The notes under the pieces were generated by a model that had not been told where the DNA came from, made no database searches, and saw only the letters and a program-made list of their open reading frames with translations. Shown here one piece after another: positions 1 to 64,000 of a stretch of 64,000 nt of DNA. A program made the translations under genes and the position numbers. Each line of letters begins with the position of its first letter. The first letter of the stretch is position 1. The stretch comes from Hexactinellida sp. DTS-2022 (taxonomy: Eukaryota > Porifera > Hexactinellida). Where the stretch lies: positions 2,542,001 through 2,606,000 of the forward strand of contig JAPNXP010000006.1 of the NCBI GenBank assembly GCA_028753945.1, in the 5' to 3' direction.

Positions 1-1250
1 TCCTCAAGGTCCTTGAATTTTGTTTTATATTGGCAACAAATTGCCTTCAAATAATCCAGGGAATTCATTTCTCCTTGTGATAACTTTCTTTGAAGCTCTG
101 CAATGATGAGTTCTTTCTGGAGGACTATTGGTCTAGGTTTATGACGAATAGCGAGACATTGTTATCTATCCTCTCCATGTCTTTGTCGAATGTTGTAATT
201 ATTTTGTCCAAATTTTTAACAAACTCCCAAAAATTGTGATTATGTAACCTGAACCGTTTCTTCTTGGTAGAATGAAAACTCTCCAAATCGTTATTCGTAC
301 GTTTTACATTTTGGTAAACTTATAGTCTCGCTGCTCCAATCTGTTTCAACCAATATTTCTCGTAATAAAGCAATAGTTTTTCCAACTTTTCGTTTTCTAA
401 TTAAGATAAGATTGGTTTCTCGTGTTTAAGGTCGTGATACATATCCACAATTTTATTTGAAGGAAGTAATGGTAAAGACAATAATAATTCTGCCCATTTC
501 CTGAATTCTTGATTCGAAGTATACAAATTCGATAAACATTCTTCAGTATTCCAGTTTTATATACTGCTTGATCATGATGGAATTTGCAGCCACTACTTCT
601 GACATTGGGGTATTTCTGTGATGATGAATTAGATAGTGCAGTTTCATAATCTGTAATAATACCAGTTGCTGTAAAGGGTAGAATCTCTTTAACCTTCATA
701 ATTACTTTATCGTACAATGTTCCGGTCTTCTTGGTCATCAGGATGTGAATAGCTGGTAATGAATAAGTCATATATTGTAGGAAAATATTTAGTAACTGGT
801 AAAACTGTCTGGGAACAACGTAAATGTAGCCTCTGCTTGCACCAATGATTCATTTGCATCAGATTGGAAGGTAGTTATCCATCTAGGACCCATGAATCCT
901 ATTGCAACCTCAATGTGGTACATACCTTCTGATGAAAATGCATGGTATACTTTAAACTCTTCATCGCAAATTTCTAGTAGGGATATTGCAGTTTGGGTAT
1001 TCAAATGCACCTGGGTCTATGCATCCGTCTTCGTTTAAACATTGAATTTTCTAATCGAGGAAAGCTAATATAGCCACCAAACTTCTGATTGATTGACTTC
1101 TTCATCAAAGATTTCACGAAGTGTTCCTTGCGAAATTTCAGATTTACGTTTATTTCTGGATACAACCTTGCTTAATTTAGTTTGATTTTCTGTTGATCCC
1201 GGACATAAGTGTTCACCACCTACTTTCGAATCCTTCCGATAACCTTCCAT
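1..1250 (-). pseudogene. MULE-type transposase, decayed copy, cut by window edge
   Basis: Minus-strand reading frames read in order as a Mutator-like (MULE) transposase. About 1250-1065 is a basic stretch ending in IFDEEVNQSE, usual just after the N-terminal finger. At 1010-789 the D-A-T-F-T-L-F-P pattern is the start of the catalytic fold (first Asp region). At 771-560 GIITDYETAL holds the second acidic site, followed by SGCKFHHDQAVYK, the conserved C-x2-H block. Around 300-180 a TNNDLESFH-like stretch carries the expected catalytic Glu. The frames are out of register and split by stops, so this is a dead copy, and the C-terminus may continue beyond base 1. The next 180 bases upstream of its start hold GGCC-rich tandem units that may be its terminus. 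MULE identity is secure from the motif order; the subfamily is not. Confidence 0.75.
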
Positions 1251-1287
1251 AACTTCGGAGCTGGCAAACAGTAATCAACACCTACAT

Positions 1288-1430
1288 GCAAACTCGGCCT
1301 TATTCCAGTATTGGATAATTTTCGGCCTTAGGCAATTCTGCCTTATTCCAGTATTGGATAATTCGGCCTTAGGCAATTCTTCCTTAATCCAGTTTTAAAA
1401 ATATGTTAATTTGGCTCGAATTTTCGGCCT
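1288..1430. repeat. GGCC-unit tandem repeats, possible MULE terminus
   Basis: Imperfect tandem units built on TTCGGCCTTA and TTCCAGTATTGGATAATT repeat two to three times. They lie just upstream of the decayed MULE. Similar TTCGGCCTA units flank the PHD-MULE at 30.65-32.88 kb on both sides in opposite orientation, which suggests tandem-repeat termini of the same broad class. Confidence 0.5.
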
Positions 1431-1443
1431 TAGTCAGTTAACC

Positions 1444-1732
1444 CATTTTTTGAAATGCGTTGATTTGAAGTCGATTTGAGCCTATACTAATTTAGTCCAT
1501 ATTAGTATACATTGCGTGACAGACTTCGATTAGCGATATAAACTTTGAAACCAATAGGAATGCTTGAGTAATTTCGAAATGTCATTATTTCAAAAAAATT
1601 CCAACTAGTCACTCCTGTAGAATTGAAATAAATATGAATTCAATTAAGTAAGTCTGTCACGCATTGTGCACTAGTATGTACTTATTTAGTATAGGCTCAA
1701 ATCAACTTGAAATCAAAGCATTTCACAAAATA
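1444..1732. mobile_element. Inverted-repeat MITE, family unknown
   Basis: The left arm (from 1444, containing GATTTGAGCCTATACTAA) recurs inverted at about 1640-1732, with the arms matching over roughly 85 bases and a GCGTGACAGACTT block in each. No coding capacity is visible. No clear target duplication was found, so the superfamily is left open. Confidence 0.65.
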
Positions 1733-2377
1733 GAGTTATGATGTATACAAATCTCCTGATTTTGAGTTCTATATATTGTTTTCTCATAGAAGCATTTTAG
1801 TTCCAATTATATAATAATTGTTGAAATAAGAAAAGTAGGATAGCTAGAGACAAGCTCTCTGTTACAAATGTTAGGTTGTATGTCAAAATAGATAAATCAT
1901 TATTAAATACAATATTTTATTAGGGGTCAAGCAGCCTATTTCTTGGGGACGCGAAGCCTTGAGCCTCCCTTGCTATGAATGATTGATTTGAGATTATAAT
2001 GAACTAAATCAACTCATTAAATGATCTGTGACCGTTCACATTGTACATTTGCCCCCCCCTAGATTTTGGCCAGGCCAAAATCTAGTGGGGGGGGGCAAAT
2101 GTACAACCAGCGAGCGACTTAAAGGCGTCCTGGCGGTGAAACCCCCAGAAAATGACTGAGCTATGGGAGCAACTGCCCCCCCTCCCTACGCCCATGTCAC
2201 TGCTTATTACACTATTTAGTGTTGAATAATCTAATATATTTTATATATAAGGGTGCGCACTGCGAACTTAGATTTAATTAATAAGAGTACCTCTCTTTTC
2301 TCAAAAATAGAATTGTTAGCCTCATTTTCGTCTCATGGAAATTCATCCCAAACAGTATAAAGACTAATTATATCACT
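1733..2377. other. Non-coding spacer with a near-perfect palindrome
   Basis: There is no convincing gene. At 2041-2106 a near-perfect palindrome has arms of about 32 bases, starting TTGTACATTTGCCCC and meeting at a single central base. Right of it a short GC-rich stretch ends in GCCCATGTCACTG at about 2200, which resembles the end of a hAT MITE whose partner end was not found. Confidence 0.5.
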
Positions 2378-2638
2378 TATCGTATTTATTCGAATAGTAG
2401 CCTAGGCGTTTATTGTTTTTTAGGCCATTTTCTGACCAATAATTTTTGTGACTTCGAGAATATCACATATTGATGCAATGTATTTAGTATAGTCGGTTGA
2501 TAATCGTATTGCGACTAATATAAGATAAATATATTTACTCCGGGTACCAGAGGTAAATTTGTATTTGCTAATTTTAGGGGCTATTATTGGAGGTAGGCGA
2601 TTATTCGAATAGGGGCTACTATTAGAGTATATACGGTA
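2378..2638. mobile_element. Mariner-type MITE, diverged copy
   Basis: It starts near CGTATTTATTCGAATAGTAGCC and ends with GGCGATTATTCGAATA...ATACGGTATA. The interior (GGTTGATAATCGTATTG, TTTACTCCGGGTA) matches the cleaner copy at 38075-38319. It is non-coding and its ends are more worn than in the other copy. Confidence 0.7.
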
Positions 2639-3661
2639 TATATTGGTTTAATGTAGTTAATGAAAAACATGAAAAATTGACCTAGAGATACTCAAGTGAC
2701 AAAATAATAATTGTAGAAATAAATAAAAGAATTGATGTCACTCATATAAATGAATAAGCAATGGTGTTCAAAGTCCAAATTATAGCTAACACCTCTCAAG
2801 AAACTAACTGGATCTCTAATGTAATATTCCGAACAAGGTGCAACAGCTGTTCAGCACGAGTGACACTTTTCTTTGATTTTGCAACGACACTTCCTGCTTC
2901 CCAATTTGGCGAATTTTGCTTCATGAAGCGTTTGTTCACTATGTAAAATTTAAGAAACTTAACAAAAGATGGGTGTAGAGAAGATTTCCTGGATTTTATC
3001 GCGTTGTGCATCCTTCGACTGTGTTATTTGTTTTCGCCAGTTTCATAATTACTATCTCATACATGTTCCATATACAAATTGGATATGGTGGAATTCTTCG
3101 GATTTGATCGGCCACTTTTACCAATATAAGTATTTTCAAAATATATGGCTACGTCACGAGCTGATTCAGGAAAGTCTTGCATTAACAAATTAAAACAATC
3201 GACAACTTCGTGTTCTGGAACGAACGCCAGACTGGGAAGCATCTTAATTTCAAAGCAAACTCTTGATCATTCTGGTATTGGGTTGCGAGGCCGGAAAATT
3301 GAATCCTGTAGTTATTTTGGCAGAAATGAAAGAAGCAGCACTATAAATTTTTCCTCAAAAGCATTTATGGCAGCTTTTTCAAAATCCAACATTTCTGTCA
3401 TAGGATTGAGCGCTGGTCCTAGTTCTACTAATTTCCTCAAAACAATATTATAGCTAGACTCACTCTTATCTGTCACCAAAGCATAAACGCAAGGAATAAC
3501 AAAGCCATCCCTCTCGGCATGAATAGTATATAATTTGAAGAGGTGTTTAGCCGCGATTTTGAACGTTCCATCAGCATACCAACTGCTACAATCTCGAAGT
3601 ATGGATAACATTTTTGGTGTTGAAAATATTAGTATTCGATTATTGTCTCCCACCCCTGATA

Positions 3662-4718
3662 GTAGGGTCAAAAATGAAGGTTCCGTGACCAACCCTGGCT
3701 AGTTAAGTTTTATGCCTGATTCTGATACTTTAGGATATATCTCGCGATTTAAGCTCCCATGCCGGTCTGGAAAGTTTGGGCAAACTTTTTTATAGCGACA
3801 AATTCAAAGGGCCTCCGGCAATCATTTTGAAAAATTAAGGCCCCTCTCTGAACATTTCATAAATTCAGATTAGAGTATTTTTGAACAGTATGCAATAAGT
3901 AGTAGCTGCACTGAAAATTTTCAACTCAATCGGGACTATACTTTTAATGTAATAACCTTTTGAAGATTCTTACGTCATTTGTCACCATGGGAGGTTCTTC
4001 TATAAACTATTTTTTAAGGGATTTGAGGCTTTTCTCATCCTATATACATGCAATAACCTTTTAACTCGCTATGTAGTATGTCTCCATGTAAATCTCGGTA
4101 ATAGGCCTAAATTTACCACTTTGACCATACAAAAATTAAAAAATCCAGTCATTTGACGTCAAAATTGTGATAATTATATATATAAAGTGGCCGAATAAAA
4201 CGATTATTGGTCAATTTTTTTGCTTCGTCACCCCCATGTGAGATCTCCAGAAGAGTCAAAGTGGTAAATTTAGGTCTATTACCGAGATTTACATGGAGAC
4301 TTACTACATAGCGAGTTAAAAGGTTATTGCATGTATATAGGATGAGATATGCCTCAAATCCCTTAAAAAATAGTTTAAAGAGGGACCTCCCATGGTGACA
4401 AATGACGTAAGAATCTTCAAAAGGTTATTACATTAAAAGTATAGTCCCGATTGAGTTGAAATTTTCAGTGCAGCTACTACTTATTGCATACTGTTCAAAA
4501 ATACTCTAATCTCAATTTATGAAATGTTCAGAGAGGGGCCTTAATTTTTCAAAATGATTGCCGGAGGCCCTTTGAATTTGTCGCTATAAAAAAGTTTGCC
4601 CAAACTTTCCAGACCGGCATGGGAGCTTAAATCGCGAGATATATCCTAAAGTATCAGAATCAGGCATAAAACTTAACTAGCCAGAGGTTGGTCACGGAAC
4701 CTTCGTTTTTGACCCTAC
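3662..4718. mobile_element. Foldback element FB1 (near-complete palindrome)
   Basis: Arms of about 520 bases are almost exact reverse complements: the left starts GTAGGGTCAAAAATGAAGG, the right ends CCTTCGTTTTTGACCCTAC. Only a short AT-rich loop near 4190-4200 lies between them. TA flanks both ends (3660-3661 and 4719-4720), consistent with a TA target duplication. It sits inside the MULE transposase gene. Another copy starts at 63828 inside a RAG1-like gene, and part of an arm recurs at 55150-55260. No coding frame is visible, so it is presumably moved by another element's transposase. Confidence 0.8.
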
Positions 4719-4895
4719 TATGAATCGTACAATAAAAATGATTAATTTGAAATGGTTACCTTAAATTTGGAAGGAATTTCAACATCAGCTGCACAGGTGG
4801 GTTCGTCGTAGGTAGGGTGACCATTGTCCAGTTTTTAGCCTGGACAGTCCAGTTTTTTTAACAATTATTGTGCAATGTCAATTAATTTTCTAAAT

Positions 4896-5032
4896 CAGAG
4901 GCGGCGCGAGGGTGGGGCCAGGTGGGGCCTGTGCCCCACCTGAATTTAGGTGTGCCCCACCTCATTAATGTAAGTGCCCCACCTGTGGCGTAATTGTGCC
5001 CCACCAGTGGAGGCTGGCTAGCGCCGCCACTA
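4896..5032. mobile_element. hAT MITE, GTGGGGC family, copy 1
   Basis: Ends CAGAGGCGGCGCG...GCGCCGCCACTA are flanked by TTCTAAAT and ATCTAAAT (7 of 8 bases equal). It is GC-rich with repeated GTGCCCCACCT. A younger copy with an exact duplication is at 41569-41676. Confidence 0.85.
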
Positions 5033-5205
5033 ATCTAAATTGTCCCGATTTTATTTTTAGTTATTTTGTACTATTATCCAATTGTCTCCGATTCGTTCAC
5101 ATTCAATTAATACAGTGTCCAGTTTTTACAACCTTTGTCCAGGATTTTTGTCAAAATTTGAGAAATGTCCAGGTTTTGGCCCAAAATCCTCTGGTCACCC
5201 TAGTC

Positions 5206-5363
5206 CAGGGCCGGCGGAAGAGGGGCGGCCTGGGCCGCCCCACTTCTTCCGTGATTCTTATTGTATTTTGAAATTTCGCGTGCGTGGTTTTCGATGCTGT
5301 TATACACGGCCGCCCCACCTCTCACAAGGCCGCCCCACCTCTCACGAGCTTCCGCCGGCCCTG
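5206..5363. mobile_element. hAT MITE with exact 8-bp duplication
   Basis: Perfect ends CAGGGCCGGCGGAAG...CTTCCGCCGGCCCTG, with the duplication CCCTAGTC on both sides (5198-5205 and 5364-5371). It inserted into the right end of the outer MITE. The interior is GC-rich, with GGCCGCCCCACCT repeated. Confidence 0.93.
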
Positions 5364-6053
5364 CCCTAGTCGTAGGCATTCTTATGGTTTCGAATTGTTC
5401 GCTTCACTGATGTCAATTGGGGAAGCTTCACCATAGAAGAAGGTTGTAATGTTTGCATGCCTGTTGAACGAATCGATCTCGTGCTCATTTCTGATTCTCT
5501 AGCTTGCTTTTTTATTTTGCTATAGGCTTTTAGCATTTCTATTCGGGACTGATCTGGCCCATGAGTATGAGTGGTGTTAATATCATCTGGGTTCAACTGG
5601 CATTACAACTGTGTCATTTATTGTGTGTAGTCGTGCTTTGCAAGTGCCACGTTTGTCACATACCCATTGTAGGTTATCTCCTGTAACATGGTGAAGAGAA
5701 TAAAAACATCCATTAACTGCCGCTTTATCTTTCTCTCTGATGCTTTGTATTCTTTCTATTTTCACCTCTTCAGAAGACATTTCGATAATATATGCGATGG
5801 AGTAATAGCAATGTTAGTTATACTTTTATTAAGATAGCCATTCAAGGCGACATTTCTACAACATGTTTTTGTATGATTCATACTAATCAAAACATTGGCA
5901 TTTTAAATTGTATCAAATAAACGAAGATTTCATAACACAGACATTTAAATGGCATCATTTTTTCTATGGGACGAAATTTCCGAAACCCAAATTAACGTCT
6001 ACATGTAAGTTTACACTCTTAGCTACGAAAAAATCTGATTAAAATCGATAAAT

Positions 6054-6613
6054 CAGGGCCCGTATTCACTAAGAAGTTAAGTACGTACTAAAGTACGTAC
6101 TTGGTACTTAAGTACTAAGTATGTACTTAAGTCGTATTCACTAAGATTGATATTCACTAAGATTTAAGTACATACTTAAGTACAAAACTTAAGTAACCTA
6201 CTAAGTTAACTAAACTTATAAGAATTTACTTTTATTGACTCTTTAGAGTTTAGACGTTGGTTTTTAATTAGAACATTGTAATAGATTTCTAGTAGTACTT
6301 GCTTTACTTTAGGGGAAATTTATGCTTCTATTTTCAACATTTATTACTATTGGCTGTTGTTTTCAAAAGTTCTGTTTTTTCTCAAGCACACAAATCACAG
6401 GAACTTCATTGAGAATATGATTTTTAAAGTTAAAAGAATACATCAAGCTATTACAATAGCATTCCATACACTAATATGCTATGCTATTAAATATAATTCA
6501 ATTTCGTACTTAAGTACAACAATATTTCTTAGTGAATACGACTTAGGTACGTACTTATCTAAGTACGTACTTAGTACTTAAGTATTAAGTAATCTTAGTG
6601 AATACGGGCCCTG
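6054..6613. mobile_element. hAT-like MITE with GTACTT-rich interior
   Basis: Inverted ends CAGGGCCCGTATTCACTAAG...CTTAGTGAATACGGGCCCTG. The sub-terminal DNA is full of AAGTACGTACTT motifs on both sides. No clean 8-bp duplication is visible; the flanks GATAAAT and ATTTATA are themselves complementary. At about 6620-6713 a second, older hAT end (AACAACCCTG) follows, so this copy may sit inside an earlier element. Confidence 0.75.
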
Positions 6614-6743
6614 ATTTATATAAAAAAATCACATATTTTTTTGATTGAATCAGATATTTGATTTAAATCATGATTTTTATCAATTATAATCATTGAATTA
6701 TTTTAAACAACCCTGATTTATGTTACTATAGAATCGCCAACCC

Positions 6744-8495
6744 AAATCATTCTATACTCTAAGGCAATGCCGCAGTTGAATGGACTTGGACCATGGATGA
6801 ACTAGTATAGTCAACTAAATATATGCAATGCAATTATTCTTCAAAATAAGTAATCCAGGGTACTTCTACTTATGTAACTGTTTTATATAAAGGTGGGCAT
6901 GTACAAGACGCATATTTTTGAGGTACCACTTGGTCGAAATGACGTCACCGTATTGTCTTTTAGGAAAAATATGCCAAAACTTTGAACGCATGTAAAATGT
7001 TCAATTTCGCTTTTTAAAACAAATTGATGTGACTAACCCATCTAGGAGTAATTTTGCATTAAATATTTCAGAATTAAGTATGGAATGTTACCACACACAT
7101 TCCTCTGTTGCCTTGGAAACGTGATTTCAATGCTTGAGGTCATATCTCGAGAAGAAATATAGTTACAGCTAAGTCAATGGATCCAATTGATCGCCCGTCC
7201 TCAACTTCCTATTCAAAGATACAGTCGAAATCGGGTTTTTTTGCCCCCCAAAATGCACGACAAAAGGAGGCAAAAAAACCCGATGGAAAACACATTAAGA
7301 TATCACATTTTTGCACGACAAAAGGAGGCAAAAATCCCAATAAGCAAAAAAACCCGTGGCAAAAAACCCCGATTTCGACTGTAATACATTTTGATGATTT
7401 ATCTCCAACCAATTTTCTGAGAATTGTGATTATTGTAATATACATTGAAATGATTATACACATTTTCCATAAAATTGGTTGGAAATAGAGCATCGAAATG
7501 TATTATCATTGAATAGGAAGTTAAGGACGGGCTATCGATTGGATCCATTGACTAAGCTGTGACTATATTCCTACTCGAGATATTACCTCAATCATTGAAT
7601 TTACGTTTCCAAGGCAACAGAGGAGTGTGGTAATATTCCATAATTGATTCTGAGATATTTTATGTAAAATAACTCCTAGATGGGTTATTCACAGCAATTT
7701 GTTTTTAAAAAGTGAAATTGAACATTTTACATGCGTTCAAAGTTTTGGCATATTTTCCTATTAGACAATACGGTGACGTCATTTCGACCAAGTGGTACCT
7801 CAAAATATGCGTCTTGTACATGACCACCTGTATATAAAAGAATTACATAAGTAGAAGTACCCTGGATTACTTATTTCGAAGAATAATTGCATTGCATATC
7901 AGGGTTGGGGCCAATTACGATTACAATCGTAATCGATTGTAATCTATTACACATTTCGCTGAATCGTAATCGTAATCATAATCAGATGATTCTATTAGAG
8001 TGTAATCATATCGTAATCGTAATCATGCTATTTTATAGCGTATTATCTTTGAAATTAAGGATATTATCAATTCGTAGTATTGCACCTGCGAAAGTGCTTT
8101 TATTCAATAACAGTCACATTAATTTGAATTCCATCATAATATATACTGTAACAGTGAAATTGACACTTTTAATTATTGTTAGTACTTTTAGATTCGAATT
8201 TATCAGACTTGGCCAGACCGCCTTTAGTATACATTTTGGGTTATTTTCATAATTGTAATCATAACAAGTTTATAGTAATTGTAATCGTAATCGTAATCAC
8301 AAATAAATTATAGAATGTAATCGTAATCGTAATCATAATCGTTTAAAAAATATAAATCGTAATCGTAATCGTAATCGTAATCATCTGAAAGTAATCGGCC
8401 CCAACCCTGTTGCATATATTTAGTTGACTATACTAGTTCATCCATGGTCCAAGTCCATTCAACCGCGGCATTGCCTTAGAGTATAGAATGCTATT
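6744..8495. mobile_element. Large foldback MITE with P-like ends, in the ATAD3 upstream intron
   Basis: The left arm (about 6744-7500) and right arm (about 7470-8495) are reverse complements over most of their length, including GGACTTGGACCATGGATGAA and GACGTCATTTCGACCAAG. The terminal motif CATTCTATACTCTAAGGCAATG closely matches that of the P element at 10041-13827 (CATTCTATACATAAGGCAATG), suggesting cross-mobilisation. The flanks GCCAACCC (6736-6743) and GCCAAACC (8496-8503) agree in 7 of 8 bases. There is no transposase. The right arm carries a nested hAT MITE. Confidence 0.75.
7900..8409. mobile_element. hAT MITE with GTAATC-repeat interior
   Basis: Ends CAGGGTTGGGGCC...GGCCCCAACCCTG with an exact 8-bp duplication TTGCATAT (7892-7899 and 8410-8417). 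Sub-terminal arrays of GTAATC/GATTAC units mirror each other. It inserted into the right arm of the P-like foldback element. Confidence 0.93.
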
Positions 8496-8739
8496 GCCAA
8501 ACCAATACTTTTTGCCAAGTCGACTCCTGCTATGCAGGAATATGAATTTAACATACCACGTTATTTGTATTATATCAATACTCTTGCAATTTTCGACAGT
8601 GTAATTATTATCCGGGTATCTGACCCGGCTGGAGCATTCTCTCCTCCGGTGCAGCTCTAATATTGTATATTTAGTTCAGAAATGTTATCATTAATATACA
8701 TGTTTTATTAAACATTGTGATTAATTCTGTTCTTTCTAG
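8496..8739 (+). other. Intron 3' part before the ATAD3 terminal exon
   Basis: An AT-rich stretch ends in a polypyrimidine run and TTCTTTCTAG at 8739, a good splice acceptor in the right phase for the exon that follows. No further ATAD3 exon was recognised in the 8.7 kb upstream, so the intron may be long and filled with transposons. Confidence 0.7.
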
Positions 8740-9786
8740 ATTAATTCCCATATTGCAAGTGGGATAATTAATATCCTCGGAGATTCATCCAAACTGAAAG
8801 TTCTGATTGGAGGATTATCATTATTAGCTTTGGGTATTTACGCTGCCAAGAACACAACACTATTAGCTAGAAACTACCTTGAATCAATAATTGGTAAACC
8901 AAAGTTAGTAAGAGAGACTTCTCGAGTATCCCTACTGAATCCGTTTTTTGGGTTAAACCAAATGAGAAAAAGAATTTTTACTCGACCCCAATTCGTTATG
9001 GAAGGTATTTTCTTTAATCCATTACTTGCTAACAGACTCTTAAACATCGCAACCGCAACATATTATACACGTATTAATAAGGGAAATTATAGGAACCTTT
9101 ATTTATACGGTCCACCAGGAACTGGTAAGACACTCTATGCCAAGAGTCTTGCATGGAATTCAGGTATGGACTACGCTCTTCTTACAGGCGGAGACATCGT
9201 TCCTTTAGGAATCAATGCAGTTACAGAGATACATAAACTCTTTAATTGGGCTAATAAAAGCAGAAAAGGAGTTATGATTTTTATAGATGAAGCTGATGCC
9301 TTTTTGAAAAATCGGAGCAAAGAACCCATGAGTGAAAATCTACGTAGTGCTCTTAATGCTTTTTTATACCTGACTGGTGATTCTTCCAAACGTTATATGT
9401 TTGTTCTTTCATCTAATCAACCACACCAATTTGACACTGCCCTTCTAGATAGAGTGGATGATATTATTGAAGTAGTTCTTCCTTCTAAAGAAGAACGAGT
9501 TAAGATGCTTAAGTATTATTTCATTAAACTATTATACTCTAAGATTCGTTCTAATCAATTTAGTTGGGGGAAAATATCTCTTCCTGTGATTGATTATGAT
9601 GTAAAATTTCAAGAGATTGCTGAGAAATTAGATCAATTTTCTGGTAGAGAAGTTACCAAACTTGTTATTCATTGGCAAGCAAAAGCTTATTCGTCTGAAA
9701 ACCGATCACTTACAGAAATTGATATGGATGAATGTGTAGAAATAGTGGTAAAACAGCATAAGCAAAAGTTGAATTGGTTTCAATGA
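8740..9786 (+). CDS. ATAD3: ATAD3, terminal exon (mitochondrial AAA+ ATPase)
   Basis: ATAD3 is an inner-membrane mitochondrial AAA+ ATPase that spans to the outer membrane and is tied to nucleoid organisation and lipid handling. The exon reads about 348 codons in one frame from the acceptor at 8739 to TGA at 9784-9786. Order: a short hydrophobic membrane segment (KVLIGGLSLLALGIYAAKN, 8797-8853), the family signature KPKLVRETSR, Walker A GPPGTGKT (about 9109-9132), Walker B with FIDEAD (about 9280-9297), sensor-1 SSN, arginine-finger DR (about 9448) and sensor-2 SGRE (about 9640). All key residues are present and the end is near the usual C-terminus. The N-terminal coiled-coil half must be encoded upstream, past the inserted transposons or outside the window. 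The reading frame has no damage, so it is probably functional; a partial duplicate cannot be excluded. Confidence 0.95.
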   Translation: MNSHIASGIINILGDSSKLKVLIGGLSLLALGIYAAKNTTLLARNYLESIIGKPKLVRETSRVSLLNPFFGLNQMRKRIFTRPQFVMEGIFFNPLLANRLLNIATATYYTRINKGNYRNLYLYGPPGTGKTLYAKSLAWNSGMDYALLTGGDIVPLGINAVTEIHKLFNWANKSRKGVMIFIDEADAFLKNRSKEPMSENLRSALNAFLYLTGDSSKRYMFVLSSNQPHQFDTALLDRVDDIIEVVLPSKEERVKMLKYYFIKLLYSKIRSNQFSWGKISLPVIDYDVKFQEIAEKLDQFSGREVTKLVIHWQAKAYSSENRSLTEIDMDECVEIVVKQHKQKLNWFQ

Positions 9787-10040
9787 CAAGTATTTTTGCT
9801 AAGTTTAACATTAGGCAAACCATTTTTTGGCTTCTATTTCAGAGGACATGCTCCTTCGCTGTCATAGAAATAATATTTCGCCATCACTGTATTCACGAAT
9901 CTTTAGTTTTTTTGATATAACATAAATACGCTTAATATAGCGATTGAAAGTATATAAGTACGCATATGGGAAGCGTGACACGATTTCTTTATCCTCTTTA
10001 GGGAGTATCTAAACATTTAGTCTTCGTTGGAATGTTGAAC
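9787..10040 (+). other. ATAD3 3' flank / probable 3' UTR
   Basis: This 254-bp AT-rich stretch separates the ATAD3 stop codon from a P element. No exact AATAAA lies in it; the first on this strand is at 10202, inside the P element, so the transposon may supply or shift the polyadenylation site. Confidence 0.5.
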
Positions 10041-10293
10041 CATAGCATTCTATACATAAGGCAATGGCAGTCACTATATTTTTTGGACCAGGGATTGGTT
10101 AGTATATTCAAATTTACATTTTCCTTTATTACGTTATATAGGTTAGTTATGCAATATTATTAATTAAGACTAATTAATCTTCGTAATTATTTTTATTCCA
10201 GAATAAAACAACTATGACACAATGTAAATATATACGTATAGCTCATACAGGTATAAACACAAAATATACATTGGAGTTAAAGAACATGTCGGG

Positions 10294-10405
10294 ACAGACT
10301 TGTACTTCATAGACAGACTTGTACTTCATAGACAGACTTGTACTTCACAGACAGACTTTTACTTCATAGACTTACTTTTACTTCATCGACAGACTTGTGC
10401 TCATG
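10294..10405. repeat. 19-bp minisatellite
   Basis: Five to six imperfect tandem copies of ACAGACTTGTACTTCATAG, ending in shorter diverged units. It lies in the 3' non-coding part of P-element copy A. Confidence 0.85.
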
Positions 10406-10666
10406 TGGCGGTCACTGGCGGAGTTGTGCTAATGAGACGGACTTTACTTCGAAATATATTAAGAGTGATGGAGGCAAGCTTTGAACTAAAAGAAATAAAA
10501 ACAGGATTAGTTCTTGAATTTTTTAAGTTTAGAATTGTCGTGACCTAGAACCATCGCATTATATGTCTTTACTTTATTGGAAAGTAAACAATTAGAAAGA
10601 GTCACAAATAATTTCTGCTATATATCCCAACGTGACACGCTACAATCACACCAAACCCTCCACATA

Positions 10667-13531
10667 TTACCATACTTTGTTTCTGTCCTTATACAAGCTA
10701 ACTGAACAAGTTTTGTACGAGACGAACCAGTAAAAAGTTCTCAAACAGCTGTTTTCGACAGTCGATTTTACTAAATATGTCATATATAATTTTTGCAATA
10801 TCGATGGGTATTTCAGAGAACCTCTATCCAACAATTCTATTAGTCTAAACTGATTACCAATGTCATCTTTAGCCTGTATGGATTTTTCAGTCGTAAGAAA
10901 GCCTCTACACATTGGACAGCCATTTGATTTATTTAGGTATGAAAAAACTGCATAACCTGACACAAATGCGAGTCGCTCAACTTGAGAAATAGCTATTTCT
11001 GGAAGGGTGACCTGTTCTAAATTTGTGATAAGTTTTTCTAATTCAAAATTTGAGTCCTCGCCATCATCAGTAACACTAGAAAGGTATTCAAATATTCCAT
11101 GAGTGTAGGTTTATGAATGGTATCAGATTTAGTTTGATGTAAAATAGTTTTAGTATGTTAGAGAGTTGTAATCTGCGTTCGGATTCTAGGATTTGGCTAT
11201 AGGAGATTTGATAGTGGGAACCTGACATTTGTCTATACAAACCAAAATGATGTTCTAAATCTAAAGGATCGTTTTGTATCCTTGATGTCAACAGGTACTG
11301 GAAACCATATTTGGTACAAAGCATATCAACAAGCAAGGGCAGTGCGCTGCAAGTGTGTTTCAGACTTGTGAATGTCTGAGGTGACAGTTTTCCTTTAACA
11401 GTGGGAAGGTTTTTCCAACCGTCTAACCAGTTAACTACATTTCGTAGGAACAAGATTCGAGAGTCGTCTGGAGATAGAGGTCTAGAAAAGTCGTCATTAA
11501 AACGTATACCTTTCCCGACCCAATTTACATTAAACATTTTCCAGATTAATTAAATTCAGAAAATAAACAGTTTGGTTTTGACTTATACTTTTCCTTTCAA
11601 AATTGAGAGCTAATAGGCCAGCTGAAGTTGACTCGTGAAAATCTTAAGTGCCAAATTTACATTCTGTCTTTCCAAGGTAGATGGCCAATAAGCTTTGGAA
11701 GTTAATTTTGGTGCTCGTTTAAAAATGTTACAACTATCAGATTTGTATAAGGTCCTAATTTCATCAAAAACTGAATAGCATATTGTAGGATACAAAGATT
11801 TAGCAAAATTAGTTGTGTAAATTTTGAGTACAGAAGTATTGATCGATACTCTCAAATAAGCCTGAGATTCATCTTCAGCAGATGTATGGTTAGGAGTGAT
11901 ACAATCATTAAATTTAGGAAAAATAAAACTTTCTCGTAGTCTTTCAAATTTAACCAATTATTTCGAATTGATTTTAAATATGGACTATATCAAAAAATAA
12001 AATAAGGTCTCTATTTGGGTCACAAGGATGTATAACTTTAGGTAGCAGTGTTTTGTGATTTAGGGAAAGAAGTTTATATAAACTAACATTTAGGGGGTAA
12101 TTGTCGGTACAGACAGCATCTACATATAAATTACAACTTTCAATGTCCGAAATTGTCTTAATAACAATGGGTAATAGTGCAGCAGCAGAGCTAGAACCAA
12201 GAGGGACTAGTCTTACAATGGTAGAGAATTAGTCATCAAACCATTATAGAAAATACAGTGGTGGGTGGGTCTTCCGGATGGTCAATAGAGCCAATAATTC
12301 TACAACCTTTATAACTAGCATCGCTACGTATATGAACTTCGTCCATCTGAAGTATAACATGCCTCTCTAAATCTTTGAATGTAGATGAAAATTCCTTAAG
12401 TACACTTAGATATTCACTCTCTAGACCAATTGAATTTTTAATTTTGAGTAGATTACGTTCATGAGGGAGATTCAAACAATTTGAGGATTGGATTAGCCGA
12501 AAAACAAGCGGGAGAAATGCCGTGTACCTTGAGGGAAAAAACCTGCGTTGTCACGCTATAACGGCGCCCATATTTTGAAATTATTAAATATCTCAATTGA
12601 TCAAGTAGAAACATAATCCCAATTTTTGGTAATATAGGTAAGTTCTCGATTTGGGGTCTCTGAAATTCTATATCTTGATCACTCTGCTCTATTAGTTCAA
12701 TGGCACTTTGCAACTCAATAATAGCATTTTCAACATGCGTTTTAACGGAGGGTTGACGTTGGTTAGGTTTGCATTTAGGACTAATAACTGGAAATGTTTC
12801 AATTTATACTAACAATGTCTCAATCTGGCGGATGTCATTAATTTTGTTGAGAGATAAATATATTTGGCGCTTGTGTTGATCAAAACCATTAATCAATAAA
12901 CATTGGTCTATTACAAGTGAACATTGAATCGAAGGTTGGTGGTGATTTTTAGAAAGGTGTCTGTGTCGGGTTTGTGGACGACCCAACTATTAGTAAGATC
13001 GATGCAACTCAGCTTATCAACAACATCACTAAGAATACTGATTGAGAACTTATCTATGGCAGATGTATTGTCCACTATGCTCAGATTGATTGCAGTTTGA
13101 ACCATTGTCAGCTCTCTATCGTCTCTCGGAATTCTTTTTGTCTTCTCTGTAGTGTTTGTCAGGTAGCTGGGGCAGTTCGGGAATATAGTTGGTACAGCAG
13201 TCTTAGTCAGGGACAATCGGTCTCGTGGTGCCACAACCATCTTCTGTCCATCAAATATTCGAATGTCCTTTCATTGAATTCCTCTTTGAAGTGGAGTATA
13301 CAAACCTAAGAAATGATTCAATAATTTCGAATGTGAACTAATGATTAGTTTAAAATAAGTGTATAAGAGTATTTACCTTTATATTTATATTGTTCTGGTA
13401 ATCATCTACAGGTCTTGGAATGGCTCTAAACCATTTTTCACGAAGTTGTTCATCCTTGGGAAAACTAAAACTTTTGTGAAATGTTCTTCTCCCCGATAAT
13501 TCGAGGTACATCCGGGTACGATACAACTCAT
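10667..13531 (-). pseudogene. P-type (THAP9-like) transposase, broken, with an intron
   Basis: It starts at ATG 13531 with MSCIVPGCTSNYRG, the first half of a THAP zinc finger (C-x4-C). A GT-AG intron of 71 bases (13306-13376) splits the finger, and exon 2 opens with VCILHF, the C-x2-H half, then the AVPTIFPNCPSYL box at about 13195. Downstream frames give the RNase-H fold: HVILQMDEVH (first Asp, about 12360), the KGIRFNDDFSRPL region (about 11510), QNDPLDLEHHFGLYRQMSG (acidic pair, about 11270-11215) and the C-terminal FRLIELLDRGSLKYPS block (about 10855). Several frameshifts and stops separate the pieces, so it is not functional. The family cuts and pastes DNA using GTP as cofactor. Confidence 0.85.
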
Positions 13532-13827
13532 CTCGTTGATATTGAAGTTAGAATAAGTGTCTATATTAGATAATAATAATTTCAATATCGCTTATTTATG
13601 TTGAATAGTTAATTTAATCATTATGGGTTATTATTAAATAAATCTCGAAAACACCTAATTTGTAAATGTTTTATATGTTACAGGTTAGTTTTGCATCTCC
13701 TATACTATTTTTATATCAGAACAGCTTATGGATGTTATATAAAGGAAAAAATTTTTTGAATATACTAACCAATCCCTGGTCCAAAAAAAAATAGTGACTG
13801 CCATTGCCTTATGTATAGAATGCTATG

Positions 13828-15410
13828 GTTGAACCTAGAAAAAATCATACAAAACGTTTTTAGTTTCACTAGAAGCGCAATTTTTCTTAGAATAACATAT
13901 CCATATTCGCTAAAATTTGTTATGGGGAAAAAAATTATTTGGGATTACAACGACCAGATTAATCTGTGTGTTTGCAACCTATTAGTATAAGTGTTGCATT
14001 TACCTTGTAAACAATATGCTTTATATTGGAATTCTGGTTTTTCTTCTTATTTAATTAGATATTACCTATCACAGAAATAGTTATTAAATTGTTAATCTAT
14101 CATATTAAATAAATTGCATTACTATTTACATTGAGAACATATATGTCGCAGGCGAAATTGAGTTTCACCCGAGATTGAGTCTCATTATCGCCTGAAACTC
14201 ATTCTCGCCTAGGCGAGATTGAGTACCAGGCGAGATTGAGTCATACTTATAGAAAATGTTTAAATATATATTATGGGTTGTTAAAAATTGATTATATCCC
14301 AGATTTTATCCAATTATTTGTTCACTTCTAAATTTGAATACTAGGTAAACAAGTATGCTGAATACGAATTTGACAATCGCAAATTTATATTATGTCTATT
14401 TGTTGTTGTTATTGACAATATAGGTAAACAAGTTTGTAAAATATTAGAATTTACTAGAGACTAGACGGTTATTTTAAGTAATTGCATATCTAAATACAAA
14501 TTTAGAATTATCTACTTGCAAATAAGGGCTGTTTGTTGTTAAAGTTGGGGAATTAATGACTAAGAATAAGATTGAGATTTTAAATTATAAGTAAGTAAGC
14601 TAACAAGTATCATATAGTTACGTATATAGATTAATATTGAAGACTTGCAAAATGAATACGAGTCCTTTTGTAAGTTAATTATATTGCGTGGTAAAGTGTA
14701 AATTATGCATGATAATGAATTAAGTGGAATAGTTAAGTATTCCCTAGCAAAAGCGAACGAGATTATAGGCACGTAATAAATATTTATCCTAATCTACTCG
14801 CGAATTCAAACCATTTCACTCAAGCCACCAGTTTAATCTTCAATACATTCACCATAGACAGAATATAATTAATCGCGACACATTCTCAAATTAATGTTGA
14901 GCTTATTGGTAAGCTGGTTGTGTTGTTAGTTGGTTTAATTAATAGCTGGTTTTTGCTGTTAAATCAGTTTATCAATATCACTGAGTTGAGAATGTATAGC
15001 GAGTAAATATATTTTATATATAGTATATATATACTCCCAGCCTTGTGTTTTAACCGTGTGGCTAAGGTTCCCCTGGAAATGGAAACAGTACTTTGGCATG
15101 TTATATTTACCCATAGTACCCTTTCGTATTAGCTATTATTCAAAACAAAGTTAGACTCTCTAGCTTATATACTTTCCAAGTTACAGCAAGGTATGTGAAT
15201 CTGGAACTAAATGACATATCATTTACCATAACATTAATTGAAATTTATTCATAAACAAAGTCATAACTGAAATTTGGGTTATTTTCAATGCGATGTTAAT
15301 GTCGATATAGTTAGTACTAAGTAAAGCTTGGGGGCAATAGAGAGCTGAATTTGATCTATTGTTTACTTTTCACACTATTGGAGTGATCAGCCGGAATTTT
15401 CAGGAAATGT
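13828..15410. other. AT-rich spacer
   Basis: No gene is recognised. At 14150-14245 a cluster of GGCGAGATTGAGT motifs in both orientations, including the palindrome TCTCGCCTAGGCGAGA, is a small unclassified repeat. The rest is AT-rich DNA without long open frames. Confidence 0.5.
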
Positions 15411-15545
15411 TTCATCATTCCCGGCCACCTGGCATGGGCCGGGTTGCCCGGTGAAGTAGCGGTCCCGGAATCGATTGGGCCGACCCTGGAGCCTTCGGGC
15501 CGGGCGGCACGAATGGCCGCCAGGCCCATTTCCGACGCCTATGCA
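15411..15545. other. Isolated GC-rich block
   Basis: About 130 GC-rich bases with repeated GGGCCGG and CCGGGC motifs lie in AT-rich surroundings. The right end GACGCCTATG equals the end of the hAT MITE at 18881-19243, so this may be a truncated MITE. No matching left end was found. Confidence 0.4.
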
Positions 15546-15689
15546 ACTAACAGTGGCCTATAATATTATTTTCAAAATTCAATCCTTAATAAATTAGATA
15601 TTTACTATCATAGCCTACTCTATTTTTCAATATCAAGGTCGGGGGGGGGGGGGAGTTTGTCCCTCCCCCCCCCACCTAAATAAAACCCT

Positions 15690-16016
15690 GGGGCTGAAAC
15701 GAATACATCGAATATTCGTTCGAAATGATTGAACGAATATTCAATTGAAATGGATATTCGTTTACTACTTAGGACAACAAGATGACTTTGTTAGCTTGGA
15801 GAGATCTTAAATAGTAATTCCTACCTAAACTAGATGATTATTAGTTAACTTGTGTCTAATATACTTTGTAAGATAAACAAAAACCTATTTTTCAATGTAT
15901 TTTGTGTCTTGAAATTGATTTAATGCTTGGTCATGAAAACGAATGAATATTTCAATTTTCGTTTCGTTTAGAAAAACGTTCGTTCTTTTAAATAGGATTA
16001 TTCGTTTCAGCCCTAG
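15690..16016. mobile_element. Inverted-repeat MITE, GGGCTGAAACGAATA family
   Basis: The left end GGGGCTGAAACGAATA and right end TATTCGTTTCAGCCC are inverted, and ATTCGTT motifs recur inside. A G-run/C-run hairpin (15640-15675) precedes it. No target duplication is clear; a hAT origin is likely but unproven. At 16071-16092 a lone CCTTTAGAGTATAGCATG resembles a P-type terminus without a partner. Confidence 0.55.
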
Positions 16017-16319
16017 ATATAATAAATATTGTGTTTAAAGGTATGTTTCCCTTGGTTTGCGTCAGTGCATCACCCTTTAGAGTATAGCATGTCTGATATT
16101 ATTTATCCCTTATTGAGAAACTATATCCGCGTTTAAAACCATGTACAAATACAATATTTAATAATTACAAATTAGGACATACACACAATCATCTACAGTT
16201 GTCCAATGTAAATCCTAATATCCTCCCATCTTCTATCTGAGTATTGGCTTCAATGACATTTGGACTTGACTTCAATTGACATTGCTTCACCTCTGAGTGG
16301 ACACTATCTATAACAACAA

Positions 16320-16640
16320 TCTATACTATTAAAACACCAACCTGTATATGTGTATATGTCCAGATCATGTCCCTAAATCTCGGATTTAGGGACATATGTC
16401 CCCAAAATACTCCATAAAAACACACTTTTATGGTGAATTTCCTTATAGGGAATTGAGCTTTTTTTACCAAAATTGTGTTGTAAAAAAAGCTTAGCTTTTA
16501 AATTGTGTCCCTAAATGTGCGATTGAGAGACACTTTCTAGCGGTGTGTATATGTATATATGTATATATATATATATTTGTTTGTATGTTACGAGTTGATA
16601 CAATGAACAATAAAATTAGATAATTCTGTACAAAATCTAC
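16320..16640 (+). mobile_element. Helitron-like 5' end
   Basis: It starts TCTATACTATTAAAACAC after an A, as Helitron 5' ends do, and contains TTTGTTTGTATGTTACGAGTTGAT. The same two motifs recur at 40840 and 41306. An internal palindrome CCCTAAATCTCGGATTTAGGG is present. The 3' end (hairpin plus CTRR) was not found, so the extent is a guess. Confidence 0.45.
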
Positions 16641-17110
16641 GAAACCTCTAATTTACGCTTTTCATTTGCTCTTGAACTTAATAATGAGTTGTAATATTAA
16701 TTTTGTTTGTGATAATACAATTTGCTTCAGTAAATACAAGTTGGGGCACGATCTTCTACCTACAAGTATCGAAATTAACACAATTACATCTCCAAATATC
16801 ATCGTCACCAATTTCTCCTATAAAGATTAATGTGAATTGTACAAGAATTTCTCTAGATGATCGCATGAACCTTCCACATGTATAGCGCTTTCATTTTTTC
16901 GCATTAGCATGTTGTCAATTGTTCGCAATTATGAGGTTGTTATTTGTTCGACTAATATTTTCCTATGTTGTCATATTAGTTGAACAATATTTTCTTAGTT
17001 AAATAAATATTTGGGTACTTATGGAAAAGTATTAAGTTAACACAGTGGCACGGAATGGTCAAATTCTGGAAGTAGCTATTTGGGTATAAGATAGCGCATT
17101 AAACTACATT

Positions 17111-17536
17111 CAAGGCTGGATTCGGTTAAGATGTTAACCGTTACTGACATCGGTTATCGGTTCGAGATTTTATTAAACAGTTAGCCGGTATGTTGAATAT
17201 TAGCAGAGTTATTGGGAAATTATTGTATACACAGACAATAATACAGTATTCAGATTTTTGAATTTTATCAGAATATGTTAATCCTAAATCAATTTCTCAT
17301 AACCACTTAATAAATTCCCCTAGAGAACATTGATTTAACTTTATCTAAAGCACGAAATGTATCAGTTAATATACTTATGTGGTTTTACTTTATACAGCTG
17401 AGTCTTATTCTGTAGTATAATCATATTTTTATATCGGATTTATTGTATTGAGTAGGATGGGAGGTTAACCGGTAAACAGTGGCGAGAAATCGAATTGTAA
17501 CCGTAGCCTTAGATCGGTTAACCAATCCCACCCTTG
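17111..17536. mobile_element. hAT-like MITE, GGTTAACCG-rich
   Basis: Ends CAAGGCTGGATTCGG...CCAATCCCACCCTTG with CTACATT on both sides (17104-17110 and 17537-17543), seven bases. Sub-terminal GGTTAACCG-like motifs occur at both ends. It is non-coding. Confidence 0.75.
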
Positions 17537-17984
17537 CTACATTATACACCTATGGGATATCGCATTCATAGAATCCATTAGTAAAATTATATTTTTCAAT
17601 TGCTTCAGATGTGAAAGTAATGATGTAATTGTCATATTTTTTAGCATTGAACTCAACATAATTCCTCACAACTCACATTTCTTATTAATAGAAACGTGAA
17701 AATCTAATCCATTATGCATATTAATAGTGCCAACGTATCACTCACCCTAAATAACGAATATGCTAATTCATTATCAAATTATGACGTCATCAATGATAAT
17801 AATAAAATGTGAAAATTCACTTAATCGCAAGTTGGTCTGTACACTTAATGGCTTGTTGAATATTTAAAAATCATTTATTGAAGATTCTTCAAAAAGATAT
17901 AATGGGAAAACTAATAATTATACTTGAAAGCCAACTTTCATAATTCAGCTAAGCAACCACAATATTAAATAATATTGATATTTA

Positions 17985-18640
17985 TAAAATCCAAAATTGA
18001 AGCCTGTGCCGACTCATTTCGTAACTAGTAACTAGTAGTGCCTCCAAAGAGAATACTTCGGCACAGTCTGTAATTTTGGATATTTTTAGCCATGTCATGA
18101 ACACCTTAAGCAGTACCGGATTTAGGCTGTCGTGGGCCTAGGGCTAAGTCATTACTTCCTATTTTTATATCCCTTATTTAGATTGTATTATAACAATTGC
18201 TTCAGATCAAACGAACTATTCCCATACCTATGTACCATACTGTAATATATGGAACAAAACAGTGAATAGAAAATCCTCCAACAATTTCTTTTCAATAAAC
18301 AGTGAAGTGTGATTAAAATTTCTGTTTAAATAAGAATAAATTAGTTTCTACTCCCAAATCAATCCCATTTCCAGGTCAGTTTACCTAAACTGGGCCTGAG
18401 AAGGAAGTGGGCCTAGGGCTTTAGCCCAACCAGCCCTATGGTAAATCGACAACTGGCCTCAAGGTTTATCAAGTTGTTACTGTACAAAGGAACAATTGAT
18501 AAATTTCAAGCTTCTTTCTATCTTAAACCATCTTGAGTTTAATGCCATTCATTCATTATGTATTGATAATAGATTATAATATGAATAGTTAATTATTTTA
18601 GCAATGTTATCCACGGTGAGTTGAGTTAAGTTTGGACCAT
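17985..18640. repeat. Dispersed repeat R1, copy 1, split by a hAT MITE
   Basis: It contains AAGCCTGTGCCGACTC, GTGCCTCCAAAG and TTAGCAATGTTATCCACGG, shared with 36594-36880, parts of 55850-56280 and 58020-58265. Its core is a short hairpin (CTGTGCCGAC... and inverse). A hAT MITE (18111-18455) interrupts it. No coding capacity is visible. Confidence 0.65.
18111..18455. mobile_element. hAT MITE, diverged, inside R1
   Basis: It starts CAGTACCGGATTTAGG and ends CGATTT-type inverse CGACAACTG, with GGGCCTAGGGCT near both ends. The flanks ACCTTAAG and GCCTCAAG share 6 of 8 bases, and other R1 copies show GCCTCAAGG uninterrupted here, which supports an insertion. Confidence 0.65.
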
Positions 18641-18705
18641 ATATTTTCTACCCTTACAGGAAATATCAGATCTACTTGAATTTAATCCATTTCAAGTTTG
18701 AACTA

Positions 18706-19645
18706 CACTAACCGGCCAAAAGTATTACGTATTGGAACAACAATAATTGGTATTCCGACATTTGAGGTTATACCAGCATAATTACATTAGTAGATGTTAC
18801 AAAATGGCTATTTACATGAAACGATGTGTAAAGTATAATAAAACAGGAAAGCTTTCAAATTTACATTTTTATGGAGGCGGCATAGGCGCCAAGTTTGGGG
18901 TTTTTGGGGGGGCCGGCCCCCCCCATGATTTTATTTCGGGGGGCTGGGGGGGGCCAGCCCCCCCATATTGCTTATTGGGGAGGTGCTGGGGACGCTGGGA
19001 GGTTACTGGGAGCAACACCCGGACCTGTCTGTCGATTTAATTTTTATATGAAAGTGGTCCTTTTGATCGACCAAGGGATGATAGAGGGTGAGAATCACGT
19101 TTGTTACTCAATATATCCTGATTTTGTTTCTGAAGAAACAAATCTGGAAATATTTAGTAAAGATCCCAGTGGCCCCCCCCCCCAGACCCCCCAAGTGGCC
19201 CCCCCCATCTTTGATTATATTTTTCCAAAACTTGACGCCTATGGGAGGCGGTAAACTCATTAAATATATAATTAGCTAATTAAATAATTAATTTGTGACC
19301 ATTAAGATGCAATGTTAATATCTTAATTCTGATAGCAGATATGAATTCCACATGGTTAAATTATTCTAAGTGCTTAATTTCAAATTAATCCGAATATTTT
19401 CTGCTGTGGTACAGCCACATTTCCATTTGTGCCACTTATGCCACAAGTGGCACGTGGCAGAAACACTTATGCCACTTCGTGATTTTTTTAAAAATTGAAT
19501 AGAAATCACAATATTTCGTAATTTATATCTATAATAATATATATAGTAATTTCAGAGTAGTTTAGATAGTCGTTAATAAGTTACCGGACGAGTAATGTGT
19601 GTGTATTAAAATCCTTATTGTTCAAATACTTTTGGCTGGTTAGTG
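18706..19645. mobile_element. Tc1/mariner-like non-autonomous element M, copy 1
   Basis: Inverted ends CACTAACCGGCCAAAAGT...ACTTTTGGCTGGTTAGTG are flanked by TA on both sides (18704-18705 and 19646-19647). It includes a palindromic GTGCCACTTATGCCACAAGTG block near 19435. The same repeat, reversed, frames the P element at 48349-52942, and a worn piece is at 58660-58830. No transposase is visible. Confidence 0.8.
18881..19243. mobile_element. hAT MITE in element M
   Basis: Ends CATAGGCGCCAAGTTTGGG...CCAAAACTTGACGCCTATG with an exact 8-bp duplication GGAGGCGG (18873-18880 and 19244-19251). The interior is GC-rich, with runs of C and G. Confidence 0.92.
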
Positions 19646-19995
19646 TATGACATTTCTTTCCTCTGGACTAAAGAAGGAAGTGGCAGGCGAAGATATGTAC
19701 AAAAATCGTTTTCAAGACCAATTGAGGCATACAGTTCTCTAATGTATGAACATGAGGAAGAGAGATACAGTTTAAACTCTGAAGATACTTATAACAAGCA
19801 TGAGAAATAAAATGAGTTTTAATCGCCATGATTTGTGTTATGATGTTGTACCTCGTCTGTTCTTGGGAATAAATGTATTTTCTAATTGACCAAGTATGAA
19901 TTGCAAACGCGCTAATTCTGAGGTATCATTATTATGTTCATTATAAGTAGTAAATCATTGATGACCTTAATATGCTCTTTGCTCGAGGAAAATGA

Positions 19996-20670
19996 ATCGA
20001 CTCCTTAGCAGGGTTGGGTTCAAGTACTTTGAATGTACTTAAGTACAATTACTACTACTTTTCAGATATTCATCTACAATACAAGTACAAGTACAGGTAA
20101 ACTTAAAGTACTTAAGTACAAGTACAATGAAAAAATTACGAAAATACTTGAGTACAAGTACAAGTACTTCCCAAGCTCTTATGATAAATCTCTCGTACTA
20201 ATAGAGAAATTGCTAAATACATAGTTTATATAGTATCATCCAAATCTATTTAATTGAAAGTAGCAGTAGTGCTTGACACGAACACAATTCCTAATATACT
20301 AAGTATTAAGTAACACTACTTTATTTGAGATGGGATTTGAGGAACATCAATGATGTGTGTTGGAAATACATTGAATGATAAAAAAGTCACGAGTAACAAG
20401 TACTTAAGTACAAGTGCAAGTACTTTAGAAAAATGAGGAAAGTAATTAAGTACAAGTACAACGGAAAAAAACGGTGAAAGTACTTAAGTACAAGCAGAGG
20501 CGTAGCTAGGCCTGCATGAAGGTGCGGCACTGGTAGATTATGGTTGCGGCATTTCCGCACTATAGTATTATACTAATGAGCATTCTTGTGGGCCAATTTT
20601 TTAGGGTGCGGCCTGTGCCCCAAGTGCCGCACCCTGGCTACGCCTCTGAGTACAAGTACTCAAAAAATGC
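19996..20670. mobile_element. hAT MITE remnant, AAGTACTT-rich, right end lost
   Basis: The left end CAGGGTTGGGTTCAAGTAC is clear, and CTTAAGTACAAGTAC motifs fill both flanks of the interior. The matching right end is missing after 20656. A second hAT MITE (20495-20648) has inserted. Confidence 0.6.
20495..20648. mobile_element. hAT MITE with exact 8-bp duplication
   Basis: Ends CAGAGGCGTAGCTAGG...CTACGCCTCTG with AGTACAAG on both sides (20487-20494 and 20649-20656). The GTGCGGC motif is repeated inside. The ends resemble those of the larger element at 46456-47296. Confidence 0.93.
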
Positions 20671-20971
20671 ACAGTTGTCAAAATCTAGACTTCAGGGTAA
20701 ATAGGTATTTGGATGCATGCTAGAGCAATAATTTGTATTATTGACCTATAGTATATCACCCATGAGAAATTCATTGAGCAAATAAATTTTTTGGTATGGC
20801 TAATATTTCGTTTGGATTTGATGACACAGCATATTTCGATATTCTGGTAATTCCTTAAAAAGTATTATAGTAACAACATTTATCAATGCATTATCATGGA
20901 GATAATTTTATTAGGTTCTACACATGATCTAAATATGAAGCAACTAATTAATACAAATATTGTTGAGTATA

Positions 20972-23124
20972 CTATATTATGATTATGTTATCAAAGAGTT
21001 CTTGAATTTTTGTAATTCCCTTTGATTTCTTTTTAGTTATTTTCCTCCCAATTCGCTTTCTTTGGTAAAATGAAAAGTAATCTGACTGAGAAGTAAGACG
21101 AATGAAGATATCTTGCATATTTGCTTCAAAGGAGAATTTTCTCGCCAATTGTTCGCGATAACGTCTAATGTGATTGTGGCATGCCTCTAAACCTTGTTCT
21201 GACAACGATTTCAGACGTCTCCCGCCATTATATTCTTGAATCAATTGAGCGCTATGAGCCAACACCTTATGCAATGTTGGAGTAATACTCGCCCAAGGAA
21301 AACTATCTATTATGAGTTCATAAGTATCACTACACAATGTAGCGATTTTCGTGTTCAATTCGCTCATCAGAGTTTAATATGCGCAATATAACAGCTATGT
21401 TAGTGTATATAACTGTAAGAGATTGGTGGAACTCACAGGAATCAAGGTTAATATCCAATAAAAGAAGTCTTTGTTGCTATCGTTCACACGTTGGAAAAAA
21501 GTTCGAACCCCATTCCCTGTAGATGTTGTACCACCCTGATTAGTGGGAAAATCGATTCGAATGTTTATTTTTTCCATAGTAAACCACGAACAAATTCCAT
21601 CGAATGGCGAATCTTTGGTGAAGATGGTACCCATTTCTTATCTCCAGCTTGTATGTGGTACACTAACTGCATGAACCATCCGAATACTCTCAGATAGCCG
21701 TGTAAAGGTGAAGCAGATAAGATGTTTTCCTCTGATAGAAGCTTGTGTGTCATTCCAAATCTTTCATTACTTGGAAGAGAGAAAAAATCGTCTTCATCGA
21801 CCTCAGCGAATATCTCAATCGCAGAATCGATTGAGCGGTTAATGGGAAAACCCTGTTTTATTAATTCAATATCCTTCATTTGATTTCGTGTGCAAGTACA
21901 CAAATGACAAGGTGCTCCTCCTGCCCCGTCAAGAATAGCTGCCATCTTTGTAACAAACAAACACCTTGTGATATTGACATTAACTTTTCCTGCCTTCAGC
22001 TGTATTCCTGTTGTTTGTAAAAGTTTGGTCTCAGTATTAATTGTAGTGTCCATTAAAAATTTAACATTTTCTTCGCTTTCAGCTAAAGCCATTAATGCTA
22101 AAGGTCTCATAGAGAAAGGTGAATTAGGAGAGGCATTTGTCCAGATAATATTTTCGGATGAATCCTTAAGCCAGATTACTTTGAACGCAAATAGGAGAAA
22201 AAATTTAGTCGTAATATCTGGGTGGTTTCGTAATTGGTTGTATATTGAGTGTGATCCAGATCCGTCTAACCCATCAACAATTTTGGCTGTTAAAGGATAA
22301 TTAGCATATTGCAGTGAACTCTCAGCCTCGATTATTTGAGAAATAGTTTGTGTTGCGATTGAGTGATAAAGATGATAAATGCCAACTGGTGTACCAAAAC
22401 CTTTGTCAAAATAGCGAAGTTCATTAACCAAACAACTCTCTTGACGAAATTCTGCCACTTTGTTATAAGAAGAAATGAATACTTGTTCTTCTTTTAAAAA
22501 ACGTCTTAGTTCCCTGTAATTCTGTTTCCCAATACAGAGGAAATCTAATAAGAACGACGAGTTTCTTTCAAACAAAATGGTCTTGTATTTTCTGTAAGTT
22601 CCGTCCTGAACTATTTCCTTGCGCACTTCGATAGTACCAGTATCCTTGTCTTCGTTGGCAATCAACTGAAGACACAAAGAAGCGATTGTCTTTGTTGTAA
22701 CTCCCTAAATCTCCGCTATCGACTTGATATGTCATAATACTGACTGGAGGCGGGTTCTAACATGTTTGATGTGTAAGTTAATAAGAGAAGTTCGAATTTC
22801 TTTAGTGCTATCAACTTCGAAAACAAGTTGTTCCATAGGAATATCTAAGGATACCGATGACTTACGTTTCTTTGATGCCAGACCCACTGATACATCATGA
22901 AAATGAAGTTGTTCCCACCTTTCTAAATCGGAGTTTTTAATGAATGTTCTTCTGCTCTCCTTGAGTTTTTGTAACTTTGAGCGAATGGTAGGTAATTCTG
23001 TTTCAGGATATTGGTGGTCATTTATTATACAATCAGCAGCGGCACGGGAATTGTTGTTGCATGCTTCTAGAATGTTGAGATCTTGAAGATTGTTCATAAT
23101 TGAAATTACTATTGCAGAAAACAT
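20972..23124 (-). pseudogene. RAG1/Transib-like transposase, copy 1
   Basis: Four minus-strand frames follow the RAG1 core in order. 23124-22732 is a basic N-terminal region with no RING finger. 22677-21565 has AKIVDGLDGSG (about 22285-22250, matching the RAG1 DGMGD catalytic Asp), RPLALMALAESEEN (like KPLCLMLADESDHE), CHLCTCTRN (like ICTLCDATR) and SASPLHGYL (RAG1 has SIDALHCDI). 21570-21443 gives GGTTSTGNGVRTFF (like MRMNGNFARKLM). 21367-20972 gives LHKVLAHSAQLI and LSEQGLEACHNHIRRYR (like ASEGNESGNKLFRRFR, with the catalytic Glu). A possible intron (GTGAGT at 21436) lies before the last part. A frame change near 21565 and a gap at 22732-22677 make it non-functional as read, and the second catalytic Asp is not seen. 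The terminal repeats were not located. In RAG1 this fold cleaves DNA at recombination signals; here it is a transposase. Confidence 0.78.
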
Positions 23125-23727
23125 AAATAGAATGTTATATATATATTTGAATTTTTAGTCAACCACATGAATCTCAGTAAATTTAATTTTCCTAAATTGA
23201 AAAGGGTTTTGGAAGGCAGAGACCTTAGATTGGCTGGGAAGATTTTCCGTCACATTTCGTCACTTAGCAACCAAATGCATTTGATAGAGAATTTTCTCTA
23301 GTTTAAATAAACTGATTTAATTTTTTGGGCCAAAATAGGCCATAGAAGTCCGAAGACTAATTATGGGAAATATATATATTTAAAATTTATCTAGAGTGGG
23401 ATTGATAAATGTATGCTCATCTAAAAGTGTAGGGGCGCTAGTTATAATAATTATTTAAGTATTAATCTACGATATAAATTGATTCGAATGAGCACATGAA
23501 TAGTCCTTAAATGCTGCTTTATATTGTTTTAAAAATAGATGAAATCTGATTGCTGAATAGAAACTCTTACTATCGATTGGAATTCGTGTTGATGACTACT
23601 ACTCAAATTGAAATATTTGAACTACCAATTGGAATGTACTAAAAATAATTACATTTATTTGATCCTTAGGTATCTTAGAAATAAAAATAAATCAATTTAA
23701 CGCATTATAGAAGCATGAAAAATAACG
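23125..23727. other. AT-rich spacer between RAG1-like and MULE genes
   Basis: No gene is recognised. It presumably holds the upstream end of the RAG1-like element and the downstream part of the MULE copy, but no paired terminal repeats could be read. Confidence 0.4.
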
Positions 23728-24391
23728 CTATTTCCACTGCTTGGCCCACTGTATATCTACGTTCCCACATTCAATTGTATGTTGCTTCGGTCTATTGGGT
23801 AATAGTATAAAGAGGCAAGTTAAAAGATGGCCATCCTGTAGAGGGTTTGGACAGCCATGCAATGCATGTATTGTATATACTTGGGCGAAAAGTTGAGGCG
23901 CTGTTTTGAAAGTTCCATCTGCTAGCCAAATATGTGATGATGTTAGCAGGTCACAGTTCTTCTGGGTCCCAAATATTAGATGAATTCTTGTTAGTTCAGG
24001 ACCGGAATCATATAATAGAAAGTTTTCCTCTTTAGCGGTTATCATGAACTTCGGAGGAATGGCAAGATCATGAAGACTTCCTGGTTGAACAGGAGCTATA
24101 TCTCGTACCTGCCTTTCTCTACGAATGGTACGCTTCATACTATGAAGTTTTGGTAGTTTTGCAGCCGTTGGAGCAGAAATTATTTCTAATTCGTCTCCAA
24201 GAATGTATGTCGTGTGTTTGACGAGCTTTACGTTTCATTCTATTCTTCACTTCTAAGCAATTGACAGCCAATATGTCTGGACTATGAAGATGCTCTCCAG
24301 CAAGCTTTACAATTTCATTACTTTTTTTTAGTATGGAGTCTTGCTTTACATAGCCTGATTTTCTCGCATTGCCAGTTTGTAATATCCCCAA
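23728..24391 (-). pseudogene. FLYWCH-class MULE transposase, family A copy 2, truncated
   Basis: 24391-24140 is the linker after the finger (GEHLHSPD, His of the FLYWCH fold). 24138-23728 gives LLYDSGPELTRIHLIFGTQ and HIWLADGTFKTAPQLFAQVY, with the first catalytic Asp, then loses the frame. The second Asp and the Glu region are absent, so this is a truncated copy. The same family at 34845-36290 shows NFLLYDSGP and HIWLADGTFKIA. The element's head repeat is at 24430-24745. Confidence 0.8.
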
Positions 24392-24429
24392 TAACTCTCT
24401 GTTTATTATAAATAAAACGGCATTCTACA

Positions 24430-24745
24430 AGTTATCAAACAAACGAGTGTGAAGTTGGCGCAGTATTCAACTGAGCACAGATCAAAATGAAAGTTGAGGC
24501 CCTTCCCATTATTGGATTTGGATAAAAATTACACATATTAAAGAGGAGACACGGACGTTTATGATTTTGGATTTAAAAAAGATTTATTTTATTTTTTTCT
24601 ATTTATATTTTTACATAATGAGTGAGCATTAAAAACAATAATTTTTAACTTCAATTTTTTCGAAATAGAATTTAAAACTTTGCATACATGTTAGTGACTA
24701 TGGGACGTTTCTTATGTCAAAAATTTGGATTCAAATATGAATTTT
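24430..24745. repeat. Head-end repeat of MULE family A, copy 2
   Basis: It contains GAGTGTGAAGTTGGCGCAGT, GAGCACAGATCAAAATGAAA and TTTCGAAATAGAATTTAAAAC. The same blocks appear inverted and in the same relative order at 34366-34680, before the plus-strand copy. It is long AT-rich terminal DNA. Confidence 0.75.
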
Positions 24746-25191
24746 CCTATGAGATATAGCTTGGCAAAGTTGAACATGTGATTACTTCAGATTATATATT
24801 TCTATTATGATCGAGTGAACAAGCATAAGTGGCTACATATTCATCTAGTTGGTGATAATTCGATAATGGTTTATTATAAGTTTCCCTTCCCGATTTGTCT
24901 TCACCATTATCATTTATATACAGGCTAGTTTTCGTAGTTTCTGGTCAACATGTATACTGCATTCAAAACTCTAAATTATTATTTACTGCTATTTCATACA
25001 AAGACAACTGATGTTTTAATACACAATACCTCACAGACAATACCTAATACAGACTAAACATATAATTAACTTTGATATGTAAGATAAGTGTATTTGATGA
25101 CAGAAGTGGAGAGAGAGAGAGAGAGAGAGAGAGTTTATGATTCTCTTGCTTACGTTTGAAGATGTATATCTCGAATTTGGTTGCCGTATAT
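24746..25191. other. AT-rich spacer with a (GA)n microsatellite
   Basis: No gene is seen. A GA repeat of about 26 bases runs at 25109-25134. Confidence 0.6.
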
Positions 25192-25552
25192 TAGACCTCC
25201 ACGCGGGGCGGGTTAATAAATGTGGGTAGCTGAACCGCCAACCCGCGGGTCTTGCAGGTCAAATGATCTGAGTATTTGGGGGACTGGGCGGGTGCGGGTC
25301 ACGGATTTTTTTGCAGGTTTGTGTTGGTTAGTTGCAAGAGAATTACTTGAGAGTAATTTGGAGTCACTGAATCAAGTATATTGCTATTTTAATTGAGCAC
25401 CATCTAGATTTAGAATACTCAACGTAATATCTGCGAATATTATGTTGACACGCGGGTTGCGGGTTGGTTATTGTGGGTTGGATGCGGGTTGGTTTGGTTA
25501 TAGCACAGTGTTTTGCGGGGCGGGACGCGCATACGACCCGCGAAGAGGTCTA
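25192..25552. mobile_element. hAT-like MITE, GCGGGT-rich
   Basis: Inverted ends TAGACCTCCACGCGGG...CCCGCGAAGAGGTCTA enclose an interior rich in GCGGGTT and CAACCCGC. The flanking 8-mers match in only 5 positions, so the duplication is uncertain. Confidence 0.65.
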
Positions 25553-25803
25553 GTGTAGATTTGAGGGTCTAGTGTCTTGTTTGGAGGAAGATTTATCAAT
25601 CTATACCAAGTTTCATTGTTTTAGTAGATAATCATACGATGGCTATCTTTAATGCGGCCTATAGATGATAATGATAATGCGTGGGTGTGTGTTGTTTCCA
25701 AAATATTCCATTCTGAAGATTTACGATTTTAAGGTGGTGCATTGTTCAATATTATTAATGCAATTAGTTATAAAGATATATTTTTGCGTTTGACGCTTTA
25801 CTG

Positions 25804-26165
25804 GTATTTAACATGAAGAGAACTTTTACTTGTATATTCAGGATTGAGAAAGATTGGTGATTTATGGAAAGGGTTTTTGATGAGATGAATAGTTTGAAGA
25901 ATAATCCATCTTTTGTAATAGATGAACTACAACCTGTGCAGGTATTTAACAGAAAGAGAACTATTATATTAAGGATTGAGGAGAGTTGTTAATTGATGAA
26001 ATAGTTTTGCATGAGGTGAACAGTTTGAAGAAAATCAATGTTGTTTATAGTAAATGAACTACAAGCTGTGCATGTGCTTAACAGAAAGAGAACTATTATA
26101 TTAAGGATTGGGGAGAATTGTTGATTGATGGAAAGGGTTTTTGATAAGATGGAGGCCGGCTGAAA
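25804..26165. repeat. Tandem repeat, 132-138 bp unit, about 2.6 copies
   Basis: Units start at 25804, 25942 and 26074 with GT(A/G)(T/C)TTAACA-type sequence, followed by GAAAGAGAACTATTATATTA and AGGATTG in each. Confidence 0.85.
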
Positions 26166-26717
26166 TCCTTCAGGTAGCATTAGATCAGTATTACATTCCA
26201 ATTAAATAAACTTCCTTAACTTTAATACTGAGAGAGAATAGTTGATTTGAATTAGCTAATTTAATTGATGCTTATCTAAAGTCATGCCAAAAATCAGTGC
26301 CTTTGTATAGAGTATATTAGTGCATATTATTACGTAGATAACAAATATAATAAATATCATGTCTAATAGATAAAACTTAAATATATTTTTTGTAATTTTT
26401 TTCTTTTATGTACTTTTTATAGATACATTTCTATTTTTTTTATTTTTTGTATATTTTTATTTTTATACTATTAACTTGATAAATTATCAGATGTAATATG
26501 ATGATGTAATTCCAATATCGGTTCGTAATGGTCCCCGGTATGCTTAATATAGCACGATCCTGCTTCATTAGCTGGAACCTGGAGGGGTACTCATTATATC
26601 ACTCAAATTTGCACCCTTACCCGAATAAACCATCCACTTATTTCCCATTTCTGTAGAATTCACCCAAATATCTGTTTTTAATTATAAAGCTATTGAAAAT
26701 AATTCAATGTCCCCACC
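26166..26717. other. AT-rich flank of the NOF/OTU element
   Basis: No gene is recognised. The stretch probably includes the 3' terminal DNA of the element whose OTU frame ends at 26718. Confidence 0.4.
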
Positions 26718-27362
26718 TCATGTTCTGTCTAAATGCATTTTCGATTTAGTTATATAATCTTTTGCGCTGCGAAATGTAAGTGGGAATTTATTTTGAATGA
26801 ACTTCAAACATATTTGGCTCAACTCTCCTATAATATAATTTATAATAATAATACGTATTTTGTGATTATAGTCTATGCTACCAGTAGTTATATATGAAAG
26901 AGTTGAAAATAAACAATTTCCATCACCGGGAATTTTAAATGTTACTGAGAGAAGTAGTTCATTTAAGTTTATGTCCTTCGAACTATTGCTATCACACTTT
27001 ATTTGACAACATACAAAATTTACTAAAGGTAAGCCTAAAAGTTTGCAAGAATTAACCTGACCTAAGTGTGAAAATGGCTTAAAAGGAGGCAAAAGAAAGT
27101 AAACTGTACCCAGTACTACTATATCTGGGTCAGTTATGATTTCAAAATCCCCAACTGGTATTGGTATTTGTGTTTTTGAAACATTTTCTGATTTGGTTAT
27201 TAAGGAACATTTAGCAGTTGGATTTTTTGGGATAGTGGCATTAATTGAGGTTTTGGAATTTTGAAAATTAGATCCCTTTAATTTCGAAAAAACCCTATCT
27301 ATTTGACTTGTGTTTGGATTAATGTGGCTATTTTTATTTTTTTTCCTTCTTACCCATATCAC
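26718..27362 (-). pseudogene. OTU-type cysteine protease domain of the NOF-like element
   Basis: The last 70 residues carry GDGNCLFSTLSYITTGS, the catalytic Asp-x2-Cys block of OTU deubiquitinases, followed by an H-x2-IR helix and an RSAKDYI stretch. The catalytic His near the fold's end is not seen because the frame stops at 26718, so the domain looks truncated. The upstream 130 residues are a low-complexity linker. OTU domains cut ubiquitin chains; why this transposon class carries one is not known to me. Confidence 0.7.
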
Positions 27363-30300
27363 TTTACAGTTTTACTCGTTACTAGCCTCCAGAGTTCTTT
27401 TTTACCTTTAAATACTCTTTGACCCAATGGTTGAAATGCGAATTTAAAAGAAGCCAATCTATCCTCAATATGTGCAAAAATGTGACGTACAAAATCACCG
27501 ACTCTGATATTAATTTGTGATTTAAATATGGAGTATTTGACTATTTTAAACCAATTTTCGACTTCTGCATTACTATCAGTTGAAATTCCGTTTACTTTTA
27601 CTCTACTTAGGATGATTCCACTCCATAGAGGAAGCAATGGCAAATAATAAGTTAGCAGATATTCCAGAATTTGGGGTAATAACATAAATTTTTATTATTG
27701 GCCAATAGTTTTTGTGTTGAAATTTTAGTAGTGGTCTTATGGTACAATTCTTCAAAGTATCTTCCAAAAGGAGACATTTTTCTATAAGTATCACTTTCAA
27801 TATTTTCGGGTAACCATCTAGAAAATAACTTTGGGGACTATTAATTTCGACATCTCCCTTAACTAATCCTTCTAAATCTATTAAACTCTTAGTAACTTGA
27901 GGTGACATTAATTAAGTAGTGAGCAAAGTACACAAAGATTCGAAAACGAGAATTATTTCTTCAAAATTGCTACTTTTTACCATAGTACCGAATGCATGCA
28001 GTACTAAGCGTTTACTTTTTTGTCTATTTTATAATTTTTATCTAATTGATAGCTAATTCGATGCATAATATGTGCCGAACAGAGATGTAAACAGTTGTTA
28101 TAGTTGACACAGTACTAGTTTTATTGTTTATAATTTCCCAACATTTAGTTAAATATAATGCTATAGGTACTCAGTTTATTAAATGCTAAACATGTGCTAT
28201 GTATTATGGCCCAACTATAGTCCATTTCAATTTGGTCAATACGCAAATCCTTATGTAAAACTACCTTACAAGTTAATACCCACTTATTCAAAAAATGGGT
28301 GATCTCGGCAGTTCCATGATCACTACTGATCATTTCTGCAACAGGCACAGGGCTAGTACAGTATACAGGGTGTTGCAATGTAAGAGCATAATAATAAATA
28401 GGTTTCCTATACGTTGGTGGTCTTTTGCTAATGGAACCACACAGTGGTTTAGAACCAAAGAATAGGGAAAAAATAGAATTCGTTTCTAAGCGATTCAATT
28501 GATTACTTATTGTTTGAATAAAGCTCATTTCAAATTTCTAAGCAATTGAGTGCCTAGAAGCAATACAATTGCACTCCAAATATGCATGATCATTTTAGCT
28601 GAAATTGTAGTTCTAGATAATTCTAAATTTAGCTTCACTTCAAATACAAGCGAGAACATTTTATAACTATCCATTACGACAAATTAAGTTTAGTTTATAC
28701 ATTTCAAGTATGCTGAAACCGAATAACCTGTTTTATTAATGTATTTTCAATATTTCGTTTGAGAAATCAAATTCTATATCTGTTGTTACATTTGCATCAA
28801 ATTTTAATTGATAAAAACTCAAAAGTGCCCATAAAAGTAAACTTCACAAAACTTAATTAGATATTGATACAAGATATCCTTAACTATATCTAAATTCATA
28901 GTTTAAACTGACACGCCCCGAAACAGTGCGCAACTTTAAATATTTTAGCGAATTCCATTGTCACTTTGTGTTGCTATGAAAATGCTAAAACTAATTATTC
29001 GCTACTATTCAGTAGTATATCTTATTTGGTTACCCAAATGTATGTAAATATTGTATATTAAGAACAACTGATCACTTAAGTACAATTTCATCAATGAGAG
29101 CAGCGAACTATGAACTCATATTGGGATTTTGATATTGAAGCAAGTTAGTTTTGCACAATTCGGAGGTTATTTAGTGTGATGCGCAAGTGACAGCTATGCT
29201 AGAAAAAGTCATCTAGAGTTTATATGAGTTCTAATACACATTATAATTACATTCAATAACCATCTACCCCCTTTACATGAGTGTACAAATCCTTATATCC
29301 TTTGGGGGCCGGACTTTTACGAAATATTCCCATTGTTCAAGATATTTTAACAATAACTGTGGGTGAGTATTAATAGATTGTTAACAAACCAAAAATTTTG
29401 TGTTTCATTGATTTACAACAAATCGCCCAGAACTAAACTTAAAAGAGTGAATACATCATTTTTGATGATGCCATTCAATTCGCAGCTATCAATAACCCAT
29501 ATGCATTTAATACATTTCATATGTCTATCTGCAACCAGGATACCTATTCTTTACTAACTCCCAATTTAAACCACTGTGAACCAGTTGCATCTATATTAAG
29601 AACGATGTTGTCATGTTTGAATAATTTGAATACTTCAATATGTCTTTTTGCATATAAATGGATTATAAATGGCTCTTGTACGATATATTGAACATAACCA
29701 GGTTTTGGATCATCTGGTAATACAGAGCGGAAATGCCTTTGAATTTCAAAAATATCTACTAAATCATCATTTGAAAATCTTTCTATAGATTTGGCGTCTG
29801 ATTTAATTCGTCTTAAAGTTTGTTGCGAGATTAGATTAGTGAAATTCCCTCTCTTGAATGCCTCTACATTGTTATCATTTCTAAATTGCTGATGAAATAT
29901 ATTACCCACTGAGCTTAGCATCAAATTTGCACCCATTTTTTCTCTTCGTCCAGAAGTAATGTGGCGCGCATGAATAGTTTTGTCATCTTTGTATTCTAAC
30001 GAAAGTTGACCGTCGGATTTAAACTGCACGGTTATTATATCTCCACCAAATGAGACAAGATCATTTTCAATTGAAAAGGTAACTGAGATGCAGTTAGAAA
30101 ATTACACACAGCCCAAGCATGAAAAAAAGGAGATTTCAATTTCCTACTATCAGTTTTTTAAAACCAAAAATGTTTAAACTTGAGTACACATATCGAATTG
30201 ATTTCAGAAAATTTTTCAGCTATTACATTAGTCCAACCTTCATTCATAAGATTTATATTATAAATATCTAAATAACTTATAACATTTCAATCTTCCTTAT

Positions 30301-30649
30301 CTAGGTAAAACTTGCCAAATGTTTGAAGACTAATCGCCTCATAAGTGCTGTTTTCGTTTCCTTTATATATTGGAAATTCAATATGACCATTATCAATATT
30401 TTCATTTTCACCTGCTTTATCTATATTCTCTAAAGGCAAAATTTGCTATTTTTTTCTAGTCCACTATTACCATATGCGTAAATATATTCCAAAACCTCTA
30501 CCATTTTCTACAAAATCAGTTTTTAACTTCTCTACCCAATGAACAAAATTTGTTAGCATTTCACTACTGAATAGTATATAATTTTTATTGAATAAGTTAC
30601 TTACTAACCTATAATTCAGGCCATTAAATACCTCTGTTGTGGATGCTAA

Positions 30650-32880
30650 GGTAACCGGGCGATTCGGCCCACCAGTGAATTCGGCCTACAGTATTTAGGC
30701 TCACTCGGCCTGTGAGTGAATTCGGCCTACAGTATTTTCAAACAGATTTCCAGTTATTTTAATTGTCAGAAAAATTATAGTAATCTATATTATTAAATCT
30801 CGATTGTTGTTGTTGTTGTTTACACAAATAGGTAAACAAATTGAGCCGGTTGTGCCAGCCCTCTACATCATTGTTCGTTCGGATGTATCTCTTGTATACA
30901 CACCAGTCTTCTGGAGACCACTGTCCCTGGATCCACGTGGAGCGAACATAATCCACCAGAGGACGAAGCTGGTCATTGGTCACGGAAGCAATCTGGTCGA
31001 ACGAACGAATGATGTGGCCGACTGGCAGGTAGGGCAAGGCGAACAGCATCCGTATGTATTCGTGTACTGCTGAAACAGAGTTATACGCCACAACTAGTCC
31101 TAGCTCCTGTACCTTCCTCCAGAGGGCCTGGCTCCAGTGAAAGCTACAGCCTCGGATGTGCGCATCTGGGAAGATGATCCTCGCTGCCCTCCAGATGGAT
31201 GACTCGAAGTCGAGAATAAGGTGCGTCAATTCGAGACTAGGAGCGAGATCTTTGACTTTCTGGAATACAGCCATATAGTCCTTCTTCTTCTTTGAAGACA
31301 TCAGTACAAATATCAGTGGAACCTGTTTAATGTTTTTGCTGTCTGCATCCCCAAGAAATGTGTGAAATGAGAAGAGCTGTTTGAAGGGTGCCTTTACCAC
31401 CTTGAATGTGCCATCAAGGAAAAGGACTTTAGTTTCCGCAAGGATTTGCAATTGGTCAGGTGTTGTGAAGATAAGATTGCGCTGATCATCTCTTTTCACA
31501 TCACTGCAGAAAGTCTTCTGGAATGTGGTCTGCTACCAAATCAAACCTCAGGTCTGTGGGGTCTGCAGGGCGGTTCGCATGTCTGTGTCTGTTTGCTGCC
31601 CGGGCTAAGGTCACAGGGTTGCTTCGGCTCCCATATGGCATTTCTGGAGTCAGTTCTTCAACCATAACTTCCTCCACAGTTGACTGGGCTGACTTGAAGT
31701 AGTTTGCCTTCACTAATCGGAACGTCTTCTTCCTAACTTTCAATTTATCTGCAATTCCTGGCTGTCCCGCGTGGTCATGTTCACGGTCCTTAGAGAAGAT
31801 TTCACTCTCCTGCACCACTGTTGCACCACATCTTTTGCTACACCGCCACTGTATTTTGCCTGGCTGCCGGTATGTGCCCTTTTTCTATGCGTAGGAGTAT
31901 CCATATGAGTCACACAGGAGTGTTTCCCCACGCTCACTACAACCGTCAATGATCTCATACTCCACCTCATCTGACCGATTTATGAGGTGGGCTACATCAG
32001 GAAGGACTGGGACTACTGGTGGCTCCACCGGTAGAGGGACAGCACCTGGTTCAGAAAATGAGGACTCAATGTGGAAATCGCGGAGTGTTAGCTCAGCAAC
32101 TATAGTGTCTGCATCTGGGCCTTCTAAATTCACAGGATATGATTCTGACTCTGCGTCCTCTGCTCGCTGTGCACCAAAGTCTTCAGACACTTGGGTGATT
32201 CCAGCCTCTTGGTTTGGGTCAGCTAAAGTTAGACACCTGTAAAAGTACCAGGTCACATCTAATTCTCCTCTCTTCATACGATAATAGTCTGCTGCGGAGA
32301 ATTGAGTTTCACAGCTACGGTGCTGCCACCAATCACAACCTGGACGATCACACTGGATGGCATGTTGTCTGCCACGGACTTCTTCACTACAGTAAGCACA
32401 GGGAAAATATGTCTCATTAGGAAATTTACGCTTGTTACTTGTTTGCTGGACATGATAGATGTTGTTGTTGCAATAGTTAGACTTAAGACTGAATAAGTTG
32501 AAATTAGGTGGGCCTTTTATAGCTCCTTGAGGAACGCGTTTAAAGGCCCTATTGTATGTATTCAGAAGAATAGACGAAATTGTTAATTAGCACTTATGAT
32601 TTCACAACTATTTGTTTGGATTCACAACCTTTTCAGCTTCTAAGTTGTCATCTGACATATGTTATCTGACACCTCTTTCATTTGGATATAGGCTGAATTC
32701 ACCAATTTCTTCAGGCCGAATTCACCCATTTTCAGGCCGAAATCACTCGTAGGCCGAATTCACTCATAGGCCAAATTTTTTCTAGGCCGACATATGTTAT
32801 CTGACACCTCTTTCATTTGGATATAGGCTGAATTCACCAATTTCTTCAGGCCGAATTCACCCATTTTCAGGCCAAAGTTT
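30650..32880 (-). mobile_element. MULE with PHD-like finger and tandem-repeat termini
   Basis: A Mutator-like element lies inside the NOF/OTU element. Left end 30650-30740: repeated GTGAATTCGGCCTA units. Right end 32690-32880: the same units in the opposite orientation (AGGCCGAATTCAC). The termini are therefore inverted arrays of short tandem units rather than simple TIRs. The enclosed minus-strand gene is described separately. No clear 8-11 bp target duplication was found. Confidence 0.7.
30759..32440 (-). pseudogene. MULE transposase with N-terminal PHD-like zinc finger
   Basis: Near 32390-32255 the minus strand encodes FPCAYC, then HAIQCDRPGCDWWQHRSC and WYFYRC: C-x2-C, C-x4-C, H-x2-C and a final aromatic-Cys, the layout of a PHD finger lacking one late Cys. 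32255-31885 is an acidic linker. 31818-31501 is a second linker. 31499-30759 is an unbroken catalytic domain: LFLDGTFKVVKAPFKQLFSF (first Asp), THLILDFESSIWRAA (second), GCSFHWSQALWRKV (C-x2-H) and RTNNDVEGWHNRLN (Glu). The linker frames are out of register, and one base appears lost near the ATG at about 32451, so the gene as read is broken while its catalytic part is intact. MULEs usually carry a FLYWCH or SWIM finger. Confidence 0.78.
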
Positions 32881-33600
32881 TCTAGATTGACGTACATTGT
32901 TCAATGAGATTATCAGTAAACTTATTTATCAACGAATCTTCAAATCCTTTGCATGCATTAAATTGAATAAGTTCAGAAAATTGTAAAACCCAGGAATTAT
33001 TTTCGGACCTTTATAGTCATAATACTTATAGCCGTCTAGCCATAATATCGATTCATAGTTTATAAAGTTGTGAAACAATGGCTGTCCCAAGTATTCTCAG
33101 GAGATCAACATCTTTGTATTTGTTTTTGAATCTATCATATATTTCTAAATCAGAGGCAACAGAAGAGCAGATGATTAGACTATTATCGCATCCTAATAAT
33201 TCTGATTCAATTTTTGCCAAGTCAGAATGACTGGGTGGTAAATTGGCAGTTAAGTTAACTCCCTGCGATCTAGCACAAATATCTCTCAGTATAGTTGAAG
33301 TTAATAAGGAAGTTATCTTCTCAATGGAAAGTAACTCTAAGCTAATACATACCTGGAAGCTGTTACCAGATGTGTTGAGACCATAATCTTTCACTTTGTT
33401 AAAGATGTTTTTGGAATTATTCTTCCATTTCAGGTATAACTTTTTCCTTAAATCGGCTCTATTCCTTCCGAAAATGTGTTTTGATAAATCGCCCCAAACA
33501 GAATGAGAAATACTACAGCTTGTAGTTAAATCTTCAGGGCTCAGGTCTCTGGCTTTACAAAAGGCGAGAAAGATGGCTTAATCGGTGGGTAAGGCTGTTG

Positions 33601-34365
33601 AATACATAAAATTGATATAAATTGAATTCTTCATAATAATTAGTGATTAAAATGAAATCGGTACCTAGTTACCTTGATCACCTTTGTCCATTGACTCTTT
33701 GTATCGTTTAGTATATAATTTGAATAAAATATTTGTTGGTTTTATGCAGCAGAATAAGATTTATAATAAGATTAATAAATTTTGGTAAGGTATTTATAGA
33801 AATGAATTTGCAGAGGGAATGGTGGGTGATATTTGTTCCGACTATGCACCATCTGGTAGCAATTGGTTGTGGCTGTTACAAATAAACAATCAATCTTGAT
33901 GTGGTATTCTAACAATAGTATTGAATCAAACACGGGAAGACATATCTTGAGTGTAAATCATTCACATAATACACCAAAGGATTGTTCATGTGATATCACA
34001 ATTATTGATGAAATCATTAGTAAATAATTAGAAGCAGTAGCAAAAGAAGCGACCCGGAGGGATAATATATTGTCATGTTATAGTTAAGGAGTTAATTTAG
34101 TTAATTCATCTAATTATCATAATGATTGGTTTTGAGACTAATAAGTGTTACGAGCCCTACGGACTCAGTCGCTACTCGGAGGTACTCTATCACGTCTCAC
34201 TAACGCGAACGCTAATATAGATTAAATCATTACCAAATTATCGCCAAAATAGATGAGATATAGTAGCTTTAAGTAGGCTTGTTCACTCAATCACAATAAA
34301 TAAATAGTACGTATCTGAACAAAAAACATATTCAACTTTTGATAAGTTGTAATTCAGACAAAAAT
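33601..34365. other. AT-rich spacer
   Basis: No gene is recognised. It separates the NOF-like element from the MULE family A head repeat. A short GC-richer stretch at 34145-34215 shows no identifiable feature. Confidence 0.4.
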
Positions 34366-36330
34366 TAATATTTTTCAACAAGATTTTGACATAACAAACG
34401 TCCAATATTTAGAAACATGTATGCAAAGTTTTAAATTCTATTTCGAAAAAATTGAAGTTAAAATATTTTTTTTTTAAGCTCACTCATTATGTAAAAAATA
34501 AATACAAAAAATATAAAATAATATATTTTTAGCCAGAATAATAAACGTCCGTGTCTCCCCTTTAAGATTTGTAATTTTTACCCAAATCCAATGGTGGGAA
34601 GGGGCTCAAATTTCATTTTGATCTGTGCTCAGTTTTCATACTGCGCCAACTTCACACTCGTATCAAACAACTAGTTCTATCTTGAATCTTCAGAAGTTTA
34701 AAACAGCTGACAAAATGTGTGAGAAATTAATATTTAAAGCCCTTGAATTTATGAGAGCATGACTTTTAGCATCAATTGTGTTGACAATAACAAGAAGTTT
34801 TGGTTATAAAAGCAAGGGAAACAACTTTCCAATAAAATTATTACTTGTTCATGGCTGAAGCATTACCACAACAATTTCGGCTGATCAGGTCAAGCAAGAG
34901 TAATAAAGAAAGGTACAAGTTGATAGAAGGTGGCTTTGTTTATGACAGGCAGATAATTATATGAGACACAACTCACTGGCAGTGCGAGAGGAGAGGATTA
35001 TGTAAGGCCGGAGTTAACAACAATGGTATGGCAATTGTGAAACGAACAGATGAACATCTGCATGAACCGGACGAGCAGCAAATTGAGTGTATTGTACTGA
35101 ATGGGGGAGTAAAGAGAAAAGCTCGAGACACAAATAATACTACTCACCACATTATTGGGGATAACCTAGATACAGAAATCAATCTACTGTCATAAAGCTA
35201 CCAAAGCTTGATAGTTTGAAACGCACTATCAGACGCGAGAGAGACTATAGATGCCGAGCAAGTCCAACCTCAAGAGCCTTGATTTAATTAGTCATTCCAC
35301 CAGTATATCAGATGACGGCAAAGGGAGAGAACTTCCTGCTCTATGATTCTGGACCTATTACTCAGCGTATAATCTTTTCGGGACTCAGCGCAATGTCGAG
35401 ATGCTGAATGCCTCTCATATTTGGTTGGCAGACGGAACATTTAAAATCGCTCCCTCGCTTTTATCCCCAAATCTACACTATACATGGACTTCGTGGTGCT
35501 CCTAATACTTTTCAAGACGGACACCTACCGAGCCTCTTTGTTCTTCTGCCAAACAAGACAGAAGCAACCTAATCAGGGTGTGGGAACAGATCAACCTTCT
35601 TTGTCCAACAGCTCAGTCAACACATATGATCATGGACTTTGAATTGGCAGCAATTAATAGTTTTGAGTTGGAGTGGCCTTTTACGAATGTGAAAGGATGT
35701 TTCTTTCACCTGCCTCAAAACATATGGCGCAAGATCCAAGAGGTTGGTCTACAGGCTGATTATGTGCAAGATGAAGACCTAGCTCTTCGCCTTCGCATGC
35801 TGCCAGCATTAGCGTTTGCATCGCCATTTGATGTTCCCGAGCTATTCCCACAGGTTATTGAGCAGCCCCGAGGCCCCCCCCCGAGGCTACCGATCTTGCT
35901 CTATATTTTGAGCAAACGTATGTGGGCCGCACATTGCCTGGGGAGGACAAGTAACCCCACTCTTCCCGATTGAGATGTGGAATCACCATAATGAAGCTCC
36001 AATTGGAATCCCGCGTACAACTAAAGCAATCGAAGCCTGGCATCGCTCTTATAATGCAACAATTGGCTGCCACCATCCGAATATATGTAAATTCATTAGT
36101 GCTCTGAAACGTGAGCAAGGTTTAGTAGAAGCTAAACAGGCTAAGTATATTGGTGGAGAAACCCCATTAAGCTATTGAAGAATAAGGCCAATAAATACGC
36201 ATTAACAAATTTAGTACAGGGGTATCTAAATAGACCGCCGCTCGAATTCTTGAAAGGAGTTGCTTACAGATTTAGCATTAACTGAAGACTGCCGGAGTGA
36301 ATTTCAGGAAAATTGTGAACAGTACAGTTC
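34366..36330 (+). mobile_element. MULE family A, copy 1
   Basis: Head repeat 34366-34680 matches 24430-24745 in the opposite orientation. The transposase gene follows at 34845-36290. The tail terminus was not identified. Confidence 0.75.
34845..36290 (+). pseudogene. FLYWCH-MULE transposase, family A copy 1
   Basis: From ATG 34845: a FLYWCH finger (GGFVYDRQ, WQCERRGLCKAGV, DEHLHEPD; 34910-35075) interrupted by one stop. A linker follows, then ENFLLYDSGP and HIWLADGTFKIA (first Asp, about 35440) in a shifted frame. The 35578-35973 frame holds HMIMDFELAAINSFE (second Asp), KGCFFHLPQNIWRKI (C-x2-H) and LPALAFASPFDVPELF. The 35975-36178 frame has TTKAIEAWHRSYN (Glu) and the C-terminal helix. Around 36210-36290 it ends with GYLNRPPLEFLKGVAYR. 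Damage is moderate: a handful of stops and frameshifts with all catalytic blocks present. Confidence 0.85.
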
Positions 36331-36593
36331 TTTGTATTTAATATTTAGAACCTATTAATTTGTAATCCAATAAGAGGACAATAATATATGAATACGCCAC
36401 AATTTTTGAAAAAATTTCATCGGGGATTTTGACAAAAAGTGATGACACATACATTCCCGTAAAATCGATAATGCCCCCTTACCATATAAGTATATTTTGT
36501 TTCAAAATATGAACAATTACGACTATATTGTTAGTTATCTGATCCAAAAATTTGAACAATTCTGCCCAGTGAACGACAGTTACGTCAGTTTTG

Positions 36594-36880
36594 AAAATTG
36601 CAGCCTGTGCCAAAGCATGTTCCTTTGGTGGCACTATATTTTGATTGTGGTTTATTGATAGTACCTCCAAAGGAACATGCTGTCGGTACAGGCTGCAATT
36701 TTTGATTTCTTTTAGCCAAGTCATCAACGCCTCAAGGTGTCAAGCACCATTTGTTAATTGGTCCGAGTCACAAGGAACGGTAGATAAATTTGAAGTTTGT
36801 TTCTATCGGAACCATCTTGAGATTAATGCCATTTAGTTATTTATTTTAGCAATGTTATCCACGGTGAGTTGAGTAAAGTC
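36594..36880. repeat. Dispersed repeat R1, copy 2, with hairpin
   Basis: The hairpin at 36594-36706 pairs AAATTGCAGCCTGTGCC and CATGTTCCTTTGG with their inverses, around GGCACTAT...ATAGTACC. It is followed by CGCCTCAAGGTGTC and TTAGCAATGTTATCCACGG, as in copy 1. It is non-coding. Confidence 0.7.
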
Positions 36881-36889
36881 AACAAATTC

Positions 36890-37550
36890 CTTATATATTA
36901 AATTATTTATTTAATCCATTGTATAGTAATACTACAATTAAATAGAAGCCAGCTGGAATTTATAAGTTAAATCAATATAATTATCGCAAGGTGAAACAAT
37001 AGTGAAAGATTTAACAAGTTAAATTAATAAATTTATTACAAGTTGAAACAATAGAATTAGATTTAACAGTTTTACTGAATCTGAAGTGTGAGGAACTACA
37101 GGAGATTGGCACCCCAATTATGACACTAACCCAGGCCAAATTGAACACCCAAATTGAGCGCCAGCACAGTCCCATTGGGGGGCGGACCAATGCACTGCAG
37201 GGGCAAACCCAATAGTTGTGACATTCCAAAATTCACATTCAAACCAAAATCGATATTTTTAATGACAAACTTAGTTAAATAATCTGTCCTATAATAGTAT
37301 ACGGTGGGGCATCTCAGCAAAACAGCTAATTATGGACTGCCTGTCCAGGCCGTATAGCATTTCCGCATTAACATTAAGTACTCCTATAACAGACAAGCGA
37401 ATTCCCGCCGCCCCACCGCGCCCCCCCTCACGCCGCCACTGCCAAAAGGTGTAGAATTTAATTATCCACCCGTACATGTAAAATTTATCAAGCAATATTA
37501 ATTATTCAATGTTTTGAGCCATAATTAGTTTAAATAGGTGTTAAAATAAT
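36890..37550. other. Spacer with dispersed repeat R2
   Basis: At 36960-37100 the sequence (ATTATTACAAGTTGAAACAA-like, then ACAGTTTTACTGAATCTGAA) matches 39540-39660 and, inverted, 55390-55560. No gene is convincing in 37000-37550, where the GC-richer stretch 37130-37450 is unclassified. Confidence 0.5.
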
Positions 37551-37551
37551 T

Positions 37552-37690
37552 TGATCAAAAATCGTAACCCCAGGTGCAAATTAGACGGTAGTCACCGTCT
37601 AATTTGCACCTGGGGTTACGATTTTTGTATGCGAAGTTTAGGGCTGAAACTTCGCACCTGCATGCGAAGTTTCAGCCCTCAATGTATACA
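37552..37690. repeat. Two adjacent perfect palindromes
   Basis: The first (about 37556-37628) has arms of about 35 bases reading AAAAATCGTAACCCCAGGTG inward, with a loop of about four bases. The second (about 37641-37679) pairs AGGGCTGAAACTTCGCA with its inverse around CCTGCA. Both could extrude as hairpins. They may be internal parts of a MITE, but no outer ends were found. Confidence 0.8.
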
Positions 37691-37722
37691 GGTCTGGCCA
37701 GGGCACCTGCTACTGAGAAATA

Positions 37723-37856
37723 AAAATAAAAATAAAGGCAATGATTTCAATACTGGGCCACTATACTATAGTATAGTCGGCACAGTAAAAATAATAAAGG
37801 CAGTGATTCCAATACTGAGCCACTATACTATAGTATAGTTGGCACAGTAAATTGTC
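37723..37856. repeat. Tandem duplication, about 73-bp unit
   Basis: Two copies of a unit with AATAAAGGCA, CCACTATACTATAGTATAGT and CGGCACAGTAAA. The same CTATACTATAGTATAG core appears near 39965, and a worn version at about 62365. Confidence 0.75.
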
Positions 37857-38074
37857 AAATCTAATTCTATGAACCAAGGATTGCGAAAAAATACATATAT
37901 TCAAGTTATATCTATCACGACTCTATTTTAGGCCAACCTAATATCCTAAAAAAGATATTATTTAGTCTAATATGTTCTTATGGGCATTCCCACGGTAGAA
38001 TTTTCTCAATTCCCATCAGGGGCGTAGCCAGGGGGGGGGGGGCAAGGGGCCATCATTAGTTACAATTATATATA

Positions 38075-38319
38075 TACCGTATTTACTCGAATAGTAGCCT
38101 AGGCGATTATTGTTTTTTACTCCATTTTTCAACCAATAATTTTGAGCAATTTTCTAGAATATCACATTTTATTACAATTTAATTATGATAATCGGTTGAT
38201 AATCGTATTGTGAGTTATATTAGATGTAAATGTTTACTCCGGGTAGCAGTATAAATTTTTATTTGCTACTTTAGGGGGGCGATTATTGGAGGTAGGCGAT
38301 TATTCGAATAAATACGGTA
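38075..38319. mobile_element. Mariner-type MITE
   Basis: Inverted ends TACCGTATTTACTCGAATAG...TTATTCGAATAAATACGGTA with TA on both sides (38073-38074 and 38320-38321). About 245 bp. It is the cleaner copy of the family also at 2378-2638. Confidence 0.85.
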
Positions 38320-39539
38320 TACTGTATTTATTATATCCAAATTAGTGGAAAACCCAAGGGACTATGGGTTTGGAACTAAAAAAAAAAAAAGATGGCTACA
38401 GTACTGATTCCCATATACAAAAGTAAGTGGCAGGCAAGTGGTGCAGTTAACATTTATGCTACGTCATCACAAATTCTGAAAATTTTGATTTTTTGTATGA
38501 ATTTGATAGATAATAAAAAAACATGTCTAATTCCGGATTTTCGAGAAATTTGATAATTTTATCGTCCAGTTTTCCTCCAGACAGAACTTGTATCAGTTAG
38601 GCAGTGTGCTGTTAATTAGACTAGCAAATGCAACGTATTTAGCTACAAGTAATTACTGTTTGTAATAATAGATTTTATGCAACGATTTAGCGAACTGTCT
38701 GTGTATAGCGAACCATATCTCCCAACCGTACGGGTTTCCCTGTACAGTAAAGGTATTTTAACCATTTTGGCTGTTCGGTACAGGCGTACAGGGATTTATA
38801 CCATTTGTACAGGATTTTTAATTTACTAATTATGAGTCAAATAATGCCTAAAAATGTCTACAGTGATGATAGTATATTCTGCATTGACCACATAAAGCAC
38901 AACTTGGTTTATATCTTACGTATATAGTAATCGGCGAGGGGTTTTTTCTTTGTTTGTTCGGAATTGATTGAGGAACTGGTAAGAGCTACAGACTTGAAAT
39001 TTGGCAGGGGGGTGGAAAATAGTGTATCTAGAAACAAATTCTAATATCTAAGAAAAATATTACATCTTCCCCCTCCCTACTGGTATTTTCTAACACTCAA
39101 TTGTGTCTATTTGATATCCAATTATTATTAATACTCAATAACTTCTCCACAGCCCAAAGTCAGGGGTCACGGAGTTATACAGTTCCTTAATTTTATTTGG
39201 AGTTGGTATAATCATGCAGTGCGCAATATCAATTATTCTGAAGTATCGTAATTGATTTGAAAAAATCGAACTGAAAATAACAATAAAATGATTGATAGAC
39301 GATTAATGTAGGTAATCAACTACAAAGGAAGTATTTATGGTTACTAGTTCACGAATACCTAATCCAGAAAAAAACCTACTTAACAAATTGAATCAATATA
39401 GTGATAATGTAAATTATTATTTGACAAATTGAATCAATATAATACTAATTGAGTAAATTAATAATGCAAGAGTATTCTTACAGAAGGAAATATAATTACA
39501 TAAATTGTCGTTGTTATGGAATATATAATCTTAATTTTC
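38320..39539. other. Spacer with a worn piece of the CATACCTG element
   Basis: At about 38725-38915 the sequence (TTTCCCTGTACAG, CATTTTGGCTGTTCGGTACAG, GTCTACAGTGATGATAGTA) matches the interior of the element at 46661-47234, without its ends. No genes are seen in the rest. Confidence 0.6.
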
Positions 39540-39870
39540 AATTAGAAATAGAAGCCTACTCGATCTCACAAGTTGAATCAATATAATTATTACAAGTTGA
39601 AAAATAGAATTTGATTCAACAGTTTTAATGAAACTGAAGTGTGAGTAAACAAAAAAGATTCAACACCCATTTATGGTATGAATTAAACGCTTTATTAAAT
39701 TTATTCTTCTCCAATCAGAAGCAGAATTTTATGGTGAATCCAAAGGTGAAATAAAAATTTCGGGTTTAGTAAACATTTTTTGAGTTATGGACCAGACAAA
39801 TTTTCAAAGGTGTCAAAGTGGTATTTTATAAATTTTTTGGATCGAGATGCACATCTTTAGTATATGGGAC
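39540..39870. repeat. Dispersed repeat R2, copy 2
   Basis: It holds AAGCCTACTCGATCTCACAAG, ACAGTTTTAATGAAACTGAA, CAATCAGAAGCAGAATT and TGAGTTATGGACCAGACAA. All these recur inverted at 55260-55520. It is non-coding. Confidence 0.65.
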
Positions 39871-40006
39871 ACCAATGCAAATTAATTTGAGCTCCGGGGC
39901 AATCTAACCCTGGCCTGTAGAGCGGATACGGACTAAAACCAAGGCAGTAAGATTAGAACTGGTCCACTATACTATAGTATAGCTAGTCGGCATATTAAAA
40001 TCGGTA

Positions 40007-40333
40007 TAATTATCCGTCCAACAAATTTAGTTAAAAGTCTACCAAAATTTGTTATACCACTAACAAAATTTGTGAACTGTCTAACAGATTTGCAATAACC
40101 AAAATTACTAAAAAGTCTACAAAATTACTCAAAAGTCCAACAAAATCATTGAATAGTCAAACTTTTCATTAATTTTGTTTGACTTTTCAGTAAGTTTGTC
40201 AGACTTTTCAGTAATTTTGTTAGACTTCTTATTGATTTTGATAAACTTTCTAATAATTTGGTAATAGCAAATTTTGTTAGAGGTATAACGAATTATGTTA
40301 GACTTTTAACTAAATTTGTTAGACCGATAATTA
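40007..40333. mobile_element. Palindromic MITE of GTCTAACAAA units
   Basis: The outer arms are inverted (TAATTATCCGTCCAACAAAT... and ...ATTTGTTAGACCGATAATTA). The interior consists of short degenerate units of TTTTGTTAGACTTTT in the two orientations. It is non-coding, with no clear duplication. Confidence 0.7.
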
Positions 40334-40869
40334 GGACCCTGAAAATAACAATATTAATATTAAAGGCAATGAGAATAATAACATAACGGAATTACATCCT
40401 TATTACTAATCATTTAAATTTGTACTATTTTTCGGTACAGGAACAAGAATAAAATGTAATACGATTTACTGAGAGAAATTGATAAGAAATGCTAATGTGT
40501 ACTGTATGAAAAATGTGTTAACTGATTTAATTAATCACCAATACAGACAAGCTGCTCGCCTATATAGCAAATTCTAGAAATACTTCTGACCCCTCCCATT
40601 GACCGTAAACAAATTTTGAGATCCTGTGGACCCCCTAATGCTACCCATGAACCCCAGTTGGAACACTATACTAAGGAAAAAACCCTCACAGACGGGATGG
40701 GAGTGTGCTTCTTCTGGCTGCACAGGCCGCACCCAATGTTTGATCTAAATATTATTTCAATATTCAAATTACATTTCATCATAATTTAATTTGATATAAT
40801 TAATGTTTAAATTGTAAAGACTTCAAATAAGAATCGTCATCTATACTATTAAAACACAAGGGTGGGTGT

Positions 40870-41291
40870 CAGAGTGGACCATAGGTCAACATTGGTGACC
40901 CATCTGACCCATCGCATTTGTTACCCATGACCCATTGACGCATGACCCATCGAGTGACCCATTGACCCATCAAGAAACGCTTTGACCCATTGTGTACCCA
41001 TTGACCTTTTTAAATATATAATTTTTAATATCTAAACATTATGTAACACAATCCGACTGTAAATGTATGATGCTTGTCAATCAATTAATTTTGGTAGACT
41101 TCTAATACAGTACCAAAGAAATACCCTGTAATGTTTCTGGTATAATTTGATTCGTACTATAACTGGACGAACATCGAAATTCCAAATGGGTCATGGGTCA
41201 TGGCTCACAGAGCCGTGACCTATGATCCATCTGACTAATCAATTTATGTGACCCATCTGACCCATGACCCATCGACCCATGGTCCACTCTG
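40870..41291. mobile_element. hAT MITE of GACCCAT units
   Basis: Ends CAGAGTGGACCATAGGTC...GACCCATGGTCCACTCTG. The flanks are GTGGGTGT and GTGGGTGC (7 of 8 equal). The interior is made largely of GACCCAT-type short repeats in both orientations. Confidence 0.85.
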
Positions 41292-41568
41292 GTGGGTGCA
41301 TATATTTGTTTGTATGTTCCGAGTTGATTGAAGCAAGTGGACGGTTTCCAAATGTGATTTATGGTATATAGGGGTAACTTTTGGCCCCACCAACTAGTTG
41401 AGGTTTCTACTCAAAATTTATCACACCTCGACAAGTTATGACGTCATTGTCACATTTCGAGAATCCTGAAAATTCATTTAATCGCACATAATTCCCGCCC
41501 TCCAAGAGATAAAATCTGAAAATTGAATAGAACATTTACATTAATGATGCGGACACGTTGGTCACACC

Positions 41569-41676
41569 CAGTGGTGGCGAGAGGGTGGGGCCGCGTGGGG
41601 TCTATGCCCCACCTGATTTTAAGCGTGCCCCACCTCATGCCCCACCAGTGATACCGCGAGAGCGCCGCCGCCACTG
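41569..41676. mobile_element. hAT MITE, GTGGGGC family, copy 2
   Basis: It starts CAGTGGTGGCGAGAGG and ends GCGCCGCCGCCACTG, with exact 8-bp duplication GTCACACC (41561-41568 and 41677-41684). It is homologous to 4896-5032 but shorter, and probably younger because of the perfect duplication. Confidence 0.93.
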
Positions 41677-42320
41677 GTCACACCAGATTGCCAATGTGCT
41701 TACTCATTGTCGCATGATGACGTAATCACTAAAATTTCACATTGTAAATTTGACTATTTAGGTCTACGCTCTATAATCAATGTTAGAAGTATATAAATAA
41801 CACACCAACCGCGAAGCGGTTGGTGTGTGGTTGTGTTCGCCGCGAAACGACCTAGCAAGCGAAGCGCGCAAGTTAATTATCTATTGAAGTAAGATTAATT
41901 GTCCTCAAATATATGACTATTATTGTGACGTTTTAACATCAGCATATAAGGTCAAAAATCAAAAGTTCCGTTTTAATTGAAATTTTCAATGAAAGTTACC
42001 AATGATATACCGGTAATGGGGGCGCTGCATTAGTTCGAATATTGATGTTGTCATTAGTTCGAATTTGTTGAACTATCGTAAGTTCGAATCGATTTCAAGA
42101 CTACTGTCGTTAGTTCGAATCGATTTTAAGACTACTGTCCTTAGTTCTAATCTATACTTTGAGCATAGAAACAATATTATTAATTATTATTTATTGACAC
42201 ATTCGATGAACCCTATTTGGGACTGACAACAATATTAGGTTTCCTTTTGTTATTGTTTTTAATAAGAATTCACTCTATTTATTCACTCTTTGAGCACGTA
42301 TATATATATTCGCGATTTTA

Positions 42321-42670
42321 AAGCTTTTACATATACGAATAGAGTACAATTTAGAAGATTTCGAGAGCATTACAGGGAGAGTTTATGCGACTCTAGATGG
42401 GGATAAATATTTCCAGTCCAAAATCATGGAGAAGTATATTTATCTCAGATGCGGCTTATTTAAGTCAGTAAAATGCAAAGCAACATGCAAGCTAAATCGC
42501 GAATCGAATTTAATTATCCCCTTGAATGCACATAATCATGATATTAATGAATACAAGTCTGCTATTTATGAATTCAAAAGTAAATGCAACAGTCTCAATC
42601 AAATTTAAGAAAGATTTTTGATGATACAACCAGAACCGATCCTTCTGGATGCGAGATATCATTCCCCCAA
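42321..42670 (+). pseudogene. FLYWCH zinc-finger protein in the foldback element
   Basis: The frame is open from upstream of 42321, and the first in-frame ATG (42426) lies inside the finger, so the true start is probably earlier. It reads TLDGDKYFQSKI, YLRCGLFKSVKCKATCKL and LNAHNHDINEY: a FLYWCH fold with C-x2 and H-x-H ligands. After a frame change near 42600 it continues as NLRKIFDDTTR and ISFPQVRR, a linker usual in FLYWCH proteins, until a GC-rich insertion. FLYWCH fingers bind DNA or proteins and are common in MULE transposases. Confidence 0.72.
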
Positions 42671-42905
42671 GTCAGGCGAGGCAAGTCCTTTAGGAAAGTG
42701 GTACGGCGGAGTATTTTAGCCGCCCCCTCATATTTTTGGTCCGCCCCCCCGTTGGAGGGGCAAAAATCCAGTGGTACGTTAGAAAAGCGGCCGTTCCCAA
42801 GCGAGGAGGTCGATAAATTATCATTATAACTGTATGTCCGCCCCCCCCCCCAGCACATCCGTTTGCCCCCCGAGGCTACTGCTCTTGCGCCGCCCCTGCC
42901 CTGAT

Positions 42906-43394
42906 GTCACGAAATATATTAAGAAACTTATGGCCACACCATTCTCTGATAAGCCCTGCATTCATTTTCTTCAAATGCCTTCCTTGGAAAGTCCTCAGAT
43001 GTTGCAACTAAAAAAACTAAATACTTATTTCAAAAACGTTGGCTAAACCAAGTTAGCCCCGAAAAACTTTCAATTTTTCATATTACTATATCTACCAATA
43101 GCTCAGCAGAGAGCTATGATGCAAAACTTAAGGCGATTATAAAGACTAGCCATCCTAGGATAAGGACTTCATAAACACACTAAATGAAATAATACAAGAT
43201 GTAGGTAACGATATTGGACGGTTAAATCAAGGCAGAGAGAAATAACTAGGTAAAGGAAAAAGAAAGATATCAGAAAGAATGAATTTAGATCCATTTCAAA
43301 ACAAAAGTTGAGTGAAGGAGTCTACTCACCATGGAAAATTATTCAGGCGATAAGTAGCACAATTGGGATATTAAAATAGTGGAGAATTTTTGCT
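42906..43394 (+). pseudogene. Middle part of the FLYWCH/RING gene, decayed
   Basis: Short frames read KKLMATPFSDKPCIHFLQM and, in another frame, EKLSIFHITIS and SYDAKLKAIIKTSHP. They lie between the FLYWCH and RING parts on the same strand and look like the linker of one gene that has lost its frame. No domain is recognised. Confidence 0.4.
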
Positions 43395-43622
43395 GTGAGT
43401 GATACAGAATATTCAGATGAGGAAGATTCAAGTAATACAGATCAAAGTTTGGAAAACATTTGTGTAGTTTGTCTGTCACATCGAACTAGTACTTGGCTAT
43501 TCATGCCTTGTAAGCATGCTAATTGCTGCACAGAGTGTAGTAATATAATTGAAGAACTGGGACAGCCTTGTCCTGTTTGCCGCTCAGTGATACAAACCAG
43601 ATTTGAAATATTTACCAATTAA
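43395..43622 (+). CDS. RING-finger protein (C3HC4), in the foldback element
   Basis: Seventy-five codons from ATG 43395 to TAA. An acidic N-terminus (SDTEYSDEEDSSNTDQ) is followed by a complete RING: CVVC, LFMPCKHANCCTEC and CPVC, i.e. C-x2-C-x11-C-x-H-x3-C-x2-C-x11-C-x2-C. This is the compact RING type found at the C-terminus of IAP and related E3 ubiquitin ligases, where it recruits E2 enzymes. The frame is intact although the upstream FLYWCH frame is not, so this part may be younger, selected, or a final exon of a FLYWCH-RING protein. The ATG may be internal. The terminal array of the element starts about 140 bases downstream. Confidence 0.8.
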   Translation: MSDTEYSDEEDSSNTDQSLENICVVCLSHRTSTWLFMPCKHANCCTECSNIIEELGQPCPVCRSVIQTRFEIFTN

Positions 43623-45008
43623 TTGTTTATACGTATTTATGTTCGTTTCTAATTTATATTTACTAATAATTTTTCTTTTATATTCCTAATCTGATATATA
43701 TTAATCTATGCTCCTATAAATTTAATGACCTGATAATCAGTAAATAATATGTACCTTACTTGTAAAATCGATTCGGACTAACGACTGTAGTCTTGTAAAT
43801 TTGATTGGAACTAACGACAGTAGTCTTGAAATCGATTCGAACTAACGACAGTACTTGTAAAATTGATTCGAACTAACGACAGTTATCTTGCAATTTGATT
43901 CGAACTAACGCAGTAGTCTTGAAATCGATTCGAACTAACGACAGTACTTGTAAAATTGATTCGAACTAACGACAGTTATCTTGCAATTTGATTCGAACTA
44001 ACGCAGTAGTCTTGAAATCGATTCGAACTAACGACAGTACTTGTAAAATTGATTTGAACTAACGACAGTTGTCTTGAAAATTGATTCGAACTAACGACAG
44101 TAGTCTTGAAAATCGATTCGAACTAACGCAGTTCAACAAATTCGAACTAATGGCAACGTCAATATTCGAACTAATGCAGCGCCCCCATTACCGGTATATC
44201 ATTGATAACTATCATTGATAGGTAAGGTCTCAAATGCATCTTTTGCTGTTGAATTGTTGACAAATTCTACGAATTCTTCTTGCACCTCGCCGGGTAGTGA
44301 ACGGATTTCGAATTAATGTAACATTCATTAACTCAGGTCTGGAAAGTAAGATTGAAACTCTTCCTGAAAGCAGGACAGGTGGGCCTTCACTAGTTTAATG
44401 TTCTCTGCATCAAGTTTTTCACTCCAAACTGCCGCTGTAAGATTCTCAAAAATATCCAGGTTCCCATCCATAGTATTTCCTTCCCATAAGTCCAACTTCA
44501 TGATGAAAGCTCTGATTTTATCTATTAAATCAACAACAGTTGTAAATCGTCCTTGAAGTGATTTGTTTAGTAAATTTAAGCGTGTAAAAATCTCATCCAA
44601 GTAAGAAAGTCTAATAACCCACTCTTTATCCAACAACTTATTACTAAATCTCTTGACTTGCCTCGGAAATTATTGCGCTCAAAGAATTCTACCATTTTAT
44701 TTCTCAGGGAATTTATACTAGACAACATATTACCACGAGAAAGCCAACGAACTTCGGTGTGAAAGAGTTACGCCTCTTGGTCATTATCAAATTCTTGGCA
44801 CAACAATCGGAAGAGCCGAGTATTGAGGCGCTGGATTTGATAGAATTTACCATATGGGTTACATCTTCAAGGATAGCTTTGAGCTCAGGTGGTAGTGTCC
44901 TAACTGTCAGAGCATATCGATGGATCATGCAATGGATATGTTTTGTATTCGGATTCACTGCTTTCACTCGTGACGAAATCCAGAGCGATTTCCAAGCATG
45001 GCAGGAGA

Positions 45009-45893
45009 TTGTCACGAAATATTCCGTCCGGGGTAAATTTGGTCCGGCCGGACCAAATATATCAGAAATATTTGGTCCGGGTTGATTCTTAATATTATTT
45101 TAGAATGTTAAGATATCTTGCATTTGATTTCCCCAATTCAACCCCACTGAAAAGATAATATATATTCTTCGAATATGCATTGTATAACAGAAAATAGACA
45201 GAATGTAATGTGTTCCGTTAGAAAATTGACGGGAAGAGTTGTCTAGTTTAACATTATTTTTTCGTACAGCTCACATTGGCTGTTAACAGCTTAAATTGGG
45301 CTGTTAACAGCTAGAATTGGCTGTTAACAGCTAGAATTGGCTGTTAACAGCTTAAATTGGCGTTAATTAAAACTTAAAGGCGAAATAAATGCAGTTAAGG
45401 TTAATGCCAATTGGGGACGAATTCTTAGCTGTTAACAGCAAACAGCCAAAATGAAAAAATTGAGAGGCACTGCACTAACTATTAGTCTATTATATACTCA
45501 TAACAAAATATACACAAGTTAATGGAGTCACACACAACATACTTGTGAGCCACGTTCAACTCGCGAACCATTGTATGAAAACCCCTGCTAAATGCGTACT
45601 AAAGTAGATTTTCAAATAATTTTTAGTAAATTCAATTAACTGTCTATTTTCTAAAATAATATTAAGAATCCACCCGGACCAAATATTTCTGATATATTCG
45701 GTCCGGCCGGACCGAAAAATAGCCCGGACCAAAAACATCTGAAATATTTAGTCCGGCCGGACATTTTGCAAACCCGGACCAAAGATTTCTGAAATATTCG
45801 GTCCGGGAATTTTATGTCCGGCCGGACCAAATATTTCTGATATATTTGGTCCGGCCGGACCAAATTTATCCCGGACCGAATATTTCGTGACAA
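45009..45893. mobile_element. Inverted-repeat element with GGTCCGGCCGGACC units
   Basis: The left end TTGTCACGAAATATTCCG and the inverted right end enclose a terminal block with GGTCCGGCCGGACCAAATAT. On the right this block is expanded into several copies of about 60-90 bases (45670-45880). The interior has repeated GCTGTTAACAGC palindromes at 45275-45440. There is no coding frame and no clear duplication. It sits inside the hAT gene. Confidence 0.72.
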
Positions 45894-45905
45894 GACCATC
45901 AGAAG

Positions 45906-46039
45906 CAGGGCCCGATTAAGCTAGATGGGGGCCTGAGGCACAGCTCAATTTGGGGGCCCCTTAGACCTCCCGATAGAGCCCCTAGAGGCTGTGGGCCTAA
46001 GGCCTGTGCCTCAGGTGCCTCATGATTAGTCGGGCACTG
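45906..46039. mobile_element. hAT MITE with exact 8-bp duplication
   Basis: Ends CAGGGCCCGATTAAGC...GATTAGTCGGGCACTG with duplication ATCAGAAG (45898-45905 and 46040-46047). It inserted into the hAT transposase at the CTSD codons. Confidence 0.93.
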
Positions 46040-46140
46040 ATCAGAAGTGCACGCACTAACATTATCCAAGAAAGTCCTTATATCTATGGACTGGCACAAA
46101 TTCCGAGATTGGTTGAGAGAAACATATGAGAGTTCTCTTC

Positions 46141-46455
46141 CCTATCTTTTCTGTGAGTACTTTTGGGAACGTTGTACTATATCAAATATCAGGAAAAATC
46201 GTTAACTAATTTTTAACTGTTGATTTAATTGTGATTGTTGGTTAATTGATAGTTTGATTAATTCATTATTAATTTATAGTTATGTATGAATTTAGAATAG
46301 ATTTCTTTGACGTATATTAAATATATTTCAACTTTCTTGAAAGTTGCTTTCTCAAATGCATTTCTTAAAAAATGACGTCCAAAACTGGCACATTTGACTC
46401 GCGGGCGCATCCTACGGCATCCACAATTCTAATTCCAAACCCTCGGCATTGCACC
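46141..46455. other. AT-rich spacer
   Basis: There is no gene; about 300 bases of AT-rich DNA separate the hAT remnant from the next nest. Confidence 0.5.
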
Positions 46456-46660
46456 CAGTTGCGTAGCTAAGGTTTCGGGGGCCCCGGTTCAAAAGTATGT
46501 GCCTGGGGCCCCCTACCCCAATAGTTTAAATTGGAGTAGTAAAATTTAAGGAGGTTCGCGGCATACATCTGGGTAAATTTGGTTTCGGAAATGGCATTCC
46601 CTAAATTTTGACGAAGTATGATTGAAGTATATCTGCAAATGGAAAATTTTGGAACCTTTG

Positions 46661-47234
46661 CATACCTGAAGACCGTACAGGGATTCCCTGTACAGTATAG
46701 GGATTTTAACCATTTTGACTGTTCAGTACAGGCGTACAGAGATTTTAATATACTAATTTTGAGTCAAATAATCCCTAAAATGTCTACAGCAGGGTTTTTT
46801 TTAAGGTTGAGACCTTGGTGTAATTCAGCAGCGGCCGTGGTGTAACTCAACACTGCAGCAGCTGCGCCCGACCCGAATCGTGGTGTAACTTCCCAAAATC
46901 TTGGTGGCATTTTGCCACCAAGAAGACCCTTAAAAAAAACCCTGGTCTACAGTGATGATAGTATATTCTGCCATGCATTCTGCATTGACCACATAAAGGC
47001 ACAACTGATTTATATATTTATACAAGCGAACAGGGATTCCCTGTACAGTATATAATTCAATGCTTTCTCTTTTCCAAAGTGATAATTTTGATATGTAAGA
47101 CTATAGTAAATACCTGGACTAGCGTGCGCAGCGAGCGAGAAAATTCTTTGGGAGGTGTACAGGGATTTTGGCCAATGTACACGGGAAATTGGAGCCCTGT
47201 ACAGGGATATTACACAAATAGGTTGGCAGGTATG
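46661..47234. mobile_element. CATACCTG-ended element, middle layer
   Basis: Ends CATACCTG...CAGGTATG with CCTTTG on both sides (46655-46660 and 47235-47240), six bases. The interior repeats TGTACAGGGAT motifs. A related worn piece is at 38725-38915. The superfamily is uncertain. Confidence 0.65.
46790..46944. mobile_element. hAT MITE, inner layer
   Basis: Ends CAGGGTTTTTTTTAAGG...CCTTAAAAAAAACCCTG with exact 8-bp duplication GTCTACAG (46782-46789 and 46945-46952). Confidence 0.93.
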
Positions 47235-47399
47235 CCTTTGGGGCCCCTGAGACATCGGAGTACTCGTTCAATGAACCGCCTATAGCTACGCCTCTGATTG
47301 CACCTCCCCAGATATTTTGTGCTGGACCCATCCCTGGTCTAAACAACAAAAAGGCATTTTTATTACACGAAAGTTTACCTCTGATAAGTTTGATTTTAT

Positions 47400-48140
47400 T
47401 TTTTCGAAAGTTGTTCTGATATTTTTTTGTTTGTAGAAAGGAATCTGAATTGCAAATAATATAGCTTCTGGTAATTTCTAATGTTTTATGAGGGCCTAAA
47501 TATTTACTTACTTAGTTCCCGAAAATTTATTCTCTTTGGGTTTATTTTGGATAAGTACTAGATCTCCATCAGTAATTCCACTTCCTAATTGAGATCATAG
47601 ATCATAAGATAAGGAAAATAATATTTAACTAAAGTAATTCGGTATCTCACCTGTTGGACCGGACTCTTGCCTCATAGATAGCTTTCTGTTTACTTTGCTC
47701 TTCGATATTGATTTTTTGTGCAGGCTCTCTTGAGTTCTTTATTTGAGCCACCATCTGATTAATACATTCACTATCGGTTGGCATGTGGAGTCAATTAAAT
47801 CAATGGTCGTATTATTTTGAGAGATATCTGGGCCAAAAATATTTCCTTTGGAATTGCGTTAGTTTATCCCAACAAGGGCTGTATAAATCATTTTGATTTG
47901 GCAAAAAAACTCGTTTTTTTGAATGAGTTGAATTTGGTGATGCAAAAATGAATGAGTTGAATAAGTTATTAGCAGTGGTAAACTGAAATGAGTTCAACTC
48001 ATTTAAACAGTGAGTGAATGAAAAATTAGTTTTTTCCAACTCAAAATGAGTTGGTACAGCCCTGATTCCTGGATGTGCTGTTGTATCGTGAAATCGTGTG
48101 TATAATAAATTTCGCTTCATATAGAGTGGGAATTTCAAGA
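47400..48140 (-). mobile_element. Gypsy-like LTR retrotransposon fossil (integrase region)
   Basis: A remnant of the integrase region, recognised from its H-x-H zinc-binding segment (RFHDTTAHPG) and the YFWPRYL motif, with a downstream stretch like the integrase C-terminus (GITDGDLVL). It is broken and incomplete, no LTRs were recognised, and it looks old. A hAT-like MITE has inserted into it. Confidence 0.6.
47873..48064. mobile_element. hAT-like MITE in the Gypsy fossil
   Basis: Ends CAAGGGCTGTATAAATC...GGTACAGCCCTG with AACTCATTT/AAATGAGTT motifs in both orientations inside. The flanking 8-mers do not match well. Confidence 0.6.
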
Positions 48141-49296
48141 AATAATTAAATGGTAGAACTTTCCTACTTCACTTTTGTCAATGCGGTATGGATCACAATT
48201 CCTCCGAAATTTTTTGTTTGAATGGGAAGGAATCTAACCGTTTAATAGATTATTCGGATAATCACCACAAATCAGATACCTGCAGGTAGCCTAATATTCT
48301 TCTTCATCCATTATTCTAGGAGTTTGGACAGGAAAAACTCTAGATATACACTAACCAGCCAAAAGTCTAAAATAATTATAAACTTTACTATAATTACATT
48401 GAAAAAGCATTATGATTTCATGCCATTTTAGCAAATATCCATGAAGTGACTTGTGTCTCTGGCTCTGCCACGTGCCACTTGTAGCATAAGTGGCACAAAT
48501 GGGAACGTGGCTGAGTCTGAGAAGAAAATAATCATAATGATTTGAAACTAAACACCTAGAGTAATTCGACCAAAATCTGAAATCAGAAGTTGCATATTCT
48601 AATTGCCTCTTAATGGTCATAAATTATCCATTTAATTATATCTTCACATATTAAGGTTTAGGTATACTTCCCAACACTTTTTGAACAATTTTTTGCAGAT
48701 TTGAAATAAGTATTTTGTATTAAATTCCCCGTGGCGAGATAAATCCAAAAATGCATTACTATTCGAATTAGGTAACATAGAATTTTTTAATTCATAAAGC
48801 ACATTTTGTATAATAGATAATTTTTTCTTGTTTATGATTAAGACTTGATTAATGTTTTATTACTTCGAGAAGCTTCTAATCTATCAGATGAATGTAAAAC
48901 TTCTTTTAATCACTTATGTCAAAGTTATGTGTGGAATTTTCCTTCAATAACTGCTAGAGCACTTTTCTTGTCATTAATTTTTTTAATAAAACTATAAATA
49001 AATGTTATAAATGAAATCCCTGCATTCATATGATAGAACTCTTTGAGAGCTGTCCAAAACCGTTGAGATTTTGTTTATAGGTGGTATATGAACCAAAATG
49101 TGTCTGATAAATCGTCAAAAGTTGTGGCTGGAGATGGCGGGGTCAGAATAAATGACCCCCTACAGGAGTGGCTTAGGTGGAGGTCACAAAAAAGTCGGTA
49201 TTATTAAAGTTTTCAATCTTTTTCTATAATATTTGGATTGGAGATGCGGCATAGGCTGTTCTATCCAAAAATGTTATAAAACCAATAAGTGGCAAA

Positions 49297-52200
49297 CACA
49301 GACTACGTAACTAAAGACTGTTCACGGCATTTAACCATGGATTACTTCAAGTCTTGTATCCAAACTGCTAAAATAATAATATTTCAAAAGCTACTAGACG
49401 TAAACGATCTAAATCATAATAAAGTCAAGTTTCATTTTAATAATGAGGATGCTCCATCATTTAAGGACACCATTTACCTAATTGGTGCTGACATCACGCA
49501 AGATAAATATAAAAGTTGAACTAGGAATACATTTAAATAACTATTTTGATTGTAGTTTCAGTAGTTTTCTTTTCGATCCGGTAGATTTTTCAATACATCG
49601 TTTCGAATTTAAATTTCGGACTTTATTCTTTAACAAACAATTGCTAGTAGAAAAAAGTATTCGATTGAGATACCATAGGAAAGGTGTTTGACATTTGGGA
49701 CACGTAAATCTCCAGAATTGAAAATTCTCAAATTCTAGTCTTGAAATTGATAATTGAATAAGAATATTTCTGCTGCTACTAATAACAAATTGTCTCATTA
49801 AAGAAAAGTTCTGTTCTATTCTGAAAAGAATTCTCCATAAACTGGAGACCGCATTAATAACTTCATCAGAAGGATATTTAAGCCCCCCTCGATCTGCTAA
49901 CTCGATGAGAATCAAGTGAGAATCCTCACATTCAAGAGAAAGACTTTTGAGTTGGGTGAGTAAGGGCACATATTCAGGACACAGAGAAGTAGCGGCTTTA
50001 ACTTTTTTCGAATATAACTTCGACTTAAATATACTATGTATAGCATAACCAGCTATAAAGGTTAAGGCTTGACGAGTTTCTTTAAGGGGTGAAAAATCAA
50101 AGTTTTGATGGAGAATAAAATAGTAAGAGCTCAGATCTAGTTCAGGTTTCTCAACATTCTCAGTTTCAATGTCAACAGAAAAAGTGTTAACGAATTCCTT
50201 CAATGAAGTTTCAAATGTATTATCTTGGCTTCGATAGAGTTTTAAAATGTTAGAGAGTTTTATCCGGCGTTCGCTTTCAAGAATTTGGCAAATGGATATA
50301 TTGTAATTACAACCAGACATTAGCCTGTATACCCCAAAGTGTTTTTCTAGAGAATCGTTTTGTAAGAAACCTGTCAAGACATAAGAAAAACCACAAGAGT
50401 CACTGGTTAAGTAGTTCACAATTCTTGGTAAAACTCGGCATGTATGAATTAAACTGGTAAATGTATGTGAGCTAAGTTTTCCATCTCTACCGATACAGTT
50501 GAGTGTCTTCCAATCCTGAAGCCATGAAACAAATCTAGAAAAGAACTCAAAACGTTCATCCTGTAATGTGAAAACCCTTGAATCAGGATCGAGCAGGCGG
50601 ATATCTTTCCCTGGACTTTGTATGTTACACATTTTCCAAAACCGGGTTATAAGTGAAATAAATTGAGAAGTTTGATTTGAAATGTTATTCTTTTGATTGT
50701 ATAACAAAACAGCATTGTATGTTGACTGATCCCATACCGCAAGAGCCAAAGGTACACTTTGCCTTTCAAGTGTGGATGGCCAAACGACTCTAGATGTTAA
50801 TTTATGAGCTATCTTGGCATTTGAAAATTGTTCAAGCTTGTAAATATTTCTGAGATCGATGAAAGAAGCAGTTGAAATCTGATAAGGAAAAGTTCCACCA
50901 AAATAATGATCAATAGAAGGAAAAGTAAATGTCGTATTGGTATCCTTTTGATTAATCCAGTTATTCCGGATACACTTAACTATGTGCACCGGATCAAACA
51001 TCAAAAAAATGGATCTTGTAGGGTCTGAAGGGTTAGGACAAGTTAATTCTAAATTAGATGAATTGTCAGCTAGTAATTTGAATAATCTAACGTTAAGTTG
51101 GTAATCGTCTGTACAAATCGCTATTACTCTAAGATCACATTTCTCAATGTCAATAATAACTTGTTTTACTATTGGAAGTAATTCAGAGGCTTTAGTATTG
51201 CAACAGGGGAGAAGTCTAACGATCTCTGACCACTTTGTGTAAAGGCCTGAAACTTGAAAAGCTAGTACAGTTTTAGCTGGGTCACATTCAGAAGATATGT
51301 CCTCTGCATCATCTAAATCCCAATTGATACAAGAGGATCCAAAAAAATTTCCACCTTTGTAAGTGTAATCGGTTTTCACATGAATTTCGTCGAGCTGTAA
51401 AAGGATATTCCTTTTATATTTGTTAAAAGCCTTACAATAAACTTTAAGATAGTCAATAAAATATGTATCTAATCCCATGTTTGAATATAGTCTTCGGAGT
51501 GTTGATGGATGAGGCAAAGAGAGGCATTCCAATGATTGCAGATAACGGTAACATCCAGAAGATATCAGTTGGGCTTTGAGAGAAAGAACCAATGTTAACA
51601 CGTTATACCGACGGTTATTTTTACTAAGTTTCAAATTTTCAAGTTGACATAGGATGAACTGTAGTCGAATAGAAATATCCTTTAATTCTTTCGTATCATC
51701 TTTCGTTTTCAACTTTTCCACTGTAAGTCTAACGGAATCTGTAGCTTGCATGATACCAACCTCAATCTCATCTTGTTGATGCGTATCAAGCTCTTCAATT
51801 AAATCAGAAATCTGGCGGATATCAGTAATATCGGTAATTTTAGTCTTCATCTCAACTTCATTTAGAAAACATCTAACATGTAAAGAATCATAAATAAGGA
51901 TTTGATGTGACATGATTAGTAAATGTCCAGACAGTATCCTCTTGAAAACATTTATCGTTGTCGGGCCTGAGCGAAAATAGAACCATTGTTGAGCTAAATT
52001 TAATATTGAATGCTTCTGTTCAATTTCTTCAATATTTGAAACAGAGAACTTTTCACTTTCTGTTTTAGATTCAGCAAGACTCAGCTCAAGAGCTTTTTGA
52101 AAATGTCGAAAATCAATTACATTTCGGTCAAACCTTTCTGCATGTTCAGAAGAGCTCTCCAAATACGAAGGACAATTGGGTAGATAAATAGGTTTGGCAT

Positions 52201-52720
52201 TCTTCCGGAGTCCAGGTTTACGGGAAACTTTCTCAACGGTTCCATCTTGCTGAGGTATCTCAACATGAAGTAAAAGGTCATCGTCACCAAAGTGTTTCGC
52301 ACAAATAAATACTCTGGTCAACTCCCATGCATCTTCACGATGTAAAAATTTACGCCATTCATCCTGAGTATCTTTCGGCCAATGATTTAACATTTCAAAT
52401 ACTGGTGTATACTGTGTACCGTCGTAATTTGAGGTGCAATTTGCAACGCTACATCTGTTTGGCATATTATTGCTATAAAGAGAAGTAATAATGTAAAGAC
52501 GAGCTATTATAAATTAGGCAGTAATAATTAATGTAATAGTAATAAACAATAATTTTATACAAAAGCTAATACTAGCTATGAATATACCTACATTGATTAC
52601 CACGGGAATTAGTAGTAATTTCGTATTCAAACATTATGGTTTGTTTACAAAATAGACTTGAAGTAATCCATGGTAGTGGAGAAGTCAGACCGTGAACAGT
52701 CTTTAGTTACGTAGTCTGTG
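49297..52720 (-). mobile_element. Complete P element
   Basis: The 31-bp terminal repeats at 49297-49327 and 52690-52720 are identical inverted copies, starting CACAGACTACGTAACTAAAG. AGTGGCAAA (nine bases, or an 8-bp duplication with one shared base) flanks both sides (49288-49296 and 52721-52729). A 21-bp sub-terminal inverted repeat starting ACCATGGATTACTTCAAG lies at 49334-49354 and 52654-52674. The single gene inside has an unbroken frame. Size is 3424 bp. The architecture matches Drosophila P (31-bp TIRs, internal repeats, 8-bp duplication). It looks whole and recent. Confidence 0.95.
49541..52465 (-). CDS. P-element transposase (THAP9-like), intact
   Basis: A 974-codon frame from ATG 52465 to 49541. 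Residues 5-59: THAP zinc finger with C5-x4-C10, W29-P30 and C55-x2-H58, then the P-I-Y-L-P box at 92-96. Residues 100-290: helical, with a Leu-rich stretch probably for oligomerisation. RNase-H fold: LLQLDEIHV (D359), ICTDDYQLN (D453/D454), MFDPVHIVKCIRNN (489-502, like the GTP-binding insertion region of P transposases), LQNDSLEKHFGVYRLMSG (D704, E707). The C-terminal GYAIH and DRGGLKYPS blocks also occur in the two decayed relatives in this window. A pair CPKC lies at 922-925. The length is close to human THAP9 (about 900). No intron is needed, unlike Drosophila P and copy A here. The enzyme cuts the element ends and reinserts them, using GTP as cofactor in the family. TIRs lie 244 bp and 255 bp outside the frame. 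Confidence 0.95.
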   Translation of the reverse strand: MPNRCSVANCTSNYDGTQYTPVFEMLNHWPKDTQDEWRKFLHREDAWELTRVFICAKHFGDDDLLLHVEIPQQDGTVEKVSRKPGLRKNAKPIYLPNCPSYLESSSEHAERFDRNVIDFRHFQKALELSLAESKTESEKFSVSNIEEIEQKHSILNLAQQWFYFRSGPTTINVFKRILSGHLLIMSHQILIYDSLHVRCFLNEVEMKTKITDITDIRQISDLIEELDTHQQDEIEVGIMQATDSVRLTVEKLKTKDDTKELKDISIRLQFILCQLENLKLSKNNRRYNVLTLVLSLKAQLISSGCYRYLQSLECLSLPHPSTLRRLYSNMGLDTYFIDYLKVYCKAFNKYKRNILLQLDEIHVKTDYTYKGGNFFGSSCINWDLDDAEDISSECDPAKTVLAFQVSGLYTKWSEIVRLLPCCNTKASELLPIVKQVIIDIEKCDLRVIAICTDDYQLNVRLFKLLADNSSNLELTCPNPSDPTRSIFLMFDPVHIVKCIRNNWINQKDTNTTFTFPSIDHYFGGTFPYQISTASFIDLRNIYKLEQFSNAKIAHKLTSRVVWPSTLERQSVPLALAVWDQSTYNAVLLYNQKNNISNQTSQFISLITRFWKMCNIQSPGKDIRLLDPDSRVFTLQDERFEFFSRFVSWLQDWKTLNCIGRDGKLSSHTFTSLIHTCRVLPRIVNYLTSDSCGFSYVLTGFLQNDSLEKHFGVYRLMSGCNYNISICQILESERRIKLSNILKLYRSQDNTFETSLKEFVNTFSVDIETENVEKPELDLSSYYFILHQNFDFSPLKETRQALTFIAGYAIHSIFKSKLYSKKVKAATSLCPEYVPLLTQLKSLSLECEDSHLILIELADRGGLKYPSDEVINAVSSLWRILFRIEQNFSLMRQFVISSSRNILIQLSISRLEFENFQFWRFTCPKCQTPFLWYLNRILFSTSNCLLKNKVRNLNSKRCIEKSTGSKRKLLKLQSK

Positions 52721-53025
52721 AGTGGCAAAGTACCCGAAAGTGGAAAATTTTATGGTTTACCTAAACCTTAATGAGTTTAACACCTCAATAAAATGTAACT
52801 TCAAAAAATTTGACATATTAGTATACTTTGATTTATGTAAACATCTATGTTGAGGGATCAAATGTTATTATGCTGCTAGAAGCTTGAATGTATGAATACT
52901 AATTGTTGTAGTTCAATAACTTTTGGCCGGGTAGTTTATATAAGATAGTTGCATTATACGTAACATAACGTATATATGGTACCATTATACGATAGGTGAA
53001 CGTATAATGCCATAATACGTTAGAG

Positions 53026-53167
53026 CAGTGGTTCTCAACCTTTAATGGTCTGTGGCCCCCTACCGAGACCTTCAGTACCTGTGGCCTTCTACTCTTCAAT
53101 AAAAAGCCTCGTGGCAAAGGCCTCGTGGCCCCCCAGGGGGGCCGAGGACCCCGGTTGAGAATCGCTG
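53026..53167. mobile_element. hAT MITE with Charlie/MER5-like ends
   Basis: Ends CAGTGGTTCTCAACC...GGTTGAGAATCGCTG with exact 8-bp duplication CGTTAGAG (53018-53025 and 53168-53175). The terminal 15 bases are of the type known from vertebrate Charlie-group hAT elements. GGCCCCC motifs are repeated inside. Confidence 0.95.
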
Positions 53168-53298
53168 CGTTAGAGGATCATATGGGAGAAACGTATAATC
53201 ATCATACGACGTATAACGTATAACGATTTTATACGATTTTCATCATACGTTCATCATACGTTACCATACGTTATCATACGTTCATCATACGTTATCAT

Positions 53299-53698
53299 CA
53301 GTGTTTGCCAGAAAAGACCACCCCGGAAAAAAACCGGTTTTTTCCACCCCGGAAAAGGGCAGTAAATTTGGAAAAAACCACTTATGACCATATATGGCAA
53401 CACTATAGGCCCATTTATGGTCAGCTTCTATATGCAAGAGACAGATATTATAAAGAGATTCTACATTTCTAGTGCCAACGATTGTTAAATTTAGGACTTT
53501 TGAGAGTGGATCCCTAATGTTAAACAAAGGTTAGTGGATTAACCACTAAATACACCGAAATACGTATATTAATTACGCGTAGGCCAGTCAATAGAAAAAG
53601 GCAGAAAAGTCCAGAAAAGGGCGTTTTTTTCCGGCAAAAACCGGTTTTTCCACCTGCCCCGGTCTTTTCTAGAAAAGGGCGGTTTTTTCCGAACACTG
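53299..53698. mobile_element. hAT MITE, AGAAAAGGGC family
   Basis: It starts CAGTGTTTGCCAGAAAAG and ends TTTCCGAACACTG, with exact 8-bp duplication GTTATCAT (53291-53298 and 53699-53706). AAAACCGGTTTTT and CCCCGG motifs are present near both ends. Confidence 0.92.
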
Positions 53699-53790
53699 GT
53701 TATCATACGTTTATTATACGTTCATCATACGTTACCATACGTTCATTATACGTTCATCATACGTTACCATATGTTCATCACGCGTTCATC

Positions 53791-54479
53791 GGAGAGGGTT
53801 TATCTGTTCATGTGGTGCGGCGTTTTGGAGTATCGGTGGAATCGCAGCGGGGCATTGCATATGGAATGATTTATCATTTATGACTATGCCAGTTACGTTT
53901 GTTGGGTTTATGATAGTGTTATGTAGCGAAGAAACCTGTCGTCATTAGCATCACTAATTGGATGGGCTTCTTCGTACAATACGATAGCATCTTAGTTTAC
54001 TGTCAGTATTTAGGGTTAGTTACTAGCCTTATACTTAGTTTTTGTAACTTATAATAAACGTGTGTTGTGACTGTTGTCATGTTATCAATGTGAGTAGTTA
54101 AGTACTAATTATTAAAGTGTTTGTAGTTTGGTGACGTTTGATCGGTCTCACCATCTTTAGTCTTTCTCAACCCCTTTCTTCCCCCCACTTAGCTATCCAT
54201 CCTCCCTCATGGTCATGGTCATCGATTCGTGGCTCGGTGATGAGCCACAGGCCCCGCCTGCGGGCCCTACATGTGGGTCCGGCGCGGTCCATGCCGGTGA
54301 TTGCGAGCTCCTCGAGATGACTCCGGCTGATCGCGATCCGTTGGCGAACACTGTCGGAAGCGAAGCAGATGATTGTCGGAACGACGACGTTGGTTGGTTG
54401 CAACCCGCAGTCTTGCAGAAAGCGTCCTGCGCCGGGCGTGTCGATGGCGAAGGACTACGGCGTAACCCTGGCGTTGTGT
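53791..54479. other. Unclassified stretch with a GC-rich block
   Basis: 53800-54160 is non-coding. 54200-54480 is GC-richer, with an open plus-strand frame (54209-54547) of biased composition that ends next to a BED-finger remnant. No domain can be named for it; it may be the N-terminal extension of the same dead hAT gene. Confidence 0.4.
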
Positions 54480-54565
54480 TGTTATTATCGATAACAAGCA
54501 GAACAACCCCAGAGTGCAGTGTCGTTTCTGCGACAAGGTGTTCCTAGGCGGTCCGAGTAAGAGGA
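54480..54565 (+). pseudogene. BED zinc-finger remnant of a hAT transposase
   Basis: In the frame through 54499 the plus strand reads NPRVQCRFCDKVFLGGPSK, the C-x2-C half of a BED finger typical of hAT transposases. The H-x-H half is missing because another element follows at once. Confidence 0.55.
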
Positions 54566-55109
54566 TGCCAACCTCTGAGAACCAAAAAGTGGGAGGTTTG
54601 CCATTTTCTGGCGGGAGTTTTACCAAAAAAGCGGGAGGTGGAAGATGAAAAAGCGGGAGACTCAAAGTATATGCTATTTCTTTGAATTTATCATGAATAG
54701 AACGATACAATCTGATTAATTTACGTTTGAATATCTACAAATAGGAAACGCTTATTTTTCAAGTTCTATCTTTCAAATTTCTTCTCGCATATCTCTTATT
54801 CACCCAATGTATGCAATAACACAACAAAACGAAATAGTAGATTATTAAATTATATTTTTTTACTAAGTAGTTTTTTAGTAGATATATTTAGATGTAGCAG
54901 ATTTAAATATCTTCAAAAGTTCATGTCATTTATGGACATTTTTCTAGAGATTTCGAGGAATTTCATGACGATTAGGCCATCAAATTGTAAATGTGTTGTA
55001 AAGCTTAATCCACCCTTTGTTTTCCAAGAAAGCGGGAGTTTGAAAAGTTTGGCGGGAGGTCGGGAGGATGGGAGAAATAAAGGCTAAAAAGCGGGAGGGT
55101 TGGCAACCC
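54560..55109. mobile_element. hAT-like MITE, GCGGGAG-rich, left end worn
   Basis: The right end GGGTTGGCAACCCTG (55095-55109) is a hAT-type terminus. AAGCGGGAGG motifs fill both flanks (54590-54660 and 55025-55095). The left end is diverged (GATGCCAACCTC). Confidence 0.6.
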
Positions 55110-55119
55110 TGTCAATATT

Positions 55120-55570
55120 ATTATCAAAAGTTGAAACAATAGAATAAGAAGTGCAAAATTTAGGTCTATTACCGAGATTTACATGGAGACATACTACATA
55201 GAGAGTCAAAAGGTTATTGCATGTATATAGGATAAGATACGCTTCAAAACCCTTAAAAAAATTGTCTGGTCCATAACTCAAAAAATGTTTCACTAAACCC
55301 CCAATTCATATTTACTATTGGATTCATCTTAGAATTCTGCTTCTGATGGGATTAGAAAATTTTTAATCTTGGGTTTAATTTCTGCCATAAATAAGGGTTG
55401 AAATTTCTTTGTTTACCACACTTCAATTTCAGTAAACTGTTAAATCTAATTCTATTGTTTCAACTTGTGATAATTATATTGATTCAACTTGTGAGATCGA
55501 GTAGGCTTCTATTTTCTAATTGAAGACTAAGATTATATATTCCATAACAACGACAGATTATGTGATTTTA
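55120..55570. repeat. Dispersed repeat R2, copy 3 (inverted), with an FB1 arm piece
   Basis: 55150-55260 equals part of an FB1 arm (TTTACATGGAGACATACTAC, GGTTATTGCATGTATATAGG). 55260-55560 is R2 in the opposite orientation to 39540-39870. It is non-coding. Confidence 0.7.
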
Positions 55571-56380
55571 TTTACTTCTGCGAGAATATTCTTAAACTAT
55601 TTTAATATACTGACGTAATTAATTATATTTAACTCAGTCTATTAATTTGACATTATTATATAGATGCTTCCAATTGTTTATTAGGGGTCATCGAGTGTGC
55701 GGAATTGAAATTTGGTTCCAAATTAATTAAATTACTATTTATGACAAATAATTAAACTTAATAAATTCAAGTTGACATTGAAATTGGTGCTAAATTATTA
55801 ATCATTTAATTATTATTTGTACTAATTTGGTAAATTGCATTAATCTCAGAGATGATACAAGATATAAACAAACTTCCAATGGGTCAATTGATCCTTATGC
55901 TACGTAACACCTCTATAAATGGGTGTTGACACCTTGAGGTGATGATGACATCTTTGGGAATTATATAATTCGAATGGGTTGGTTGGTGTTTGGTGATCAC
56001 CCAGCACGAACACAAAAAATGCTGAGTCATCGCATATTACATTCTACTGAAACTTGAATATCTCTAAAATTAAGTAAGCTAAAACAAAACTTCCAACTCA
56101 CTAAGGGTAGTTGCCTTCAGAAACACCTTTCTGAAATGGTTTAACACCTTCATAGTGATGATTACATGTAGAAAAAAAAAATCCTAATTGCAGCTGTGCA
56201 GGCAGCATTTCCTTTGGAGGCACTATCTAATTGATAGTGCCTCCAAAGGAACATGCGTCGGCACAGCTGCAATTTTGGTTTTATCTAATTTGTATTTGTG
56301 GGTTCCGTCAATTCGAAGGAATGCTTTCACACTCTTCGTCAAGGAAATGCTTAGTTCTAAATTATTCTAAAGCAGAATTA
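55571..56380. other. Spacer with R1 pieces and a hairpin
   Basis: 55850-55960 contains worn R1 (AACAAACTTCCAAT, GACACCTTGAGGTG). 56187-56277 is the R1 hairpin: AATTGCAGCTGTGC and TTCCTTTGGAGGCACTATC pair with their inverses around a short loop. There is no gene. Confidence 0.6.
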
Positions 56381-57170
56381 CTTTGTTTCTTTAGTAATTG
56401 GCTAATACCTGGCAAGCCTCGGAAGACTTGGTTTGTCTCAGCAAACATTTATAGCCTTAATACAGACCAACTATGCCATCTCTGAATTATCTCTTGACTT
56501 ACTCACAGAAGGGTATGACTATGTGTTAACTGGACGTTTACAAAGTGATCCACTTGAGAGGAGGTTTTCAAATTATCGGCAACTGAGTGGAGGGCGCTTT
56601 TTGGTCAGCATGAAAGAAGTGATCAGACTTAGATCAGAGACAATAATTAAGTTGAAAGCTCTCTTAAAGCGAAATATTGACATCTCTTTAATTTCAACTC
56701 CAAATTAATCAAATTCATCTATCAACAACTTTCCAAGGAGCATGCTCATAAATGATTGCGATCATTCACAACTAACAGGATTCACAGCAAGTAGTCGTTT
56801 ACATTGCAGGGTATATAACATTGTCGCTATCAGAACATATCCAGTGTCCTGTCTGTTTGAGTTCCTTGAGCAATAATTGTTTTATCTGAGTATGTCAGCA
56901 ACTTAAACCAAGGTGATTTGACTCTACCCTGAATAAACTTATCACAACACTGTGTGATGAGTGCCTTCTGTTGGCTTGGAGTTTCGGAAAGAGAAATTAG
57001 AAGTTCCAGCTTTCCCAAGAAATCTCTAGCGCTGGCACTACTCAGTATGGCAACAGTTGAGTGGGATACTACCTTTGCATGCAGTTGTCATTCAGGGAAG
57101 TCAAAAGAATTAGTTAACAAGATCATTTCAAACATCTACTTTAACAACTTAAGAAATAGCTAATAGGTAT
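56381..57170 (+). pseudogene. P-type transposase C-terminal remnant (copy D)
   Basis: The plus-strand frame to 56708 reads GYDYVLTGRLQSDPLERRFS followed by NYRQLSGGRFLVSMKEV, the acidic C-terminal half of the catalytic fold in THAP9-like P transposases (compare LQNDSLEKHFGVYRLMSG in the intact element). After a break, 56810-56870 gives GYITLSLSEHIQCPVC, the block after it. The rest is full of stops. It belongs to a P lineage different from copies A-C. No element ends were identified. Confidence 0.72.
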
Positions 57171-58019
57171 CTGAAACTAGACGTAAGGACCAAGTGACTG
57201 CTTTTAAATCAAACAAACGAAAGAAATGTAAAACATAAGTTTGCACAAACATTACAATATGATATTTCCGTTTATTATATAGTAGTTACCCTTCGTATTT
57301 TATGCCTTATTTGTAGTTAAGACCAAAATTATGTTAATTCATAGCCAATATACCTGTATTTAAGTTTATGTATGCTTATTACCATATATGGTATGATTTT
57401 TTTGATTATGTCATTGTGGTTAAAATTAATGAGGAACTATACTCAAAAGTAGTCTAGATGTTTCCGCCGTATATATAAACCTAAATATAGTTGAACATGT
57501 AACTAATCAAACGAATTTGGTTATACAAAATTACATCCAGAATAACAAGTTATACTTGTTTCCTTACAAATTTATAGATCTAATGATCCATTTTCTAAAT
57601 GTTTAATTCTGTAATAGTCCACTTAAATAAATGATTACATTCTTATCGTGTTTCTGTTATTTTAGATATTATATTTGGAGATTATTTCTATGTCATCGAT
57701 ATTATTAGTTCAAAACCACATGGGGACCCTCTAACTAAAGTGGGACTGGTAGAAATACGATATATCCTTATTACCAATGCACTGTTCACACTCCAAATAT
57801 TCTGCTATATAACTTCAATTATAATTTGTTGTAATAATACTTTATACTACATTAGTACTTTGTATATATTAGCTTTGATGTATTAAATTAATGGCTAAAT
57901 TCTTTAATAGTCCACCTGGGTGCATTTATCCAATGGTGAGTAATTAGAGATAACATACTGTATTTTTTGTACAATGAATTAAAGCCGATAAAATAAAATA
58001 AGGAATTTGTTTGACTTAA
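57171..58019. other. AT-rich spacer
   Basis: About 850 bases without a recognisable gene or repeat; one or both termini of P copy D may be hidden here. Confidence 0.4.
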
Positions 58020-58265
58020 CTCAACTCACAGCTGATAACATTGCCGACATATTTACTATTTATATATAAATGAATTAATAACATTAAACTCAAGATGATT
58101 TAAGATAAAAACAAACTTCCAATTTATCAATCGTCCCTTTGGCTCGTGACCACTTGATAATTGGGTCATAACTCCTTGAGGCTTTCCTTTGAAGGTACAC
58201 TCAATTAACAAGTCACCAAAAGAACATGCTGTCAGCAGTCAGCACAGCTGAAATTTTTGGAAAGT
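58020..58265. repeat. Dispersed repeat R1, copy 4 (inverted, worn)
   Basis: TTGACTTAACTCAACTCACAG, AACTCAAGATGATTTAAGAT, AACTCCTTGAGGC and AGAACATGCTGTCAGCAG correspond to R1 on the other strand. Confidence 0.65.
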
Positions 58266-58873
58266 AATGTACCCACTATACTAATGTTCTGGCAAGAGCA
58301 ATATACGTAGTTGTTTGGCTGAAAGTTGGCATTTAGGCGCGGAGTGACCGCCTAATTCCCATCAAACTATTTTAACACTTACTTAAACTAATTCTAGCTC
58401 ATAACATGAATTAATCACTGTGGATACTGATGTTAAATTTATTAATTTTATAATAATATACATATACTTAAGCAGCTGCGAGGCAGGAATTTTGTCAGGG
58501 AGAGCAAAGTTTGCTAAAGAAGAATAAACGTGCAGATATTTATTAAATTCCTTGGCAAAAAGTATTTGAACAAAAGAATTCTGATGCAGATACAATAATC
58601 TTCTGGCAGCGCACTACCGCTGTTTAAACCACTCTTAAATTACATAATATCTTAATATATATATAATTAAAAAACATGCGATTTTTGGACATTTCTGTCA
58701 ATTTCCATGATGTCCCACGTCTCACGTGGTATTCAAATAAGAAATCAGAATTTGTATATTGTAATTGTCTCCTGATAATTGGAAACTACATATTTAATTA
58801 GCCCATTAGATAGTTAAGGAGTTTGTCACCTCCATAAAAATTCATAATAAAAAAGCTAAAAAAAATGCTAATC
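58266..58873. other. Spacer with a worn piece of element M
   Basis: 58660-58830 (CACGTGGTATTC, GAAATCAGAATTTGTATATT, AATTGTCTCCTGATAATTGG) is a diverged version of 48470-48640. No gene is seen. Confidence 0.5.
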
Positions 58874-61464
58874 CATAGCCTACTCTATATATGGCCTGAT
58901 AGTAACTTATAAAATATGGACCAAGGATTAAGGAGAAGATGGTAATATTTATCCAACCACAATATTTATTTCAAAAATAATAATAATAATCAACCACATT
59001 AATTAGAAATATTCTTGAAATATATACAACTATTGATCAGATTTTATTCCAAAGTCTTCTATTGACGTACAATCTCATCCTTTTAATTTCGCTCTGTTAT
59101 TTTATTCATATTAGCATCTATTCATGCCTAACTCGTGTTCTGTTCCCGGTTGCAAGAGTAACTACAACCCGGATGCCCATGTTCCTGCGTTCAAGATGCC
59201 TCAAAACCACCAACGCTGAATCATGCCTGGACATGCGCTCTTCGTCGCGAGGATATTGGTGACCTGAAGGTGGTCTATGTATGTAACAACCATTTTCAGA
59301 AAGAAGACATAGAGTACACTTTCAAAGTCCCAAAAGGAGATGGTACTTTTACTGAAGTACCGCGGGCGAAGCCAAAGCTGAAGGAAGGCGCTGTACAAAG
59401 TTTACTGCCCGGCTGCCCAGCGTATTACTCATCCTAACCTGACAAACAGAATCGCTTGTCATACGATGCAAAAGATGAAGAATTGATGAACCAAACACTA
59501 CAACTCAGCTTGAGATCCGAGAGTCAAGAGAAAGAGAAGGGAAGTTTGTAGTCAACTCTACAGGACTTGAAAGATAAGTTAAAACCTTGATTTATTCACC
59601 TAATAGTTGGTTGGTGTGATTCCGTAATGAGAGTAACATAACGTTTGTTCTCGCTAAAATGGCTGAAAAAAATTCTCAGTAGATCTGTACCTTGAAAGTT
59701 GAAATCAATGTTTGTCTATCCACCTCAGCCGAATTTAATGGACAGAGTATATCCGTTGCTGCAATTAATGACATCCGAGAAATTGAATCTGTATTGCAGG
59801 AACTTGCTTTTTAATACAACTCTATAGTTATTGTGATTATCCCCTTAAGCTCGGTTGTGCATCCTTTGAAGATGTACGTCAATTATATAATTCAGAAAGA
59901 ACAAGTTTAGCCAAGTTAGCTCCTCATTTGACTATGGTGTCATGTTTTCCGTCTAGCATAGAGCGTCAAAATGTCAAACTGGTTTTGAAATGCGGTAACG
60001 ACATAACAATATCTGCGCTAACTATCCGGAACGAATTGAGTTATCCAGAATATAGAAAGAATACTCCGGAGTTTGTTGATACCCTTCTTACTGTTTTGAA
60101 ATTATTCAACGTTAGCACACCATTTAAAGGAATACGTTTGAACGATAATTTCTCGAGACCTTTGACTTTTAATGACGAGCGATTTCTACTTTGACTTGTG
60201 TAGTTTTGGTAAGATGCTTGGCAAACTGAGTAAACAAACATACACCAGTTTTAGACATGCTTGTATTGCCTTACCACAAATTACCAACCATTTGACTCAA
60301 TCTTTTGGCTTTACATATGTGTTATCCTCCTTTCTATAGACGGATCCCTTGGACACCATTTCGGTCTATACCGTATGATGTCGGGTTCTAATTATCACAT
60401 TTATCTTCAAATCCTTGAACCGTGCATCCACTTGAACTTTCTAGCATATTAAACATATTTACTGACCAACAAGACACTTCCTTTCAAACTATTCAGTCAT
60501 TTGTCAAGTCATTTTCTTGTCCGTATTCCACTACTGATGGTGAATTCAATTTGGAGCCATTTCTTGATGAGATTAATGATCTATCAACAATTGATTGTGG
60601 TTCACAGTTGCTTCAATCATTAGCTTTTATTGCAGGCTATTCTGTTCATCAGTACCTGAAACAAACAAAACCGTGTCATGTCTGTCTACGTATGCTAACA
60701 GTTGATAAAGAATTTCTCCTTTATTTAGACCTGGACTCTCAGTATAAACTTATGCAGGGAACGGACCGTGGCGGACTTAAATATCCATCTGAGCCAGTTT
60801 TGAAATCCATTCTTGTTTTATGGAAGACCTTTAGTGCCATCGAAAACAATAAAGAGCTGTTGGCGAAACTTGTAAGTGGACCTTCTAGAAAAATACTAGT
60901 TGAACTTTCGTTGATGTATTTGGAAGTCTACTTGTATTATCGGTATGTTTAGTTGGAACATATTATCGAAGCTAGTCTACCGCAGCGAATTGCTTTCTTG
61001 CAAACAAAGTTAATAATTATAACTCGCTGGTTCCTTTCAAAAGCGTAATATAAAGAAATTCTCTTAATTATGTGTTTACTTATTTGTATTTACCATGATT
61101 TGTATTACTCTGTTTATTCTAATTTCTATTATGTAGTTAAGTGTGTCGTGTGTCACTGCTAGAGCCAGAGAGAGAAAGAGGAGAGAGGAAAGAAAGCATA
61201 TAATTGTGTAGTATTCACTGTATATTAATATTAGAAATTGTACTGTTTGTGTTTATTATTACTATTAAATTATGAAAATCCAATCACCGTTCTCATTATA
61301 GCTAATATTAATTACGGGCTAGCACGGCTGAGTTATGTTTACGACCTAGAGACGTATAAAGAACTTAGTAATCCAATATAGAAAACATTAAAAAATTAAA
61401 ATTTCCCATCTTCTGGTGCATCCCTGGTATATCTACTGTCAGGCCATATATAGAGTAGGCTATG
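58874..61464 (+). mobile_element. P-element copy C, broken
   Basis: Ends CATAGCCTACTCTATATATG... inverted at 61464, with similarity running about 60 bases inward (ACCAGGGAT, AGAAGATGG). GCTAATC flanks both sides (58867-58873 and 61465-61471), seven bases as in copy A. It contains a decayed plus-strand transposase. Confidence 0.85.
59124..60952 (+). pseudogene. P-type transposase of copy C
   Basis: From ATG 59124: MPNSCSVPGCKSNYNPD, the first THAP half (C-x4-C). In a shifted frame VVYVCNNHFQKED gives C-x2-H, followed by a KPKLKEGAV box and LLPGCPAYY. The region of the first catalytic Asp is missing or unreadable: only about 0.35 kb lies between the N-terminal part and the 59928 frame. 59928-60194 gives SSIERQNVKLVLK and GIRLNDNFSRPLTF. 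About 60330-60400 gives LGHHFGLYRMMSG (Glu region). 60422-60952 gives SSILNIFTDQQDTS, LAFIAGYSVHQYL and DRGGLKYPSEPVL. Roughly 700-800 bases of the usual gene are lost, besides several stops and frameshifts. Confidence 0.8.
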
Positions 61465-61824
61465 GCTAATCGTATAAAAATGCTAATAGTGAATTAAGCG
61501 TTTGATTGGAAGCCATTAAATAATTGTGCATACCTAAATGCCTAAAAATGATGCAAAACAACAGGATCATCACTTAATTGATCTCAATCAAATACTAGTC
61601 TAAATAATAAATCTCAAATGAAATCCAAAACCACAATTGTAGACATTATAATATGAAATTCAGAATCTTGACTTTATCAAACAATAAGAGGAAATCTTTG
61701 GTCTATTTCACCTGGTTTAACCACTTTACATAAAATTTTCGTTAATTGGGAACTCCGCTTAATGTGGCCAAGAGGCCTGAAACCTAGGTGTCCCAGTTAA
61801 GCTGACTGTAGACTGTATTAAATA
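61465..61824. other. AT-rich spacer
   Basis: Nothing is recognised in about 350 bases between the P copy and the pogo-like MITE. Confidence 0.5.
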
Positions 61825-62072
61825 CAGTCGAATACGGATATGAGAACGCCGGTTATAAGAACATACTGGATATATGAACATTCTACTGGAAAACGGTTGC
61901 AACCGTTTTTCAGTAGAATGTTCATAGTAGAATGTTCATAGTAGAATGTTCATAGTAGAATGTTCCAGTAGAATGTTCATATACGCGGTTGCCATATGCC
62001 TTATATAATTTATGTTGATGTAAGAACACTATATGCAGTTACTGACGATGTTCTTATAACCGGCATCCACTG
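61825..62072. mobile_element. pogo/Tigger-like MITE
   Basis: Ends CAGTCGAATACGG...GCCGGTTATAAGAAC and inverse GTTCTTATAACCGGCATCCACTG, with TA on both sides (61823-61824 and 62073-62074). Internal tandem TAGTAGAATGTTCA units (61910-61980) and the palindrome AAACGGTTGCAACCGTTT are present. Confidence 0.85.
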
Positions 62073-62074
62073 TA

Positions 62075-62920
62075 ACAAATAAGAAGAACCGATAATTTTT
62101 TATTTCACAACTTGGAATACGTAAAACGGACATCATAAAATCAAACAGTACTCCAGACAATTTCTCGATAATCGAATTGTCCGGCTCAAAACCGGACGCC
62201 TGGCAACCCCAACGTGTAATTTTCTGTCTAAAATGTAATCAAAACCGTGACCCAAGATGCACATCTGTAACCCGTGAGACACCCATCCTAAAAAATAGGG
62301 CTGTTAGTTAATTAAACAAGAAAAGTTATGAACCAAAATAATATACAAAGCCTTAATTTCAGAACTGGTCCACTACACATTAGTCGACACAGGAATAATT
62401 AAACAAACATTAGTGATACATGACTAAGTAAATTTACTAATAATTACTAAGTAAGGGAGAGGTATATAATCTATGAATTACGAACTTAGTTAAACAACAA
62501 AGATCAAGTTAGACAGTTAGTGAATACAGATGCGAGTATAGCACGAACACAGAAAATATTTTAAAACACGAAGACGAATTTTGTAGTTCAACACGAGACG
62601 AACACAATTTATGTCGTGTTGGGTTGCTCAGCTTTATTTGGAAAGCTTTCACTGAAGCAGAACAAAGTGATAATCATTGAATATATAATTTTGGGATATT
62701 ATTTACATATCCCAAAAATTAAAATTAAAAATCAACAAGAGGTAACACCGCGCAGCTCTTAATAGAAAACAACATTTTTGTATCACTTTAGTAATTCTTA
62801 ATACTAATTTTTACGATAAAAAGTAAGTGGTTGAGTATAATTAATTGGGTATGTCGAGTGGATTGGTTCATAGTGGGCCAGAATGCTAATTTTCGGGAAG
62901 TAGGTATAAATATTAACTTT
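62075..62920. other. AT-rich spacer
   Basis: There is no gene. At 62350-62395 a worn version of the GGTCCACTA...GTCGGCACAG motif seen at 37.8 and 39.9 kb is present. Confidence 0.4.
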
Positions 62921-63827
62921 AGCGATATATTATGTATTATTGTACTATAGGTTATTCACCCTTAGGAACCCATTTCTTCAAAGAGATTTATTGTGTGGCC
63001 ACTTTTCTTAAAGTTATAGTTTTATAATAAATTTTCATATAATTAATGTATTGTGGTTGTTTAATAGTTAATCAACAAATTTTTATATAATGAATGTATT
63101 GTGGTTGTTTAATCAACAAATTTTTGACAACAATGTTATGTAATAGCGATTCGACTAATAAATTCTGTTCTGCTGTGTTGTCCTGCTGTTTTATTCATTA
63201 AAATCGACAGAAATGATTGATTGCGCCACAAAATTTACATTTTTTAATAAAACAGGATCACTTTCACTCAATATACGTAAAAAGACATCTCTAATGTTTG
63301 AATTTAATGAACACTTTCTTGAAAGATACTCTCGATAGTTTCTAATCAACTTATTACAAGCCTCTAAAGCTTCTTCAGAATATTGTTTCATACCATATCC
63401 ATCATTGCAGCTTTGAATGAGTTCCACACTATGTGCTAAGATTTTATGCAGAGAGGGAGTGACATTTACCAACGGAAATTCGACGATAATAAACTCGTAT
63501 GTATATTTACAAATGTTGTCCAGTTTATCTGTGTCAATTGCCTGACCACAATTAAAGACTCGCAGAATAGCTGAAAGATTGAGATGTTTTAGTTTGATTG
63601 GTTCTCTTGATTCTAATGGTATTAAAGTTGATACCCATTCAATAAAATTATTCTTACCAATAAAACATGATGAGCAACATTACCAGTTGATGTTGTTCCT
63701 CAGTACTCGATACCTGATTTATCTTTATCCCAGTTTTTTCTAGTAAGAATTCACGTACAAATTTCATTGAATCCTGGATACGTTTCGATGTGGCGGCCCA
63801 TTTATAAGTTCCAGATTGTAATAGTGG
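62921..63827 (-). pseudogene. RAG1/Transib-like transposase, copy 2, split by FB1
   Basis: Minus strand: 63472-63191 encodes SLHKILAHSVELIQSC and YSEEALEACNKLIRNYR, the same C-terminal RAG1-like core as in copy 1 (Glu region), and ends with a normal stop. About 63800-63680 gives KRIQDSMKFVREFLLEKTG and the GTTSTGNV block in a second frame. Upstream it is cut by the FB1 element at 63828, with the rest presumably beyond the window. The 3' flank (62945-63005: CTATAGGTTATTCACCC) resembles that of copy 1 (20748-20765), so the element end may be near. Confidence 0.75.
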
Positions 63828-64000
63828 GGTCAAAAATTAAGGTTCCGACCCCAACCTCTGGCTAGTTAAGTTTCATGCCTGATTCTGATACTTCAGGATA
63901 TAACTCGCGATTTAAGCTCCCATGCCGCTCTGGAAAGTTTGGGCAAACTTTTTATAGCGACAAATTCAAAGGGCCTCCGGCAATCATTTGAAAAATTAAT
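63828..64000. mobile_element. FB1 foldback element, copy 2, cut by window edge
   Basis: It starts GTGGGGTCAAAAATTAAGG after TA (63826-63827), then follows the left arm of 3662-4718 with few differences (GGCTAGTTAAGTTT, CAAATTCAAAGGGCCTCCGG). It continues past 64000. Confidence 0.85.

What the first reader, a model, noticed from the sequence alone, without database searches (positions are those of the whole stretch)
49297..52720. Apparently complete, recent P element outside Drosophila-like context
Seen: two identical 31-bp terminal inverted repeats, a 21-bp sub-terminal inverted repeat, a duplicated AGTGGCAAA target and an undamaged 974-codon THAP transposase with D359, D453/454, D704 and E707 in place. 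Known: active P elements are described from Drosophila, while most animal P/THAP9 copies are dead or domesticated. Inference: this copy moved recently and may still be able to move. It needs no intron, so the germline splicing control known in Drosophila P is not evident.
Basis: partly seen in the sequence, partly recalled or inferred. Interest (0 to 1): 0.78.

Follow-up and report, generated by a model that had tools for sequence, protein, structure and literature searches.

The report
Intact, recently inserted P-like jumping gene
An animal genome of unknown species carries an undamaged, recently inserted relative of the fruit-fly P element, beside several dead cousins that share its end signals; it is a good candidate for a working P-type transposon, but P elements outside flies are already known.

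Summary
Window 49297-52720 (3424 bp) has perfect 31-bp terminal repeats, a perfect 21-bp sub-terminal inverted repeat, a 9-bp target duplication and one open 974-codon frame with THAP and P-type RNase H domains. Profile alignment to the fly P transposase (recalled letters checked against PDB 6p5a) places D359, D453, D704 and E707 on D230, D303, D528 and E531. It is a complete, recently inserted P-superfamily member. Two claims need changing: it is not alone (two more end-to-end P-like elements with broken transposases, a non-autonomous relative and remnants share the 64 kb), and recently mobile P elements are already published from Anopheles and zebrafish. New here: the word ACCANGGAT at both ends of all three end-to-end elements, 9-10 bp further in at the transposase 5' end in two of them, the polarity reported for fly P; and a GTP pocket in which D444 aligns to lysine in all three. 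The copy sits inside an older Tc1-like element, so is younger than that. Present activity, other copies and host species could not be tested; no genome is held.

The parts
49297..52720 (-). Element C: complete P-superfamily transposon, 3424 bp (the finding)
   Evidence: TIRs, target duplication and intact transposase
49297..49327 (+). 31-bp terminal inverted repeat, transposase 3' end
   Evidence: 31/31 identical to the other arm
52690..52720 (-). 31-bp terminal inverted repeat, transposase 5' end
49334..49354 (+). 21-bp sub-terminal inverted repeat starting ACCATGGATT, offset 38 from the end
52654..52674 (-). 21-bp sub-terminal inverted repeat starting ACCATGGATT, offset 47 from the end
49288..49296 (+). 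target duplication AGTGGCAAA, left
52721..52729 (+). target duplication AGTGGCAAA, right
49541..52465 (-). 974-aa THAP / RNase H transposase, one open frame
   Evidence: hhalign to DmTNP probability 97-98
10041..13827 (-). Element A: related P-like element, 7-bp duplication GTTGAAC (taking the tip as CATAG), frameshifted transposase
13306..13376 (-). 71-bp GT-AG intron-like stretch inside the THAP coding part of element A; C and D have no insert there
   Evidence: joining restores the C-x2-H end of the THAP motif in frame
58874..61464 (+). Element D: related P-like element, 7-bp duplication GCTAATC (taking the tip as CATAG), broken transposase with an internal gap
6743..8495 (.). Element F: non-autonomous relative of A (ends approximate, read by eye); arms 80 of 81 identical over 6748-6828 / 8410-8490, ACCATGGAT at both ends
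16699..19930 (-). Remnants of further P-like transposase: 19698-19930 (E 1e-13; 3.6e-14) and, weakly, 16699-16860 (E 0.006; not listed); one element or two not settled
48347..52941 (.). Older Tc1-like non-autonomous element into which C inserted; arms TACACTAACCAGCCAAAAGT and its diverged inverse

Best explanation
A complete, autonomous-looking cut-and-paste DNA transposon of the P superfamily that inserted recently into an older Tc1-like element. Likely working: the single-frame transposase is made from the element's own promoter region; its THAP domain binds the sub-terminal repeat (ACCATGGATT...) at each end; a dimer pairs one near-site end (offset 38, 3') with one far-site end (offset 47, 5'), as the fly P transposase pairs its unequal ends; the D359/D453/E707 RNase H site cuts the ends and joins them to a new target, leaving a short duplication. 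Shown: anatomy, open frame, alignment of the catalytic residues, shared end word, spacing, nesting. Inferred: THAP binding to that word, end pairing, chemistry, expression, and that it still moves.
For: Perfect 31-bp TIRs, 21-bp sub-terminal repeat and 9-bp duplication. Intact 974-codon frame; under neutral decay the chance of staying intact falls to 5% at about 2.1% divergence counting substitutions only, or 0.9% with one indel per ten substitutions; 0 of 52 differing sites between the arms gives an upper bound near 2.9% per arm. Pfam RNaseH_N and THAP. hhalign of the C/A/D rows to DmTNP: probability 98.0 and 97.4, E about 1e-11, against at most 0.5 in 6 shuffles and 1 reversal. Word ACCANGGATT: 6 in the window, 0.60 expected, 0 of 100 shuffles reach 6; 5 of the 6 lie at ends of A, C, D; random triplets of 50-bp stretches share any such word in 37 of 200,000. 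Offsets C 38 and 47, D 37 and 47, the far site at the transposase 5' end in both, as in fly P (5' 53-63, 3' 41-51; PMC3688188 passage). Over 899 aligned codons from nine pieces, mismatches are 0.48, 0.36 and 0.62 at codon positions 1, 2 and 3: past selection on the protein. TATAAA 94 bp before the ATG and ATTAAA 99 bases past the stop (weak).
Against: Only one copy in the window and no genome to look for others. The duplication is 9 bp, where P gives 8 and Galileo 7-8, and A and D give 7. Element A has nearly equal offsets (47, 48), so the spacing rule is not universal here. Single-sequence and two-row searches of the PDB did not find the P transposase. Pfam's GTP-binding, HTH and RNase H C-terminal models match DmTNP but not this protein, and four of the eight GTP-contact positions differ, so enzyme activity is unproven. 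Both AlphaFold models failed (mean pLDDT 31.6 and 37.4).
Confidence: 0.85

Rival explanations
1. Recently inserted but already inert copy: ends and frame look whole, yet a substitution has killed the enzyme, or the copy was moved by another element's transposase.
For: Four of eight GTP-contact positions differ from DmTNP; no Pfam match to the GTP-binding domain; zebrafish THAP9 shows that an intact-looking relative can excise without transposing (abstract).
Against: The changed residue D444 to K is shared by three separate families here, so it is not fresh damage in this copy; in C the catalytic D359, D453, E707 and also D704 are kept.
Confidence: 0.4
2. A host gene tamed from a P transposase (THAP9-like), kept intact by selection for a host job.
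For: Long intact frame among decayed relatives.
Against: Human THAP9 is described as lacking TIRs (PMC7776569 passage); here TIRs, sub-terminal repeat and duplication are all perfect, and the copy sits inside another mobile element.
Confidence: 0.05
3. The duplication is really 8 bp, as in other P elements, and one end of the element has gained a base, the ninth matching base being chance.
For: Eight is the P rule (passages); an 8-bp reading needs one extra terminal A on one side and a one-in-four match. Element A can likewise be read with 8 bp (GTTGAACC) if one tip is shortened by a base (flanks, read by eye).
Against: With the symmetric 31-bp ends the match is exactly 9 on both sides; A and D give 7 by the same symmetric rule.
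Confidence: 0.35

Closest known systems
Drosophila melanogaster P element / P transposase (PDB 6p5a)
   Same: 31-bp perfect TIRs starting CA (fly tip recalled), THAP domain, D-D-E RNase H core with D528 equivalent, sub-terminal site further in at the 5' end than at the 3' end
   Different: About 23-24% identity over the aligned part; one open frame instead of four; 974 aa instead of 751; 9-bp duplication instead of 8; sub-terminal word unlike the fly 10-bp site (recalled); GTP contacts K400, S409, F443, D444 not kept
Anopheles gambiae P subfamilies (PMC1562414)
   Same: several P families in one genome, TIRs 27-31 bp, autonomous and non-autonomous forms, recent mobility
   Different: there three putative exons (one more intron in AgaP3), 8-bp duplications, 876-895 aa in the three intact reference copies (section read); insertion polymorphism was tested there, not here
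Zebrafish Pdre2 / zfTHAP9 (PMC10983969)
   Same: non-Drosophila P transposon with TIRs, sub-terminal repeats and a long transposase; first-to-second D spacing 87 there, 94 here
   Different: 13-bp TIRs with distant 12-bp sub-terminal repeats and 8-bp duplications; GTP contacts reported conserved there
Galileo (PMC4168063, PMC3688188)
   Same: 7-bp (rarely 8-bp) duplications, consensus starting G and ending C, like elements A and D here; A also has long TIRs (97 bp, 92%)
   Different: Galileo TIRs are far longer with several THAP sites, the first about 70 bp in (passages read)

Membership tests
P superfamily | N-terminal THAP zinc domain | tested here: met
   PF05485 7.9e-7, above gathering score; C5, C10, C55, H58
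P superfamily | RNase H D-D-E core equivalent to D230, D303, E531 | tested here: met
   PF21787 3.9e-14; hhalign places D359, D453, E707 (E707 also)
P superfamily | GTP-binding insertion domain with its contact residues | tested here: inconclusive
   Region aligns to DmTNP (probability 88-94), but PF21788 hits DmTNP and not C. V401, N447, D528 kept; K385 ambiguous; K400, S409, F443, D444 changed
P superfamily | Terminal inverted repeats starting CA, about 31 bp | tested here: met
   31/31, starts CACAG
P superfamily | 8-bp (P) or 7-8-bp (Galileo) target duplication | tested here: inconclusive
   C 9 bp; A and D 7 bp with symmetric tips
P superfamily | Sub-terminal transposase sites with unequal spacing, further in at the 5' end | tested here: met
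   Spacing only: C 47/38, D 47/37; A 48/47 does not show it. Binding itself not tested
P superfamily | HTH domain, leucine zipper | tested here: inconclusive
   PF12017 hits DmTNP, not C; zipper not tested
Drosophila-type P element | Four coding exons with a regulated third intron | tested here: not met
   One open frame of 974 codons
Domesticated THAP9 | Transposase gene without TIRs or target duplication | tested here: not met
   TIRs and duplication perfect
Kolobok (also THAP-bearing, recalled) | TTAA target duplication (recalled) | tested here: not met
   AGTGGCAAA, GTTGAAC, GCTAATC
Active transposon | Near-identical copies or empty sites in the population | not testable with these tools
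   No genome held; no confirmed match in viral, bacterial-genome, phage or plasmid collections

The most novel reading that the evidence does not exclude
This genome hosts a P lineage with a rebuilt nucleotide pocket: in elements A, C and D the position of the GTP-contacting D444 is lysine, and that of K400 is serine or asparagine, while N447 and the D528 equivalent are kept in all three and the catalytic D, D, E are kept in A and C (in the decayed D the first two are deleted and the E reads G). Such a transposase might use another cofactor or none, which would separate the end-pairing rule from GTP dependence inside one superfamily.
Probability: 0.2. Interest if true: 0.7.

Novelty: new member of a known kind. 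Interest (0 to 1): 0.4.

Why it matters
An intact P element whose transposase needs no splicing could be tested directly as a transposition tool and as a case of P control without the fly's third-intron switch. Several families sharing one end word give a natural test of whether the unequal, V(D)J-like end spacing of P is an old rule of the superfamily. If the altered GTP pocket is real, it offers a way to ask what GTP does in P transposition.

Tried and rejected
Copies or relatives elsewhere: by peptide patterns, nothing in viral contigs, and 76 (viral) and 22 (genome contigs) pattern matches of which none was confirmed by tblastn; none by exact TIR words; none by tblastn in phages or plasmids. 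These collections are viral or prokaryotic, so absence says little. PDB by sequence: three weak matches (E 0.59-0.70: THAP2, a 'hypothetical protein', an acetyltransferase) and one with a two-row profile (THAP2, E 1.4); neither found the P transposase. AlphaFold on the whole protein with one relative, and on residues 299-760 alone, gave mean pLDDT 31.6 and 37.4, so no fold search was run. Paralogous empty site: the Tc1-like copy at 18704-19648 aligns on both sides of the insertion, but not across it. Host species: not found; an ATAD3-like exon and the THAP domain (animal-only per PMC7776569 passage) point to an animal. First protein alignment A1 of scattered pieces misaligned and was dropped. 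Literature: 9 searches in the open-access library; those for intronless P elements with a THAP domain, for 7-bp P-superfamily duplications and for end spacing returned no paper holding all terms. Repbase is not held and may well list such families. The review PMC7776569 gives the fly spacers as 9 bp (5') and 21 bp (3'), the reverse of the site positions in PMC3688188 and of my recall; I follow the latter.

Full report
What is there. Positions 49297-52720 hold a 3424-bp element. Its outer 31 bp are identical in inverted orientation, a further 21 bp are identical inside (49334-49354 and 52654-52674), and AGTGGCAAA lies directly outside both ends. The minus strand carries one frame of 974 codons. 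Pfam finds TNP-like_RNaseH_N (3.9e-14) and THAP (7.9e-7), both above their curated cut-offs. In 200 shuffles of the element the longest open stretch was 166 codons.

Family. A three-row profile (C plus pieces of A and D) aligns to it with probability 98.0 and E 7.7e-12, and 97.35 on a second run with other settings; C alone gives 91.9; six shuffled and one reversed control give at most 0.5. D230, D303, D528 and E531 fall on D359, D453, D704 and E707. Plain sequence searches of the PDB did not find it. DmTNP was also run against Pfam as a control: it matches the GTP-binding, HTH and RNase H C-terminal models, and C matches none of these three even at E up to 10. So it is a P-superfamily transposase, but a distant one.

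Neighbours. The window holds more of the kind. Element A, 10041-13827, has ends CATAG...CTATG, a 7-bp duplication GTTGAAC, a frameshifted transposase and a 71-bp GT-AG stretch inside the THAP coding part that C and D lack. Element D, 58874-61464, has a 7-bp duplication GCTAATC and a broken transposase with an internal gap. These 7-bp readings assume symmetric CATAG tips; with an asymmetric tip A allows 8. Element F, about 6743-8495, is a non-autonomous relative of A. A further remnant lies at 19698-19930 and a weak one (E 0.006) at 16699-16860. Over 899 codons aligned between C and nine pieces of A and D, mismatches are 0.48, 0.36 and 0.62 at codon positions 1, 2 and 3, a sign of past selection on the protein.

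End signals. The word ACCANGGAT occurs ten times in the window on both strands against 1.93 expected, and 0 of 100 shuffles reach ten. Eight of the ten are at ends of A, C, D and F; the two others (37873, 47330) are at no recognised P end. The longer form ACCANGGATT occurs six times against 0.60 expected, five at ends of A, C and D; the right end of D has only the shorter form. Offsets from the tip are C 38 and 47, D 37 and 47, A 47 and 48; F about 47-48, read by eye. In C and D the far site is at the end where the transposase gene starts. A Galileo study states that fly P has its THAP site at 53-63 (5') and 41-51 (3') (PMC3688188 passage), the same polarity. The review compares this spacing to the 12 and 23 bp V(D)J signals (PMC7776569 passages), but gives the two spacers in the opposite order. 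A does not show the inequality. The word was chosen after seeing the ends, and A and D have related ends, so the independent support is mainly C against A and D: random triplets of 50-bp stretches share any 10-base word with one wildcard in 37 of 200,000 draws.

Age. C lies inside a Tc1-like non-autonomous element (48347-52941) whose own arms have diverged (86.96% over 23 bp) and whose copy at 18704-19648 is about 69-72% alike where it aligns. C is therefore younger than that element. Staying intact by chance has a 5% probability at about 2.1% neutral divergence (substitutions only) or 0.9% (one indel per ten substitutions); 0 of 52 mismatches between the arms bounds divergence near 2.9% per arm. 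These are rough upper limits, not dates.

GTP pocket. The review lists D528, K385, K400, V401, S409, F443, D444 and N447 as GTP contacts conserved in the P family (passage). Under both hhalign and MAFFT, C keeps V401, N447 and D528, while K400 becomes S570 (N in A and D), S409 becomes D579, F443 becomes W610 and D444 becomes K611 (K also in A and D); K385 aligns ambiguously. At D528 element A reads D, and D also reads D but has G at the catalytic E (tblastn; that stretch of D is missing from the rows). Identity here is low and no structure could be predicted, so this is a lead.

Recently mobile P elements outside Drosophila are in print: Anopheles gambiae (one section read) and zebrafish, where excision was shown in cell assays but transposition was not (abstract, introduction and part of the results read). 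What remains unusual is the single open frame and the 9-bp duplication. Whether other invertebrate P families share these could not be checked, since Repbase is not held; one search found no open-access paper holding its four terms.

Verdict. An ordinary kind of thing in very good condition: a new member of the P superfamily, probably recently active, with two testable oddities (shared unequal end signals, changed GTP pocket). Interest 0.4.

Noticed in passing
window 20972-23124 (-): Three ORFs; the last (20972-21367) matches the Transib transposase 6pqn (E 1.4e-8) and RAG1L 6b40 (8e-4), the middle one (21565-22677) RAG1 only weakly (0.04); the first was not placed: a damaged Transib/RAG1-like transposase.
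   Followed up: partly
window 8830-9786 (+): 318-aa ORF with AAA domain and the end of ATAD3_N (0.00015, below cut-off): probably a host ATAD3 exon.
   Followed up: partly
window 30759-31499 (-): MULE transposase domain (2.2e-11).
   Followed up: no
window 18704-19648, 48347-52941, 58555-58833: Tc1-like non-autonomous family with arms TACACTAACCAGCCAAAAGT (seen at the first two places); C is inside one copy, and a partial copy ends about 40 bp before D.
   Followed up: partly
window 3659-4125 and 4255-4721; 63821-63999: 467-bp inverted repeat pair, 97.7% identical, with a third partial copy at the window's end.
   Followed up: no
window 49289-49519 (+): 76-codon ORF on the plus strand crossing the left TIR of C; no test made.
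   Followed up: no
window 37873 (+) and 47330 (-): ACCANGGAT words that are at no recognised P end.
   Followed up: partly
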